A stretch of 63,287 nucleotides of DNA from Antarcticimicrobium luteum (lineage in GTDB: Bacteria; Pseudomonadota; Alphaproteobacteria; Rhodobacterales; Rhodobacteraceae). The position numbers and the translations under genes are program-made. The stretch lies in NCBI RefSeq assembly GCF_004358185.1, contig NZ_SMUV01000050.1:1-63287 (forward strand), in the 5' to 3' direction. How positions within the stretch are numbered: position 1 is the stretch's first letter; every line of letters begins with the position of its first letter. Below the pieces are notes generated by a model. That model ran no database searches, was not told where the DNA came from, and saw nothing but the letters and a program-made list of their open reading frames with translations. Positions 1 through 63,287 of the stretch are shown here, piece after piece.

Positions 1-2
1 GC

Positions 3-1040
3 CCCACCGCCGCCCCGGCGCAGAGGATCGCGGCGCAGGCGGACCCGGCCCGCGCCCAGCCGGCAATGGCCTATGCGCAGCTGTCAGCCAGCCGGCCGCC
101 GGTGCAGGAAACGGCGGCGACCGCCGCCGCCACCGCCCGGGTTCAGCCCGCCGTCGCCCGCGCCGACGATCTCGGCGCTGTCGTCCCGGCGGCGCTGCCC
201 GCCGCGGCCGCCACGCCGCAGGCCGAGCATGTGACCGCCGCGCTGGCCTTTCAGGGCAGCGATGGCGAGATCGACCCGGCCTCGCTGGCCGCGTTCCAGA
301 GCTTCGTGCGTCCGGGAGATGCCGGCGCGCAGGCGCTGCGCGACGGCGTCGCCGGGCTGCTGGCCTCGGTGCCCTGCGGGCGGTTGCAGGTGGGGTTCGA
401 CCCGGACAGCGCCACGCTGCAGGTGAACGGCCACGTGCCCGAGGGCGACATGCGCGCGCCGGTCCTGGCCGCGCTGCGGACGCAGATGGGCGCCGACATC
501 GCTGTGTCGGACAACATCCTGATCCTGCCGCGCCCGCAATGCGGCGCGCTGACCGGCATCGCCGATGTCGGCCTGCCGCAATCCACCGACCAGATCACCA
601 ACCCGCTGCTGATCGGGGCGGGCACCCAGGCGCGCGTGTTTTCCTATGTCGCCGGCGATCCGCTGTCCTTTGATCTGACAGCACCCGACTACCCGGCCTG
701 GATCTATGTCGATTACTTCGACGCCGCCGGCGGCGTGCTGCACCTGGTGCCGAACGTCCACGTGCCGCTGCGCCGGTCGCAGGCGCAAAACGCGCTTCGG
801 ATCGGCGCGCAATCGGACTCGGACGAGGGGTTGCGCCTGCTGATCGGCCCGCCCTACGGGCAGGAAATCGCGGTCGCCTTCGCCGCCTCCGAGCCGCTCT
901 ACGACGGGCTGCGCCCGCTGACCGAACCGGCCGAACCCTATCTGGTCTGGCTCAAGGGCCGGGTCGCCGAGGCGCGCGCGCGGAGCCCCGACTTCAAGGG
1001 CGAATGGGTGTATTTCTTTGTGCGCACCTCGGAGAGATAG
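3..1040 (+). CDS. C-terminal part of a DUF4384-like protein (5' end outside window)
   Basis: The reading frame is open from base 3, so the first in-window ATG at 66 need not be the start, and the gene probably begins upstream of the window. The first 75 or so residues are a low-complexity Ala/Pro/Gln/Val-rich linker. It is followed by a compact region with the look of a BON-type module (roughly 65-155 after the ATG) and then a beta-rich C-terminal domain containing PDYPAWIYVDYFDAAG and LHLVPN. That domain resembles DUF4384, which in many bacteria is attached to caspase-like proteases or to serine/threonine kinases. No catalytic residues are visible in this part. It converges with the caspase-like gene, the two stop codons being only three bases apart. 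Domain assignment is by motif memory; what lies upstream cannot be seen. Confidence 0.7.
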   Translation, partial: PTAAPAQRIAAQADPARAQPAMAYAQLSASRPPVQETAATAAATARVQPAVARADDLGAVVPAALPAAAATPQAEHVTAALAFQGSDGEIDPASLAAFQSFVRPGDAGAQALRDGVAGLLASVPCGRLQVGFDPDSATLQVNGHVPEGDMRAPVLAALRTQMGADIAVSDNILILPRPQCGALTGIADVGLPQSTDQITNPLLIGAGTQARVFSYVAGDPLSFDLTAPDYPAWIYVDYFDAAGGVLHLVPNVHVPLRRSQAQNALRIGAQSDSDEGLRLLIGPPYGQEIAVAFAASEPLYDGLRPLTEPAEPYLVWLKGRVAEARARSPDFKGEWVYFFVRTSER

Positions 1041-1043
1041 CCC

Positions 1044-2531
1044 CTACTGGCATCCCCCCGCCGCCCAGCTCTTCATCGCGCGCTTCATCACCCCGCCGAA
1101 GGGGTGCATCTTGTCGAGCGAGCGATGGGTGGTGCTGGCATAGACCTGGGCCTGATCGCACAGCCGCTCTTTCGACCACTGGTGACAGCTCGCGCAGGTC
1201 TTGTCCTTCCAGTAGCTCTCGGGCAGCCCCTCCACCGGCGGAAACAGCGGGCTCATCCCGATCAGCTCGGCCATCGACTTGCCCGAGACCGCCGGATCGT
1301 CGGACAACAGCGGGCTGGCAAAGGTGACCGGCCCGGCCTCGGCCCCCGGCTCTGCCGGCGGCTCGGCCTCCCGCGCGGGCGGCTCGGGTGGCGGGCCGGC
1401 GGGATCGGTCGCGGCGCCCCGGTCCAGCGCGGCGATCTCCTGCGCGACGAACTCGGCATAGACGCTGTCCGGGAAACGGTCGAGAAAGGCGCGGTACTGC
1501 GCGGCGGAGCCGGCCTGCTGCGCCGCCGCCAGCTGCGTCTGCTCATCCGGGCTCGGCCCGCTGCGCGACGCCGACGGCGCGCTGTCCTTGCCGGTGGCCA
1601 GCTCGTACTCCATCACCGATTCCAGCAGCCGGCGCGCCTCGGCGGCATAGACGCTGTCGGGATAGGCGCGCAGGAACAGCATCAGCTGCACCGGATCGCC
1701 CGCCGCCTGAACGCTGCGCCAGACCTGAAGCTCCTCCAGCGTGTCCGAGGGCGCGGCCGCGGCGGAGAAAAAGAAATCGCTGGTCATCGACGAGGTGTCC
1801 CAGGGCGTCTGCTGACCGCCGGTCCGCTCCAGCACCGCGACGCGCACCTGCTTGAACAGCTGTTCGATCGGCTGGCCGGGCTGTTCCAGCGCCTCGGCCA
1901 GAGCCTGGGTAAACGGGCTGTTGCCCCCCGCCCCGTCCAGCGCCACGCCCCCCGGCTCGGTGGCATAGGCCAGAAAGGTGCCGGTGGGCGCCTGCATCTC
2001 GGCCAGCCCGTTGTCGTCAAACGCCGGCAGCGTCGAGAACGGGTTGTTGCGGCAGGCGTCGAGGATCACGATATTGGTGCGGTTGCGCGCCGAATACATC
2101 TGCCGCAGCACCGATTGCGCCTCGACCGCCACCAGATCCAGATCGGCCGGATCCGCCAGCGCCACGTCGACCGGCAACAGATAGTTGGTCCCGAAGCTCT
2201 GCACCCCGTGCCCGGCATAGTAGAACAGCCCGGTCGCCTCCTTGCCGGCCTCGCGCAATTCGCGTCCGAACTGGGCGATGCCGCGCTTCATGGCGATCTG
2301 GCTGGCATCGGAAATCAGCGTGACGTCGAAACCCAGCCGCTCCAGCGCCGTGGCGATCAGACGGGCGTCATTCACCGGATTTTCCAGTGCCGTGACAGTG
2401 CCATAGGCGGAGTTGCCGATGACCAGCGCCAGCCGTTCCTCGGCGGCGGCCCCCCGCACGACGCCCACCACCAGCACCATCAGGAGCAGCGCGCGGCGCA
2501 GGTGGCTGTTGAACCTGTTCTGCAAACTCAT
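1044..2531 (-). CDS. Secreted caspase-family (peptidase C14-like) protein with C-terminal CXXCH motif
   Basis: This is a 495-residue protein. Residues 1-30 form a signal peptide ending in GAAA, so the product should be exported. Residues about 32-260 form a caspase/metacaspase-like p20 domain with the catalytic dyad His108 (YYAGHG) and Cys160 (LDACRNNPF). The middle has two TPR/Sel1-like segments repeating a YPDSVYAAEA or FPDSVYAEFV pattern, then a Pro/Glu-rich linker. The last 60 residues contain CASCH (Cys446, Cys449, His450), a class I c-type heme attachment motif, followed by a possible axial Met in the sequence KMHPFGG. The start at 2531 was chosen because the signal peptide follows directly; an in-frame extension would run into the divergent yceI-ompA gene. 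The substrate is unknown. Heme binding is inferred from the motif only. Confidence 0.85.
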   Translation of the reverse strand: MSLQNRFNSHLRRALLLMVLVVGVVRGAAAEERLALVIGNSAYGTVTALENPVNDARLIATALERLGFDVTLISDASQIAMKRGIAQFGRELREAGKEATGLFYYAGHGVQSFGTNYLLPVDVALADPADLDLVAVEAQSVLRQMYSARNRTNIVILDACRNNPFSTLPAFDDNGLAEMQAPTGTFLAYATEPGGVALDGAGGNSPFTQALAEALEQPGQPIEQLFKQVRVAVLERTGGQQTPWDTSSMTSDFFFSAAAAPSDTLEELQVWRSVQAAGDPVQLMLFLRAYPDSVYAAEARRLLESVMEYELATGKDSAPSASRSGPSPDEQTQLAAAQQAGSAAQYRAFLDRFPDSVYAEFVAQEIAALDRGAATDPAGPPPEPPAREAEPPAEPGAEAGPVTFASPLLSDDPAVSGKSMAELIGMSPLFPPVEGLPESYWKDKTCASCHQWSKERLCDQAQVYASTTHRSLDKMHPFGGVMKRAMKSWAAGGCQ

Positions 2532-2684
2532 TCGGTGTTCCCGGTCCCGCCCGACCCCGGTCAAGGCCGACATGCCGCATCGCGTTCTGCAATGCATTGA
2601 AACTATCGCTTTTTTTCCCGCCCCGGGCAAGTTTGCTGATACTCTGATTTCGATGCAACGCCCAGCCCGCGAAAGGAGGATCGC

Positions 2685-3752
2685 ATGACGGTCTTGTCCC
2701 GCCTCTGCACCCTGATTTTCATCGTCCCGCTTCTGGTGCTGACCCCGGTGCTGACCCCGGTGCCGGGCGCACAGGCGCAGGAGACACAGCCCTTCGCCGG
2801 TGGCTGGCGGCTCGATCCCGCCGGGTCGGAGATTCGGTTCGTGTCGATCAAGAACGGCGATCTGGCCGAGGCCAGCCGCTTTGGCACGCTCAGCGGGCTG
2901 ATCACCGATCAGGGCAAGGCGCAGATCCGCGTGCTGCTCGATTCGGTCGATACCGGCATCGACCTGCGCAACGTGCGGCTGCGCTTCATGCTGTTCGAGA
3001 CCTTTCTGCACCCCGAGGCGATCATCACCACCCAGCTTGACTCTGCCCGGCTGCGCGACCTGCCGGCGGTGCGCAGCAAGCAGATCGACCTCAGCTATGC
3101 GCTGTCGCTGCACGGCATGACGCTGAGCAACACCGCGCGGGTTTCGGTCACCCTGCTGGACGAGGAGCGGGTCGAGGTGGCCTCGGTCGCGCCGATCCCG
3201 GTCTCGGCGATCAAATTCGGCATGGCGCAGGGAATCGCCGCGATGGAAAAGGCGGCCGCGGTGGCCGTCGTGCCGGTCGGAATCGTCAGTTTCACCCTTG
3301 TCTTCGACCGCGGCGCAGCCGAAGCGCCGGAGGCGGCGCCGCAGCCCCAGAGCGCCGCAACCACGGCCGCCCCCTCCGGCACCGGGCCGGCCGGCTGCGC
3401 CGAACGGCTGGTCGAGGCGTCGCGCGCCGGCGGCATCCATTTCGCCCCCGGCAGCGCCCGGCTCAGCGGCAACAGCGCCGCCGCGCTCGACCGGGTGGCC
3501 GAGATCGCCCGCGCCTGCGGCGGCCTGCGCATCCTGGTTGCCGGGCACACCGATTCCGATGGCGCCGCCGAGGCCAACCTGCGGCTCAGCCGGGCGCGCG
3601 CCGAGGCGGTGGCGGCGGCGCTGGCCATGCGCGGCATCGACCGGGCGCGGCTGCAGGCGCAGGGTTTTGGCGAAACCGAACCGCTGGTTCCCAACGACAG
3701 CGCCGCCAGCAAGGCGCGCAACCGGCGGATCGCATTCTCGGTGGCGGACTGA
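2685..3752 (+). CDS. YceI-like/OmpA C-terminal fusion protein
   Basis: This 355-residue protein has a signal peptide (residues 1-32, ending AQA). A YceI-like lipocalin-type beta domain follows (about 37-205; WRLDPAGSEI, then LSLHGMTL). An Ala/Pro-rich linker leads to an OmpA-like peptidoglycan-binding domain (about 245-355) with HTDSDG, LSRARAEAV and the terminal NRRIAFSV. The protein should sit in the periplasm or outer membrane and grip peptidoglycan through the OmpA domain, while the YceI domain is of a type that binds isoprenoid or other amphiphilic ligands. An excellent Shine-Dalgarno (AAAGGAGG) precedes the ATG at 2685. It is transcribed divergently from the caspase-like gene and lies 127 bases upstream of the giant repeat protein, so co-expression with either is plausible. 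Confidence 0.85.
   Translation: MTVLSRLCTLIFIVPLLVLTPVLTPVPGAQAQETQPFAGGWRLDPAGSEIRFVSIKNGDLAEASRFGTLSGLITDQGKAQIRVLLDSVDTGIDLRNVRLRFMLFETFLHPEAIITTQLDSARLRDLPAVRSKQIDLSYALSLHGMTLSNTARVSVTLLDEERVEVASVAPIPVSAIKFGMAQGIAAMEKAAAVAVVPVGIVSFTLVFDRGAAEAPEAAPQPQSAATTAAPSGTGPAGCAERLVEASRAGGIHFAPGSARLSGNSAAALDRVAEIARACGGLRILVAGHTDSDGAAEANLRLSRARAEAVAAALAMRGIDRARLQAQGFGETEPLVPNDSAASKARNRRIAFSVAD
2736..2759. repeat. 12-bp direct duplication inside the yceI-ompA signal-peptide region
   Basis: The 12-mer GTGCTGACCCCG occurs twice in perfect tandem and encodes two LTPV-type units in the hydrophobic signal segment. It preserves the frame and looks like a recent slippage duplication. No function is inferred. 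Confidence 0.8.
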
Positions 3753-3879
3753 CCGCCGGGCGCACCCGGCGCTTGCCCCGAATCACCGGTCCGGGTCACT
3801 CTGCGTCAACACATTGTTTGATTACCGTTTCCACTTTCGCCGGATTGCCCGGCGGACATTGTTTTTGGAGCCCGCGCCG

Positions 3880-6800
3880 ATGCCCGACGGCCTGACCCCT
3901 GCGCAGATCGAATTCATCAACACCTATATCCGCATGCCCAAGCGCATGGGCAAGAAAAAGGCCCGCAAGCGGCGCGAGGCGGCGGCGCGCGAATTCGGCG
4001 CCTTCAACGTGCGCCACGACGTGGTCGAAGAGCGTATTCTGCAAATCGAGGATGCCGGCATCCGCGCCGGCCTGCTGGCCGATCTCGCCCGCGCCGCGCA
4101 GATCGTGGAGGCGAACCCGAAGAAGCCCGATTTCGACGGCGGGCTGGCGCATCTCGATCAGGTCAACACCACCGCCTGGATCCGCCTGCAACAGCAGGAG
4201 GCGGGCAAGAAATACGATGCCGTGCGCGACCGGGTGGAGGCCATGCTCGCCTCGCTCAGGGACGGGCCCGATGTAATGGCCTTTGACAATCAGGACGACA
4301 TCATCCTGGTCTGGGAGTTTGCGCAGGAGAAATTCAACAGCGGGCTGGAGACGGATTCGCTCAAGGATCTGGGCGGCGCCGTCAAGGCGCTGGACCGGCT
4401 GTCGGGGCTGCTCGACAGCGCCGACACCGTCAATCCGTTCGAGCTGCGCGCCGAGGTTCTGGCCGAGGTCCGCGAAAGCGCCGAGGAGGGGCTGGCGGAA
4501 ACCGTGCAGGCGGCGCGCCGCGAGCTGACCGAGATCTCCAACGCGCAGCTGCAACTGCGCGACCGGGCCACGCGGGCCTTTGGCGCCGCCGCGATCCCCG
4601 ATGACATCGAGGCGCTGCTGGACCGGGTCGACCGGCGGCTGGACGCGGCGGGCGCGGTCGGCGCCGCCGAACTGCCGGCCCGCGCCGCCGTGGCCCGCAC
4701 CGCCTTTGACGCCGCCGAGGCCGCCGTCGAAGGCCGCGCCGACGACAAGACCGCCTGGCAGGATCTTGAACGCCGCTTCCTGCGCAGCTGGGACATGATC
4801 ACCGGCCATGCGCATAAGGACGAGCCGACCTATGTGAAGCCGAAATTCGATCCCATCGCCGCCGCCTACACGACCGCGCAGGACAAGGTCGCGCGCGGCG
4901 ATTTCGCCGGGGCAAGCGCCGATCTGCAACCGCATCTGGCAAACGCCGCGACCCTGCTGGACATCGCCGACGACTACGGCCGTTTCCTCGTGATGGAGGC
5001 CAGCCGGCAGGCCATGCTGGACGCCCTGCCTGCCCCCGGGGGCTTTGCCGGGGTGCCGCAGATCAAGACCGCCATCGAGGCGGCGCTGACCCTGATGGAC
5101 GAGGCGAAGGCGGCCCGCGACGGCGAGGACATGGCCGAGGCGGTGCGCAAGCTCGACGCGATCCCGGCGGCGGTCGGGGCCTATGACCGCCTGCGGGTGG
5201 CGCTGAAGAATTTCAACAGCAACCTCGAGGCGGTCGACGCCAAGATTACCGATTATGACGCGATGGACGCGGCGGTGACCGACAAGGTCGCGGACGAGAT
5301 CGACCTGATGCGCGACACCCTGCAAGAGGCAGAAGATCTGGTCGTGGCCGGCGACCTGCTGGGCGGCTCGCACAGGCTCAAGGGCCTGCGCGGGCATTTC
5401 AAGGCGCTCGACAGGACCATCGCGCACATCACCGAGTTCAACACCGAATACCCGCTGTTCACCGCGCGCCGCCGCGAAACCAGGACGCGGCGCGGCGCCG
5501 GCGGGCGGGTGGCGATCGAGGAATATTACCAGCGCCTCAGGGACGACGACGCGCGCATCAAGGATTACACCACCGGCACCGACAAGGATTTCGGCCTCGC
5601 CCTGGCTGCGGCCATCGCGCTCAAGGACAAACATGCCGCGATGATGGCGCTGGCCGATCAGGCGCAGGACTATCTCCAGCGGCGCGGGGCGCTGAACACC
5701 GAAATTGCCCGCCTGCAGGGCGGCGCAGCCGGCGGCGAACAGGCCGCCGAGGCCATCGCCACCGCACGCCAGACCATGGCCAACGCCCAGGCGGCGACAC
5801 AGTCGGGCGACTGGGGCGGCGCGGTGCGGCTGCTACAACACGCGGCCATGGAGCTCGAACAGGGCACCCGCGCCGCCGACATCGCCGACCGGATCGACGG
5901 GATGCAGGACACGGACAAGCTGGACGGTATCGCCGGCGATTTCGACGCCGCCTTGGGCGAGTTTCAGAAGATCGCGCGCGCCGTCGCGGGACTGGACACC
6001 GACAATGTGTTCGACGACCTGCTGGACCAGGCCGCGCAGACCGCGGAATCCGGCCGCGCCCATTTGGCCGCCGCCGCGCCCGATGCCGCCGCCGCCCGCC
6101 AGTGCATCGAACAGGCAATCGCCGCCTGCAAACAGGTGGCGACGAAGATCACCCTGAAAAACCTGTTCCAGCGCAAGGTGGAACAGGCCGAACGCGACCG
6201 CGACATCGTCAAGGACGGGAACGTTGGCAAAAGCCTCGATCCCGAACTGAACGAGATCAAGGCCCGGCTGCGCGCCGCCGGCCGACTGGCGACCGACCGG
6301 GACCATTCCGGCGCGCTGGACGAGCTGACCGAGGCGAACAGGCAGATCGGCATCGCGGTGCAGGTGCGCGATGTCTATGAAACCCTCTACAAACCGGCCC
6401 GCGACGATTTCAAATACGTGCTGAAAAAGCTGCGCAAGTCCGACGTCCAGCCCGGCCTGGGCGACGAGATCGCGCGGCTCGACCGGATCGGCACCGACAT
6501 GGAGGCGGCGCTGACGGCCCGCGACACCGCCCGCATCAGGGCGCTGGCCAAGGAGGGCAACGGCCTGTTGCAGCCCTATCTGGACCTGGCCGAGAACTAC
6601 AAAATCGCCACCAAATCGTACAAGGCCCGCTATACCAAAACCGGCGCGAAGAATTTGAATCACCCCGCGCTCGCCGGTCAGATCGCGCGCCTGCACGAGA
6701 TCATCGAGGGCGTCGACCGGTTGATGGCGCAGCACGCCTATCGCGCCGCCTATCTGCAGATCGAGCGGACCGCCTATCTGATCGACCGGGTGGTCAAGGC

Positions 6801-9000
6801 GATCGCCGATTACCCCGCCTATGCCGCCGCGAAGGACAAGGCCGATCCCGCGATCCGGTCGCTGCTGGACCGCGACGACGCGGCGATGGGTCCGACCCAT
6901 GACCGCATCGCCGAGCTGAAGGCCCGCTATGACGCCGCGCTCAAGGACGCCGGGATGGACCAATTCGCAGGCGCGCTGCGCAAGCTCGACGGATTTGTCG
7001 GCGCCTGCGACGCCATCGAGGATCAGGTCGACCGGTTCGAACGCTACGCCCTTGCGCGCGAGGCCGGACTGGCCGCGCTGCAACAGATCGCCAGCCGCGA
7101 CACCGCCCCGATCGCACCGCTGTTCGCCCGGCTTGAGGGCAAGCGCGACAACGCGCTGGCAAAGGCGGCGGCGTTCGATTTTCCCATGGCCACCACGCTG
7201 TTTCAGGAACTGGTTTCGGACTGCGCCACCGCCGCCGCAACGCTGGATGAGCAGACCGCCTTTGGTGAGGTGCTGGATGCGATCAAGGCGGTCGGAAGCG
7301 ATGACACCGACGATCTGAAGATGTCGATCAAGGCCGCCGACGCCACCTTCAAACAGCTGCGCGGCCGCCCCTCGGCGATGTACGTCAAGGCCCTGCTGGA
7401 CACGGTGCAGACCGCGTTGCAGGAGGCCCGCGACAAGGTCGGGGACGACTTCGAGACCGCCCGCACCAGGGTCGGCGAGGCCATCGATCACTGCCGCGGC
7501 ATCGCCTCGGAGATGGGGCAGTTCGATCAGCTATGCGATGCCGCCGACCTAGCGCGCGGGCTGGCCGCGAGCCTGGCGCAGCATCCCGAATACGCCTCCG
7601 GGCGCGCCGCGACCGAGACCGAGCTGGCGCGGGTGGAGACGGCGATGGCCGAGGCCCGGCGCGATCGCGCCCGGCGCGGCGTCAGCACCGACACGGTCGA
7701 GCAGGCGATCGCGGCCCTGCGCGCCCTGCGCAGCGAACTGGACGCCCATGCCGTCTATGTGGCCGAACGCAACCAGATCCGGTTCGCCCTGAACGGCCGT
7801 CTGGAAAAGCACCGCGACCGGTACCTGATGAAAACCGACATCGCGCTGATCCACAGCGCGCTGGACGAGGCCGAGACCAAGGCAACCGCCAAGGATTACA
7901 AGGGCGCATCGGCCGAGCTGAACAAGGCCCGCGCGCAGATCCCGGCAGCCGAGCTGCGGCTCAAGCTGGCCGCCAACGAGGTGCCTGCCCCCGAGGATAT
8001 CCGCGCCTTTCTGGGCGATGCGGAGAGCACAAAGGCGCTCGACCGGATCATCAAGACGCTGGAGCCCGACATTCAGCGCAAGGTCATCGCGGTGGCGTTC
8101 AAGGAACGGTTCGGCTGCGATCTGACACTGTCGAACAAGCGCTGGGTTCCCGATGGCAGCGGCGGCTTCGAAAAGGAGATCACCGAGGACACCGACCTCG
8201 ACCGCGATGCCCCCAACCTGCGCCGGTTCTACGACCTGATGGCCGCCCTGCCGGGCAGCGATACGCTGGACAACGACAGTTTCCTGTCCTTCTCGCATCG
8301 CGGCGGGGTGCAGGACGGCTCGTATTTCAATTTTGTCGAAAAGGTTGTCGCCATGCACGAGGGCGAGGCCAAGACCAGCGCCATCTACGGCATCAGCCAG
8401 GAGGCCGAGCTGGGTCCGCAGGACGATCTGTACAAGACCAAGGAGGACGAGCCGGTCAGCTTTTTCAACTGGAACACCCTGCATGAGGTGGCCCATGCGG
8501 TCGACGACAAGATGGGCTTCATGACCCGGCATCTGGGCGAGGACAGCGACACCTATGGCGGCTGGCGCCATCACCGCGCCGACGTGGGGCCGGTGGCCGC
8601 CGCGGTGGCCGGCAAGTTCGACTTCGACCCCGCCTATGTCGCCGAATACATGATCATGGGCGAAGGCTCCTCTCCGCCGGTGCCCGAGCCGCGCGACTGC
8701 GACGCCGAGGAATGGGACCGGCGGCGGCGCGATTGCGAGATCTGGGTCGACCGGGCGCGCGAGGGCAACGCGCCCTGGAAGACCAAGGTTTCGGCCGACG
8801 CCTGCACCATCGGCAACCGCGCCTATCACGAGGCGATGAAGGGCGACTGGGTCAGCTACCTGGCCTCGGCCCGGGCCAAGGGGGTGACCGGATACCAGTT
8901 CCGCGCCCCCGCCGAATGGTTCTCGGAGCTTTACGCTGCCTTCCACAGCGGCAAGCTCAAGGACAATCACCCCGCCGTCGCCTGGCTGGAAGACCTCTGA
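3880..9000 (+). CDS. Giant helical-repeat protein with C-terminal HExxH metallopeptidase-like domain
   Basis: This is a 1706-residue protein without a signal peptide or membrane segment. The start at 3880 is preceded by GGAG at 3867-3870; a longer in-frame reading upstream overlaps the ompA gene and has no SD. The N-terminus is short and basic (MGKKKARKRR). From about residue 80 to 1365 the protein is almost wholly alpha-helical and built of loose units of roughly 80-110 residues, each marked by a turn such as RGDFAGASADL, SGDWGGAVRLL or AKDYKGASAEL, resembling spectrin- or TPR-like stacking. The C-terminal 250 residues hold His1535-Glu-Val-Ala-His1539 and, downstream, Glu1679 and Glu1683 in EWFSELYAAF. 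This is the layout of a zinc metallopeptidase in which a later Glu acts as third ligand, as in several toxin peptidases. Enzyme activity and target are inference. The CpXC gene follows 21 bases later. Confidence 0.8.
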   Translation: MPDGLTPAQIEFINTYIRMPKRMGKKKARKRREAAAREFGAFNVRHDVVEERILQIEDAGIRAGLLADLARAAQIVEANPKKPDFDGGLAHLDQVNTTAWIRLQQQEAGKKYDAVRDRVEAMLASLRDGPDVMAFDNQDDIILVWEFAQEKFNSGLETDSLKDLGGAVKALDRLSGLLDSADTVNPFELRAEVLAEVRESAEEGLAETVQAARRELTEISNAQLQLRDRATRAFGAAAIPDDIEALLDRVDRRLDAAGAVGAAELPARAAVARTAFDAAEAAVEGRADDKTAWQDLERRFLRSWDMITGHAHKDEPTYVKPKFDPIAAAYTTAQDKVARGDFAGASADLQPHLANAATLLDIADDYGRFLVMEASRQAMLDALPAPGGFAGVPQIKTAIEAALTLMDEAKAARDGEDMAEAVRKLDAIPAAVGAYDRLRVALKNFNSNLEAVDAKITDYDAMDAAVTDKVADEIDLMRDTLQEAEDLVVAGDLLGGSHRLKGLRGHFKALDRTIAHITEFNTEYPLFTARRRETRTRRGAGGRVAIEEYYQRLRDDDARIKDYTTGTDKDFGLALAAAIALKDKHAAMMALADQAQDYLQRRGALNTEIARLQGGAAGGEQAAEAIATARQTMANAQAATQSGDWGGAVRLLQHAAMELEQGTRAADIADRIDGMQDTDKLDGIAGDFDAALGEFQKIARAVAGLDTDNVFDDLLDQAAQTAESGRAHLAAAAPDAAAARQCIEQAIAACKQVATKITLKNLFQRKVEQAERDRDIVKDGNVGKSLDPELNEIKARLRAAGRLATDRDHSGALDELTEANRQIGIAVQVRDVYETLYKPARDDFKYVLKKLRKSDVQPGLGDEIARLDRIGTDMEAALTARDTARIRALAKEGNGLLQPYLDLAENYKIATKSYKARYTKTGAKNLNHPALAGQIARLHEIIEGVDRLMAQHAYRAAYLQIERTAYLIDRVVKAIADYPAYAAAKDKADPAIRSLLDRDDAAMGPTHDRIAELKARYDAALKDAGMDQFAGALRKLDGFVGACDAIEDQVDRFERYALAREAGLAALQQIASRDTAPIAPLFARLEGKRDNALAKAAAFDFPMATTLFQELVSDCATAAATLDEQTAFGEVLDAIKAVGSDDTDDLKMSIKAADATFKQLRGRPSAMYVKALLDTVQTALQEARDKVGDDFETARTRVGEAIDHCRGIASEMGQFDQLCDAADLARGLAASLAQHPEYASGRAATETELARVETAMAEARRDRARRGVSTDTVEQAIAALRALRSELDAHAVYVAERNQIRFALNGRLEKHRDRYLMKTDIALIHSALDEAETKATAKDYKGASAELNKARAQIPAAELRLKLAANEVPAPEDIRAFLGDAESTKALDRIIKTLEPDIQRKVIAVAFKERFGCDLTLSNKRWVPDGSGGFEKEITEDTDLDRDAPNLRRFYDLMAALPGSDTLDNDSFLSFSHRGGVQDGSYFNFVEKVVAMHEGEAKTSAIYGISQEAELGPQDDLYKTKEDEPVSFFNWNTLHEVAHAVDDKMGFMTRHLGEDSDTYGGWRHHRADVGPVAAAVAGKFDFDPAYVAEYMIMGEGSSPPVPEPRDCDAEEWDRRRRDCEIWVDRAREGNAPWKTKVSADACTIGNRAYHEAMKGDWVSYLASARAKGVTGYQFRAPAEWFSELYAAFHSGKLKDNHPAVAWLEDL

Positions 9001-9021
9001 TCCCCGAAAGGACCGCCTGCC

Positions 9022-9723
9022 ATGTCCCTGTTCAGATCCACCGTCATCGCCTGCCCGTCCTGCGGCGCGGACATCCCGTTCGAGGAATGCGACAGCGTCA
9101 ACGCCGACCGCCGGCCCGACCTGCGCGAGGCGATCCTGGAGGGCAGCTTTCAGAGCCTGCCCTGTCCCGGCTGCGGCGAGACCGTGCGGATGGAGCCGCA
9201 GTTCAATTACCTCGAGGTCGGCGCCGGGCTGTGGATCGCGGTGTTTCCCGGCCGGATGATGCCCGATTACATCGCGGTCGAGGATGCGATCACCGAGGTG
9301 TTCGAAACCTCCTACGGCGCCCGCGCCCTGCCCTCGGCGCGCGAGATCGGCGCCGGGCTCGACGTGCGGCTGGTGTTCGGCTGGCCGGCGCTGACGGAAA
9401 AGCTGGTGCTGCGCGCGGCCGGGCTGGACGATGTCACCGTCGAACTGCTCAAGCTCGACCTGATGCGGCGGCTGCCTGAGGCCGACATGGGCCCGGGCCG
9501 CGAATTGCGGGTGACCTCGGTCGAGCAGGACGCCCTGAATTTCGTCTGGATCCTGACCGAGCGGGAGGTGCCGATGGACGGCTTCGCCGCCCACCGCGCG
9601 CTCTATGACGCCATCGAAGAGGCGCCCGGTGCATGGGCACCGATCCGCGCGCAGCTGACGGACGGCCCGTTTGCCGACATGCAGAAACTCTTCATCGGCG
9701 AGGGGCGCGCCGCCGCCGAATGA
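9022..9723 (+). CDS. CpXC-domain zinc-ribbon protein
   Basis: This is a 233-residue cytosolic protein. Cys11-Pro-Ser-Cys14 and Cys48-Pro-Gly-Cys51 form the two CpXC knuckles that define the CpXC domain, a putative zinc-binding family without assigned function. Residues about 55-230 are a mixed alpha/beta region with no motif I recognise. The ATG is preceded by GAAAGGA, and the gene starts 21 bases after the giant metallopeptidase-like gene, so the two are almost certainly co-transcribed. The pairing suggests a partner, chaperone or regulator of the giant protein, which is inference. It converges with the DUF1285 gene with a gap of only 7 bases. Confidence 0.75.
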   Translation: MSLFRSTVIACPSCGADIPFEECDSVNADRRPDLREAILEGSFQSLPCPGCGETVRMEPQFNYLEVGAGLWIAVFPGRMMPDYIAVEDAITEVFETSYGARALPSAREIGAGLDVRLVFGWPALTEKLVLRAAGLDDVTVELLKLDLMRRLPEADMGPGRELRVTSVEQDALNFVWILTEREVPMDGFAAHRALYDAIEEAPGAWAPIRAQLTDGPFADMQKLFIGEGRAAAE

Positions 9724-9730
9724 GGCCCGC

Positions 9731-10330
9731 TCAGGCGGCGTCGAGCTCGGCCGAGGGGATCACCGGAAAGAACGCGCCCTGCGACCACAGCCCGAACCAG
9801 CCGTCGTGATGGACGCCCAGATCGACCAGCCGGTAAAAGCTCTTGCGGTCGATCAGCGCCTCGAGGTTGGCGCGGATCAGGACATAGGGCGACGGCTCGC
9901 CCGTCTCTGGATCGCGCTCCACCCTGATCGGGTGATCGGGGCCGGCCACCGCCCGGTCGCCCACATGGGTGACGAAGGTCAGGATCTGTGCCCGCTCCTC
10001 GCCCTCCGCCTCGAAATCGACGGCGACAAAGGGGGCATCATCGACGGTGATTCCAACCTTTTCCACCGGCGTGACCAGAAAGTATTTCCCGTCCTCCTTC
10101 CTGAGAATCGAGGAAAACAGTTTCACCAGTTCCGGCCGCCCGATCGGTGTGCCGAGATAGAACCAGGTGCCATCGCGGGCGATGCGCATGTCCAGATCGC
10201 CGCAAAACGGCGGGTTCCACAGATGCACCGGCGGCAATCCGCGCGTTTTGCCGGCGCGCACCGCGCTGGCTATGCCCTCGGCCGAAGGTGTCACAGGTTT
10301 TTGTCCGCTCATCTGTTTTGCCATTTCCAT
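9731..10330 (-). CDS. DUF1285 family protein
   Basis: This 199-residue soluble protein matches the proteobacterial DUF1285 pattern: PPVHLWNPPFCGDLDMRI early, GTWFYLGTPIGR in the middle, LVRLFS-type and YFLVTPVEK segments, and a late SPYVLIRANLEALI motif. The family's function is not established. Starts at 10330, 10324 or 10312 are all possible; I chose the first. It is divergent from moxR across about 46 bases, so the promoters must overlap or lie back to back. Confidence 0.8.
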   Translation of the reverse strand: MEMAKQMSGQKPVTPSAEGIASAVRAGKTRGLPPVHLWNPPFCGDLDMRIARDGTWFYLGTPIGRPELVKLFSSILRKEDGKYFLVTPVEKVGITVDDAPFVAVDFEAEGEERAQILTFVTHVGDRAVAGPDHPIRVERDPETGEPSPYVLIRANLEALIDRKSFYRLVDLGVHHDGWFGLWSQGAFFPVIPSAELDAA

Positions 10331-10376
10331 TCCGCACTATAGTCTTATCAAACATATGGCCCATGAAAGGAATGTC

Positions 10377-11380
<1,004 letters not shown>

Positions 11381-11384
<4 letters not shown>

Positions 11385-12262
11385 CATCCCCCTCCGCCCC
11401 AACACTGCGCGAACGCGCCGAGGCGGAGGCCGCGCGGCTGCCGCCGCTGCTGGCGCGGGCCGACCATCTGGCCGGCACCGTCCTTTTGGGCGAACACGGC
11501 CGGCGCCGCGCCGGGCTGGGGGACGATTTCTGGCAATACCGGCCGGCGCAACCGGGCGACAGCCGGCGGATGATCGACCACCGCCGCTCCGCCCGGGGCG
11601 ATCAGCAGTTCGTGCGCGAACGGGAATGGCAGATCGCGCAATCGGTGATGCTCTGGGTCGATCAGGGCGCCTCGATGCGGTTTACCTCGCACGACCGATT
11701 GCCGACCAAGGCCGACCGCGCGCGGCTGCTGGGGCTGGCGCTGGCGATCCTGCTGGTACAGGGGGGCGAGCGGGTCGGGCTGACCGGCAGCGCGCTGCCG
11801 CCCCGGCGCGGCCGCAACCAGATCCTGCGCCTGGCCGAGGCGTTGGGCGTTGACGCGCCCGAGGACTACGCCCCGCCCGAGCATCGGGCGATGATCCCCC
11901 ATGCCCGCGCCGTGTTCCTGTCCGATTTCCTCGGCGATCTGCATGAGGTCGAGCGGGCGCTGACCAAGGCCGCCGATCGCGGCGTGCGCGGCGTGCTCTT
12001 TCAAGTGCTCGACCCCAGCGAGGAAAGCTTTCCGTTCCAGGGCCGCACGATCTTCGAGAGCGTCGGCGGCACCCTGCGCCATGAGACGCTGAAGGCAGGC
12101 GAATTGCGCGACCGCTACAGGGCGCGGCTGGCGGCGCGGCGCGACCGGCTGGCGGCGCTGTGCCGCGCGACCGGCTGGCGGTTGGGCCTGCACCACACCC
12201 AAGACAGCGCGCAATCGGCGCTGCTCTGGCTCTACCGCGCGCTCGATGGAGGCACCTCGTGA
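11381..12262 (+). CDS. DUF58 domain-containing protein
   Basis: This 293-residue protein belongs to the DUF58 family, which has a degenerate von Willebrand A fold. The family motif is visible as RPAQPGDSRRMIDHRRSARG, with VMLWVDQGASM marking the VWA-like strand. There is no transmembrane segment. DUF58 proteins are the usual partner of MoxR ATPases. It starts with GTG at 11381 inside a GTGA overlap with moxR and ends in a second GTGA overlap with the DUF4159 gene, so all of these are co-translated. Confidence 0.9.
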
Positions 12263-15045
12263 CCGTGCTGGGCGGCATCGGCTTTACCGCGCCCTGGTTG
12301 CTGCTGGGGCTGCTCGCGCTGCCGATCCTCTGGCTGATCCTGCGCGCGATCCCGCCGGCACCGGTGCGGCGGCGGTTTCCCGGCGTCGCGTTGCTGCTGG
12401 GGCTGAAGGACGACGACAGCATCTCGGACCGCACGCCCTGGTGGCTGCTGGCGCTGCGGATGCTGGCGCTGGCGGCGCTGATCGTCGGGCTGGCCGGCCC
12501 GGTGCTGAACCCGCAACAGGACCGGGCCGGTCGCGGTCCGTTGCTGATCGTGCTGGATGCCAGCTGGGCCGGCGCGCCGCGCTGGACCGCGCGGCTGGAG
12601 CTTCTCGACGCGCAGCTTGCCGAGGCCGGGCGCGGTGGCCGGCCGGTGGCGCTGCTGGCGCTGACCGCGCCCGAGCCGCTGAATTTCCAGTCGGCGGACA
12701 TCTGGCGCAGCCGGCTGCCCGGACTTGCCCCCGCGCCCTGGCAGCCGACCGCGGCACAGCTTGAGGTAGCCCGCGCGGCGGTCGAGGAGGGCGGCGCGGG
12801 CGGCTTTGATACCCTCTGGCTCGGCGACGGGCTGGCCTATCCGGACCGCGCGCCGCTGCTCGGGGCCCTGCGCGCCAGGGGCGATCTGCGGGTGGTCGAG
12901 ACCGGCCAGCCGGTGCTGGGCATCGGCCCCGCCGGGTTCAAGGATGGCGCCGTGCAGCTGACGCTGCACCGCTCCGACGTGGGCCCCGCGCGCGAGGTGA
13001 CGGTGCTGGCGCAGGGCCACGATCCAGCCGGCACCGCCCGGGTGCTGGCCAGCCTGCCGGCCCGGTTCGAGCCGGGCGCGACCGAGGCCAGCGCCGCCCT
13101 GTCGCTGCCGGCCGAGCTGCGGGCGCGGATCACCCGGTTCGAGATTCAGGGACAGCGGTCGGCCGGGGCGATGACGCTGGCCGACGACCGGCTGCGGCGG
13201 CGCGAGGTGGCGCTGATCGCCGGGCGCGAGGACCGTGAGGGGCTGGAGCTGCTGTCGCCGCTGCATTACCTCAAACAGGCGCTGGCGCCGAGTGCCGATC
13301 TGCTCGAAGGCGCGCTTTTGGATCTGATCCCCGCAAACCCGGATGTGATCGTGATGGCCGATGTCGCCACCCTGTCGCAGGCCGAGCAGGCGGCGCTGAC
13401 CGGCTGGGTGGAAAAGGGCGGCATGCTGCTGCGCTTTGCCGGCCCGCATCTGGCCGCCAGCGATGTCAGCCGCACCGAGGAGGATCCGCTGATGCCGGTG
13501 CGGCTGCGCAGCGGCGGCCGCACCGTCGGCGGCGCGATGAGCTGGGGCGCGCCCAAGGCGCTGGCCGCCTTCCCCCCCGACACCCCCTTTGCCGGGCTGC
13601 CGATCCCCGAGGATGTGAATGTGAGCGCGCAGGTCATGGCCCAGCCCGACCCGGTGCTGGCCGAGCGGGTGATCGCCGCGCTGGGCGACGGCACGCCGCT
13701 GGTGACCCGCAAGGCGCTGGGTCAGGGGCAGGTGGTGCTGTTTCATGTCACCGCCAACGCCGAATGGTCGACACTGCCGCTTTCCGGTCTCTTCGTGCAG
13801 ATGCTGGAGCGGCTGGCGGTGTCCTCATCGGCCAAACCGCCGCAGGCGGGCGATCTGGCCGGCACCACCTGGCGGCCGGTGCAGGTGATGGACGGGTTCG
13901 GTACCCTGCACGACGCCGGCAACCTGCCCGGGGTCGCCGGCGAGGCGCTGGCCGGGGCGCCGCCCGGCCCCGACCTGCGTCCGGGCATCTATGACGACGG
14001 CGAGCGGCGGCTGGCGCGCAACGTGCTGGGCCCGGAGGCGGTGTTGACGCCGGTGCAGTGGCCCGAGGGGGTGCCGGTGGAGACCCTGACCCGCACGCCG
14101 GAGCGGCCCTTGGGCGGGCCGCTGCTGGCGCTGGCGCTGCTGCTGCTGGTGGCCGATGTGATCGCGGCGCTGGCGCTGGGCGGGCGGCTGATGCCGTCGC
14201 GCGGGCGCATCGCCGCCCTCGGTGCCGCGCTGTGTCTGGCCGGCCTGCCCGGCCATCCGGTCGGGGCCCAGGATTCCGATGCGGACCAGACCGCCTTTGC
14301 CCTCGCCGCCACCCACGAGCTGACCCTCGCCCATGTGCTGACCGGCAACGCCGAGCTGGACGACATCGCCCGGGCCGGGCTGCGCGGGCTGTCCGACACG
14401 CTCAGTTTCCGCACCTCGGTCGAGCCGGCACCGCCGATGGGCGTCGATCTGGAACGCGACGAGCTGGCCTTCTTTCCGATCCTCTACTGGCCGGTGACGC
14501 CGGAACAGCCGCGCCCCTCGGATGCGGCCTATGCCAAGCTCAACGCCTATCTGCGGTCCGGGGGCATGATCCTGTTCGACACCCGCGACGCCAATATCGC
14601 CAGCTTCGGCGCCGCCAGCCCCAATGGCCGCAAGCTGCAGGAACTGGCCGCCCCGCTCGACATCCCGCCGCTGGAGCCGGTGCCGCGCGACCACGTGCTG
14701 ACGCGGGCCTTCTACCTGTTGCAGGATTTCCCCGGCCGTCATGCCGAGGGCCGGATCTGGGTCGAGGCCGCCCCACCCGATGCCGAACAGATCGAGGGGA
14801 TGCCGTTCCGCAACCTCAACGACGGGGTGACGCCGGTGGTGATCGGTGGCAACGACTGGGCCGGGGCCTGGGCGGTGGACCGTGACGGGCGGCCGCTGCT
14901 GCCGGTCGGGCGCGGGTTCACCGGCGAGCGGCAGCGCGAACTGGCGCTGCGGTTTGGCGTCAACCTGATCATGCATGTGCTGACCGGCAACTACAAATCC
15001 GACCAGGTGCATGTGCCCGCACTTCTCGACAGGCTGGGACAATGA
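12259..15045 (+). CDS. BatA-like/DUF4159 membrane protein
   Basis: This 928-residue protein starts with GTG at 12259, overlapping the DUF58 stop, with GGAGG at 12247-12251. The N-terminus is an aerotolerance-regulator (BatA-type) segment with two membrane helices (residues about 5-30 and 60-80, the latter being LLALRMLALAALIVGLAGPV). A large periplasmic VWA-like and amidotransferase-like region follows, then a third helix near 650 and a C-terminal DUF4159 domain (about 690-910) containing FFPILYWPVT, YLRSGGMILFDTRD and GVNLIMHVLTGNYK. Proteins of this architecture accompany MoxR/DUF58 pairs and are thought to be the membrane client of the ATPase. The next gene starts in a 4-base overlap. Confidence 0.85.
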   Translation: MTVLGGIGFTAPWLLLGLLALPILWLILRAIPPAPVRRRFPGVALLLGLKDDDSISDRTPWWLLALRMLALAALIVGLAGPVLNPQQDRAGRGPLLIVLDASWAGAPRWTARLELLDAQLAEAGRGGRPVALLALTAPEPLNFQSADIWRSRLPGLAPAPWQPTAAQLEVARAAVEEGGAGGFDTLWLGDGLAYPDRAPLLGALRARGDLRVVETGQPVLGIGPAGFKDGAVQLTLHRSDVGPAREVTVLAQGHDPAGTARVLASLPARFEPGATEASAALSLPAELRARITRFEIQGQRSAGAMTLADDRLRRREVALIAGREDREGLELLSPLHYLKQALAPSADLLEGALLDLIPANPDVIVMADVATLSQAEQAALTGWVEKGGMLLRFAGPHLAASDVSRTEEDPLMPVRLRSGGRTVGGAMSWGAPKALAAFPPDTPFAGLPIPEDVNVSAQVMAQPDPVLAERVIAALGDGTPLVTRKALGQGQVVLFHVTANAEWSTLPLSGLFVQMLERLAVSSSAKPPQAGDLAGTTWRPVQVMDGFGTLHDAGNLPGVAGEALAGAPPGPDLRPGIYDDGERRLARNVLGPEAVLTPVQWPEGVPVETLTRTPERPLGGPLLALALLLLVADVIAALALGGRLMPSRGRIAALGAALCLAGLPGHPVGAQDSDADQTAFALAATHELTLAHVLTGNAELDDIARAGLRGLSDTLSFRTSVEPAPPMGVDLERDELAFFPILYWPVTPEQPRPSDAAYAKLNAYLRSGGMILFDTRDANIASFGAASPNGRKLQELAAPLDIPPLEPVPRDHVLTRAFYLLQDFPGRHAEGRIWVEAAPPDAEQIEGMPFRNLNDGVTPVVIGGNDWAGAWAVDRDGRPLLPVGRGFTGERQRELALRFGVNLIMHVLTGNYKSDQVHVPALLDRLGQ

Positions 15046-17084
15046 CCGGAACCATCGTCTTCGACCCGCTGATCCCCTGGCCGGTGCTGGCGGTGCTGGC
15101 GGCACTGTCGCTGGCGGCGGTTGCGTTGGCGCTCTGGCGCGGCCTGACGGGCTGGGCGCTGCGGCTGCTGGCCGCCGTGGTGATCGCCGGTGCGCTGAGC
15201 GGGCCCGGCTATCAGCTCGAGGATCGCGCGCCGCTCACCGATATCGTGCTGATGCTCGAAGATGAAAGCGCCAGCCAGTCCCTCTCGGACCGGCCCGATC
15301 AGCTGAGCGCGGCGGCCGAGGCGCTGGCCGCGCAGCTTTCGGCGCGGCCCAATACAGACCTGCGCCGGGTGCGGGTGCCCGACGGCGCGGGCGATGCCGG
15401 CACCGAACTGATGACAGCGCTTTCCACCGCTCTGGCCGAAGAGCCGCGCGGGCGTATCGCCGGGATCATCGCGCTGTCGGACGGGCGTGTGCATGACATC
15501 GAGCGCGCGCCGGAGCTGCCGGCGCCGCTGCACCTGCTGCTGACCGGGCGCGCGGAGGACTGGGATCGCCGCCTGACCGTGCGCAACGCCCCCGCCTTTG
15601 CCATCATCGGCGAGCCGGTGACGCTGACGCTGAGGATCGAGGACAGCGGCGCGGCACCGCGCGCGGCGGCCAGCGCGCCGCTGGACATCTCGGTCGACGG
15701 CGCCCCGCCCGAACGGTTCGAGCTGCCGATCGGGCGGGACATCGAGCTGCCCGTCACCCTGCCCCATGGCGGGCGCAACGTGATCCGGTTCTCGGTGCCC
15801 GAGGCGGCGGGCGAGCTGACCGACCGCAACAACAGCGCGCTGATCCAGATGAACGGGGTGCGCGACCGGCTGCGGGTGCTGCTGGTCTCGGGCGAGCCGC
15901 ATGCGGGCGGGCGCACCTGGCGCAACCTGCTGAAATCGGACTCATCCGTCGATCTGGTGCATTTCACCATCCTGCGGCCGCCGGAGAAACAGGACGGCGT
16001 GCCGGTGGACGAGCTGTCGCTGATCGCCTTTCCGACGCGCGAGCTGTTTCTGGAAAAGATCGACGATTTCGACCTGATCATCTTCGACCGCTATCAGCGG
16101 CGCGGCATCCTGCCGGCGATCTACCTCGACAACGTGGCCAATTACGTGACCGGCGGCGGCGCGGTGCTGGTCGCGGCGGGGCCGGACTTCGCCACCGCCG
16201 ACAGCATCTATCGCTCGCCGCTTGCCCCGGTTGTGCCGGCGCGGCCCACCGCCCGGGTGATCGAAGAGCGCTATCGCCCCGAGGTGACCGACCTGGGCGC
16301 GCGCCACCCCGTCACCGCCGATCTCGGCGACAGCGATCGCTGGGGATCGTGGCTGCGCCAGATCGAGGTTACGCCGGAGGCCGGCGACGTGGTGATGACC
16401 GGATATGAGGGCAAGCCGCTGCTGATCCTCGACCGCGTCGGCGAGGGGCGGGTGGCGCTGCTGGCCTCGGATCACGCCTGGCTGTGGAGCCGGGGATATG
16501 ATGGCGGCGGCCCGCAGCTGGAGCTGCTGCGACGGCTGGCCCACTGGATGATGAAAGAGCCGGAACTGGAGGAAGAGGCGCTCTGGGCCGAGGCGACCGG
16601 GCAGTCGATGCGCATCATCCGCCGCACGCTGGGCGAGGCGGTCGGACCGGTGACGGTGACACGCCCCGACGGCAGCACGGAAGACATCGACCTCAGCGAG
16701 GTATCCCCAGGCCGGTTCGAGGCGCGCTATGAGGGGCCCGAGATCGGGCTTTACCGGCTGGTGGAGGGCGAGCAGCACGCGGTGATCGGATTGGGCCCGG
16801 CGGCGCCAAAGGAGTTCGAGCAGACCATCGCCACCGGCGCGGTGATGGAACCGGTGATCGCGCCGCTGAGGGGCGGAATCCTGCGGCTGGAGGACGGGCT
16901 GCCGCGCCTGCGCGAGGTGCGCGAGGGCCGCCCGGCGGCCGGGCGCGGCTGGATCGGCCTGACCCCACGCGGGGCCTATGAGACCCGGGACGTGCGGCAG
17001 TCGCCGCTGTTGCCGGCCTGGCTGGTGCTGCTGCTGGCCTCGGGGCTGATCCTGGCCGGGTGGTTGCGGGAGGGGCGGCGGTAG
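15042..17084 (+). CDS. Membrane protein of MoxR/DUF4159 operon (glutamine-amidotransferase-like fold)
   Basis: This 680-residue protein is the last gene of the moxR operon; its ATG lies in an ATGA overlap with the DUF4159 stop. Two helices at the N-terminus (about 12-32 and 38-55) and one at the C-terminus (LLPAWLVLLLASGLILAGWL) bracket a large periplasmic part. Within it, LIIFDRYQRRGILPAIYLDN and GGGAVLVAAGPDFA look like the Rossmann-type core of class I amidotransferase-like domains found in such BatA/VWA neighbours. The catalytic Cys-His-Glu triad is not evident, so it is probably structural. It is a common unnamed companion of DUF4159 genes. Confidence 0.75.
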   Translation: MTGTIVFDPLIPWPVLAVLAALSLAAVALALWRGLTGWALRLLAAVVIAGALSGPGYQLEDRAPLTDIVLMLEDESASQSLSDRPDQLSAAAEALAAQLSARPNTDLRRVRVPDGAGDAGTELMTALSTALAEEPRGRIAGIIALSDGRVHDIERAPELPAPLHLLLTGRAEDWDRRLTVRNAPAFAIIGEPVTLTLRIEDSGAAPRAAASAPLDISVDGAPPERFELPIGRDIELPVTLPHGGRNVIRFSVPEAAGELTDRNNSALIQMNGVRDRLRVLLVSGEPHAGGRTWRNLLKSDSSVDLVHFTILRPPEKQDGVPVDELSLIAFPTRELFLEKIDDFDLIIFDRYQRRGILPAIYLDNVANYVTGGGAVLVAAGPDFATADSIYRSPLAPVVPARPTARVIEERYRPEVTDLGARHPVTADLGDSDRWGSWLRQIEVTPEAGDVVMTGYEGKPLLILDRVGEGRVALLASDHAWLWSRGYDGGGPQLELLRRLAHWMMKEPELEEEALWAEATGQSMRIIRRTLGEAVGPVTVTRPDGSTEDIDLSEVSPGRFEARYEGPEIGLYRLVEGEQHAVIGLGPAAPKEFEQTIATGAVMEPVIAPLRGGILRLEDGLPRLREVREGRPAAGRGWIGLTPRGAYETRDVRQSPLLPAWLVLLLASGLILAGWLREGRR

Positions 17085-17103
17085 CGGAGGCCCCAAAGAG
17101 CAG

Positions 17104-17245
17104 GCCGCGCGAGCGCCGGACCGGGGGCTGGCGCAGCAACGGCTGTTCGGCGCGCTTTATCTTTACCAAATCCGGACGACATCCGAGCGGCGCGCTCACG
17201 TTGATAGAACGCCAGACCGCCGGGACGGTCCGGCGCTGGCGCGGC
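17104..17245. repeat. Intergenic element A with 19-bp inverted ends
   Basis: The left end GCCGCGCGAGCGCCGGACC (17104-17122) is the inverted complement, with one mismatch in 19, of the right end GGTCCGGCGCTGGCGCGGC (17227-17245). The interior shares the run AAATCCGGACGACATC with element B near 22.4 kb. The right flank continues into a conserved hairpin-bearing segment up to about 17274 that recurs in element B and, reversed, at 53963-54005. The size (142 bp), lack of coding capacity and inverted ends suggest a MITE-like or REP-like dispersed repeat. Confidence 0.75.
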
Positions 17246-17294
17246 GGCCTTCAGCCTTGATTCCGCACAGGGGACTTTGCCCGGCAGGCCAATG

Positions 17295-17319
17295 AAAAAG
17301 GGGCCCGACGGGGCCCCTT
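17295..17319 (-). terminator. Intrinsic terminator of the peptide-binding protein gene
   Basis: On the minus strand AAGGGGCCCC, a short loop and GGGCCCCTT form a perfect 9-bp stem followed by a run of five T (plus-strand AAAAA at 17295-17299). It lies 24 bases after the stop of the substrate-binding protein gene at 17343. Confidence 0.85.
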
Positions 17320-17342
17320 CCCTTTCACTTTTCAACCTCGGA

Positions 17343-18833
17343 TCACTCGGCCCAGCTGACCGCCGTCAGGTCGGTCGCCTGGGTCGGCGCGTTGCTCCAG
17401 AGGCCCTGCACCCCGGCCTTGGCCACGCTCAGCGCGGCAAGCTGGAACAGGTAGCCGTTGACGTAATCGTCGGCGATGATCTTCTGCGCCTGTTGCAGCA
17501 GCTCGGTGCGTTTGGCCGGATCGGTGGTGGCATTGAGCGTTGTCATCAGCTCCTGAAAGCCCGGGTTGTCATACTGGAAATAATACTCCGGCCGGGCATA
17601 GATTCCGATGTCCATCGGCTCGGTATGGCTGACGATGGTCAGACCGAAATTCTTGCCCCGGAACACGGTTTCCAGCCATTGCGCCCATTCCACATTGACG
17701 ATCTGCGCCTTGATCCCGACCTCGGCCAGCTGCGCCGCGATGATCTCGCCGCCGCGCCGCGCGTAAGAGGGCGGCGGCAGGTGCAGCGTGGTCTCGAACC
17801 CGTCCGGCAGACCGGCCTCGGCCAGCAGTTTCTTCGACAGCTCGGGATCATGGGCGGACTGCCCGGTCAGATCGACATAGGCCGGGTTATGCGGCGCGAA
17901 ATGGGTGCCGATGGGGGTGCCATAGCCGAACATCGCGCCGTCGATGATCGCCTGCCGGTCGATGGCATGGGCGACCGCCTCGCGCACCTTGACGTTGTCA
18001 AAGGGGGGCTGCTTGTTGTTGGTCGACAGGATGGTCTCGCCCTCGGTCGAGCCGACCAGCACCTGGAACCGCGGATCGGCCTCGAACTGCGGCATGTTCT
18101 CCGGCGCGGGGAAGCCCGAGAACACATCCACATCCTCGGCCATCACCGCGGCAAAGGCGGCGGTCGGGTCCGAGATGAACTTGAACGTCGCCTTGTCCAG
18201 CTTGGCCGGGGTGCCCCAATACTCGGGGTTCTTCTCCAGCACGATCTTGTCGCCCTGCACCCATTCGGCGAATTTGAAGGCGCCGGTGCCCACCGGCGTC
18301 TGCTTGATGCCCTCGATGCTCTCGGGGGCCACGATGACCGCATCGCCCCAGGCCATGTTAAACAGGAAACTGCCGTTCGGCTCGCTCAGCGTCACCTGGA
18401 CGGTCAGCGGGTCCACCACCGCCACATCGGCGATCCCGGCAAACAGCGCCTTTTGCGCATTGGCGCTGTCCTCGGCGCGGGCGCGATCCAGGCTGAATTT
18501 CACGTCTTCGGCGTCCATCGCGGTGCCGTCGTGGAATTTCACCCCGTCATGCAGATGAAAGGTATAGGTCAGCCCGTCCCCGGAAATGTCCCAGCTTTCG
18601 GCCAGCCCCGGCACCACCGAGCCGTCGCCCATGAACCGCGTCAGACCCTCGAACACGTTGGAATAGAGCACCGAGTCGATGGCCCCCGCCGCAGCGCTGG
18701 TCGGGTCCAGATGCGGCGGCTCCAGCTGCATCGCCACGGTGATGTCCGATTGCGCCAGCGCCGCCCCTGCGGTGAGCGCGGTGCTCAGCGCGAGGGCCGA
18801 ACCAACCCCCCGAATGAACCGAAAATGTTGCAT
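17343..18833 (-). CDS. ABC transporter peptide/substrate-binding protein (family 5)
   Basis: This 496-residue periplasmic protein has a signal peptide (1-27, ending ALA). It shows the SBP family 5 (DppA/OppA-type) features: LEPPHLDPTSA, VFEGLTRF, PGLAESWDIS, VKFHDGTAMDAEDVKFSLDR and VREAVAHAIDRQAII. It should bind oligopeptides or similar cationic or peptide-like ligands for an ABC importer. No permease or ATPase gene is adjacent, so it is an orphan here; a peptide-type permease/ATPase set lacking its own binding protein lies at 43963-47311. The start at 18833 is preceded by GAGGGGA. The gene is divergent from panB and has its own terminator downstream. Confidence 0.92.
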   Translation of the reverse strand: MQHFRFIRGVGSALALSTALTAGAALAQSDITVAMQLEPPHLDPTSAAAGAIDSVLYSNVFEGLTRFMGDGSVVPGLAESWDISGDGLTYTFHLHDGVKFHDGTAMDAEDVKFSLDRARAEDSANAQKALFAGIADVAVVDPLTVQVTLSEPNGSFLFNMAWGDAVIVAPESIEGIKQTPVGTGAFKFAEWVQGDKIVLEKNPEYWGTPAKLDKATFKFISDPTAAFAAVMAEDVDVFSGFPAPENMPQFEADPRFQVLVGSTEGETILSTNNKQPPFDNVKVREAVAHAIDRQAIIDGAMFGYGTPIGTHFAPHNPAYVDLTGQSAHDPELSKKLLAEAGLPDGFETTLHLPPPSYARRGGEIIAAQLAEVGIKAQIVNVEWAQWLETVFRGKNFGLTIVSHTEPMDIGIYARPEYYFQYDNPGFQELMTTLNATTDPAKRTELLQQAQKIIADDYVNGYLFQLAALSVAKAGVQGLWSNAPTQATDLTAVSWAE

Positions 18834-19020
18834 CTGTCGAAATCCCCTCTTGTTGGCCCCGCCGGTGCCGGGGCTGTCCGGGCAAGTGTCCACCCAAACC
18901 CCGCCCGCGATCAAGGAAATGTTGGCGCAATCAGGGTGGAACAGTGGGATCGGGGTTGCTATCCCGCCTGCACCCTGCCGCCCGTGAATTTTCCCGGCGG
19001 CGTTACAAAGAACGAGGACG

Positions 19021-19854
19021 ATGAGCGCAACCGCCTCCAGCCCGGCCCTCACCGCCGGCGACATCCGTGCCCGCAAGGGCGGCACCCCCCTGGTCAGCCT
19101 GACCTGTTACACCACCCCCATGGCCCGCGTGATGGATACCCATTGCGATTTCGTGCTGGTCGGCGACAGCGTCGGCATGGTGCTGCACGGCCTGCCCTCC
19201 ACTCTCGGCGTGACGATGGAGATGATGATCCTGCATGGCCAGGCGGTGGCGCGCGGACTCACCCATGCGCTGATGGTCGTGGACATGCCGTTCGCCAGCT
19301 ATGAGGAGGGACCGCAGCAGGCGTTCCGCAACGCCGCACGGCTGATGGCCGAGACCGGCGCCGGCGCCGTCAAGCTGGAAGGCGGGCTGCACATGGCCGA
19401 GACCATCGCCTTTCTGACCGCCCGCGGCATCCCGGTGATGGCCCATATCGGCCTGACGCCGCAGTCGGTCAACACGCTGGGCGGTTACAAGGTGCAGGGC
19501 CGAGACGATCAGGCCGCGGCGGTGCTGGCCGATGCCCGCGCGGTGGCGGAGGCCGGCGCCTTTGCCGTCGTTCTGGAAAAGATCCCGGCCAGTCTCGCCG
19601 ACCGGATCACCGCCGAGGTGCCGATCCCGACCATCGGCATCGGTGCCTCCGCCGGATGCGACGGGCAGGTTCTGGTGGTCGACGACATGCTGGGCCTCTT
19701 CGCCGAGTTCAAACCGAAGTTCGTCAAACGCTATGCCGATCTGGCCCAGCGGGCCGAGGCGGCGATTGCGGAATATGCCTCGGACGTCCGCGCGCGCAGC
19801 TTTCCCGGGCCGGAGCATGTGTTTGCCGATCAGGTGAAGGGCGGCTCGAAATGA
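19021..19854 (+). CDS. panB: 3-methyl-2-oxobutanoate hydroxymethyltransferase
   Basis: This 277-residue cytosolic enzyme transfers a one-carbon unit from 5,10-methylene-tetrahydrofolate to 2-oxoisovalerate to give ketopantoate, the first step of pantothenate (and so CoA) synthesis. PanB motifs are clear: [51 protein letters not shown] and [16 protein letters not shown] with the metal and substrate residues in place. The length is normal for the family. GAGGA precedes the ATG. The stop overlaps the panC start (ATGA). Confidence 0.97.
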
Positions 19855-20702
19855 CCGCGCCGATCCTCCGCAAACTGTCCCAGATGCGGGCGCTGACCGC
19901 CCGGTGGCGCGCCGCCGACGAGCGTATCGGCGTGGTGCCCACCATGGGCGCGCTGCATCCTGGGCATCTGTCGCTGGTCGAGGCCGCCAAGGCGGACTGC
20001 GACCGGGTGGTGGTCTGGATTTTCGTGAACCCGAAGCAGTTCAACAACCCCGAAGACCTGGAGAACTATCCGCGCACCGAGGTCGAGGATGCGGAAAAGC
20101 TGGCGCCCTATGGGGTCGACGCGGTCTATGCGCCCGATGTGGATCAGGTCTATCCCGAGGGCTTTGCCACCACGGTCTCGGTCGCGGGGCTGACGGACGT
20201 GCTTTGCGGCGCGCACCGGCCGGGGCATTTCGACGGGGTCGCCACCGTGGTCAGCAAGATCTTTTTGCAGACCGGGGCGGATCGCGCCTATTTCGGCGAG
20301 AAGGATTTCCAGCAGTTGCAGGTGGTGCGCCGGATGGCCGGGGATCTGGACATTCCGATCGAGGTCATCGCCTGCCCCACCGTGCGCGAAGACAGCGGCC
20401 TTGCCATGTCATCGCGCAACCTGCGGCTCTCGCCCGAGGGGCGGCAACAGGCGGCGCTGCTTTATCCGGTGCTGCGCGATGTGGCGGCCGAGCTTGCCGA
20501 CGGCAACCGCTTCCCGCCGCTGGCCGAGCGGGCCCGCGCCCGTCTGGCCGAGGCCGGGTTCGACGAGGTCGAGTATTTCGATCTGCGCAGCGAGGACGGC
20601 TTGCAGGCGCTCGACCATCCGGACCGGCCGGCCCGGATCTTTGTCGCCGCCTACATCGAGGGGGTGCGGCTGATCGACAACCTGGCGGTGCCGGCGGTGT
20701 GA
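19851..20702 (+). CDS. panC: Pantoate--beta-alanine ligase
   Basis: This 283-residue cytosolic enzyme condenses pantoate with beta-alanine using ATP to form pantothenate. It shows the PanC signature [14 protein letters not shown], the FVNPKQFN loop, [25 protein letters not shown] and the KMSKS-like MSSRN. It starts at 19851 in a 4-base overlap with panB, so the two are translationally coupled and provide consecutive pathway steps. Earlier in-frame starts fall inside panB and were rejected. Confidence 0.97.
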
Positions 20703-20719
20703 ACGGGGCGGCGGGGCTT

Positions 20720-20745
20720 CGAGCCGAACCCCTCTGCTCGGCTCG
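20720..20745 (+). terminator. Hairpin after panC (possible terminator, no T-run)
   Basis: CGAGCCGA and TCGGCTCG form a perfect 8-bp stem around a 10-base loop, 18 bases after the panC stop. No poly-T tract follows, so it may be a Rho-assisted or mRNA-stabilising hairpin rather than a classical terminator. Confidence 0.4.
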
Positions 20746-20833
20746 CTCTGTGGGTTGGATGTGCAGGCATCTTGAGACTGGCACCCGGCTGCCCGGCTGA
20801 TACTCTGCGGTCAATTCCGGGGGAGAACGCCGC

Positions 20834-22318
20834 ATGACATTCATTCTGGCCATCGATCAGGGCACCACATCGACCCGCGCGATCCTGTTCGACAAGGACA
20901 TGAACCCGGTACAGATCGCACAACGGGAGTTCACCCAACACTATCCCCGGGCCGGCTGGGTCGAGCATGACCCCGAGGAGATCTGGAACGCCACCGTCGC
21001 CGTCTGCCGCGCCGCGCTGGAACAGGCCGGGGTGAGCGCGGCCGAGGTTGCCGGAATCGGCATCACCAACCAGCGCGAGACCACGGTGATCTGGGACCGC
21101 GCCAGCGGCAAACCCATCCACAATGCCATCGTCTGGCAGGACCGGCGCACCACGGCGATCTGTGCCGGGCTGCGCGAGGCCGGGCACGGCGACATGATCA
21201 GCGCCCGGACCGGTCTGTTGCTCGACCCCTATTTCTCGGGCACCAAGGTGAAGTGGCTGCTCGATATGATCCCGGACGCCCGCGCAAGGGCGACACGGGG
21301 CGAATTGCTGTTCGGCACCATCGACAGTTTTCTGATCTGGCGGCTGACCGGCGGGCGGGTGCATGCCACCGATGCCACCAATGCGGCGCGGACGCTGCTT
21401 TACGACATTCACCGGGGGGAATGGAGCGCAGAGATCTGCGATCTGCTCGGTGTGCCGATGGCGATGCTGCCGGAGGTGCGCGACAGTGCCGCTGATTTCG
21501 GCGAAACCGAAGCGTACATTCTGGACGGCAAACTCCCAATCCTCGGCGTCGCGGGCGATCAGCAGGCGGCGACCATCGGGCAGGCCTGTTTCGCGCCCGG
21601 TATGATGAAATCGACCTATGGCACGGGCTGTTTCGCGCTGCTCAATACGGGCGGGGTGCCGGTAGCCTCGACCCACCGGATGCTGACCACCATCGCTTAC
21701 CAGCTCGATGGCAAGCCCACCTATGCGCTGGAGGGCTCGATCTTCATCGCCGGCGCGGCGGTGCAATGGCTGCGCGACGGGCTGGGGATCATCGAGACGG
21801 CGGCGCAGTCGGGGGAGCTGGCGGCACAGGCCGATCCGGCGCAGGCGGTCACGCTGGTGCCCGCCTTTACCGGGCTCGGCGCGCCCTATTGGGCGCCGGA
21901 GTGTCGCGGCGCGGTCTTCGGGCTCACCCGCAATTCGGGACCGGCGGAGTTCGCCAGGGCCGCGCTGGAGAGCGTCGCCTTTCAGACCCGCGACCTGTGG
22001 GAGGCGATGCGTGCCGACTGGGGGCAAGAGGCTCAGGTGGTGCTGCGCGTCGATGGCGGCATGAGCGCCAGCGATCGGACCATGCAGGGGCTGGCTGACA
22101 TCCTCGGTGCGCCGGTGGACCGGCCGGTGATGCAGGAGACCACGGCGCTGGGCGCGGCCTGGCTGGCGGGGATGCGGGCCGGGGTCTATCCGGGGATGGA
22201 GGGGTTCGCCGAGGGCTGGGCGCTGGACCGCCGGTTCGAGCCGGCGATGGGCGAGGCAGCACGCGCGGCGGCCTATGGGCGCTGGCAGCGGGCGGTGACG
22301 GCGGCGATGGCGTTTTGA
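20834..22318 (+). CDS. glpK: Glycerol kinase
   Basis: This 494-residue cytosolic enzyme of the FGGY family phosphorylates glycerol to glycerol 3-phosphate with ATP. FGGY features are clear: [17 protein letters not shown] at the N-terminus (phosphate-binding loop), [63 protein letters not shown], and the C-terminal [21 protein letters not shown] with ALGAAWLAG. The length matches the family. GGGGAG lies upstream of the ATG. No glpF or glpD is adjacent, so it appears to be a single-gene unit. Confidence 0.97.
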
Positions 22319-22355
22319 GGGGGGCGATTGCCCACCTCAAGGAACAACAGAGCAA

Positions 22356-22543
22356 GCCGCGCAAGCGCCGGACCGTGGTTTGGCGCAGCACCCTCTGATC
22401 GGCGCGCTTCATCCCGGCCAAATCCGGACGACATCTGATCGGCGTACACACATCGACCAAGCGCCTGGCCCGTCACGCCGCAGGCTTGCCAACCAATAAG
22501 TGGCGCACCTCCGGTGCGACGGCCGGTCCGGCGCTTGCGCGGC
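22356..22543. repeat. Intergenic element B with perfect 19-bp inverted ends
   Basis: GCCGCGCAAGCGCCGGACC (22356-22374) and GGTCCGGCGCTTGCGCGGC (22525-22543) are exact inverted complements, 150 bases apart. Inside, AAATCCGGACGACATC matches element A near 17.17 kb, and a hairpin CGCACC-TCC-GGTGCG lies near 22505-22519. The right flank extends to 22571 with a segment shared with element A and with 53963-54005. It sits between glpK and the flavin monooxygenase gene and has no open frame worth calling. A non-autonomous mobile element or REP-type repeat is the best guess. Confidence 0.8.
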
Positions 22544-22607
22544 GGCCTGCGGCCTTGTTCCGCGCAGGGGGATTGGCTCAGAACTCCGTTTCAGATCTGT
22601 GCGGCGC

Positions 22608-23867
22608 TCACCCCACCCGCGCCCCGGTCGGGATGATCGGTGGTTTTTCGTTCAGCTCGGCGATGGAAAACCCGGCGATGGATTTGAATTTCGCCGCATG
22701 GGCGGCCAGTTCGGCGCGCGGGATCACGTCATCGATATTGGCAAAATCGCCGCCACAGCGGTCCTCGGCCCATTGCATCACCGCGTCGGGGCCGCCGCCG
22801 GCGCGGTTGGCCAGCCCCACGGCGGTGGTCAGCGGGCGGATCTCGGCCTCATAGGCCGCCAGCGCCGCGCCCGTCACCCCGTGGTCCAGCAGCCGGGCGC
22901 CGATGGTGCGGGCATCGACGATGGCCTGGCTGGCGCCGTTCGAGCCGACCGGATAGGTCGGATGCGCCGCATCGCCCATCAGCGTCACCCGCCCCTCGGT
23001 CCAGCGCGGCAGCGGATCGCGGTCGACCATGGGGTATTCATAAACCGCCTCGGCGCCGGTAATGAGCTGCGGCAGGTCGATCCAGCCGAAGCGCCAATCC
23101 CGGAAATCGGGCAGAAACTCCTCGATCCGGGCGGCACGGTTCCAATCCTCGCGCCGCCAGTCGTCGCCGGGGTCAAAGCGTTTCTCGGCGATCCAGTTGA
23201 TGGTGGCCAGACCGGTCTCGGGGTCCGGATCGGAGATCGGATAGGCCACCGCCCGCTGATCGTCATGGCCGATCATCACCATCGAGCCGCCGCCGTGATA
23301 ATCCGGCGCCCGGGTGGTGGCGCGCCACAGGATGCGCCCGTCCCAGATCGGCGCGCCCTCATCGGGATACATCTGCGCCCGCAGCGCCGAATGGATGCCG
23401 TCGGCGGCGACGATCAGATCGCCCGCGATCCTTTCGCCGCCCTCCAGCAGCAACGTGGCGCCCTCCGGTCCGCCTTCGAACCCGGTGGCGCGGGCCTCGG
23501 TGACGATGCAATCCGCCCCCGCCCGGGCGATCAGCGCATGATAGAGCATCATCTGCAGCTTGCCGCGATGCACCGAATACTGCGGCCAGGCATAGCCGGC
23601 CGCGATGCCGCGCGGCTCTTCCCAGATCGGGTTGCCGAGCTTGGAGTAGAAGGCCAGTTGCCGGGTCTTTACCCCGATCTTCGCCAGCTCCTCCTCCAGC
23701 CCCAGGTCGAACAGCTCGCGCACCGCGTTGGGCTGAAGGTTGATCCCGACGCCCATCGGGCGCACCTCGGGCGCTGATTCGTAGATGCGGAACGGCAGCC
23801 CGATCTGGTGCAGCGTCAGCCCCAGGCTGAGCCCGGCAATCCCGCCCCCGGCGATGAGAATGGTCAT
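22608..23867 (-). CDS. FAD-dependent aromatic-hydroxylase-type monooxygenase
   Basis: This 419-residue protein is of the class A flavoprotein monooxygenase fold. The N-terminal dinucleotide motif is ILIAGGGIAGLSLGLTL, the second FAD/NADPH motif is DLIVAADGIHSALR, and the FAD-ribityl motif is VTLMGDAAHPTYPVGSNGASQAI. The protein is closest in pattern to the PhzS-like flavin-dependent oxidoreductases, which hydroxylate aromatic or heteroaromatic substrates; the actual substrate cannot be read from sequence. It is a single gene, convergent with glpK across element B. Confidence 0.88.
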   Translation of the reverse strand: MTILIAGGGIAGLSLGLTLHQIGLPFRIYESAPEVRPMGVGINLQPNAVRELFDLGLEEELAKIGVKTRQLAFYSKLGNPIWEEPRGIAAGYAWPQYSVHRGKLQMMLYHALIARAGADCIVTEARATGFEGGPEGATLLLEGGERIAGDLIVAADGIHSALRAQMYPDEGAPIWDGRILWRATTRAPDYHGGGSMVMIGHDDQRAVAYPISDPDPETGLATINWIAEKRFDPGDDWRREDWNRAARIEEFLPDFRDWRFGWIDLPQLITGAEAVYEYPMVDRDPLPRWTEGRVTLMGDAAHPTYPVGSNGASQAIVDARTIGARLLDHGVTGAALAAYEAEIRPLTTAVGLANRAGGGPDAVMQWAEDRCGGDFANIDDVIPRAELAAHAAKFKSIAGFSIAELNEKPPIIPTGARVG

Positions 23868-23927
23868 ATCAGGCGCCTCCCGCTGTTTGACCGGCTATCA
23901 AGCAGCATGGCCCGCCCAGTGCAAGCC

Positions 23928-24455
23928 TCAGGAGGTGGCCGCGCCGAAAATCTCGTCGGTGTGGCCATCGAGATAGATCCGCAGCCACGGCGTGAACCGG
24001 TCCGGGTGGCGGGCGATTTCCTGCTTCAGATCGTGATAATCGACCCAGCGCGTCTCCATCACCTCGCCGGGGTCGGGGTGGATATCCAAGGTGCCCTCCA
24101 CCCGGGCGACGAACACCTCGACCAGCTCATGCTCGGTCAGGCCGCCGCCCACATCGGCGCGGTATTCCAACCGGTGGCGGTACTCGGGGTCCAGACCGGT
24201 GATGCCCAGTTCCTCCTCCAGGCGGCGCAGGGCGCAGACCTCCGGCGCCTCGTCCCAATGCGGATGGGTGCAGCAGGTATTCGCCCAGAGCCCCGGTGTG
24301 TGGTATTTGCCCAGCGCGCGCCGTTGCAGCAGGATCGCGTCGCCGCGCAGCACGAAGACCGAGACAGCCTTGTGGCGCAGCCCTTTTTGATGGACTTCCA
24401 GCTTGTCCACCGGTGTCAGCCTGCCCTCGACCCAGGCCGGGATTTTCAGGCTCAT
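23928..24455 (-). CDS. idi: Isopentenyl-diphosphate delta-isomerase, type I
   Basis: This 175-residue Nudix-fold enzyme interconverts isopentenyl diphosphate and dimethylallyl diphosphate in isoprenoid synthesis. The catalytic Cys lies in NTCCTHP (Cys61/62) and the catalytic Glu in LEEELGI (80-82); HxxF/W and LLQRRA motifs match type I Idi. The start at 24455 has GGAG upstream and gives the usual alphaproteobacterial length; a longer in-frame reading lacks support. It lies downstream of the cytochrome c2 gene on the same strand but behind a strong hairpin, so it may have its own promoter. Confidence 0.95.
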   Translation of the reverse strand: MSLKIPAWVEGRLTPVDKLEVHQKGLRHKAVSVFVLRGDAILLQRRALGKYHTPGLWANTCCTHPHWDEAPEVCALRRLEEELGITGLDPEYRHRLEYRADVGGGLTEHELVEVFVARVEGTLDIHPDPGEVMETRWVDYHDLKQEIARHPDRFTPWLRIYLDGHTDEIFGAATS

Positions 24456-24607
24456 CGCAGGCTCCGGCGGGCCGGGGCCGTCAGATCGGGGATTTGGGGC
24501 GGGAAAAGGATCATCGCGGAACTCTGCAGTGGATCGGGCCGGGCGCATCCGCCGGAGGCGGGCGGCGGCTGCATATCCCCTCTGCCCCGCCTGGACAAGA
24601 ACGCGTC

Positions 24608-24634
24608 GGGCCGCGGCGTGGACTGCCGCGGCCC
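24608..24634 (-). terminator. Strong hairpin after the cytochrome c2 gene
   Basis: GGGCCGCGGC and GCCGCGGCCC form a perfect 10-bp GC stem with a 7-base loop, 27 bases past the cytochrome stop on the minus strand. The following sequence has only a weak T content, so termination would be incomplete or Rho-assisted. No gene lies in the 205 bases between this cytochrome and idi. Confidence 0.5.
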
Positions 24635-24660
24635 TGGCCAGCTGTCTTGGTTGCGACGGA

Positions 24661-25113
24661 TCAGTCGCCGGATTTCTCTTCGGTCTCGCCCTCGGTGGCC
24701 GGTGCCGGTGCGAGGCTGGCCAGATAGGCGAAGACGTCATCGCCGCCCTTCTTCAGCTTGAAGGTCATCTTGGACTTGGCGCCCTTGTCGCCGAGGTGCT
24801 CCTGCAGAAACTTGCGCGGATCCTTCACATACTCGTCAAAGGTTTCCTCGTCCCAGACCAGCCCTGCCTCGCCCGCAGCGACGATATCGTCGCCATAGCG
24901 GAAATCCTCATAGGTTCCGGCGGTGCGGCCGACCACGCCGAAAAGGTTCGGGCCGGTCTTGCCGCCCTTGACGATGGTTTCGCCGGCATCGGATACGATC
25001 GAGTGACAGGCCTTGCATTTGCCAAAGGTCTTTTCCCCCTTGGCAACGTCGCCCTCGGCCAGCGCCGGGGACGCGAGCAGACCAACAATCGCAGTGGCAA
25101 TCAGACGGTTCAT
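24661..25113 (-). CDS. cycA: Cytochrome c2/c550
   Basis: This 150-residue periplasmic class I cytochrome c has a signal peptide of about 19 residues (SPALA). The heme motif is Cys33-Lys-Ala-Cys36-His37 and the axial ligand is Met116 in SKMTFKLKK. The inserted loops (TGPNLFGVVGRTAGT, then WDEETFDEYVKDPRKFL) are those of Rhodobacter/Paracoccus cytochrome c2/c550, the mobile carrier between the bc1 complex and terminal oxidases or reaction centre. The acidic tail after residue 135 (EGETEEKSGD) is an addition seen in some Paracoccus-type forms. GAGAGGAAG precedes the ATG. Confidence 0.93.
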   Translation of the reverse strand: MNRLIATAIVGLLASPALAEGDVAKGEKTFGKCKACHSIVSDAGETIVKGGKTGPNLFGVVGRTAGTYEDFRYGDDIVAAGEAGLVWDEETFDEYVKDPRKFLQEHLGDKGAKSKMTFKLKKGGDDVFAYLASLAPAPATEGETEEKSGD

Positions 25114-25145
25114 GGCTTCCTCTCCATTAGAATTGGCTGTGACGG

Positions 25146-25174
25146 ATTAGGTAGATGGGATCGGCGAGAGTCAA
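25146..25174 (-). promoter_or_regulatory. Putative promoter of cycA
   Basis: On the minus strand TTGACT (-35, 25169-25174) and CCTAAT (-10, 25146-25151) are separated by 17 bases, upstream of the cytochrome c2 start at 25113. The -35 matches consensus in five of six positions, the -10 in four. Confidence 0.5.
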
Positions 25175-25232
25175 TCCACGCTATGCCGCCCCGCGCGGTT
25201 GCGACGCAGGTGCAGCAGCGGACCGGCCCCGG

Positions 25233-26258
25233 TCAGCCGGCGGTCTGCGACCAGCAGGGCAGCAGATCGCCCGGGGCCGGGGTGGCGGCATGGACCGCGC
25301 GGGCGATGGCGCGGCTCAGGCACAGCGCGGCGGCGTGGCCGATCCGCGTCAGGTCGCGGTCGGGGCGGTCCATCGGCCGGGCGCCGGTGGAGAGCGCGAA
25401 GACCAGATCGCCATCGCCGGGCGAATGCGCCGGCACGGTTGAGCGGCCGATGCCGTCATGGGCGGCGGTGGCCACGCGCAGGCATTGCGCCTTGGTCAGA
25501 TCGGCATCGGTGGCGACGATGGCGATGGTGGTATTGGCGCGGTCCTGCGCGGCGTCGCCCGCCTGCGCCAGCATGGTCATCAGCTTGCGGCTTTCCAGAT
25601 CGCGGCCCAGCCCGGCGGCCGGATCGGGGCCGAGGCCGCCGAATTCGCCGTCGACCTCGAAAGGCGCGGCCCAAAAGTGGCGGTCGCCGGGGGTGGTGAC
25701 ACTGCCCATCGGGTTGGCGGCGACCAGCGCGCCCACCGTGGTGCCGTCGTCGAGCACGAAGGAGGCCGAGCCAAGCCCGCCCTTTAGCATCGCGGTCAGC
25801 GCCCCGGTGCCTGCCCCGATGGTGCCGACGGCAAAGGTTTCGGAGGCGGCCTCGAAGGCCGCGCGGCCGAGCGCGCGATAGGGGTTTTCGGCCCAATCCT
25901 TGTTGCCGCCGTTCAGCAGATCGAAGATGATCGCGCCCGGCACGATGGGGATCACCGCATCGGCGATGCGGAACCCCCGCCCGCGCGCGCGCAGTGCGTC
26001 CATCACTCCCGAACAGGCATCCAGCCCATAGGCCGAGCCGCCCGAGAGCACCACCGCGTCGATCTTCGCCACCGATTTGTCGGGCGCCAGCAGGTCGGTT
26101 TCGCGGGTGCCCGGCGCGCCGCCCATCACCTGCACCGAGGCGGTAAAGGGCCGCGCCGCGGTGAGCACGGTCGCGCCGGATTTCAGGGTATCGTCCTGCG
26201 CGTTCCCGACCATCAGGCCGGGCACGTCGGTGATCAGGTTGCGGGGGCCGGGGATCAT
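25233..26258 (-). CDS. P1 family peptidase (DmpA/NylC-like N-terminal nucleophile hydrolase)
   Basis: This 341-residue protein has the peptidase S58/P1 family pattern: NLITDVPGLMVGNA at the start, VVLSGGSAYGLDA, GTIGAGTGA, GALVAANPMGSV and HDGIGRSTVPAHSPGDGDLVFALSTG. Members autocleave to expose an N-terminal Ser or Thr and act as aminopeptidases/amidases on D-amino acid amides, beta-peptides or nylon oligomers. The likely cleavage region lies in the last-named motif, where a Ser follows His; I cannot fix the exact residue by eye. It may be a stand-alone gene, placed between cycA and the SDR gene on the same strand. Confidence 0.85.
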   Translation of the reverse strand: MIPGPRNLITDVPGLMVGNAQDDTLKSGATVLTAARPFTASVQVMGGAPGTRETDLLAPDKSVAKIDAVVLSGGSAYGLDACSGVMDALRARGRGFRIADAVIPIVPGAIIFDLLNGGNKDWAENPYRALGRAAFEAASETFAVGTIGAGTGALTAMLKGGLGSASFVLDDGTTVGALVAANPMGSVTTPGDRHFWAAPFEVDGEFGGLGPDPAAGLGRDLESRKLMTMLAQAGDAAQDRANTTIAIVATDADLTKAQCLRVATAAHDGIGRSTVPAHSPGDGDLVFALSTGARPMDRPDRDLTRIGHAAALCLSRAIARAVHAATPAPGDLLPCWSQTAG

Positions 26259-26305
26259 TCGCCTTGTCCAGTCATCGTGCGGTTGTCGTGCTGTCGTGGG
26301 GTCGG

Positions 26306-27052
26306 TCAGATGCAGCGCCCGCCGTCGACCTCCATCGCCACACCGGTGATCATGCTGGCCTCCTCCGAGCAGAGGAAGGCGGCGGCGTTGCCCATGTCCT
26401 CGGGGGTCGAGAAGCGGCCGATCGGGATGGTGGAAAGGAACTTGGCCCGCATCTCCGGCGTGTCCTCGCCGAGAAAGGATTTCAGCAGCGGCGTTTCGCC
26501 CGCCACCGGGTTCAGCGCGTTGACCCGGATGCCCTCGGGGGCAAGTTCGACAGCCATGGTGCGGGTGGCGGTGATCATCCAGCCCTTGGAGGCGTTGTAC
26601 CAGTTGAGCCGGGGCCGCGGGCTGACTCCGGCGGTCGAGGCGATGTTGAGGATCGCCCCGGACTTCCGCGCCTTCATATGCGGCACCAGCGCGCGGGCGG
26701 TCAGGTAGACCGATTTCATGTTGACGTTGAAGACGCGGTCGAATTCCGCCTCGCTCACCTCGTCCAGCGGGGTGGGCAGATGGGTGACGCCGGCGTTGTT
26801 GACCAGGATGTCGAGCTGGCCGAAGGCGGCGAGCGCGGCCTCGGCCATGGCCTGAACCGAGGCGGCGTCAGAGACATCGACGGTTTGCGCGATGGTCCCG
26901 GCGCCCAGTTCGGCGGCCATTTCGGCGGCGGCGTCACCGTTTATATCGGCGATCATAACCCGGGCGCCCTCGGCCAGGAACTTGCGCACGATGCCCGCGC
27001 CGAAACCCGATGCGCCACCAGTGACGATGGCGGTTTTTCCGTTCAGTCTCAT
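26306..27052 (-). CDS. SDR-family NAD(P)-dependent oxidoreductase
   Basis: This 248-residue classical short-chain dehydrogenase/reductase has the cofactor motif TGGASGFG (residues 11-18), an acidic Asp at the end of strand 2 (MIADIN) that favours NAD, the NNAG motif, and the catalytic Ser (IASTAG) with Tyr and Lys (WYNASKG). The C-terminal AFLCSEEASMITGVAMEVDGG is typical of the FabG-like or 3-hydroxyacyl/glucose dehydrogenase type. The substrate is unknown. GGGAGAGGGA precedes the start at 27052. It lies upstream of the P1 peptidase on the same strand with a gap of 47 bases, so the two may be co-transcribed. Confidence 0.92.
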   Translation of the reverse strand: MRLNGKTAIVTGGASGFGAGIVRKFLAEGARVMIADINGDAAAEMAAELGAGTIAQTVDVSDAASVQAMAEAALAAFGQLDILVNNAGVTHLPTPLDEVSEAEFDRVFNVNMKSVYLTARALVPHMKARKSGAILNIASTAGVSPRPRLNWYNASKGWMITATRTMAVELAPEGIRVNALNPVAGETPLLKSFLGEDTPEMRAKFLSTIPIGRFSTPEDMGNAAAFLCSEEASMITGVAMEVDGGRCI

Positions 27053-27155
27053 GGCGTTTCCCTCTCCCATTCCGGTTCGGCGGGAGCTTAGGGCGACGGC
27101 GGGGGGCGCACAAGCTGGCGCGTTGCCTGTCCCCTCACAATGACCTGCGGCCACC

Positions 27156-27205
27156 CTCCGAGCCAAGCGCACCCGCGCGGAGTCACGCCCGCAGGGCGCG
27201 GCTTG
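27156..27205. repeat. Degenerate relative of the intergenic hairpin repeat
   Basis: This stretch shares CTCCGAGC, then GCGCGGA-TCA, with the copy at 53951-54005 and has a hairpin CGCCC-GCA-GGGCG in the position where that copy has GGCC-GAC-GGCC. The match is loose; it is offered as a possible diverged member of the family, in an otherwise empty 191-base gap between arfB and the SDR gene. Confidence 0.3.
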
Positions 27206-27243
27206 TTCTGTGCGTCAGGCCCGTGTTGCAGGGGGCTGCACCC

Positions 27244-27663
27244 CTACTCCCCGTCGACCTTGCCGCGCAGGGATTTGACCTCGCCCCGGGCCTTTTTCGA
27301 TTCGATCCGGCGGCGGACCGAGCCCTTGGTGGGTTTGGTGGGGATGCGCCGCTTGGGGCGGACCAGCGCCTGGCGGATCAGCTCGGCCAGCCGCGCGCGG
27401 GCGATCTCGCGGTTGCGGGCCTGGCTGCGGGTTTCGTCGCACTGGATGACGATGGCGCCGTCCTTGGTCCAGCGCCGCCCGGCCAGCCGCTTCAGCCGCG
27501 CCTTGACCGGCCCCTGCAGCGCCGGAGAGCGTTCGGCCTCGAACCGCAGCTCGACGGCGGTGGCGACCTTGTTCACGTTCTGCCCACCCGGCCCCGAGGC
27601 ACGGACGAACTGTTCGGTGATCTCCCAGTCGGCAATCTCTATATCGTCGGTGATCCGCATCAT
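27244..27663 (-). CDS. arfB: Alternative ribosome-rescue factor B (peptidyl-tRNA hydrolase ArfB/YaeJ)
   Basis: This 139-residue protein contains the release-factor GGQ motif (SGPGGQNVNKV, residues 23-33) and the basic C-terminal tail (RRRIESKKARGEVKSLRGK) that in ArfB threads into the empty mRNA channel of stalled ribosomes. It hydrolyses peptidyl-tRNA on non-stop complexes without needing a stop codon. The length fits ArfB rather than full release factors. Its promoter must lie beyond the terminator at 27707-27735 on the minus strand or within the 45 bases after it. Confidence 0.93.
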   Translation of the reverse strand: MMRITDDIEIADWEITEQFVRASGPGGQNVNKVATAVELRFEAERSPALQGPVKARLKRLAGRRWTKDGAIVIQCDETRSQARNREIARARLAELIRQALVRPKRRIPTKPTKGSVRRRIESKKARGEVKSLRGKVDGE

Positions 27664-27706
27664 GGGCGCAGACTACTCCGGCTGGCAGCCATGAAAAAGG
27701 GGCACG

Positions 27707-27735
27707 AAAAAGGGCCACCCGCGGGCGGCCCTTTC
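27707..27735 (-). terminator. Intrinsic terminator of the short-ORF/sRNA locus
   Basis: On the minus strand AAAGGGCC and GGCCCTTT form an 8-bp stem enclosing the self-complementary CCCGCGGG, followed by TTTTT. It closes a transcript of about 150-200 bases that contains the short ORF at 27809-27865 and separates it from arfB. Confidence 0.8.
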
Positions 27736-27808
27736 GAAAGTTTCTGGAGGTGGGGCCGGTTAGATCATCGACCGATCCACGCGGGCGGGCTATCCGCCTG
27801 GGGTTGCC

Positions 27809-27865
27809 CTAGCTGGCCGCCCCCCGCGCTGTCCCGACACCTCGCTCCAATACCTTTCTCGACAC
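27809..27865 (-). CDS. Putative 18-residue leader peptide or sRNA-embedded short ORF
   Basis: A GTG-started frame of 18 codons (VSRKVLERGVGTARGAAS) is preceded, at ideal spacing of 7 bases, by AGGAGGTGATCC, which is complementary over 12 bases to the 3' end of 16S rRNA. Such an extended Shine-Dalgarno is rare by chance. Downstream come a CCCCACCTCC stretch able to pair with this SD and then an intrinsic terminator. It could be a real micropeptide, a leader, or a small RNA whose SD-like and anti-SD-like segments matter more than the peptide. No homolog is recognised. Confidence 0.4.
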   Translation of the reverse strand: MSRKVLERGVGTARGAAS

Positions 27866-27940
27866 TGGATCACCTCCTGTTCTCTCTGTTTCGGTTAAGC
27901 TCAGAGTGACACGGAGGCCGCGAAACGCCAAATAAAATCG

Positions 27941-28570
27941 TCAGGCGGGGCGGCGGCGCGCGGTCAATCGCGTAACGATCAGGCGGAAGGGCAGCAGCGC
28001 CGCCAGCGCCAGCGACAGTTTCACCAGCCAATCGGCCGCCGCCAGCGAGGCCCAGAGCGGCACCGCCGGGCCCAGGCCCAGCAACGGCAGCGCCTCATTG
28101 GCCCAGGCCACGTCGTTGGCCGGCTCCAGCCAGATCAGCTGCGCCGAAAACGCGATGCTGAAGAACAGCGCGGTGTCCAGCGAGGAGCCGACCAGCGTCG
28201 AGGCCAGCGGCGCCCGCCACCAGCGCCCGCCACGCAGGGCCGAGAAGATGCTGACATCCAGCATCTGCGCCACGAGGAAGGCGATGCCCGATCCCACGGC
28301 GATCCGAACGGTGACGAGCGGACCGAACTCGCCCATGATCTGGGTGCCGATCAGCGAACAGATCACGCCGGTGACGAACCCGGCGAACACCACCTTGCGC
28401 GCGGCGACCGTGCCGTAGACGCGGGTCGTCACGTCGGTGACGAGAAAGGCAAAGGGATAGGTGAAGGCCCCCCAGGTCAGCCATTGGCCGAACAGGAACT
28501 GGACCAGGATGTTGGAGGCCACGACAATGGCGGCCATGGCAAGAATGCCGGGAATATGGGTGCGGTTCAT
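27941..28570 (-). CDS. Queuosine precursor transporter (VUT/YhhQ family)
   Basis: This 209-residue inner-membrane protein has about six hydrophobic helices. The family pattern is clear: ASNILVQFLFGQWLTWGAFTYPFAFLVTDVTTRVYG near the start and GSSLDTALFFSIAF in the fifth helix. YhhQ-type carriers import preQ0/preQ1 or queuine for tRNA queuosine modification. It is a single gene; no preQ1 riboswitch was seen in the 91 bases upstream. Confidence 0.9.
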   Translation of the reverse strand: MNRTHIPGILAMAAIVVASNILVQFLFGQWLTWGAFTYPFAFLVTDVTTRVYGTVAARKVVFAGFVTGVICSLIGTQIMGEFGPLVTVRIAVGSGIAFLVAQMLDVSIFSALRGGRWWRAPLASTLVGSSLDTALFFSIAFSAQLIWLEPANDVAWANEALPLLGLGPAVPLWASLAAADWLVKLSLALAALLPFRLIVTRLTARRRPA

Positions 28571-28661
28571 TTTTTTGCCCGTTTTGACAAGGTTGCGGCG
28601 ACTTGGCCCGCCCCATTGGCGGACAGGCGGCGTCTAATGTCTCTGCCGCCCTTGCGCAAGG

Positions 28662-29552
28662 CTAATCCGGCAGGCGGTATTCGACCAGTTCGGTCCGCTG
28701 GAGCGCCAGAAAGTTGTCGTCCGAGATCATGGTGACGCGCAGGGCGCCATCCGCGTCGCGCCAGACCGACAGCCCCTCGAGGTTGTCGTGGGTTCCGGCG
28801 GCGGTGGTCAACAGGGTCTCCTCGTCCGTCGCCGCGGTGTCTGTCAGGCTCCAGCGCCGCAGCCGGCTGCGAAAGCCGAAAAGGCTCACCGCCCGCTCCA
28901 GCACGTAAAGCCGGCCATCGGGGCCTATATCGGCCCCCACCGGCAGAAACCGGCCGCGCGCTGGCAGGGTAAAGGCGACCGCCCAGCCTTCGGCGTCGCG
29001 GCGATAGACCGGGATCCGGCCCGCCGCGTCGCGCCCCGATTCCGGCAGCGTGTAGAGCCGCCCGCGCGCGTCGATCGCCAGCCCCTCGAGCGAGCCGTTC
29101 TCGGGCAGACCGCGAAACACCTGAGGCGCATTCAGCACCCTGGCCGGAGCGTCGGGCCTGTCGTAGCGGGCGACACGATGCACCCCCTCGAAAGAAACAT
29201 AGAGCGCGCCGCCGGGTCCGATCGCCAGCCCCTCGGCATCCGCGATCCGGCCGCTCAGGTTCTTGCCTTCGCTGGAGCGGAGTCGCCAGCGCATCTGCGG
29301 GTCGATCCCGGCGATCTGGCCTGCCCCATCGCGGGTCAGCCGCAGGTCGACCAGCCGGGCGCTGTCGTTCAGGACCAGCGCGCGGGCGCCGCCGGCAAAG
29401 ACATGCAGCCCCGAAAAGCCGCCGAACCACGCCTCGTCCCGCTCCCAGTCGTGGGCGGACAGGAATTGCGCCGCACCGGGGCCTTCGGCCCCCTCCCGCT
29501 CGCAGCCGGCGAGCAGCAGCGCGACTACTGCGAGCGCAGAACCGAGGCGCAT
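28662..29552 (-). CDS. Phytase-like/esterase-like lipoprotein (beta-propeller)
   Basis: This 296-residue protein starts with a lipoprotein signal (LLLAGC, lipidated Cys at about residue 16). The rest is a run of beta-propeller-like blades with recurrent Gx[21 protein letters not shown] and [19 protein letters not shown] motifs, matching the 'esterase-like activity of phytase' family. A substrate cannot be named. Its start lies inside the 3' end of mepA (28-base overlap), so it is the third gene of an MFS-mepA-lipoprotein unit. Confidence 0.82.
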
Positions 29553-30397
29553 TGCCGGGGCAGATCGGACAGCACGTATTCGCGGCGTTTCTTGGGCGGC
29601 GGCGCATTGGGATCGCGCGGCTTGGGCGGCGGCGGGTTGAGGATGTCGTTCACCCATTTCTGCGCATCGGCGCAGCCGTCCCCGGACGGCGGCGCCGCCT
29701 GATTCTCGCACCGGCGCTTCCCGCGCGGGCAGCGCAGACGCACGTGGAAATGATAGTGATGCCCCCACCAGGGCCGGATCTTGCTCAGCCAGCGCCTGTC
29801 GCCCTTCTCGTCCTTGCACATCCGCACCTTGGCGCCGGGAAAGACAAAGATGCGGGCGACCCGCGGATCCTGCGCCGCAGCCCGCAAAAGCGCGTGGTGC
29901 TGCGCGGTCCAATTCGCGTTCACATAGGCGCCGTTGGCCTTGCGCAGGGAAATCGACGAGATGTTCTCGCGCGCCTGGCGGCTGAGGTCCAGCCGCTTGG
30001 GCGGCAGCATCCAGATATCGATATCGAGGCCAAGCTGGTGGCTGCGATGCCCTGAGGTCATCGGTCCGCCGCGCGGCTGGCTGATATCGCCGATATACAG
30101 CCCCTCCCACCCCGGCAGGGTGGCGGCGAAAGTGCCCAGCCGTTCGATGAATTCGATGGCGTCCGGGTGACCCCAGTTGCGGTTGCGGCTGAGCCGCATC
30201 GCCTGCCAGGTCGGCCCGGTTTCCGGCAGTTGCACCGCGCCGGCGACGCAGCCCTTGGCATAGCCGCCATAGGGGGCCGGACGCTGCTGCGAGGCGGTGG
30301 TCTTGGCGCCGAACAACTCTTTCGCAAGCGGCTCGGCCATGACCTGCGGGGCGGCCAGCGCCAGGATCAGGAAGAGCGATGCGAACAGGCGCGTCAT
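29525..30397 (-). CDS. mepA: Penicillin-insensitive murein endopeptidase
   Basis: This 290-residue periplasmic LAS-type zinc peptidase cuts D-Ala-meso-DAP cross-links in peptidoglycan. It has a 21-residue signal peptide and the zinc ligands His120 and Asp127 in [13 protein letters not shown], with the third His in GHHYHFHVR (213-219). Several Cys pairs suggest disulfides, as in E. coli MepA. The C-terminal 50 residues are Pro/Lys-rich ([19 protein letters not shown]). The start overlaps the stop of the MFS gene by 4 bases. Confidence 0.95.
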
Positions 30398-31731
30398 GCG
30401 GCATAGTCTCCTTGCGGTTTGACCCAGCGTAGCAGGATCAGCCCGATCAGGAAAAGCGCGATGAGCGGGGTCACGCCAATCTGCTGGCTGCCGCTGATCA
30501 GGGTCGCCGCGCCGATGCTCAACGGGGCGATGAAACTGGTCGCCTTGCCGGCCAGCGCATAGAGGCCGAAGGCCTCGGTCATCCGCTCGGGGTTGGCCTG
30601 GCGCACCATCATCGTCCGGCTGGCCGACTGGATCACGCCGCCCGCCGCGCCGATCAGCGCGCCCACCACGTAGAAGGCGAGATCCGGCAAGGACGACCCC
30701 TCAGCCACCGGCAGGCCAAAGACGCTGGTGCGGCTGATGAAGACGATGGCGATCGCCACCAGCGTCAGCAACAGAATGCAGGTGGTGATCACCGGCTTGG
30801 GGCCGAAATGCTCATCCGCGCGGCCGCCGATCCAGGCGAAGATGGCGCCGAAGATGATGGCCAGGATGCCGAAGATGCCGGTATCGACCACCGTCCAGTT
30901 CAGCACGCCGGCGGCGTAGATGCCGCCAAAGGTATACATCCCGTTCAGGGCGTCGCGATAGAACATGGACGAGCCCAGATAGGCGAACAGCGACGGCGTC
31001 CGCGGCAGGTTGCGCACCGTCCGGGCCACATCGCGCAGCGCGGCGGAAACCGCGCCCCGCGGCGCCCGGCGCGGTGCCGGATCGCGCACCCACAAAAAGA
31101 ACGGGATCATGAACACCGCGTACCAGATCGCGGTCAGTGGCCCGACGAACCGGGTGCCCTCGCGCATCGCCGGGTCCAGCCCCAGCGCCGGAGAGAGCCC
31201 GAAGAAGGTTTTGCCGGTGGCCGCGCTCTCGGCGAAAAAGCCCAGCATGATCACCAGCGCCAGAAGCCCGCCGAGATAGCCGAAGGCCCAGCCGTTGCCC
31301 GACAGCCGGCCGATCTCTTCGCGGCTGCCCAGATCGGGCAGCATCGAGTTGGTGAAGATGGTGGCGAACTCCATCCCGATCATGCCGATGGCGAACAGCA
31401 CCAGCGTCAGCATCAGGTTGAAATCGCCCGGCGCGGCAAACCACAGCCCCGCCGAGCCGATCACGTAGAGCCCCGAGAACAACCAGATCCAGCGCAGCCG
31501 GTTGCCCGCAAGATCCGCCATCGCCCCCAGCGTCGGCGCCAGCAGCGCGATCACCACCCCCGCCGCCCCTATGCCGAAGCCCCAGGCCGATTGCGCGGCG
31601 CTGCCGTCGCCCATCAGTTCCTTGACATAAGGTGCAAAGATGAAGGTGATCAGCAGGGTGTTGTAGGGCTGGCTGGCCCAGTCGAAAAAGAACCAACCCC
31701 AGATCCGTCTGCGCGCAGAAATCGCCGCCAT
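30394..31731 (-). CDS. MFS transporter (UMF1/Atg22-like)
   Basis: This 445-residue inner-membrane protein has about 12 helices. [22 protein letters not shown] at the N-terminus, [16 protein letters not shown] and [17 protein letters not shown] are typical of the UMF1 (unknown major facilitator 1) group, related to fungal Atg22 vacuolar amino-acid effluxers. The substrate is unknown. The start at 31731 was preferred over upstream in-frame codons that lack hydrophobic or SD support. It is the first gene of the unit with mepA, joined by an ATGA overlap. Confidence 0.9.
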
Positions 31732-31938
31732 ACCCCACCCCCGTGTTTTGACCGGATGGTAAGGACTCCGCTCCGCACGCGAAACAGGAAACCCGCCGCC
31801 GCGGCGCAATCGCGGGGCTATCGCGTCTTTTGCGGCACATCATGCCGGCGCCCTGTTTCCGGCGGCGCGGGGACGGCCCCCTTGCCCTTTGCCCGCGTCC
31901 GCCTTAGGTCGAGGGCGTTTCGAAAGGGAAAAAATCCG

Positions 31939-32226
31939 ATGCAGTCGCTGTTTCAAATCCTGATGCTGGTTCTGGACGTCGTGTGGTTCTTTGTCATCGC
32001 GCATGTGATCATGAGCTGGCTGATCAACTTCCAGGTGCTGAACACGCGTCAGCAACTGGTGGCGCAGATCTGGTACGGGCTGAACCGTGTGCTGGAGCCG
32101 CTCTATGGCCCGATCCGGCGCCTGCTGCCGCCGATGGGCGGGCTGGATCTGGCGCCGCTGGTGGTGCTGCTGGCGATCATCGCGCTGCGCATCGTGCTGC
32201 AGAACAACATGATGATGTTCTACTGA
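31939..32226 (+). CDS. YggT family membrane protein
   Basis: This 95-residue protein has two hydrophobic segments (LFQILMLVLDVVWFFVIAHV and LAPLVVLLAIIALRIVL) around the loop LNRVLEPLYGPIRRLLPPMGGLDL, the YggT signature. Such proteins sit in the inner membrane and are linked to osmotic or division-site functions in various bacteria. GAAAGGGA lies upstream of the ATG. It stands between the divergent MFS gene and recQ. Confidence 0.9.
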   Translation: MQSLFQILMLVLDVVWFFVIAHVIMSWLINFQVLNTRQQLVAQIWYGLNRVLEPLYGPIRRLLPPMGGLDLAPLVVLLAIIALRIVLQNNMMMFY

Positions 32227-32380
32227 TCATTGCCCCCTGCCGGCAGCGCATGCCGGCGGACATCGCGTGACACCGGCGCCGCCTGCCTGCGCCCGGGCCT
32301 GCCGCCCTTGTCCCCCGATTCTTAGTGTGTGAAACTGCCGCCAAGAGCAGGTCGAAAATAACTTACACGAGGCTTCCTGA

Positions 32381-34426
32381 ATGCCCGGGCCATCCCCGCT
32401 GTTGCGCGACGTGTTTGGATTCGAGGCGTTCCGCCCCGGCCAGGAAGAGATCGTGGATGCGGTCACCGCCGGCGAGAACGTGCTGGCGATCATGCCCACC
32501 GGCGGGGGCAAATCCCTGTGTTTCCAGCTTCCCGCGCTGCTGCGCGAGGGGGTGACGGTGGTCATCTCGCCGCTGATCGCGCTGATGCGCGACCAGGTGC
32601 GCGGGTTGCAGGAGGCGGGCGTCGAGGCCGGCGCGCTGACCTCGGGCAATACCCAGGAGGAGACCGACGCGGTCTGGGCGGCGCTGGAGGCCGGGCGTTT
32701 GAAACTGCTCTACATGGCGCCGGAACGGCTGGCCTCGGGCGCGGCGCTGGGAATGCTGCGGCGGATCGGCGTCAGCCTGATCGCGGTGGACGAGGCGCAT
32801 TGCGTCAGCCAGTGGGGCCATGATTTCCGCCCCGATTACCTGCGCATCGGCGATCTGCGCCGCGCGCTGGACGTGCCGCTGGCCGCATTTACCGCCACCG
32901 CGGATGCCGAAACGCAGGACGAAATCGTTCAGAAACTGTTCGACGGGGTGCCGCCGCGCAGCTTCCTGCGCGGTTTCGACCGGCCCAACATCCACCTTGC
33001 CTTTGCCGCCAAGGACGGGCCGCGGCGGCAGATCCTCGACTTTGCCGCGGCGCGACGGGGCCGCTCCGGCATCGTCTATTGCGGCACGCGGGCCAAGACC
33101 GAGGCGCTGGCCCAGGCGCTGCGCGATGAGGGCCACAACGCCTGTCACTATCACGGCGGGATGGAGGCCGGGGACCGCCGCACGGTCGAAGTCCGCTTCG
33201 CCCGCGAGGACGGGCTGATCGTGGTCGCCACCGTCGCCTTCGGCATGGGCATCGACAAGCCGGACATCCGCTGGGTCGCCCATGCCGATCTGCCGAAAAG
33301 CATCGAGGCCTATTATCAGGAGATCGGCCGCGCCGGGCGCGACGGCGCCCCGGCCGAAACCCTGACGCTCTACGGTCCTGACGACATCCGCCTGCGCCGC
33401 ACCCAGATCGACGAGGGGCTGGCCCCGCCGGAACGCCGCGCCGCCGATCACGCCCGGCTGAATGCGTTGCTGGGGCTGGCCGAGGCGCTGGGCTGCCGCC
33501 GTCAGGCGCTGCTGGAGTACTTCGGCGAGGCGTCGGAACCCTGCGGCAACTGCGACCTCTGCGAAACGCCGCCCGAACTGTTCGACGCGACGACGCCGGT
33601 GCGTATGGCGCTCTCGGCGATCCTGCGCACCGAGGAATGGTTCGGCGCCGGGCACCTGACCGACATCCTGATCGGGAACCAGACCGACCGCATCCGCGAG
33701 CGGGGCCATGACCGTCTGCCCACGTTCGGGGTGGGGCGCGACTATGACAAGCGCCAGTGGTCCGCGATCTTTCGCCAGATGATGGGCCGCGACCTGCTGC
33801 GCCCCGATCCCGAACGCCATGGCGCGCTGCGGATGACCGACACCGCGCTGCCGATCCTGCGCGGTGAGGGCAACATCACGCTGCGCAAGGACGTCCTGCG
33901 CCGGGCCGCGCAGGAGCGGCGCCCGGCGGTCAAGGCGCTGGTCTCGGAGGAGGACGCGCCGCTGCTCTCGGCGCTCAAGGCCAAACGCCGGGCGCTGGCC
34001 GAGGCCGCCAAGGTGCCCGCCTATGTCATCTTTCCCGATCGCACCCTGATCGAGATGGCCGAGACCCGGCCCGCCAACCTCGACCAGATGGCGCGGATCA
34101 ACGGCGTCGGCGCGAAAAAGCTGGAGCGTTATGGCGCGGCCTTTCTCGAGGTGATCAACGGCGAGGCGGCCCAGACCCACCCCGCCCGCCGCAAGCTGGC
34201 CGGGCGCGAGGCGGGCAGCCTTTTCGACCGGCTCCTGGAGGCGCAGGCGGGGCTGGCCCGCGGCGCGGGCGGCATCGAAAAGCCGCTCAGCTGTTCGGCG
34301 GCGCAGCTTGCCAGACTGGCGCAGCAGCGCCCCACCGACGAATCCGCGCTGGTGCGGCTGCTTGGCGAACGGCGGGCGGAACGGTTCGGCCCGGCCTTTC
34401 TGGACGTGCTGCGCGACGCGGGCTAG
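32381..34426 (+). CDS. recQ: ATP-dependent DNA helicase RecQ
   Basis: This 681-residue superfamily 2 3'-5' DNA helicase acts in recombination and fork repair. It shows Walker A PTGGGKS (Lys44), the DEAH box in VDEAHCVSQWGHDFRPDY, motif VI EIGRAGRDG, the zinc-binding CGNCDLC, a winged-helix RQC region and an HRDC domain (AKVPAYVIFPDRTLIEMA). It is about 70 residues longer than E. coli RecQ: a C-terminal extension contains a second, diverged HRDC-like unit (KPLSCSAAQLARLAQQRPTD). The upstream SD is weak (GAGG). yaaA follows 32 bases later. Confidence 0.96.
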   Translation: MPGPSPLLRDVFGFEAFRPGQEEIVDAVTAGENVLAIMPTGGGKSLCFQLPALLREGVTVVISPLIALMRDQVRGLQEAGVEAGALTSGNTQEETDAVWAALEAGRLKLLYMAPERLASGAALGMLRRIGVSLIAVDEAHCVSQWGHDFRPDYLRIGDLRRALDVPLAAFTATADAETQDEIVQKLFDGVPPRSFLRGFDRPNIHLAFAAKDGPRRQILDFAAARRGRSGIVYCGTRAKTEALAQALRDEGHNACHYHGGMEAGDRRTVEVRFAREDGLIVVATVAFGMGIDKPDIRWVAHADLPKSIEAYYQEIGRAGRDGAPAETLTLYGPDDIRLRRTQIDEGLAPPERRAADHARLNALLGLAEALGCRRQALLEYFGEASEPCGNCDLCETPPELFDATTPVRMALSAILRTEEWFGAGHLTDILIGNQTDRIRERGHDRLPTFGVGRDYDKRQWSAIFRQMMGRDLLRPDPERHGALRMTDTALPILRGEGNITLRKDVLRRAAQERRPAVKALVSEEDAPLLSALKAKRRALAEAAKVPAYVIFPDRTLIEMAETRPANLDQMARINGVGAKKLERYGAAFLEVINGEAAQTHPARRKLAGREAGSLFDRLLEAQAGLARGAGGIEKPLSCSAAQLARLAQQRPTDESALVRLLGERRAERFGPAFLDVLRDAG

Positions 34427-34458
34427 ATCAGGCCGGGAAACCATCTGAGGGGCGGAAT

Positions 34459-35238
34459 ATGTTGGTTGTGATCTCGCCGGCGAAAAAGCTGGACTGGACC
34501 GAACGCGATCTCGAAACCACCGAACCGGCCTTTGCCGGCGAGGCGGCGCAACTGGCCGGAGTCGCGCGCGGGCTGAGCGCGGAAGATCTGCAAAAGCTGA
34601 TGAAGATCAGCGCCGATCTGGCGAAACTGAACCGCGGCCGGTTCCGCGATTTTGTTGACGCCCCGGGAACGGAAGAGACCCGCCCCGCCGCGCTGGCCTT
34701 TGCCGGGGACACCTATCAGGGCCTGGAGGCCGCCTCGCTGGATCCCGATGAAATGGACTGGGCGCAGGATCATCTGCGCATCCTGTCGGGCCTTTATGGC
34801 ATCTTGCGGCCGCGCGATGCGATCCAGCCCTATCGGCTGGAGATGGGCAGCCGGCTGAAGACGCCGCGCGGCAAATCGCTCTACGACTGGTGGGGCGACC
34901 GGATTTCGGGCGCGCTGAACGCACAGGCGGAGGCGCTGGGCACCGACGTCTTGGTCAACTGCGCCAGCCAGGAATATTTCGGCGCGGTCGATGCCGATGC
35001 GCTGAAGCTGCGGGTGGTCACTCCGGTGTTCATGGAGGACAAGGGCGGCGCGCCCAAGATCGTCAGCTTCTACGCCAAGCGGGCGCGCGGCGCGATGGCG
35101 CGGTTCATCATCCAGCGGCGGCTGACCGATCCGGCCGCGCTCGCCGATTTCGACAGCGGCGGCTATGTCTATCGCCCCGATCTGTCGGCGGACAACAGGC
35201 CGGTCTTCCTCCGCCCCTATGAGGTCGGCACCGCCTGA
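34459..35238 (+). CDS. yaaA: Peroxide-stress protein YaaA (UPF0246)
   Basis: This 259-residue cytosolic protein starts with the family signature MLVVISPAKKLDW and carries LSGLYGILRPRDAIQPYRLEMG and KGGAPKIVSFYAKRARG. In E. coli YaaA limits free iron and Fenton damage under peroxide stress and has a DNA-binding fold. GAGGGG precedes the ATG. It lies directly behind recQ, a DNA repair helicase, which suits a shared stress role. Confidence 0.95.
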   Translation: MLVVISPAKKLDWTERDLETTEPAFAGEAAQLAGVARGLSAEDLQKLMKISADLAKLNRGRFRDFVDAPGTEETRPAALAFAGDTYQGLEAASLDPDEMDWAQDHLRILSGLYGILRPRDAIQPYRLEMGSRLKTPRGKSLYDWWGDRISGALNAQAEALGTDVLVNCASQEYFGAVDADALKLRVVTPVFMEDKGGAPKIVSFYAKRARGAMARFIIQRRLTDPAALADFDSGGYVYRPDLSADNRPVFLRPYEVGTA

Positions 35239-35250
35239 CGCGCGCCCGGT

Positions 35251-35277
35251 CCGGCCCCGCCGATCCGGCAGGGCCGG
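35251..35277 (+). terminator. Strong nested hairpin after yaaA
   Basis: CCGGCCC and GGGCCGG pair around an inner GCCG-CGGC stem, 12 bases past the yaaA stop. There is no T-run, so it is a possible Rho-assisted stop or mRNA 3' stabiliser before the alpha-2-macroglobulin gene. Confidence 0.4.
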
Positions 35278-35342
35278 CGCGGAAACCGTTGCCAAATCCC
35301 CATATGCCGTGCGAGCCTTGAGCCATAGCACGGAGTATTGAA

Positions 35343-38300
35343 ATGGAACGGATTCTGCGCGCGGCCCTCGGCCTTGTTTTCGCGGCCCTCTGGGGCATTT
35401 CGGCATCGGCACAGCAGGCAACGCCCGAGTTTCGATATGTCGTCACCAACGACATGGATTTCTATGGCTCGGACCTCGACGCGCTGTTCGATACCGACCT
35501 GCCAAGCTGCCTGCGCGCCTGCACCGCCAATCCGCGCTGTGTCGCCTTTACCTATAACACCCGGTCGAATTCCTGTTTCCCGAAAAGCGGGGTGCGTGAA
35601 CGCGCCCCCTATGACGGCGCGCTTTCGGCCGAGAAACTGACGACGCCCGCCGCCGTCACCGCGCGCGGCCTGGCGCGCGCCGTCGATCTGGATTTTCTGG
35701 GCGAGAGCGATCTGGCGCAGGCGCGCGACCGGGCGCGGACGCTAGGCCTGATCCACCGTGCCGGGGGCATGGAACTGAAGGCCGTCCTGGACGCGATGAC
35801 CGAAAGCCGGCAATCGGGCAACCTCCAGCGCGCGGCGAACTGGACCGGCGCCGTCGTCTCGCTGACCGATGCGGGCGCCTATTGGAGCGAATATGCCCGC
35901 CTGATGCTGCTCCTGCGCAGCGACAGCAGCAGCCGCCAGCGCGATTATGAGCGCCGCGCGCAGGAGGCGGCGATCAACGGCTATCTGCGCGCCGATACCG
36001 ATGCTGCCCGCGCCACCGCGCTGAGCGTGCTGGCCCAGGCGCTGGAACGGCGCGGGCGCGGCCGCGACATGATCCCGGCGCTGCGGCTGGCCAGCGATAT
36101 CCAGCCGCGCGACGACATCCTGGCCGCGCTGGACGATGCCATCGGAAAATACGGCTTCCGCATCACCGACAGCAGCGTCGAGAGCGATACCGACGTGCCG
36201 CGCATCTGCGCCGAATTCTCCGAGGGTCTGGTCAAGGCGGGGGTGGATTACGAACCCTTCCTGCGGCTGCCCGCGCCGGAACTGGCGGTGCAGCCGCAGG
36301 GGCGGCAGCTCTGCGTCGACGGGCTGGAGCATGGCACGCGCTATCGCATTACCTTTCGCCGGGGGCTGCCGGCGGCGAGCGGCGAGGTGCTGCAGAAGGA
36401 CGTCACGCTGACCCATTACGTACAGGATCGCAGCCCGACAGTACGGTTTCCGGGCCGCGCCTATGTGCTGCCGAAATCGGCCGATGCCGCGCTGCCGGTC
36501 GAGACGGTCAACGTCGACACCCTCGATCTGACCCTGCGCCGGGTCAGCGACCGCAACCTGATCCGGGCGATGCAGCAGGACTATTTCGCGCGTCCCCTGT
36601 CCTATTGGCAGGAAGAGGATTTCGCCGACAGCGTGGCGCAGCAGGTCTGGACCGGCACGGCCGAGGTGGGCAACGCGCTGAACCGCGACATGACCACCCG
36701 GCTGCCGATGGGCGAGGCCATCGCCGGACAGGGGCCGGGGATCTATGTGCTGACGGCCAGGGTGCCGGGGGCCGATCCCTATGACGATCCGGGCGCGACC
36801 CAGTGGTTCGTGCTCTCCGATCTGGGGCTTACCACCATATCGGGCACGGAGGGGCTGCATGTGCAGGTCGCGGGGCTCTCGGACGCGCAGCCGCGCGCCG
36901 GAGTCGAGGTGACGCTGGTGTCGCGCGCCAATGCGGTGCTGGGCAAGGGGACCACGGATGCGGAGGGGCACACCCTGTTCGACGCCGGGCTGACCCGGGG
37001 CAGTGGCGGCGGCGCCCCGGCGCTGGTCGTGGCGCGGCAGGGGGAGGACGATCTGAGCTTTCTGTCGCTGACCGAACCGGCCTTCGACCTTTCCGACCGC
37101 GGCGTCGAGGGGCGCCCCCCCGCCGGGCCGGTCGATGTGTTCCTGACCACCGACCGCGGCGCCTATCGCGCGGGCGAGACGATCCATGCCACCGCACTGG
37201 CCCGCGACGGCGCCGCAAAGGCCATCAAGGGGCTGCCGCTGATCGCCATTCTCAGCCGCCCCGACGGGGTGGAATACCGCCGCCGCATCTCCGGCGGCGG
37301 CGATGCGGGGGGGCATGTGTTCTCTTTCCCGGTTGGGGCGAGCGCGCCGCGCGGCTCCTGGCGGCTGGAGATCAGGACCGACCCGGATGCCCCGGCGCTG
37401 GCGAGCCAGACGGTGCTGGTCGAGGATTTCCTGCCCGAGCGGATCGATTTCGATCTGGCGCTGCCCGACGCGCCGCTGCGCGCGGGCGACACGCCGCCGC
37501 TGTCGATCACCGCGCGCTATCTGTTCGGCGCGCCGGGAGCGGATCTGAGCGTCGAGGGGCAGGTTCTGCTGCGCCCCGCGACCGAGGTGGCGGGCTGGCC
37601 CGGCTATCGCTTCGGCCGGCATGACGCGGCCGGTCGCGCCGAGAGCAGCTATTTCGGCGGCGCGCGCACCGATGCGCAGGGTCTGGCCACCGTGGCGGTG
37701 GAACTGCCGCGGCCCGAGGCGGGCGGTCAGCCGCTGGAGGCGACCGTGATCGCGCGGCTGGCGGACGGCTCCGCCCGGCCGGTGGAGCGGCGGCTGAGCG
37801 TGCCGGTGCGCCCGGACGGGCCGGTGATCGGCATCAAGCCCATGTTCGACGAGGTGGTGGCCGAGGGGACCGAAGCCGGGTTCCAGGTGATCGGCCTCTC
37901 GCCCGAGCTGACGCCCGAGCCGATGGCGGTGCGCTGGACCCTGAACCGGGTCACCACCCGGTATCAGTGGTATCAGCTTTACGGCAACTGGAACTGGGAG
38001 CCGGTGACGCGGCGGGCCCGCATCGCCGGGGGCGAGGCCACACTCGGCGGCGCGCCTCTGGTGGTTTCCGCGCCGGTCGACTGGGGCGAATACGAGCTGG
38101 TGGTGGAGCGGACCGACGGGCGTTATGCGGCCTCTTCGGTCGATTTCTACGCGGGCTGGTATGTCGCGGCCGATGCGGCCTCTACCCCCGACCGGCTGGA
38201 TCTGTCGCTCGACCGCGAAAGCTATGCGGTGGGCGACACCGCGAAACTGCGGATCGTGCCGCGCGCGGGCGGCACCGCGCTGATCACGGTGATGGCGGAT

Positions 38301-40787
38301 CGGGTGATCTCGCGTCGGGCGGTGACGGTGGAGGCGGGCGAGACCGTCATTCCGCTGGAGGTGACCGCCGATTGGGGCACCGGCGCCTATGTCGAGGCGA
38401 CGGTGATCCGGCCGATGGATGTGGCGGCAGGGCAGAACCCGGCGCGGGCCATCGGATTGGCGCATGCCGCCATCGATCCCGGCGACAAGGCCCTGCAGGT
38501 CACCATCGACGCGCCGGAACTGACCCGGCCGCGCGGCAGCGAGCGCGTGCGCGTCACCGTGGCGGGCGCGGCCGAGGGCGAGCGGGCCTGGCTGACGCTG
38601 GCCGCCGTGGATCTGGGCATTCTCAATCTCACCGGCTTCGAAAGCCCCGATCCGCAGGGGCATTACTTCGGCCAGCGGCGCCTGGGGGTCGAGCTGCGCG
38701 ACGTCTATGGCCGGCTGATCGACGGGATGAACGGGGCGATGGGCGTGGTGCGCTCGGGCGGCGACGCCGATGCGGGGATGCGGATGCAGTCGCCGCCGCC
38801 GACGCAGGATCTGATGGCGGTGTTCTCCGGCCCGGTGCAGGTGGGCCCCGATGGCGCGGTCTTCGTCAATATCGAGCTGCCCGATTTCAACGGCACCGTG
38901 CGGCTGATGGCGGTGGCCTGGACCCTCGGTGCGGTGGGCCAGGCGGAGGCCGATATGCTGGTGCGCGACCCGGTGGTGGTCACCGCCAGCCTGCCGCGCT
39001 TCCTGGCTCCCGGGGACGAAAGCCGGATCCGGCTGGAGGTGGTCCATGCCGACGGCCCCGCCGGGCGGATGGCGCTGGATCTGACCGCGCGCGGGCCCGG
39101 CATCGCGCTGGGCGCGGGTCCGGCGCCCTTCGATCTGACCGAGGGCGGCAAGGCGGTGGTCGAGGTGCCGGTGCGCGCCGTGGGCGTGGGCGATCCGATC
39201 ATCGAGCTGGCGCTGACCACGCCGGACGGCCAGACCCTGACCCAAAGCCTGCGGCTGCCGGTGCGAAGCAACGATCCGGTGGTGGCGCAGACGCGGCGGT
39301 TCTCGCTGGGGGCGGGCGACCGGTTCGTGTTCAGCGACGATGTCTTTGCCGGGCTGATGCCGGGCACGGCAAGCGCGATCCTCTCGGCCGGGCCGCTGGC
39401 GCGGTTCGACGCGCCGGGACTGCTGGCGCGGCTCGACCGGTATCCCTATGGCTGCACCGAACAGGTGACCTCCAAGGCGCTGCCGCTGCTCTACCTCTCT
39501 TCCGTGGCCCGGGCGACCGGGCTGGGCGACGGCCCGGCGGTGGACGCGCGGATCGCCGGGGCGGTTTCCCGCATCCTGACGCGGCAGGCGCCGAACGGGT
39601 CGTTCGGCCTCTGGCGGGCGGAATCGGGGGATTTCTGGCTCGATGCCTATGTCACCGATTTCCTCTCGCGCGCAAAGGCCGAGGGGCATCAGGTGCCTGA
39701 CCGGGCGTTCCGCCAGGCGCTGGACAACCTGCGCAACCGGGTGAACTACGCCCCCGATTTCGATGCCGGTGACGACGCAGGCCGCGACGTGGCCTATGCG
39801 CTGATGGTGCTGGCGCGCGAGGGCGCGGCGGCGATGGGCGATCTGCGTTACTACGCCGATGTGAAGGCGGATGATTTCGCCACGCCGCTGGCTGCCGCGC
39901 AACTGGGCGCGGCGCTGGCCGCCTATGGCGATCAGCCGCGCGCCGACGCGATGTTCGCCCGCGCCGCAAAGCTGATCGAGAACCGGCCCGAAACCGGCCG
40001 CCTGTGGCGCGCCGACTATGGCACCGACCTGCGCGATGCGGCCGGCGTGCTGGCGCTGGCGGCCGAGGCGGGCAGCGCGGCGGTGGACCGGGATGCGCTG
40101 ACCGCAAGGATCACCCGCGCCGATCTGCGCCCCTCGACCCAGGAGGCGGCCTGGTCGCTGCTGGCGGCGCATGCGCTGATCGCATCGCCCGAGCAGTCGG
40201 GACTGCGCGTCGACGGCGCGCCGATCACCGGCCCCTTCGTGCAGATGCGCGCCGATGACACGCCGGCCCCGGGGGTGGAGATCACCGCCGCCGACGGGCA
40301 GGCCACCGATATCACCCTGACCACGCTCGGCGTTCCGCAGGTGGCGCCGGAGGCGGGCGGCACCGGCTATGCGATCAGCCGGAAGTACTACAGCCTGGAG
40401 GGGGTGCCGGTGGACGGCGACCGCTTTGCCGTGGGCGAGCGGATGGTGGCGGTGATCGAGGTCACCCCGTTCGAGGCGGCGGGCGCGCGGCTGATGGTGG
40501 ACGATCCGCTGCCCGCCGGCTTCGAGATCGACAATCCGAACCTGCTGCGCTCGGGCGATGTGCGGGCGCTGGACTGGCTGAAACCCTCGGCGGCGGAACA
40601 TGCGGAGTTCCGCTCCGACCGGTTCCTGGCCGCCCTCGACATGCGCGAGGCGAAGAAAGTGACGCTGGCCTATATCGTGCGCGCGGTGACGCCCGGCGTG
40701 TTCCACCATCCGGCGGCCTCGGTCGAGGACATGTACCGTCCCCGGTTCCGCGCACGGGGCGAAACCGGCCAGGTGACGGTGACCCGG
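35343..40787 (+). CDS. Alpha-2-macroglobulin family protein with PAN-like N-terminal domain
   Basis: This protein has 1815 residues (with the stop codon it runs to 40790). A signal peptide (1-23, ASAQQ) is followed by a Cys-containing PAN/apple-like module (about 28-95; LPSCLRACTANPRCVAFTYN), then macroglobulin-like beta domains. An A2M central region includes YRAGETIHATALARDG and DLGILNLTGFESPDP. The thioester motif GCTEQ is intact (Cys1371-Gln1374), then an alpha/alpha-toroid thioester domain. Bacterial A2Ms trap invading proteases in the periplasm by covalent linkage and are typically paired with PBP1C, which repairs the wall; both are here. No lipobox is visible, so membrane anchoring is uncertain. 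GGAG lies upstream of the ATG. Confidence 0.95.
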
Positions 40788-40789
40788 TG

Positions 40790-41344
40790 ATGCCCGGGCG
40801 CGCGCTGGCGATGGCGCATTGGCGGCGGCTCGACGGCGAGGGCACCGACCGCTGCACGCTGGCGCGGGCCGAGAACGGCTGGCTGCTGACCGGGCAGGTC
40901 CATTGGCAGGAGGGCGGCGAAGAGTCCTCGCTCCTCTATACCGTGCGCTGCGGGCCGGACTGGGCGACGCTTTCGGCCGATATCGCCGGGGAACGGGCCG
41001 GCGCGCCGGTGGCGCTGCGCATCCTGTCCGGGCCGCAGGGGTGGCGGATGAACGGGGTGGAGCAGCCGGGCACGGCGGGCTGCACCGATATCGACCTGAG
41101 TTTCACCCCGGCGACCAACCTGCTGCCGCTGCGGCGGTTGATGCCAGAAGGGCCGGTTCCGGTGCGGGCGGCCTGGCTGGTGCCGGGGCTGGACCGGCTG
41201 GCGCCGCTGGAGCAGAGCTATTGCCCTCAGGAGGATGGCAGCGTCGCCTATACCTCGGCCAATTTCGAGGCGCGGCTGGAGGTGCACCCCTCGGGTTTCG
41301 TCACCCGTTACCCCGGGCTCTGGGAGGGCTGGGTCGATGGCTAG
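40790..41344 (+). CDS. Putative glycolipid-binding domain protein
   Basis: This protein of about 184 residues has the pattern of the 'putative glycolipid-binding' family (PF06475-like): CTLARAENGWLLTGQVHW, LLYTVRCGPDWATL, VDGCTDIDLSFTPATNLLPLRRL and a terminal VTRYPGLWEGW. There is no signal peptide; the fold is thought to be LolA/LppX-like. An ATG at 40790 shares a base with the A2M stop; GTG at 40787 is an alternative. It is placed between A2M and pbpC, with an 8-base overlap into pbpC, which suggests a role with envelope lipids or lipid II, though this is inference. Confidence 0.75.
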   Translation: MPGRALAMAHWRRLDGEGTDRCTLARAENGWLLTGQVHWQEGGEESSLLYTVRCGPDWATLSADIAGERAGAPVALRILSGPQGWRMNGVEQPGTAGCTDIDLSFTPATNLLPLRRLMPEGPVPVRAAWLVPGLDRLAPLEQSYCPQEDGSVAYTSANFEARLEVHPSGFVTRYPGLWEGWVDG

Positions 41345-43385
41345 GGCGGCGCGCGGGTTCTTCGCGCTGGCGCTGCTGCTCTACAGCGCGGCGGCGCTGC
41401 GGGATGCGGGCGACGCCTGGGTGGCGGCGACCGACCTGCCGGTGGTGCTGTCGGAGACCTCGGTGGAAATGCGGGATCGCGACGGCGTGCTGCTGCGCGC
41501 CTATCCGGTGGCCGACGGGCTGATGCGGCTGGCCGCGCCGCCCGCTGGCGGGGTGGACGCGCGCTATCTCGCGATGCTGCTGGCCTATGAGGACAAGCGG
41601 TTTCGTCGCCATCATGGCGTCGATCCGCTGGCGATGGGCCGCGCGGTGGCGCAGGCGCTGTGGAACGGGCGGGCGGTCTCCGGCGGCTCGACGCTGACCA
41701 TGCAGGTGGCGCGGCTGCTGGAGGACGGCGGCACCGGGCGATGGGCGGGCAAGCTGCGGCAGATCCGCGTCGCACTGGCGCTGGAGCGGCGGCTGGACAA
41801 GGACCGGATCCTGACCCTTTACCTGACCCACGCGCCCTTTGGCGGCCATCTGGAGGGAATACGGGCGGCGACGCTGGCCTGGTTCGGCAAGGAACCCGCG
41901 CGGCTGACGCCCGCCGAGGCGGCGCTGCTGATCGCGCTGCCGCAATCGCCGGAAACCCGCCGCCCCGACCGCCATCCGCAGGCGGCCCGCGCCGGTCGTG
42001 CGCGGGTGCTCGCCCGGATGCAAGCGCGTGGCGTGCTGACGGCGGAACAGGCGGCGACGGCGGCGCGTGCGCCCTTGCCGCAGGCGATGCGCCCGTTTCC
42101 GCTGCTGGCGCCGCATCTGGCCGATGCGCTGCGCGCCGCCGATCCGCTGGCGCCGCGCCACGACGTGACGCTGGAGGCCGGGCTTCAGGCGCGGATGGAG
42201 GCGCTGGTGGAAGAGGCGGCGCGCAAGGCGGGGCCGCGCGTCTCCGCCGCGCTCCTGATCGCCGATCACCGCAGCGGCGAGATCCTCGCCGCTGTCGGCT
42301 CGCCCGCCTATGCCGGGGCGGAGCGGCGCCAGGGGTTCGTCGACATGACCCGCGCGCTGCGCTCGCCCGGATCGACGCTGAAACCGCTGGTCTACGGCCT
42401 CGCCTTCGATCAGGGGCTGGTGCATCCCGAAACGCTGATCCGCGACGGGCCGGTGATGTTCGGCCGCTATGCGCCGCATAATTTCGACGGGCAATTCAGG
42501 GGCGACGTGCCGGTGCGGGCGGCGTTGCAGATGTCGCTGAACATCCCGGTGGTGAAACTGACCAACGATCTCGGCCCCGCGCGGGTGATGGGGGCGCTGC
42601 GCCGCGCCGAGGCGCATCCGCGGTTGCCCGGCGGCGCGCCGGGGCTCGCCATCGCATTGGGCGGGGTCGGCACCAGCCTGCGCGATCTGGTGCAGCTTTA
42701 CACGGTGATCGCCGGGGGCGGTCAGGGGCCGGTCCTGCGCGACCGGCTGGAGGCACCGCGGGCAGAGACGGCCCGGGTGATCTCGGCCGCCGCGGCCTGG
42801 CAGCTGGGCGATATCCTGCGCGGACTGGCGCCGCCGCCGGGCGCCCCGGCGCATGCGCTGGCCTACAAGACCGGCACCTCCTACGGTCACCGCGATGCCT
42901 GGGCGGTGGGCTTCGACGGCGGCCATGTGATCGGCGTCTGGATGGGGCGCGCCGACGGCACCCCGGTGCCGGGCGCCTTTGGCGGCGATCTGGCCGCGCC
43001 GGTGCTGTTCGAGGCCTTCGGGCGGCTGAAGGCCGAGATCGAACCGCTGCCCGCGCCGCCGCCCGAGACGCTGATCCTCGGCACCGCCGAGCTGCCGCCG
43101 CCACTGCGCCGCTATCGCCCGCGCGGCGCGGCGCTGACCGCCACCGGCGGGCCGATGCTGACCTTTCCGCCCGATGGCGCGCGGCTCGCGCTTGGCGACG
43201 GACGGCTGACGCTGAAGCTCAACGGCGGCGCGGCGCCCTTTACGGTTCTGGCGAACGGGGCGCCGGTGGCGACCGCCCTGCGCGCGCGCGAGGTCGACAT
43301 TCCCAGCCCGGGCAGGGGATTCTCGACCCTTGTCGTGGTGGACCGCGACGGGCTCAGCGACCGCGTCTCGGTCGAACTGGAATGA
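41337..43385 (+). CDS. pbpC: Penicillin-binding protein 1C (bifunctional)
   Basis: This 682-residue inner-membrane protein has one N-terminal helix (about 5-22). A GT51 glycosyltransferase domain follows with catalytic Glu85 in AYEDKRFRRHHGVDP and GGSTLTMQ. A transpeptidase domain has SxxK at Ser346-Lys349 (PGSTLKP), SLN and KTGTS. A C-terminal BiPBP_C domain (about 590-682) is specific to PBP1C. It polymerises and cross-links peptidoglycan. The start at 41337 has GGGAGGG upstream and overlaps the preceding gene by 8 bases. Association with A2M is conserved across proteobacteria. Confidence 0.95.
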   Translation: MARAARGFFALALLLYSAAALRDAGDAWVAATDLPVVLSETSVEMRDRDGVLLRAYPVADGLMRLAAPPAGGVDARYLAMLLAYEDKRFRRHHGVDPLAMGRAVAQALWNGRAVSGGSTLTMQVARLLEDGGTGRWAGKLRQIRVALALERRLDKDRILTLYLTHAPFGGHLEGIRAATLAWFGKEPARLTPAEAALLIALPQSPETRRPDRHPQAARAGRARVLARMQARGVLTAEQAATAARAPLPQAMRPFPLLAPHLADALRAADPLAPRHDVTLEAGLQARMEALVEEAARKAGPRVSAALLIADHRSGEILAAVGSPAYAGAERRQGFVDMTRALRSPGSTLKPLVYGLAFDQGLVHPETLIRDGPVMFGRYAPHNFDGQFRGDVPVRAALQMSLNIPVVKLTNDLGPARVMGALRRAEAHPRLPGGAPGLAIALGGVGTSLRDLVQLYTVIAGGGQGPVLRDRLEAPRAETARVISAAAAWQLGDILRGLAPPPGAPAHALAYKTGTSYGHRDAWAVGFDGGHVIGVWMGRADGTPVPGAFGGDLAAPVLFEAFGRLKAEIEPLPAPPPETLILGTAELPPPLRRYRPRGAALTATGGPMLTFPPDGARLALGDGRLTLKLNGGAAPFTVLANGAPVATALRAREVDIPSPGRGFSTLVVVDRDGLSDRVSVELE

Positions 43386-43437
43386 TCCGCGCAGACGTGG
43401 CATCCCTGAAGAACGCCGATCCAACCCCGAGGACATC

Positions 43438-43842
43438 ATGCAGATCTTTCCCGTGGGCAGCCGCCCCACCACCGATCCCAACCCCGACTATTTCACCGGC
43501 GCGGTCAGCTTCGATCCGGTGATCGACGCGCCGGAACCGGCCCGCGTCAACGCCGCCCGCGTCAGCTTTGCCCCTAGCGCGCGCACCGCCTGGCATACCC
43601 ATCCCTATGGCCAGACGCTGCACGTGCTGTCGGGTTCCGGCCTGATCGGGTTGCGCAACGCGGCCCCGCAGCGCATCCGCGCCGGCGACACCGTGTGGAT
43701 CCCGCCAGGGGAGGAGCATTGGCACGGCGCCGCGCCCGACACCGCGATGGTGCATCTGGCGATCCAGGAAAAGGAAGACGGCAGCGCCGCCACATGGCTG
43801 GATAAGGTCAGCGACGCCGATTATCTGCGCAGCCCGGAATAA
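43438..43842 (+). CDS. Cupin domain protein
   Basis: This 134-residue single-domain cupin has the metal-binding motif 1 (AWHTHPYGQTLHVLSGSG) and motif 2 (PPGEEHWHGAAPDTAMVHL) with the His and Glu ligands. It resembles the YhhW/carboxymuconolactone-decarboxylase-associated cupins, which are small metal-binding enzymes or sensors. GAGGA precedes the ATG. It lies 52 bases behind pbpC and may be read through from it. No specific reaction can be stated. Confidence 0.88.
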   Translation: MQIFPVGSRPTTDPNPDYFTGAVSFDPVIDAPEPARVNAARVSFAPSARTAWHTHPYGQTLHVLSGSGLIGLRNAAPQRIRAGDTVWIPPGEEHWHGAAPDTAMVHLAIQEKEDGSAATWLDKVSDADYLRSPE

Positions 43843-43914
43843 GCGTGCACGGGGGCGTGCGGATCGCTCTGGACGGCCCCGAAAACCGCCGCTGATCCCT
43901 GTCGCGCAATTTGC

Positions 43915-43941
43915 TCCGAAAACCGGTTCCCACTTTTCGGA
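43915..43941. repeat. Short alphaproteobacterial palindrome TCCGAAAA...TTTTCGGA
   Basis: TCCGAAAA and TTTTCGGA form an 8-bp inverted repeat enclosing CCGGTTCCCAC. The wider run GAAAACCGGTTCCCAC resembles a motif I recall from intergenic and operator-like sites across Alphaproteobacteria. It lies 22 bases upstream of the ABC permease start, so it could be an operator or a dispersed repeat. Confidence 0.6.
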
Positions 43942-43962
43942 TTGCGCTCTAACGTGCCAGAG

Positions 43963-44910
43963 ATGCTGCGCTATTCGCTCAAACGTCTGCTCTCGCTGAT
44001 CCTCAGCCTGGCCGTCGCCAGCCTGGTGATTTTTTTCGTGATCGAGGTGGCGCCGGGCGATCCGGCCTCGTTCATGCTGGGCATCAACGCGCAGCCCGAC
44101 ACGGTCGCCGCGCTGCGGGCCGAGCTGGGCCTCGACGTGCCCAAGGCAGAGCGCTACCTGAGCTGGCTGGCCGGCATGGCGGCCGGGGATTTCGGCACCT
44201 CCTATACCTATCGCACACCGGTGGCGGGCATGATCGCCGACCGGCTGTGGGTGTCGCTGCCGCTGGCGCTCTATGCGCTGACGCTGTCGACGCTGATCGC
44301 CTTTCCCGCCGGCATCTATGCCGCCGCCCGGCGCGGCAAACCAGGCGACGCGGTGGTGATGGGGGCGACGCAACTGGGCGTGGCGGTGCCGAATTTCTGG
44401 TTCGCCATGATGCTGGTGCTGATCTTTGCCATCAACCTGCGCTGGTTCGGCGCCGGCGGTTTCGCCGGCTGGGAGAATGGGCTGCTGACCGGCCTGCATT
44501 CGCTGACCCTGCCGGCCATCGCGCTGGCGCTGCCGCAGGCGGCGATCCTGGCGCGCGTCATGCGCTCGGCACTGCTCGATATTCTGGGCGAGGATTTCAT
44601 GCGCACCGCGCGGGCCAAGGGCCTCAGCCGCCGTCAGGCGCTGTGGCGCCACGCCCTGCGCAACGCGCTGATCCCTGTGCTGACGATCATCGGGCTGCAA
44701 TTCTCGTTCCTTCTGGCCGGGGCGATCATCATCGAACAGGTGTTCTACCTGCCCGGCCTCGGGCGGCTGGTATTCCAGGCGATCAGCGCCCGCGACCTGA
44801 TCGTGGTGGAATCGGTCGTGATGCTGCTGGTCTTTGCGGTCATCACGGTGAATTTCCTGGTCGATCTGGCCTATGCGCTGGTCGATCCGCGGCTGAGGGC
44901 GCGGACATGA
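43963..44910 (+). CDS. Peptide ABC transporter permease (DppB/OppB type)
   Basis: This 315-residue inner-membrane protein has six helices and the DppB-family signature. N-terminal LRYSLKRLLSLILSLAVASLVIF is followed by the BPD motif EDFMRTARAKGLSRRQALWRHALRNALIPVLT that contacts the ATPase. It forms half of the channel of a peptide/nickel-type importer. A TTG codon at 43942 would give seven extra residues; ATG 43963 fits the family better. The stop overlaps the next permease by ATGA. No binding-protein gene is in the operon. Confidence 0.93.
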   Translation: MLRYSLKRLLSLILSLAVASLVIFFVIEVAPGDPASFMLGINAQPDTVAALRAELGLDVPKAERYLSWLAGMAAGDFGTSYTYRTPVAGMIADRLWVSLPLALYALTLSTLIAFPAGIYAAARRGKPGDAVVMGATQLGVAVPNFWFAMMLVLIFAINLRWFGAGGFAGWENGLLTGLHSLTLPAIALALPQAAILARVMRSALLDILGEDFMRTARAKGLSRRQALWRHALRNALIPVLTIIGLQFSFLLAGAIIIEQVFYLPGLGRLVFQAISARDLIVVESVVMLLVFAVITVNFLVDLAYALVDPRLRART

Positions 44911-45718
44911 GCCGCAATCTGATCCTCGGCGGGCTGCTCTCGGCGCTGGTGGTGCTGGCGGCGCTGACCTCGTTCCTGTGGACGCCCTACGATCATGCGG
45001 CGATGAACATCCCGGCCAAGCTGCAGACGCCCGGCGCGGCGCACTGGTTCGGCACCGATCATTTCGGCCGCGACATGTTCAGCATGATCATGGTGGGCGC
45101 GCGCACCTCGATCGCGGTGGCGCTTCTGGCGGTGGGCATCGGCATGGGCCTGGGGGTGCCGCTGGGGCTGGCGGCGGCGGCGCGCCGGGGCACCTGGGCG
45201 GACGAGGTGATCATGCGCGGCAACGATCTGGTCTTTGCCTTTCCCAGCCTGGTGATCGCGATCCTGATCACCGCCGTGTTCGGCCCCGGTGCGGTCAACG
45301 CGATCATCGCCATCGGCATCTTCAACATCCCCGTCTTCGCCCGCGTCACCCGCGGCGCCGCGCTGAGCCTGTGGGAACGCGACTTCATCCTCGCCGCGCG
45401 GGTGGCGGGCAAGGGCGCGGCGCGGATCTCGGCCGAGCATATCCTGCCAAATGTGGCGAACCTGCTGATCGTTCAGGGCACCATTCAATTCTCTCTCGGC
45501 ATTCTCGCCGAGGCGGGGCTGTCCTATGTGGGCCTGGGCGCGCAGCCGCCGACGCCGAGCTGGGGCCGCATGCTGGCCGACGCCCAGACCATGGTCAGTT
45601 TCGCCCCCCATATGGCGCTGATCCCCGGGGTGGCGATCATCCTGACCGTGCTGGGACTGAATCTGATGGGCGACGGGATGCGCGACTGGCTCGACCCCCG
45701 GCTGAGGGGGAGGGGCGG

Positions 45719-45722
<4 letters not shown>
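44907..45722 (+). CDS. Peptide ABC transporter permease (DppC/OppC type)
   Basis: This 271-residue inner-membrane protein shows the DppC hallmarks HWFGTDHFGRDMFSMIMVGARTSI, LVFAFPSLVIAILI and the coupling motif ERDFILAARVAGKGAARISAEHILPN. It completes the channel with the preceding permease. It is joined to both neighbours by 4-base overlaps, so the three genes are translationally coupled. Confidence 0.94.
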
Positions 45723-47311
<1,589 letters not shown>

Positions 47312-47387
47312 GGCGGCGGTGCCTCCGGCGGTCGTTATTGAAATGAGAAGAAGGGCCGGGCCGGACCCGGCAGGGAAGGAGCCTGTG

Positions 47388-48845
47388 ATGAGCGATGCAA
47401 ACCCGATCTGGTTCGATCCGGCACTCTGCCTGATCGGCGGTGTGTGGACAAAGTCCGGCGGCGGCGGGACCCTGCCGCTGATCGACCCCTCGGACGGGTC
47501 CGAGATCTGCCGCATCGCGCGGGGGACGGTGGCGGATATCGACGCGGCGGTGGCCGCCGCCCAGGCCGCGCGCGACGGCGACTGGGGCCGGATGACCGCC
47601 GTGGAACGGGGCCGGGTGCTGACCCGGATCGGGCAGCTGGTGCTGGAGCGGGTGGAGGTGCTGGCGCGGCTGGAGGCGCGGGATGTGGGCAAGCCGCTAA
47701 GCCAGGCGCGGGCCGACGCGGTGGCGCTGGCGCGGTATATGGAGTTCTACGGCGGCGCGGCCGACAAGGTGATGGGCGAGACCATCCCCTATCTCGACGG
47801 CTACACGGTTTACACGCTGCGCGAGCCGCATGGGGTGACCGGCCATATCGTGCCGTGGAACTACCCGATGCAGATCATCGGCCGCTCGGTCGGCGCAGCG
47901 CTGGCGATGGGCAATGCCGCGGTGCTGAAACCGGCCGAGGAGGCCTGCCTGACCGCGCTGGCCTTTGCCCATATCGCGCAGGAGGCCGGGCTGCCCGCCG
48001 GTGCGCTGAACCTGGTGCCGGGGCTGGGGGCCGAGGCCGGCGCGGCGCTGTCGGGGCATCCCGGTGTGCAGCACGTCAGCTTTACCGGCTCGGTCCCCAC
48101 CGGCGCGCTGGTGCAGGCGGCGGCGGCCAGGAACGTGGTGCCGGTGACGCTGGAGCTGGGCGGGAAATCACCGCAACTGGTGTTCGACGATGCCGATCTC
48201 GACGCGGCACTGCCCTTCCTCGTCAACGCCGGCTGCCAGAACGCCGGGCAGACCTGTTCGGCCTCGTCCCGCATCCTTGCCCAGCGCGGGGTCTACGAGG
48301 CGGTGAAGGCGCGGATGGCGGCGGCCTATGGCGCGCTGACCGTCGGACCGGCGCTGGAGGATCTGCGCATGGGGCCGCTGATCTCGGCCCGGCAAAAGGA
48401 GATCGTCAGCGGGTTTCTGGACAAGGGTGCCGATCTGGAGATCGCCGCGCAGGGCGTCATCGTCGATCACGCGCCCGAGGCCGGGGCCTATGTCCGCCCG
48501 ACCCTGTTTGCCGATGTGCCACCCGATCACCCGCTGGCGCGCGACGAGATTTTCGGCCCGGTGCAGGTTCTGATCCCGTTTGAGACCGAGGAAGAGGCGG
48601 TTCAGATCGCCAACAGCACCGACTACGGGCTGGTGGCCAGCGTCTGGACCCGCGACGGCGCGCGGCAGATGCGGCTGGCCAAGCGGCTGCAGGCCGGCCA
48701 GGTCTTTATCAACAACTACGGCGCCGGCGGTGGGGTCGAGCTGCCGTTCGGCGGGGTCGGCAAGTCCGGGCACGGCCGCGAGAAGGGGTTCGAGGCACTC
48801 TACGGGTTTTCGCAGCTCAAGACGGTGGCGGCATTTCACGGGTAG
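47388..48845 (+). CDS. Aldehyde dehydrogenase (NAD(P)+-dependent, class ALDH)
   Basis: This 485-residue enzyme has the ALDH features: VPWNYPMQIIGRSVGAALAMGN (cofactor site), the catalytic Glu in LELGGKSP, the catalytic Cys in AGQTCSASSR and FGGVGKSGHGREKG near the end. It oxidises an aldehyde to its acid; the pattern is close to betaine or gamma-aminobutyraldehyde dehydrogenases, but the substrate is not fixed by the sequence. AAGGAG lies upstream of ATG 47388. It follows the peptide transporter operon by 76 bases and may be co-regulated. It converges with pncB. Confidence 0.93.
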   Translation: MSDANPIWFDPALCLIGGVWTKSGGGGTLPLIDPSDGSEICRIARGTVADIDAAVAAAQAARDGDWGRMTAVERGRVLTRIGQLVLERVEVLARLEARDVGKPLSQARADAVALARYMEFYGGAADKVMGETIPYLDGYTVYTLREPHGVTGHIVPWNYPMQIIGRSVGAALAMGNAAVLKPAEEACLTALAFAHIAQEAGLPAGALNLVPGLGAEAGAALSGHPGVQHVSFTGSVPTGALVQAAAARNVVPVTLELGGKSPQLVFDDADLDAALPFLVNAGCQNAGQTCSASSRILAQRGVYEAVKARMAAAYGALTVGPALEDLRMGPLISARQKEIVSGFLDKGADLEIAAQGVIVDHAPEAGAYVRPTLFADVPPDHPLARDEIFGPVQVLIPFETEEEAVQIANSTDYGLVASVWTRDGARQMRLAKRLQAGQVFINNYGAGGGVELPFGGVGKSGHGREKGFEALYGFSQLKTVAAFHG

Positions 48846-48930
48846 GCTTGCCGCGCGGCCACTTCGAAACCGCCGCCCCTTGTCCGGGCGGGCGCCGGGT
48901 CTGCACCGAGGCGGGGCGGCGGCGAGGCGC

Positions 48931-50220
48931 CTAAACCTCGACCTTGATCCGCTCCTGCTCGCCCACCCCGAAGATGCGCTTGTAGCGTTCGATCTCGTCC
49001 GTCGGGCCCATCGCCTTTTCGGGGTTGTCCGACAGCTTGACCGTGGGCCGCCCGTTGGCGCTGACCGCCTTGCAGACGAGCGAGAAGGGCGCCAGCGCGT
49101 CGTCCGGCACCAGCCCGCGGAAATCGTTGGTCAGCAGGGTGCCCCAGCCAAAGCTGACCTTTACCCGGCCTTTGAAATGGTCGTTGAGATCGACGATCTT
49201 TTCGACGTCGAGCCCGTCGGAAAAGATGATGCGTTTTTCCCGCGGATCCTCGCCGCGGGATTTCCACCAGTCGATCGCCATCTCGCCGCCCTTGATCGGG
49301 TTGCCGCTGTCGATGCGCATGCCGGTCCAGCCAGCCAGCCAGTCAGGCGCATTCTCAAGGAACCCCTGAGAGCCGAAGGTGTCGGGCAGGATGATGCGCA
49401 GGTTGCCCTCGTGCTCGTCATGCCAGTCCTGCAGCACCTTGTACGGGGCCTGGGCCAGTTCCTCGTCGGTTTCGGCCAGCGCGGCATAGACCATCGGCAG
49501 CTCGTGCGCGTTGGTGCCGATCGCCTCCAGATCGCGGTTCTTGGCGATCAGGCAGTTCGAGGTGCCGGTAAAGCTGCTGCCCAGCCCCTCGACCATGGCG
49601 CGCACGCACCAGTCCTGCCAGAGAAAGGAATGCCGCCGCCGGGTGCCGAAATCGGCGATCGGGGGGCCACCGACCGCGCGCAGACGCTCGATCTTTTCCC
49701 ACACGCGGGTCATCGCGCGGGCATAGAGTACCTGCAGCTCGAACCGGCGCATGTCGTTCAGCACGGCGCGCCCGCGCAGCTCCATCAGCACGGCGAGGGC
49801 GGGGATTTCCCACATCATCACCTCGGGCCAGCTGCCCTCGAAGGTCAGCTCGTACTGGTCGCCGCGCCGCTCCAGGTGATAGGGCGGCAGGCGCAGCCCC
49901 TCGAACCATTCCATGAAATCGGAGCGGAACATCTGCCGCTTGCCGTAGAAGGTGTTGCCGCGCAACCAGGTGCTTTCGCCGCGGGTCAGGCTGAGCGAGC
50001 GGATGTGATCGAGTTGTTCGCGCAGCTCCCCCTCGTCGATCAGCCGGGCCAGCGGAACGTGATCGGAGCGGTTGATCAGCGAAAAGGTGACCCTTGTGTC
50101 GGGCCTGTTGCGAAACACCGACTGGCACATCAGCAGTTTGTAAAAGTCGGTGTCGATCAACGAACGGACGATCGGGTCGATCTTCCATTTGTGGTTGTAG
50201 ACGCGGGTTGCGATGTCCAA
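48931..50220 (-). CDS. pncB: Nicotinate phosphoribosyltransferase
   Basis: This 429-residue cytosolic enzyme makes nicotinate mononucleotide from nicotinate and PRPP with ATP, feeding NAD synthesis. Family features include [13 protein letters not shown], the His-containing GTRRRHSF (phosphorylated His region), FTGTSNC, IGTNAHE and RIDSGNP. The start appears to be TTG at 50220: no ATG precedes the conserved [11 protein letters not shown], homologs I recall begin at this point, and GAGG lies about 6 bases upstream. It is on the same strand as, and downstream of, the hybrid kinase and pncA. Confidence 0.93.
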
Positions 50221-50284
50221 GGCGGGCCTCGTGAATTTGTGCCCAAGCGTGATACGTCAGACCGACCCCCGGGGCCAAGGAAAA

Positions 50285-52543
50285 TCACGCCGCCGGTTGC
50301 GGTTGCGTCCGCGCTGTGCAGGCCAGCATGCCCCTCAGCAATTCGGCCCGGCGCACCGGCTTGGTCAGGAACCCGTCCATCCCGGCGCCGAGACAGGCCT
50401 CTTTGTCGCTGTCGAAGGCATTCGCGGTCAGCGCGATGATGACCGGCTGTTTCCCCGCCTCGGCGCGGATCCTGCGGGTCGCCTCGATACCGTTGAGGCG
50501 CGGCATGGACATGTCCATCAACACGATGTCGGGGTGGGTTTTCAGCGTTTCGGCCACCGCCTGCTGCCCGTCGTGGGCAAAGCTCAACCTCAGGTCAAGC
50601 CCGTCCAGATACTTGCGGATCAGGGTGCGGTTGACCTCGGCATCCTCGGCCACCAGCACATGCTTGCCCTGCAGCAGGGCAATATCCCCGGCCCGCGGCA
50701 TCCGGGCCTCGCCCGCGGCGCAGTCGGGCCCGTATTCGGCCCAGGGCAGGTGCAGCCTGATGGTGAAACACGATCCCCTGCCCGGTTGCGATCGCACCGC
50801 GATGGTTCCGCCCATCTCTTCGATCAGCATCCGCGAAATGGTCAGGCCCAGGCCGGTTCCGCCGAACTGCCGCGTGGTCGAGGCATCGGCCTGCGCGAAA
50901 CGCTCGAATATATGCTCCTGCTGGTCCACGGGGATGCCGATCCCGGTATCCTCGACCTCGATCAGAAGATCGGCGGTCTCCGTGCCGGCGCCTGCGATGC
51001 TTGCGCGCACCGTCACACCGCCGCTCAGGGTGAACTTGACGGCGTTGCCGATCAGGTTGATCAGGATCTGCCGCAGCCGGCTGTCATCGCCGTGCAGACG
51101 GTCGTCGCCCGCGCCCTCGAAATAAAAACGCAGCCACAGCCCCTTTTCCTCGGCCAGCGGGCGCAGCAGGCGAACCGGCTCCTCCAGGCAGGATCTGAGA
51201 TCGAAGTCCACCGGGTCCAGCCGCACCTTTCGGGCGTCGAGCCGTGACAGGTCCAGCACGTCGTTGATGATCGTCAAAAGCGCCTGGGCCGAGTTGCGGA
51301 TGGTATTGGCATAGACGCGCTGATCCGCCGACAGCCCGGATTCGATCAGCAGGTCGGCCATGCCGACCACCCCGTTCATCGGCGTGCGGATCTCATGGCT
51401 CATCGTGGCGAGAAAGTCCGACTTGGCCCGCGCGCCCTCCTCGGCCGCCTGCCGCGCCTGGACCATCTCACTCTCGTGTTTCTTGGTTGCGGTAATGTCC
51501 CGCTCGATGGCGATCAGCATGTCCACATCGCCGGCCTCGTCGATCACCGGGACCTGGTTGGTCTCGATCCAGATCGCCTCACCGGTCTTGGTCCGGTTCT
51601 GGATTTCGCCGCGAAACGGCACACCGAGCGCGACAGCATCGCTCAGCACCGCGATGGTCTTTGGGTCGGTCTCCGGGCCGTTCAGAAGATCGCCTGGCAG
51701 CCGCCCGATGGCCTCGTCCGGCGTATAGCCGGTTATCCGGGTAAAGGCGTCATTGACCCATGTGATATTGCCGCTCCGATCCAGCAGCAGAACGCTGTCA
51801 TTGGCGTTGCGGGCCACCAGCGACAGCCGGTGCGCCTCTTTCTGCCGCTGCGCGAGCTTCCGGTTGGCCTCTTCCAGTTCGGCGCTTTTCTCGATCACCG
51901 CGCGGGTGGACCGTCTGTTCCGGTGAAACCCGGCGATGACATAATCGAGAAAGGCGAACACCATGAATCCCAGCATCAGCGTGCCGGCTGCGTTCATCGA
52001 GAACCTTGTATCGGGCGGGCCGTAAAGGATGCCGGACAGCACGAACAGGCCAATGGCCACCCCGGCGTAGATCGCCAGCCGGATCGTTCCTGCCGCCGGG
52101 TGATAGGGCAGCACCAGCCCCGCGTTGATCGCCGCGCCGGCCAGAAAGGCGACCGCGAAAAGCGGCGAGGCGCTGGTGGTTTCCCCGAACCACGCCAGAC
52201 CGATGCAGATCGAGATGGTGATCGCCTGAAACGCGCCGGTCGCCGCGCTGACGGCATAGACGCGCTCCAGCGACTCGCCCTCGTTCAGCCGCCGTCCGAC
52301 ACTGCGCAGATAGAGGCAATCCACCGCCTCGCCGAGCAGCGCGATCAGCATCGCGGCAAAGCCGGCCTGCGGCCCGTTCATCATCCACAGGAACAGCCCG
52401 CCCACGACGGTCATGATCTGGCGGCTGCCGAAATTCTTGACCCGGCCGCGCGCATGGCGCCGCAGCAGGCCGGACTTGCTGTTGCGCACCTCGAATTCCG
52501 AAATTGGATCGCCGGGCCCCATAACCCAATTCGGCATAGGCAT
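50285..52543 (-). CDS. Hybrid sensor histidine kinase/response regulator
   Basis: This 752-residue inner-membrane protein has a cytosolic N-terminus, then six or so helices (about 42-200) of an unassigned membrane sensor. A coiled coil (215-240) and a PAS domain (about 240-355; ITWVNDAFTRITGY) follow. HisKA has the phospho-accepting His383 in MSHEIRTP. The HATPase has N (LIGNAVKF), G1 (DTGIGI) and G2 (GGTGLGL) boxes. A C-terminal receiver has Asp677 (VLMDMSMP). No output domain is present, so a phosphorelay to an outside partner is likely. It sits between pncA and pncB on the same strand with gaps of 59 and 64 bases. Confidence 0.94.
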   Translation of the reverse strand: MPMPNWVMGPGDPISEFEVRNSKSGLLRRHARGRVKNFGSRQIMTVVGGLFLWMMNGPQAGFAAMLIALLGEAVDCLYLRSVGRRLNEGESLERVYAVSAATGAFQAITISICIGLAWFGETTSASPLFAVAFLAGAAINAGLVLPYHPAAGTIRLAIYAGVAIGLFVLSGILYGPPDTRFSMNAAGTLMLGFMVFAFLDYVIAGFHRNRRSTRAVIEKSAELEEANRKLAQRQKEAHRLSLVARNANDSVLLLDRSGNITWVNDAFTRITGYTPDEAIGRLPGDLLNGPETDPKTIAVLSDAVALGVPFRGEIQNRTKTGEAIWIETNQVPVIDEAGDVDMLIAIERDITATKKHESEMVQARQAAEEGARAKSDFLATMSHEIRTPMNGVVGMADLLIESGLSADQRVYANTIRNSAQALLTIINDVLDLSRLDARKVRLDPVDFDLRSCLEEPVRLLRPLAEEKGLWLRFYFEGAGDDRLHGDDSRLRQILINLIGNAVKFTLSGGVTVRASIAGAGTETADLLIEVEDTGIGIPVDQQEHIFERFAQADASTTRQFGGTGLGLTISRMLIEEMGGTIAVRSQPGRGSCFTIRLHLPWAEYGPDCAAGEARMPRAGDIALLQGKHVLVAEDAEVNRTLIRKYLDGLDLRLSFAHDGQQAVAETLKTHPDIVLMDMSMPRLNGIEATRRIRAEAGKQPVIIALTANAFDSDKEACLGAGMDGFLTKPVRRAELLRGMLACTARTQPQPAA

Positions 52544-52602
52544 ATTCCTGATGGCTGAACCTGTCTTCGGTTCAGTTAGCCACCCGGTCGTTAATAAACT
52601 CT

Positions 52603-53196
52603 TCAGGTCAGGGCGACACCGGCCTTTTCCATCGCTTGCAGCGCCGCCTGCAGCGAGCCGTCAAGGTCGATGGCGCGGCAGGCATCCAGCCGGACGGTCA
52701 CCTCAAACCCCAGCCGCGCGGCATCCACCGCCGAGAAATGGACGCAAAAATCGGTGGCCAGCCCGGCCAGCGTCAGACGGTCGATCCCGCGGCTGCGCAG
52801 ATATCCCTCAAGCCCGGTGGGCGTGCTCTGATCATTCTCGAAAAACGCCGAATAGCTGTCGATCGCCGGGCGGAACCCCTTGCGCAGGATCAGGTCGCCG
52901 TCGGTGCGCAGGCGGGGGTGAAACGCCGCCCCCCTCGTGCCCTGCACGCAATGATCGGGCCAGAGCACCTGCGGCCCATAGGGCATCTCGGTCATCTCGA
53001 ACGGCGCCTTGCCCGGATGCGACGAGGCGAAAGAGGAATGGCCCGCCGGATGCCAGTCCTGCGTCAGGATCACCGCGTCGAATTCGGGCATCATCGCGTT
53101 GATCGGATCCACCACGGTATCGCCGTCGGGCACCGCCAGCGCGCCGCCGGGGCAGAAATCGGTCTGGACGTCGATCACGATCAGGGCATGGGTCAT
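52603..53196 (-). CDS. pncA: Nicotinamidase
   Basis: This 197-residue cysteine hydrolase converts nicotinamide to nicotinate. The catalytic triad is Asp9 (VIDVQTDF), Lys106 (LRKGF) and Cys151 (TDFCV); the metal ligands are Asp47 and His49 (QDWHP) and His82. It supplies nicotinate for PncB, encoded two genes downstream. The start at 53196 has AAGGAAGGA upstream and matches the family length; longer in-frame readings are unsupported. It is divergent from the small regulator-like gene at 53292. Confidence 0.95.
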   Translation of the reverse strand: MTHALIVIDVQTDFCPGGALAVPDGDTVVDPINAMMPEFDAVILTQDWHPAGHSSFASSHPGKAPFEMTEMPYGPQVLWPDHCVQGTRGAAFHPRLRTDGDLILRKGFRPAIDSYSAFFENDQSTPTGLEGYLRSRGIDRLTLAGLATDFCVHFSAVDAARLGFEVTVRLDACRAIDLDGSLQAALQAMEKAGVALT

Positions 53197-53256
53197 GGGC
53201 AATCCTTCCTTTGGCAAATTGGTAAGAACCGCCCGCCCGGTGGTCAAGCGATGCAA

Positions 53257-53284
53257 TTGCTATTTTGGTACCAAGGTATATATA
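53257..53284 (+). promoter_or_regulatory. Promoter with operator-like palindrome for the 53292 gene
   Basis: TTGCTA (53257-53262) and TATATA (53279-53284) are separated by 16 bases, and the spacer contains the perfect palindrome TTGGTACCAA (53265-53274). The -10 ends 7 bases before the ATG at 53292, so the transcript would begin at or next to the start codon. A second TTGGTA half-site lies near 53218 on the pncA side. Confidence 0.55.
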
Positions 53285-53291
53285 TCGCAAC

Positions 53292-53540
53292 ATGAAACGA
53301 ATCGAACGCGTACAAACCGGGCTGCGGCTTGAAAAACGCCTGCTCAAGGTGCTGAAAGCGCTGGCAGAGCATCTGGACATGTCGACCGCCGATCTGATCG
53401 AGGGCATGGCGCTGCACGCCTTCGAGGGCAAGGCGCCGTTTTCCGCCGCCACGCTGGAAAAGATCGCAATGCTGAAACAGGTCTATGACTTCGACCTGAC
53501 AGCCGGCGACAGCCACAAGCTGCGGGAGGACGGCGAATGA
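53292..53540 (+). CDS. Small helical DNA-binding-like protein (RHH-type candidate)
   Basis: This 82-residue basic-to-acidic protein begins KRIERVQTGLRLEKRLLKVL, then has ALAEHLDMSTADLIEG. This strand-helix-helix layout resembles ribbon-helix-helix regulators. No SD precedes ATG 53292, while a -10-like TATATA ends 7 bases upstream, which fits a leaderless mRNA; an in-frame ATG at 53265 lies inside the promoter and was rejected. A TTGGTACCAA palindrome in the promoter could be its own operator. It overlaps the next gene by ATGA, so the pair is co-translated. The function is inferred, not proven. Confidence 0.65.
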   Translation: MKRIERVQTGLRLEKRLLKVLKALAEHLDMSTADLIEGMALHAFEGKAPFSAATLEKIAMLKQVYDFDLTAGDSHKLREDGE

Positions 53541-53923
53541 GCGATCCTTACGACCGAATGCTTGCGGCGCTGGACGCCGGCACGCTCGACCCGGCGGCGT
53601 TTTCCCACCGCGATCATGTTGGGGTGACGGTCGCCGCGCTGAAACAGGATGATTTCTATGATGCGCTGGCCCGCATCGCGTGCGGGTTGCAACGGCTGGC
53701 GGGCAATGCCGGGGTGCCGGAGAAATTCAACGCCACGGTGACCTTTGCCTTTGTCAGCCTGATCGCGCAGCGGATGGAGGACGGCGGCGGCAGTGTCGAG
53801 GATTTCCTGGAGGGCAATCCCGATCTGCTGTCGGGGAACCCGCTGGCAGGACTCTACCCCGAAGGCCAGGCCGATACGCCGTTGGCCAAACGGGTGCCGG
53901 TATTGCCGGGGGTGCAGGGGTAG
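53537..53923 (+). CDS. Conserved-looking hypothetical protein
   Basis: This 128-residue soluble, mostly helical protein has FSHRDHVGVTVAALKQDDFYDALARIACGLQRLA near the N-terminus, which recalls a family of unnamed proteins with an HR(D/E)HL/V helical motif, and KFNATVTFAFVSLIAQRM later. No catalytic motif is recognised. It starts in a 4-base overlap with the small RHH-like gene, so the two probably act together. A transcription-factor/partner or toxin-antitoxin reading is possible but not supported by a known toxin fold. Confidence 0.6.
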   Translation: MSDPYDRMLAALDAGTLDPAAFSHRDHVGVTVAALKQDDFYDALARIACGLQRLAGNAGVPEKFNATVTFAFVSLIAQRMEDGGGSVEDFLEGNPDLLSGNPLAGLYPEGQADTPLAKRVPVLPGVQG

Positions 53924-53950
53924 ACCCCTTCCCACCGGACCGAGGCGGTC

Positions 53951-54005
53951 CTCCGAGCGAAACCCCTGCGCGGAATCAAGGCCGACGGCCGCCGCGCAAG
54001 CCCCG
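53951..54005. repeat. Reverse copy of the intergenic hairpin repeat
   Basis: Read on the minus strand, GCTTGCGCGGCGGCC followed by TTGATTCCGCGCAGGGG matches the right flank of elements A (17231-17274) and B (22529-22571). The hairpin core here is GGCC-GAC-GGCC. The left inverted end is absent. It occupies the 131-base gap before trhO. Confidence 0.7.
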
Positions 54006-54054
54006 CCCCCCTGCGCGCCCCTGTCCTCTTGCCGGAACGGCCCCCAAGGCGTAA

Positions 54055-54969
54055 ATGCCGCCCATGTACACGATTGCCGCACTCTACCACTTCACCCGTT
54101 TCCCGGATCCCACCGCGCTGAAACCCGCGCTGCTGGCGCTTTGCCTGGCCCAGAACGTGCGCGGCACCCTGCTGCTGGCGCGCGAGGGGATCAACGGCAC
54201 CATCGCCGGCCCCCGCGCCGGCATCGACGCGGTGCTGGCGCATATCCGCGCCCTGCCCGGCTGCGCCGATCTGGAATGGAAAGAGGCCACCAGCGATCAT
54301 CCCCCCTTCGCCCGCATGAAGGTACGGCTGAAGCAGGAGATCGTCACCATGGGCCAGCCGGACGTCGATCCGCGCGCCCGCGTCGGCCATTACGTCGAGC
54401 CGCAGGACTGGAACGACCTGATCCGCAGCCCCGATGTGGCGGTGATCGACACCCGCAACGATTACGAGGTCGCCATCGGCACTTTCGAGGGCGCGGTGGA
54501 CCCGGAGACCGACAGCTTCCGCGATTTTCCCGCCTGGTGGGAGGCCAACAAGGAGCGGTTCCACAACAAGCGGATCGCCATGTTCTGCACTGGCGGCATC
54601 CGCTGCGAGAAATCCACCAACTTCCTGCTCGGTCAGGGCATCGACGAGGTCTATCACCTCAAGGGCGGCATCCTGCGCTATCTCGAGGAGGTGCCGGCAG
54701 AGGACAGCAGCTGGCAGGGCGAATGTTTCGTCTTCGACAACCGCGTCTCGGTCGGCCACGGGTTGAAAGAGGGCCCGCACGAGTTGTGCCATGGCTGCCG
54801 CCGCCCGATCCTGCCACAGGACAAGGCGCGCCCGGAGTACGAGGCCGGCGTCTCCTGCCATCTGTGCATCGACGAGACCTCGGAGGCGGACAAGGCCCGC
54901 TTCCGCGAGCGGCAGAAACAGATCGCCCTGGCCCGCGCCCGCGGCGAAAGGCATCTGGCGGCGGAATAG
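54055..54969 (+). CDS. trhO: tRNA uridine(34) hydroxylase / rhodanese-related protein TrhO
   Basis: This 304-residue cytosolic protein of the YceA family performs oxygen-dependent hydroxylation of uridine 34 in certain tRNAs. It has an N-terminal ferredoxin-like part (LLLAREGINGTIAG), a rhodanese domain with the catalytic-loop Cys in MFCTGGIRCEKS, and a C-terminal zinc-type Cys cluster (CHGCRRPI, SCHLC). An alternative ATG at 54064 would remove three residues. It is a single gene. Confidence 0.94.
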   Translation: MPPMYTIAALYHFTRFPDPTALKPALLALCLAQNVRGTLLLAREGINGTIAGPRAGIDAVLAHIRALPGCADLEWKEATSDHPPFARMKVRLKQEIVTMGQPDVDPRARVGHYVEPQDWNDLIRSPDVAVIDTRNDYEVAIGTFEGAVDPETDSFRDFPAWWEANKERFHNKRIAMFCTGGIRCEKSTNFLLGQGIDEVYHLKGGILRYLEEVPAEDSSWQGECFVFDNRVSVGHGLKEGPHELCHGCRRPILPQDKARPEYEAGVSCHLCIDETSEADKARFRERQKQIALARARGERHLAAE

Positions 54970-55030
54970 ACACCCACGCCCGTCCCGTTTTGTACGATTT
55001 GCGCCCGAACCTCCCCGATCCGGGGGCGGC

Positions 55031-56263
55031 TCAGGCCAGCGCCCCGTCCGGGGTGCGGGGCGCGCGCGGTCGTGACCGCAACAGCAGCGTGCCGATGATC
55101 ACGATGTTGACCATATTCCAGCCGATCCCGTTCAGGAACGCCAGTTGATAGCTGCCGCTCAGGTCATAGATCCAGCCCGACATCCAGCCGCCCAGCGCCA
55201 TGCCCAGAATCGTCATCATCATCACGAAACCGACCCGCGCGCCGGCCTCGCGCGCGGGCATGTACTCGCGCACAACCAACGCATAAGAGGGCACGATGCC
55301 GCCCTGGCTGAGGCCAAACACCATGCTGACCACGTAAAGCGGCATCATCGCGTCATAGGGCAGGTAGAGCATCAGCGCGACGCATTGCAGGATCGAGCCG
55401 GCCAGCAGCGTCTTGACCCCGCCCAGCCGGTCGGCGACCAGGCCCGAGACGATCCGGCTTGCCACGCCGCCCAGCAGCATCAGCGACAGCATCTCGGCGC
55501 CCACGGCGGGCCCATAGCCGAGGCCGACGCAATAGGCGACGATATGCACCTGCGGCATCGACATCGCCACGCAACAGGCGATCCCGGCCAGCCCCAGCAG
55601 CAGTTGCAGCGCCCGCGGCGACAGACCGGCAGAGCGCGCCGCCAGCGCCGAGGCGGCCTCGGCATGGGCCTGCGCCTCGAGCGGGACGCGCCGCCGCAGC
55701 AGCAGCGACAGCGGGATCACCACCGCCAGCGCCACCACCGCCAGGGTCAGATAGACCATGCGCCAGCCACTGCCGGCCAGCATTCCGGCCAGTAGCGTCG
55801 GCCAGAGCGCGCCGGACAGGTAATTGCCGCTGGCCACCAGCGCCACCGCGATGCCCCGCCGGCGGATGAACCAGTGTGAAATATCGGCGATCAGCGGCCC
55901 GAACCCCACCGCCGTGCCCAGTCCAAGCAGCAGATGCGTCGCCGCCAGCGTCGGGATCGTCGGCATCAGTGTCGAAAGGGAAAAGCCCGCCGCGATCAGC
56001 GCCGCCGCCCCGATCAGCGCCAGCGTCACGCCGAACCGGTCCAGCAGCCGCCCGATCAACAGGTTGCCCACCCCGAACCCGACCATGGTCAGCGTATAGG
56101 GCAGCGAGGCCTCGGCCCGGCCCGCGCCGAATTCCGCCTCGACCGCGGGCATGATCACGATGATCGCCCACATGCCCACATTGGCCACCATGGCAATCGC
56201 CATGGTGACGCCAAGTCGCAGCCAGGAATAGCGGCTGTCGTGAATATCCGCGCTGTCGCTCAT
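55031..56263 (-). CDS. MFS transporter (monocarboxylate/OFA-like)
   Basis: This 410-residue inner-membrane protein has about 12 helices. Typical features are GWRMVYLTLAVVAL, GRLLDRFGVTLALIG (loop 2-3 motif A) and SQGGIVPSYALVVREYMP, the last characteristic of oxalate/formate and monocarboxylate porters. The substrate is not certain. It converges with trhO and is divergent from the SDR gene. Confidence 0.9.
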   Translation of the reverse strand: MSDSADIHDSRYSWLRLGVTMAIAMVANVGMWAIIVIMPAVEAEFGAGRAEASLPYTLTMVGFGVGNLLIGRLLDRFGVTLALIGAAALIAAGFSLSTLMPTIPTLAATHLLLGLGTAVGFGPLIADISHWFIRRRGIAVALVASGNYLSGALWPTLLAGMLAGSGWRMVYLTLAVVALAVVIPLSLLLRRRVPLEAQAHAEAASALAARSAGLSPRALQLLLGLAGIACCVAMSMPQVHIVAYCVGLGYGPAVGAEMLSLMLLGGVASRIVSGLVADRLGGVKTLLAGSILQCVALMLYLPYDAMMPLYVVSMVFGLSQGGIVPSYALVVREYMPAREAGARVGFVMMMTILGMALGGWMSGWIYDLSGSYQLAFLNGIGWNMVNIVIIGTLLLRSRPRAPRTPDGALA

Positions 56264-56373
56264 GGCGGCACGCTAGACCGCGCCCGGCGAATTGCCCAGA
56301 GGCTTTGTGCACCACCGAATACCGTATTTGACACCGCATTTGACTCCGGGCCGCCGCGCCATAGCTGGGGGTC

Positions 56374-57039
56374 ATGCAGACCGCTGTCATCATCGGCGCC
56401 TCGGGCGGTATCGGCGGCGCGCTCGCCGGCCCGCTGGAGGCGCGCGGCACCGCTGTCACCCGGCTGTCGCGGCGCGTGGACGGACTCGACCTCACCGACG
56501 AGGCCTCGGTCGAACGGGTCTTGGGCCGCCTTTCCGCGCCGCAGGATCTGATCCTGGTCGCCACCGGCGTTCTGGCCGCCGACGGGCACCCGCCTGAAAA
56601 GGCGCTGCGCCAGGTCACGGCGCAGGCGCTGACGGCAAGCTACGCGGTCAACGCCATCGGCCCGATGCTGGTGCTGAAACACGCCCTGCGGCTGATCCCG
56701 CGCGACCGCCCGTCGGTCTTTGCCGCGCTCTCGGCGCGGGTCGGCTCGATCGGCGACAACCGGCTCGGCGGCTGGCACAGCTATCGCGCCTCGAAGGCGG
56801 CGCTGAACCAGCTGATCCACGGCGCCGCGATCGAACTGGCCCGCAGCCACCCGCAGGCCTGCGCGGTCTGCCTGCATCCGGGCACGGTGGAAACGCCCCT
56901 CACCCGGGACTTTGCCGGCGACCATCCCACGGTGACGCCGGAGGTGGCGGCGGAACAGCTTTTGCGGGTGATCGACGGATTGACGCCCGCGCAATCGGGC
57001 GGCTTTTTCGACTGGGCAGGCAGGGACATCCCGTGGTAG
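56374..57039 (+). CDS. SDR-family oxidoreductase (CsgA/sniffer-like)
   Basis: This 221-residue short-chain dehydrogenase-like protein has the cofactor motif IGASGGIGGAL, the VNAIGPMLVLKHAL helix and the catalytic Ser (ALSARVGSI) with Tyr and Lys in SYRASKAAL. The C-terminus PGTVETPLTRDFAG and GGFFDWAGRDIPW place it with the CsgA/C-factor-like group, which lacks a known substrate. It converges with gyrB across a 167-base gap in which I see no gene. Confidence 0.9.
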   Translation: MQTAVIIGASGGIGGALAGPLEARGTAVTRLSRRVDGLDLTDEASVERVLGRLSAPQDLILVATGVLAADGHPPEKALRQVTAQALTASYAVNAIGPMLVLKHALRLIPRDRPSVFAALSARVGSIGDNRLGGWHSYRASKAALNQLIHGAAIELARSHPQACAVCLHPGTVETPLTRDFAGDHPTVTPEVAAEQLLRVIDGLTPAQSGGFFDWAGRDIPW

Positions 57040-57206
57040 CCGCGCCCCCTTGATCGCCGGGCGCAGCAGAACCGAATGGCTCAGCAGAAAGACCGCGGGG
57101 CGGCGGCAAACTCGCCCCACCCCACCCGTGTCGTTCCTTTCCTCCCGCATTCGAGGGACGCGCGCGACCGGCCCGAGCCGGCCCCCGCGCGCCCCATGCG
57201 CAGGGG

Positions 57207-59636
<2,430 letters not shown>

Positions 59637-59651
59637 TTATATTTTTGTGAT

Positions 59652-59680
59652 TTTATACGTTTACTGGGGGGGATTGTCAC
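59652..59680 (-). promoter_or_regulatory. Putative sigma-70-type promoter of gyrB
   Basis: On the minus strand GTGACA (-35, 59675-59680) and TATAAA (-10, 59652-59657) are 17 bases apart, with an AT-rich leader of about 20 bases before AAAGGA and the gyrB ATG. The site lies between the LysE stop and gyrB, so gyrB can be expressed apart from the upstream genes. Confidence 0.6.
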
Positions 59681-59701
59681 GTCCTCACCCCATATTTTGT
59701 G

Positions 59702-60322
59702 TCAGGTAAAGGGCAGGATCAGACCGACGCAGATCAGCAGGCCGCCTGCCGCCAGATTGAGCCGGCGCAGCGCCGCCGGCGCGGCGAGCGCCCGCCGCAT
59801 CCGGTCCACCACCAGGGCAAAGCTGAGATTGCCGGCAAAGGGCACAACCGCCGACAGAACCGCGATCACGGCGATGTCCGGGCCGGTGACCGCGCGCAGG
59901 TCGAAAAAGCCCGGCAACACCCCCATGTAGAACAGGATCGCCTTGGGGTTGCCCAAGATCGCGGCAACGCCGGCCATGAATCCCGCCCAGCGCCCCGGCC
60001 GGGTCAGCCGCCGGTCGGCGGCGACCACCGCGGTGGCGCGGCGGATCGTGGACCAGCCCATGTAGAGGAACACCGCGCAGGCCAGCCAGCGCATCACGGT
60101 CAGAACGCCGTCGTATTCCGCCACCACCCAGCTGACCCCGAGAATTGCCAGCAGCGCCCAGACCACATCTCCGGCGGCCACGCCCAGGGCCAGCGGCCAG
60201 GCCGAGACGAACCCGCCCGAGACCGCCCGCGCCATCACCGCCAGCCAGACCGGACCGGGGGTGATGAACAGAATGAACAGCGCCCCCGCATAAAGCGCCA
60301 TATCGCCCAGAGAGAGTGTCAT
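59702..60322 (-). CDS. LysE family amino-acid exporter
   Basis: This 206-residue inner-membrane protein has six helices and the LysE/RhtB signature: ALYAGALFILFITPGPVWLAVMARAVSGG near the start and GNPKAILFYMGVLPGFFD. It exports amino acids or related compounds; the substrate is unknown. Its start overlaps the VOC stop by 4 bases. Confidence 0.92.
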   Translation of the reverse strand: MTLSLGDMALYAGALFILFITPGPVWLAVMARAVSGGFVSAWPLALGVAAGDVVWALLAILGVSWVVAEYDGVLTVMRWLACAVFLYMGWSTIRRATAVVAADRRLTRPGRWAGFMAGVAAILGNPKAILFYMGVLPGFFDLRAVTGPDIAVIAVLSAVVPFAGNLSFALVVDRMRRALAAPAALRRLNLAAGGLLICVGLILPFT

Positions 60323-60750
60323 TCCGCCTCCGGCAGGGTGAGCGATCCGTCCTCGTCCAGCGGCCAGAACGGGTTCATCGCCAGTTCCCAGACATGGCCG
60401 TCGGGGTCGGCGAAATACCCCGAATAGCCGCCCCAGAACACCTTTTCGGGCCGTTTCAGCACCGCTGCGCCAGCAGCGGCGGCGATCTCGAACGCCGCGT
60501 CCACCTCTGCCTCGCTGGCGAAATTCTGCGCCAGAGTCACCGCCCCTGTGCCCAGTTTTGCACCCGGCCTTCCCTGATCCGTGGCCAGCGCGACACGGCC
60601 GAAGAGGCCCAGAACCTGCCCGCTGAGCTGATAGAACACGATCCCTTCCTGCACCTGTGCCGGGGTCCAGCCAAGGGCTGCGTAAAACGCCTTCGAGCGC
60701 TCCAGATCGTCCACACCCAGGGTAATCAGGGTCACGCGTTGCGGTGTCAT
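60319..60750 (-). CDS. VOC (glyoxalase/bleomycin-resistance) family protein
   Basis: This 143-residue protein has the VOC fold pattern: LITLGVDDLERSKAFYAALGW at the start, and WGGYSGYFADPDGHVWELAMNPFW at the end carrying the metal-ligand Glu. It could be a glyoxalase-like enzyme or a small resistance protein. AAGGAGG lies upstream of the ATG at 60750. It overlaps recF by 4 bases and LysE by 4 bases. Confidence 0.9.
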   Translation of the reverse strand: MTPQRVTLITLGVDDLERSKAFYAALGWTPAQVQEGIVFYQLSGQVLGLFGRVALATDQGRPGAKLGTGAVTLAQNFASEAEVDAAFEIAAAAGAAVLKRPEKVFWGGYSGYFADPDGHVWELAMNPFWPLDEDGSLTLPEAE

Positions 60751-61856
60751 GGGGCCTCCTTCTGCGCGATGAGACTCACGCCGTCTTCCTCGGTCACTTC
60801 CACATATTGCGCCCGCCCGCGCAGTTCGAAAAACAGTTCCGGACCCGTCCCGGTCATCCAGGCCTGGGTGCCCAGCGCGCAAATCTCGTCGAACAGCGCC
60901 GCCCGCCGCCCGGCGTCCAGATGCGCCGCCACCTCATCCAGCAGAAGGATCGGCGCGGTGCCGTCGCGGGCCGCCAGCGCCCGGGCGTTGGCCAGGATCA
61001 GCGACACCAGCAACGCCTTTTGCTCGCCGGTCGAGCAATCCCTGGCCGGCACCCCCTTGGCGGCATAGACGGCGCGGAGATCGGCGCGGTGTGGCCCGAC
61101 CAGCGTCCGCCCGGCGATCAGGTCGCGCGGGCGGCTCGCGGCCAGCGCCGCGCGCAGCGCCTCCTCGCCCTCGGGCATGTCGCCTTCGGATTGAATCAGC
61201 TCCAGATCGGCGGCGGGAAAGGCGGTCTCGGCCCCGGCCTGAGCCTCCAGAAGCGCGGCCAGCGCCGCCTGCCGCGCCTGATGCAAACGATGCCCGGCCC
61301 CGGCCATCTGCCGCTCCAGCGCGGAGTACCAATGGGCATCGCGCACCTGGTCCCTGAGCAGGCGGTTACGCTCGCGCATGGCCTTTTCATAGGTCAGCGA
61401 CGCCTCCGCATGGGCGGGATCGAAGCTCATCACCATGCGGTCGAGGAACCGCCGTCGCCCCTCGGCCCCCTCGGTCCACAGCCGGTCCATCGACGGCACC
61501 AGCCAGACAACCCGGGCGATGCGCCCCAGGTCGATCTGGGTCGCGGGTTTCCCGTCGATCCGCACCAGCCGCGCGCCGCCGTTCTCGGACCATGTCTCGA
61601 TCTCATGGGTCCGGCCGTTCACGCGCAGCAGCCCGGTCAGCTTCCAGCCCAGGCTTTCTGGCCGGCGGGCCATCTCTTCGGCGGTGGCGCGGCGCAGGCC
61701 CCGTCCCGGCGAGAACAGCGACACCGCCTCAAGGATATTGGTCTTGCCGGCGCCGTTGGGCCCATAGATGGCAACCGGCCGCCCGTCGCCCAGCAGATGC
61801 GCGCGCCGGTGCGAACGGAAATGCGACAGGGTCAGCTCGGTCAGGGCCAGGGACAT
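60747..61856 (-). CDS. recF: DNA replication and repair protein RecF
   Basis: This 369-residue SMC-like ATPase helps load RecA at gaps. It shows Walker A YGPNGAGKTN, the ABC-type signature STGEQKALL and Walker B ILLLDEVAAHLD. The start at 61856 has AAGGGGA upstream and gives the family N-terminus LTELTLSHFRSHRR. It lies 55 bases from dnaN and overlaps the VOC gene, extending the chromosome-start cluster into non-replication genes. Confidence 0.97.
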   Translation of the reverse strand: MSLALTELTLSHFRSHRRAHLLGDGRPVAIYGPNGAGKTNILEAVSLFSPGRGLRRATAEEMARRPESLGWKLTGLLRVNGRTHEIETWSENGGARLVRIDGKPATQIDLGRIARVVWLVPSMDRLWTEGAEGRRRFLDRMVMSFDPAHAEASLTYEKAMRERNRLLRDQVRDAHWYSALERQMAGAGHRLHQARQAALAALLEAQAGAETAFPAADLELIQSEGDMPEGEEALRAALAASRPRDLIAGRTLVGPHRADLRAVYAAKGVPARDCSTGEQKALLVSLILANARALAARDGTAPILLLDEVAAHLDAGRRAALFDEICALGTQAWMTGTGPELFFELRGRAQYVEVTEEDGVSLIAQKEAP

Positions 61857-61911
61857 GACGTCCCCTTCTTCTGTTTGAAAATACTCCCGCCGGGGGCGTC
61901 GGCGTGGCCGA

Positions 61912-63030
61912 TCACACGCGCATCGGCATGACCACATAGACCGCGCTCTGGTCGTTGCCTTCGCGCATCAGGGTCGGATCTCCGGAAGAGTTGAACATGA
62001 ACACCGCGTTTTCGCGGTCCACCTGGCTGGCGATCTCCAGCAGATATTTGGCGTTGAAGCCGATCTCAAGCCGCTCGTCGTCATAGGCGACGGCCAGCTC
62101 CTCCTCGGCGGCGCCGCTGTCGGGGGCATTGACCGAAAGCACCAGCCGGTCCTGATCGAGCTGCATCTTGACCGCGCGCGAGCGTTCCGAGCTAACGGTG
62201 GCGACGCGGTCGACCGCCTTGGCGAAATCGGCGGCGTCCACCTCCATCCGGCGGGTGTTGTTCTGCGGGATCACGCGCGAATAATCGGGGAAGGTGCCGT
62301 CGATCACCTTGGAGGTCAGGGTGATGTCGGGCGTGGCAAAGCGCACCTTGGTCTCGCTGACCGAGACGGCGATCTGCATGTCGTCGTCTTCCAGCAGCTT
62401 GCGCAGTTCGCCCACGGTCTTGCGCGGCACGATGACGCCGGGCATGTCCTCGGCGCCGCCGGGCAGGTCAGCGTCGATGCGCGCCAGACGGTGCCCGTCG
62501 GTGGCCACGCAGCGCAGCACCTTGCCGGTCTCGCCGTCGGCGACGTGCATGTAGACGCCGTTGAGGTAATAGCGGGTCTCTTCAGTCGAGATGGCGAATT
62601 TCGACTTGTCGAACAGCCGGCGCAGCACCGCAGCGGGGGCCGAGAAATTCGACTGGTATTCCGACGAGGCCATGACCGGGAAATCTTCCTTCGGCAGGGT
62701 CGCCAGCGAAAAGTTCGAGCGCCCGGCCTCGACCGTCAGCCGGCCCGCCGCATTGTCGGCGGTGAGCGTCACCAGCGCCCCGTCGGGGAGCTTTCGGACG
62801 ATTTCGTGCAAAGTGGTCGCCGCCACCGTGGTGGCGCCGGCGCGCTCGACCTGGGCGGGGGCCTTGTCGACCACCTCCACATCCAGATCGGTGGCGCGAA
62901 ACTGCACCTGGTCGCCTTCGGCCTCGATCAGCACATTGGCCAGGATCGGGATCGTGTTGCGGCGCTCGACCACGGACTGGGCTTGCGCCACGGCCTTGAG
63001 AAGCGTTCCGCGCTCAATGCTGATCTTCAT
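61912..63030 (-). CDS. dnaN: DNA polymerase III beta sliding clamp
   Basis: This 372-residue protein has the normal clamp length and pattern: MKISIERGTLLKAVAQAQSVVERRNTIPILANVL, the central LRCVATDGHRLA, and the C-terminal YVVMPMRV. The dimer forms the ring that holds DNA polymerase III on DNA. Weak promoter-like TTGTGC and TAGTGT stand upstream. dnaA lies just before it. Confidence 0.99.
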   Translation of the reverse strand: MKISIERGTLLKAVAQAQSVVERRNTIPILANVLIEAEGDQVQFRATDLDVEVVDKAPAQVERAGATTVAATTLHEIVRKLPDGALVTLTADNAAGRLTVEAGRSNFSLATLPKEDFPVMASSEYQSNFSAPAAVLRRLFDKSKFAISTEETRYYLNGVYMHVADGETGKVLRCVATDGHRLARIDADLPGGAEDMPGVIVPRKTVGELRKLLEDDDMQIAVSVSETKVRFATPDITLTSKVIDGTFPDYSRVIPQNNTRRMEVDAADFAKAVDRVATVSSERSRAVKMQLDQDRLVLSVNAPDSGAAEEELAVAYDDERLEIGFNAKYLLEIASQVDRENAVFMFNSSGDPTLMREGNDQSAVYVVMPMRV

Positions 63031-63063
63031 AATCCCTCACCCTCCGCATCTGCCGGGAGGAGC

Positions 63064-63091
63064 ACACTAGCCGTTTGCCCCTGCGGCACAA
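63064..63091 (-). promoter_or_regulatory. Weak promoter-like element upstream of dnaN
   Basis: On the minus strand TTGTGC (63086-63091) and TAGTGT (63064-63069) are 16 bases apart and about 35 bases before the dnaN ATG, followed by a GAGGG SD. Each hexamer matches consensus at only about four of six positions, so this is tentative. Confidence 0.35.
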
Positions 63092-63263
63092 GATTTTTTA
63101 TGGATTTCTCTGCTGGAAAGCACGGGGCGTCAAGGCCCCCGGCCACAGGCAGAGGCCAACTGTGGGGATTCCCCGTCGCTTTGACCGCCGCTGTGCCCAT
63201 CGTTCCGGCGCGGACGGGCCGCGCCGCGGCGGCCGCGGGCTGGCCCGCCGCCGCCCGGCGGCC

Positions 63264-63287
63264 TCACGCCTCGAGCGCGCGGCGCAG
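63264..63287 (-). CDS. dnaA: C-terminal end of DnaA (partial, rest outside window)
   Basis: The last eight in-window codons on the minus strand read LRRALEA followed by TGA. The DnaA C-terminus typically ends in LLRRxLxA-type sequence, and dnaA is the expected neighbour upstream of dnaN in this order. The short piece cannot be proved from sequence alone. The 233 bases between it and dnaN hold a promoter-like element and GC-rich hairpins but no gene. Confidence 0.6.
   Translation of the reverse strand: MRRALEA

Follow-up and report, generated by a model that had tools for sequence, protein, structure and literature searches.

Introduction

RIX, an arginine-rich domain of 55 residues that is found in Vibrionaceae and Moritellaceae and is not encoded in type VI secretion system (T6SS) clusters, is presented in the passages cited here as a short N-terminal domain that marks polymorphic T6SS cargo and occurs also in stand-alone adaptors, and the effectors listed with it include lethal factor-like and M34 peptidases (PMC10435454). 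A T6SS-delivered metallopeptidase is also described for Pseudomonas aeruginosa, where VgrG2b, which in the cited portion comes with an immunity protein, is fused to the VgrG spike and, by the title of the report, acts in the periplasm (PMC6899460). For Tox-ALF, the domain of the anthrax lethal factor (LF) kind, a table passage lists PVC and T2SS export with Imm-SuFu (PMC3482391). In Leisingera the T6SS lies on plasmids, and the cited part of its description mentions neither an accessory module of the type considered below nor effectors like our giant protein (PMC4337385).

Here we analyse a contig of 63,287 nucleotides from Antarcticimicrobium luteum (the window), which opens with genes for a DUF4384 protein, a caspase, a YceI-OmpA protein, a giant protein and a CpXC protein. 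We think it probable that the giant is a T6SS-delivered metallopeptidase effector, with CpXC most likely its cognate immunity protein and genes 1-3 a T6SS accessory module; jointly with this, and at the same probability, we read the window as containing the 3'-terminal part of such a locus.

Like VgrG2b, the giant is a metallopeptidase whose delivery by a T6SS is predicted, but it would be a separate cargo-like protein, a contrast drawn from the descriptions (PMC6899460), and CpXC, in contrast to the VgrG2b immunity setting, has no visible export signal. With Tox-ALF (PMC3482391) and LF the giant shares HExxH, a downstream Tyr and Glu and the same predicted fold, whereas it occurs in T6SS genomes and has a long spacer and a CpXC partner. 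PPEP-2 (PDB 6fpc) is a Pro-Pro endopeptidase with a chain of 186 residues, while the comparable domain here ends a protein of 1706 residues. A second N-terminal domain that we call type B is set apart from RIX by description, being about 115 residues long, present in Rhodobacterales and beyond, and encoded in many loci by a copy adjoining TssA. The Leisingera T6SS locus itself has the same gene order in RefSeq, with an OmpA family protein, caspase, DUF4384, ExbD, ExbD, ExbB, two hypothetical proteins and tssA to tssM. Among the matches listed in the open literature, no title or abstract start deals with the type-B domain, with the pairing of the giant and CpXC, or with an accessory module of this kind.

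The five genes and their setting

The window is an entire contig (C25 of genome G000) that is cut inside a T6SS locus, and because it is the whole contig, gene 1 is truncated by the contig start. All five ORFs that the initial annotation had placed side by side are present in the ORF list (Table 1). The protein families it had named were recovered in Pfam as DUF4384 (27.5 bits, cut-off 27), Peptidase_C14 (133.6 bits), YceI (35.8 bits) with OmpA (76 bits), and CpXC (PF14353, 78.9 bits, cut-off 25.4). Chance ORFs can be ruled out on homology: the giant and CpXC have relatives in many genomes, and T6SS loci contain relatives of genes 1-3. The cluster had been judged not to be a housekeeping one, and this is upheld. 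Another contig of the same genome (C51) ends in ExbB, ExbD, ExbD and a 46-bit match to gene 1.

Table 1. Features of the window, with positions, strand and basis of assignment.
Feature	Position	Strand	Basis
Gene 1, TonB-like/DUF4384 protein, C-terminal part	3..1040	+	Pfam DUF4384; 5' part off contig
Caspase C14, judged by eye to be exported; CxxCH module at C-terminus	1044..2531	-	Pfam C14 1.2e-38; start most likely 2531, judged by eye
YceI-OmpA envelope protein	2685..3752	+	Pfam YceI + OmpA
Giant, predicted T6SS cargo with C-terminal metallopeptidase	3880..9000	+	Homologues, T6SS co-distribution; ATG at 3880, therefore 1706 aa
Type-A N-terminal region of giant, GLTxxQxxFIxxFL	3880..4269	+	Seen in 22/81 giants
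Metallopeptidase domain of giant	8053..8997	+	HExxH 8482-8496, Tyr 8893-8895, Glu 8926-8928
CpXC partner protein, 233 aa	9022..9723	+	Pfam CpXC; four invariant Cys (9052-9063, 9163-9174)

Eight of 196 genomes of the order, that of the window included, encode homologues of the giant; all eight have a T6SS, and all carry one subtype of it. We delimited this subtype post hoc by a second match to TssC that scores 140-169 bits and lies in an open frame of more than 600 aa, which gave 18 genomes and excluded G019, G053, G082, G015 and G114 (shorter frames) as well as G034, G167 and G192 (strong second TssC). In G198 this second, divergent TssC lies in a TssB-linker-TssC fusion.

The accessory module

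The five genes are not one unit: genes 1-3 are a conserved envelope accessory module of the T6SS that accompanies ExbB-ExbD-ExbD in genomes with and without the giant, and genes 4-5 stand apart from it as a cassette of two. In 9/18 subtype genomes the T6SS locus has DUF4384, caspase and YceI-OmpA all present on its TssA side, and the RefSeq annotation of NJS204 has the same order on that side. A strong YceI-OmpA match adjoins the caspase in nine of the 18 (A. luteum among them) and also in G224. An intact homologue of gene 1 in G198, of 543 aa and downstream of ExbB/ExbD, has by eye a TonB-like membrane N-terminus and not the kinase that the initial annotation had advised looking for in the upstream part of gene 1; a Ser/Thr kinase is annotated in RefSeq at the far end of the Leisingera T6SS locus. 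The caspase of the window has the His (GHG), the Cys (DACR) and the C-terminal CxxCH, and GHG, DACR and the CxxCH...GG/DC tail are retained in all 11 T6SS-linked caspases examined, that of the window included.

The initial annotation had proposed that the five genes form a single protease system in envelope stress, cell death or defence, a reading that we now regard as very improbable. In its favour, the five families occur together beyond close relatives, in 5/80 loci (L026, L028, L077, L078 and L098, Pseudosulfitobacter and Roseovarius among them), four of them are together in L027, where DUF4384 was undetected, and in six loci (L029, L049, L075, L077, L078 and L101) the giant has a more distant caspase nearby, at 164-205 bits. 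However, the module and the giant and CpXC pair occur independently. Genes 1-3 are together in T6SS loci of the giant-less genomes G078, G195 and G180, which contradicts a single five-gene system; in G038, G097, G145, G162 and G181 they are in T6SS loci while the giant is on another contig; and both plasmid records whose annotation was viewed have the pair without genes 1-3. T6SS genes account for the neighbourhood, and the proposed defence function finds no counterpart in PADLOC, where the giant, CpXC and the DUF4384 protein had no match, the caspase reached 48.7 bits to one caspase model, and the YceI-OmpA protein matched ZorB models only, through its OmpA part.

The giant and its peptidase domain

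A search of genome contigs retained 80 loci with a giant, or 81 giants with that of the window. Their architecture is a variable N-terminus, a helical spacer and a C-terminal zinc peptidase. Queried from codon 2, the giant of the window drew no Pfam hit below E 0.08, while NCBIfam, PADLOC and PHROGs gave no hit within the limits applied. That it is protease-like, as had been proposed, is upheld by the C-terminal domain, in which HExxH and a downstream Tyr and Glu are invariant in an alignment of 43 rows (42/80 loci and the window); we take the Glu to be the third ligand and the Tyr to be catalytic, as in LF-like (M34/ATLF) peptidases. One giant among the 81, that of L098, is without HExxH.

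In a profile search the HExxH and Glu of the giant fall in register with those of LF (E 0.3), and the domain is modelled like the catalytic domains of LF and PPEP-2, although Foldseek alone gave no match to the PDB at E <= 0.001. The window giant has no Pfam ATLF hit, and a Streptomyces homologue scores 18.3 bits against a gathering score of 27.4; being below that score, the giant is therefore not filed as an ATLF member and is considered alike in fold only. By predicted fold and conserved residues, then, the giant appears to carry a C-terminal toxic enzyme domain. The Foldseek result and the L098 giant both weaken the reading as a peptidase effector.

Gene order, linkage, co-distribution, T6SS context, predicted fold and conserved catalytic residues were computed, and from them we infer secretion, toxicity, target and immunity. 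Genes 4-5 would be an effector cassette inserted at the edge of the accessory module. For loading on the T6SS the giant would use its N-terminal region, possibly helped by a stand-alone type-B protein from the same locus. Once it has been delivered to an adjacent cell, its zinc peptidase, with the predicted lethal-factor/PPEP fold, would cleave a cytosolic protein. CpXC would remain in the cytosol of the producer and most likely neutralise the peptidase domain. The effector and immunity reading is weakened because a T6SS core gene is seen in the flanking sequence retrieved for only 9/80 giant loci, because four of 42 giant-bearing genomes (41/80 loci and G000; three of the four are MAGs, the other a draft isolate genome) lack the TssC match found in the other 38, and because no known delivery domain, such as PAAR or a VgrG or Hcp fusion, was matched in the giant in Pfam, NCBIfam or PHROGs.

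One alternative is that the giant acts inside the producer, undelivered, as an accessory or regulatory part of the T6SS such as a scaffold, ruler or maturation protease. The large spacer and the lack of a known delivery domain would suit such a part, as would the closeness of the giant to the T6SS locus, seen by synteny for the window clade and directly for Sulfitobacter, Roseovarius and Roseateles, where it lies inside the locus or next to it; such linkage is equally expected of a T6SS cargo effector. Yet only 8/18 subtype genomes have the giant, in NJS204 it is on a different plasmid from the T6SS, its copy number varies and its N-termini are exchanged among loci, so that we hold this role to be quite improbable.

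The CpXC partner

CpXC had been suggested as the partner of the giant, and it is indeed the next gene in 79/80 related loci, the exception stopping at a contig edge. In the window the two are separated by 21 bp with a Shine-Dalgarno-like GAAAGGA. Both are confined to the same 8/196 genomes of the order, and there is no orphan CpXC in the 188 giant-less genomes. Four Cys are invariant in 41 rows (40/80 loci and the window). CpXC is the better conserved of the two, with a mean column identity of 51% against 31% for the peptidase and a mean tree distance of 1.75 against 2.18; the tree test covered 74/80 loci, with the window and CpXC frames of unusual length excluded, and the correlation between the two trees was taken without control for species phylogeny. 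No solved structure matched the CpXC fold in our search. In the open literature we found nothing that joins CpXC with type VI secretion, and no listed work on the CpXC domain deals by title with secretion.

Immunity proteins are unusual when they are highly conserved and have no orphan copies, and the strong conservation of CpXC and its lack of orphans weaken an immunity role. The main rival is that CpXC serves the peptidase domain of a T6SS effector as its own chaperone or adaptor, acting in folding or zinc loading or keeping it inactive until delivery, and that the effector may be anti-eukaryotic. The same two properties, with the four invariant Cys, speak for this role, but CpXC accompanies the C-terminal peptidase across differing N-termini, as immunity genes do, while T6SS cargo chaperones usually act on N-terminal regions, and no CpXC adjoins the Streptomyces homologue. 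A parallel in favour of the chaperone role comes from RIX effectors whose peptidases are LF-like or M34, since in the cited part of that report they are listed as anti-eukaryotic and with no immunity gene (PMC10435454). On balance we consider the chaperone reading unlikely and keep to an effector with a cognate immunity protein.

N-terminal domains and the T6SS subtype

Two N-terminal types are candidates for new delivery domains. Type A, that of the window giant, is found in 4/196 genomes of the order, one of these weakly. Type B precedes unrelated C-termini, and 13 of its 14 matches in the 196 genomes are in genomes of the T6SS subtype (G127, at E 6.3e-4 with two internal stops and no TssC, was dropped from the set); it is a candidate delivery or adaptor domain.

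A broader proposal, which we put forward tentatively as possible rather than probable, is that Rhodobacterales and some others share a T6SS subtype which has a divergent second TssC in a long frame, often comes with a dedicated module of ExbB/ExbD/TonB-like, caspase and YceI-OmpA genes, and would deliver effectors via type B; this domain would act either as the N-terminus of polymorphic effectors or, encoded by itself beside TssA, as an adaptor; the giant and CpXC would be one cargo, and CpXC a new immunity family. This is made less probable because genomes with a fused type B also keep a stand-alone copy, and because G214 and G218 have type B and no TssC match. Type B is also absent from 12/34 genomes, which represent 34 of the 80 loci.

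Implications

The loose idea of a five-gene system is replaced by two separable modules, each of which can be tested. If our reading is true, a T6SS would come with an exported caspase and with ExbB/ExbD/TonB-like components, so that a use of proton-motive force, or control by proteolysis, in systems of this kind could be tested. The CpXC domain family would then gain a functional setting, T6SS cargo would gain a protease of the lethal-factor fold with a dedicated partner, and type B would serve as a sequence handle for effectors of marine and freshwater bacteria.

The giant and CpXC

We confirm, by ORF reading and Pfam, the five ORFs that the initial annotation placed at the start of the window (see table). 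Gene 1 is cut by the assembly edge, as the window is the entire contig C25 of a genome in 74 contigs. The giant (gene 4, 1706 residues) is followed by CpXC (gene 5) after a gap of 21 bp containing a ribosome-binding-like site.

Coordinates of genes and related features (L, examined loci; G, genomes; C, contigs)
Location	Strand	Feature
Window 3-1040	+	Gene 1, DUF4384
Window 1044-2531	-	Gene 2, caspase
Window 2685-3752	+	Gene 3, YceI-OmpA
Window 3880-9000	+	Gene 4, giant; start ATG at 3880; C-terminal HExxH metallopeptidase domain
Window 9022-9723	+	Gene 5, CpXC (9022-9720 modelled)
Window 9731-17084		3' of the cassette: DUF1285, MoxR and adjoining genes
Window 35343-43385	+	Bacterial alpha-2-macroglobulin (protease trap) with PAN domain, then PBP1C-like transglycosylase/transpeptidase
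L016:13032-14249		Streptomyces anulatus plasmid: same peptidase domain, short N-terminus; near HINT polymorphic toxin and casA gene
L098:8129-11074		Giant with type-B N-terminus, CpXC 3'; C-terminal region without HExxH
G169:C28:425398-425715 (L151/L184)		Weak type-A match with in-frame stop, directly after type-B ORF
L077:11837-13765; L078:12190-14097; L049:12003-13946; L075:4608-6413		Second, more distant caspase beyond CpXC; in L049, L077 and L078 it precedes two long exported-looking proteins
G198:C10:86410-90588 (L106-L108)		TssB domain, long Asp/Ala-rich repetitive linker (DDLDDLLGDL) and divergent TssC domain in a single frame, adjoining normal TssB and TssC genes
C51:2-1054 and C16 end (own genome)		Both ends of a TssB-linker-TssC-like frame, at contig edges

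The pair is widespread but rare. Searching plasmids returned seven records for the giant and six for CpXC, and in all six shared records the coordinates place CpXC immediately 3' of the giant, which is annotated as a hypothetical protein in the two annotated records examined. The seventh, from Streptomyces anulatus, has a gene for a 406-residue protein that contains the peptidase domain and whose short N-terminus we take to be reminiscent of injection-system cargo. Scanning genome contigs with the giant gave 109 relatives, and in 79 of the best 80, which were retained, a same-strand CpXC frame follows, some frames being cut by contig ends; in the sole exception (L096) the contig stops with the giant's frame. 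The record titles of these best 80 loci span Rhodobacterales, other Alphaproteobacteria, Burkholderiales and Planctomycetota, and, for the C-terminal 399 residues of the giant, the closest among them in named genomes come from Antarcticimicrobium (91 and 84% identity). Of 196 Rhodobacterales genomes, the same eight carry both giant and CpXC, neither being found in the other 188, and a phylum-wide draw of 299 genomes yielded one positive, the window's own. The L098 giant is a natural variant that is possibly inactive, and the stretch in G169 is possibly a decayed giant.

Association with the T6SS

TssC (PF05943) was found in 56 of the 196 order genomes: all eight with the giant and 48 of 188 without (Fisher p 3e-5). 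An additional, divergent TssC, lying in a long frame, marks 18 of the 196, including all eight giant-bearing genomes (Fisher p 9e-10 for a subtype defined post hoc). Among 42 giant-bearing genomes, representing 41 loci picked from the 80 kept (best of 109) and the window's genome, 38 have TssC; the four without a match are three MAGs and the draft genome of an isolate.

A complete locus in Seohaeicola saemankumensis runs CpXC, giant, YceI-OmpA, caspase, TonB-like/DUF4384, ExbD, ExbD, ExbB, small protein, type-B protein, TssA, TssB, TssC, Hcp, TagJ-like, TssE, TssF, TssG, TssH, ion channel, TssB-linker-TssC fusion, VgrG, a 209-residue protein, FHA protein, TssK, TssL and TssM. Its T6SS counterparts in the window's genome lie on C51 and the end of C16, so that, by synteny, the window appears to be the tail of one T6SS locus split over three contigs. 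On these contigs Pfam or NCBIfam named ExbB, both ExbD, the channel, TssA, Hcp, VgrG, FHA, TssE, TssF, TssG, TssH, TssK, TssL, TssM and, as two pieces at contig edges, the TssB...TssC frame; they gave no match for the small, type-B and TagJ-like proteins. Such a frame, unbroken in G198, is a second sheath-like fusion. DUF1285, 3' of the cassette, is also retained in L026-L028, which suggests that this region is the chromosomal flank of the T6SS locus.

The accessory module

Genes 1-3 belong to the T6SS and not to the giant. When the TssA side was inspected in all 18 subtype genomes, DUF4384, caspase and YceI-OmpA were found together in nine: the window's own (G000), five with the giant on another contig (G038, G097, G145, G162, G181) and three without it (G078, with the last two module genes reversed, G195 and G180). 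The three are also present in Roseovarius 217 (G224, outside the sample). In Sulfitobacter loci the pair adjoins TonB-like/DUF4384, ExbD, ExbD, ExbB, type-B protein, TssA, TssB, TssC and Hcp; in Sulfitobacter G036 and G186 ExbB to DUF4384 is present and the pair occupies the place of caspase and YceI-OmpA. G076 has ExbB to DUF4384 only, and this segment gave no match on the TssA side of G042, G064, G066, G073, G153 and G169, G064 and G153 having only a more distant caspase there (171-172 bits). In Leisingera NJS204, RefSeq annotates the same gene order on plasmid NZ_CP035419.1, using tss names, and adds TagF, PP2C and a Ser/Thr kinase at the opposite end of the locus; giant and CpXC of this strain are on a different plasmid from the T6SS.

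The caspase His, Cys and C-terminal CxxCH module are kept in 11 of 11 T6SS-linked copies. Caspases of other branches lie near giants in L029, L049, L075, L077, L078 and L101, and plasmids frequently carry related caspases outside this setting; closeness of a caspase alone is therefore weak proof. The earlier proposal of a five-gene protease system is partly supported: it holds for a protease-like giant with a partner protein, but not for genes 1-3, which accompany the T6SS even where the giant is absent.

The type-B domain

By our own profiles, the N-termini of 81 giants (the best 80 of 109 and the window's) are type A, as in the window, in 22, type B in 30 and neither in 29, some of these being truncated. 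Proteins carrying type B (~115 residues) gave no convincing Pfam match for it. Type B occurs in 14 of the 196 order genomes; after one was dropped (marginal match, internal stops, no TssC), 13 of 13 are of the T6SS subtype (p 1e-16). A single genome can have as many as six matches, two of them possibly sharing a frame; the frames span 122 to 1953 residues, and their C-termini are unrelated. Those of L152, L158, L159, L160 and L162 appear toxin-like by eye, with no convincing match in Pfam or, where tried, among solved structures.

Of the 18 subtype genomes, 12 encode a stand-alone type-B protein next to TssA, and G224 has one at a neighbouring place; the window's genome has one on C51 and a second copy on C52. 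In a comparison of 34 genomes, all ten with type-A giants have at least one type-B protein. Type B forms part of some giants and is a separate protein next to others, the pattern expected of a delivery domain doubling as adaptor, of which RIX is a published case (PMC10435454); by this analogy type B is a candidate for such a domain. Stand-alone type B may instead be a plain T6SS part, as genomes with fused type B retain a stand-alone copy as well. Twelve of the 34 genomes (eight Burkholderiales, two Planctomycetota, Siccirubricoccus and one uncultured proteobacterium) gave no type-B match, so such a mechanism cannot hold across the giant family, and G214 and G218 have type B yet no TssC match.

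The role of CpXC

CpXC is probably an immunity protein for the peptidase. It lies downstream of the giant, stays with the peptidase across all N-terminal types, gave no match in the 18 regions inspected near other type-B ORFs and is missing beside the Streptomyces homologue. The two also diverge together (r 0.87, 0 of 300 shuffles, 74 loci), to which shared species phylogeny may contribute. Against immunity, CpXC is more conserved than the peptidase and no orphan CpXC was found in the 188 genomes without the giant. A chaperone role is possible, though we consider it less likely. The predicted CpXC model is confident (pLDDT 94.9) and gave no convincing fold match among solved structures, so the fold is uninformative on role.

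Conclusion

Type B and the accessory module are the more novel parts; our searches of an open-access paper library found no description of either. The cassette most likely encodes a T6SS metallopeptidase effector together with a cognate partner protein, placed at the margin of a T6SS locus whose envelope module is unusual.
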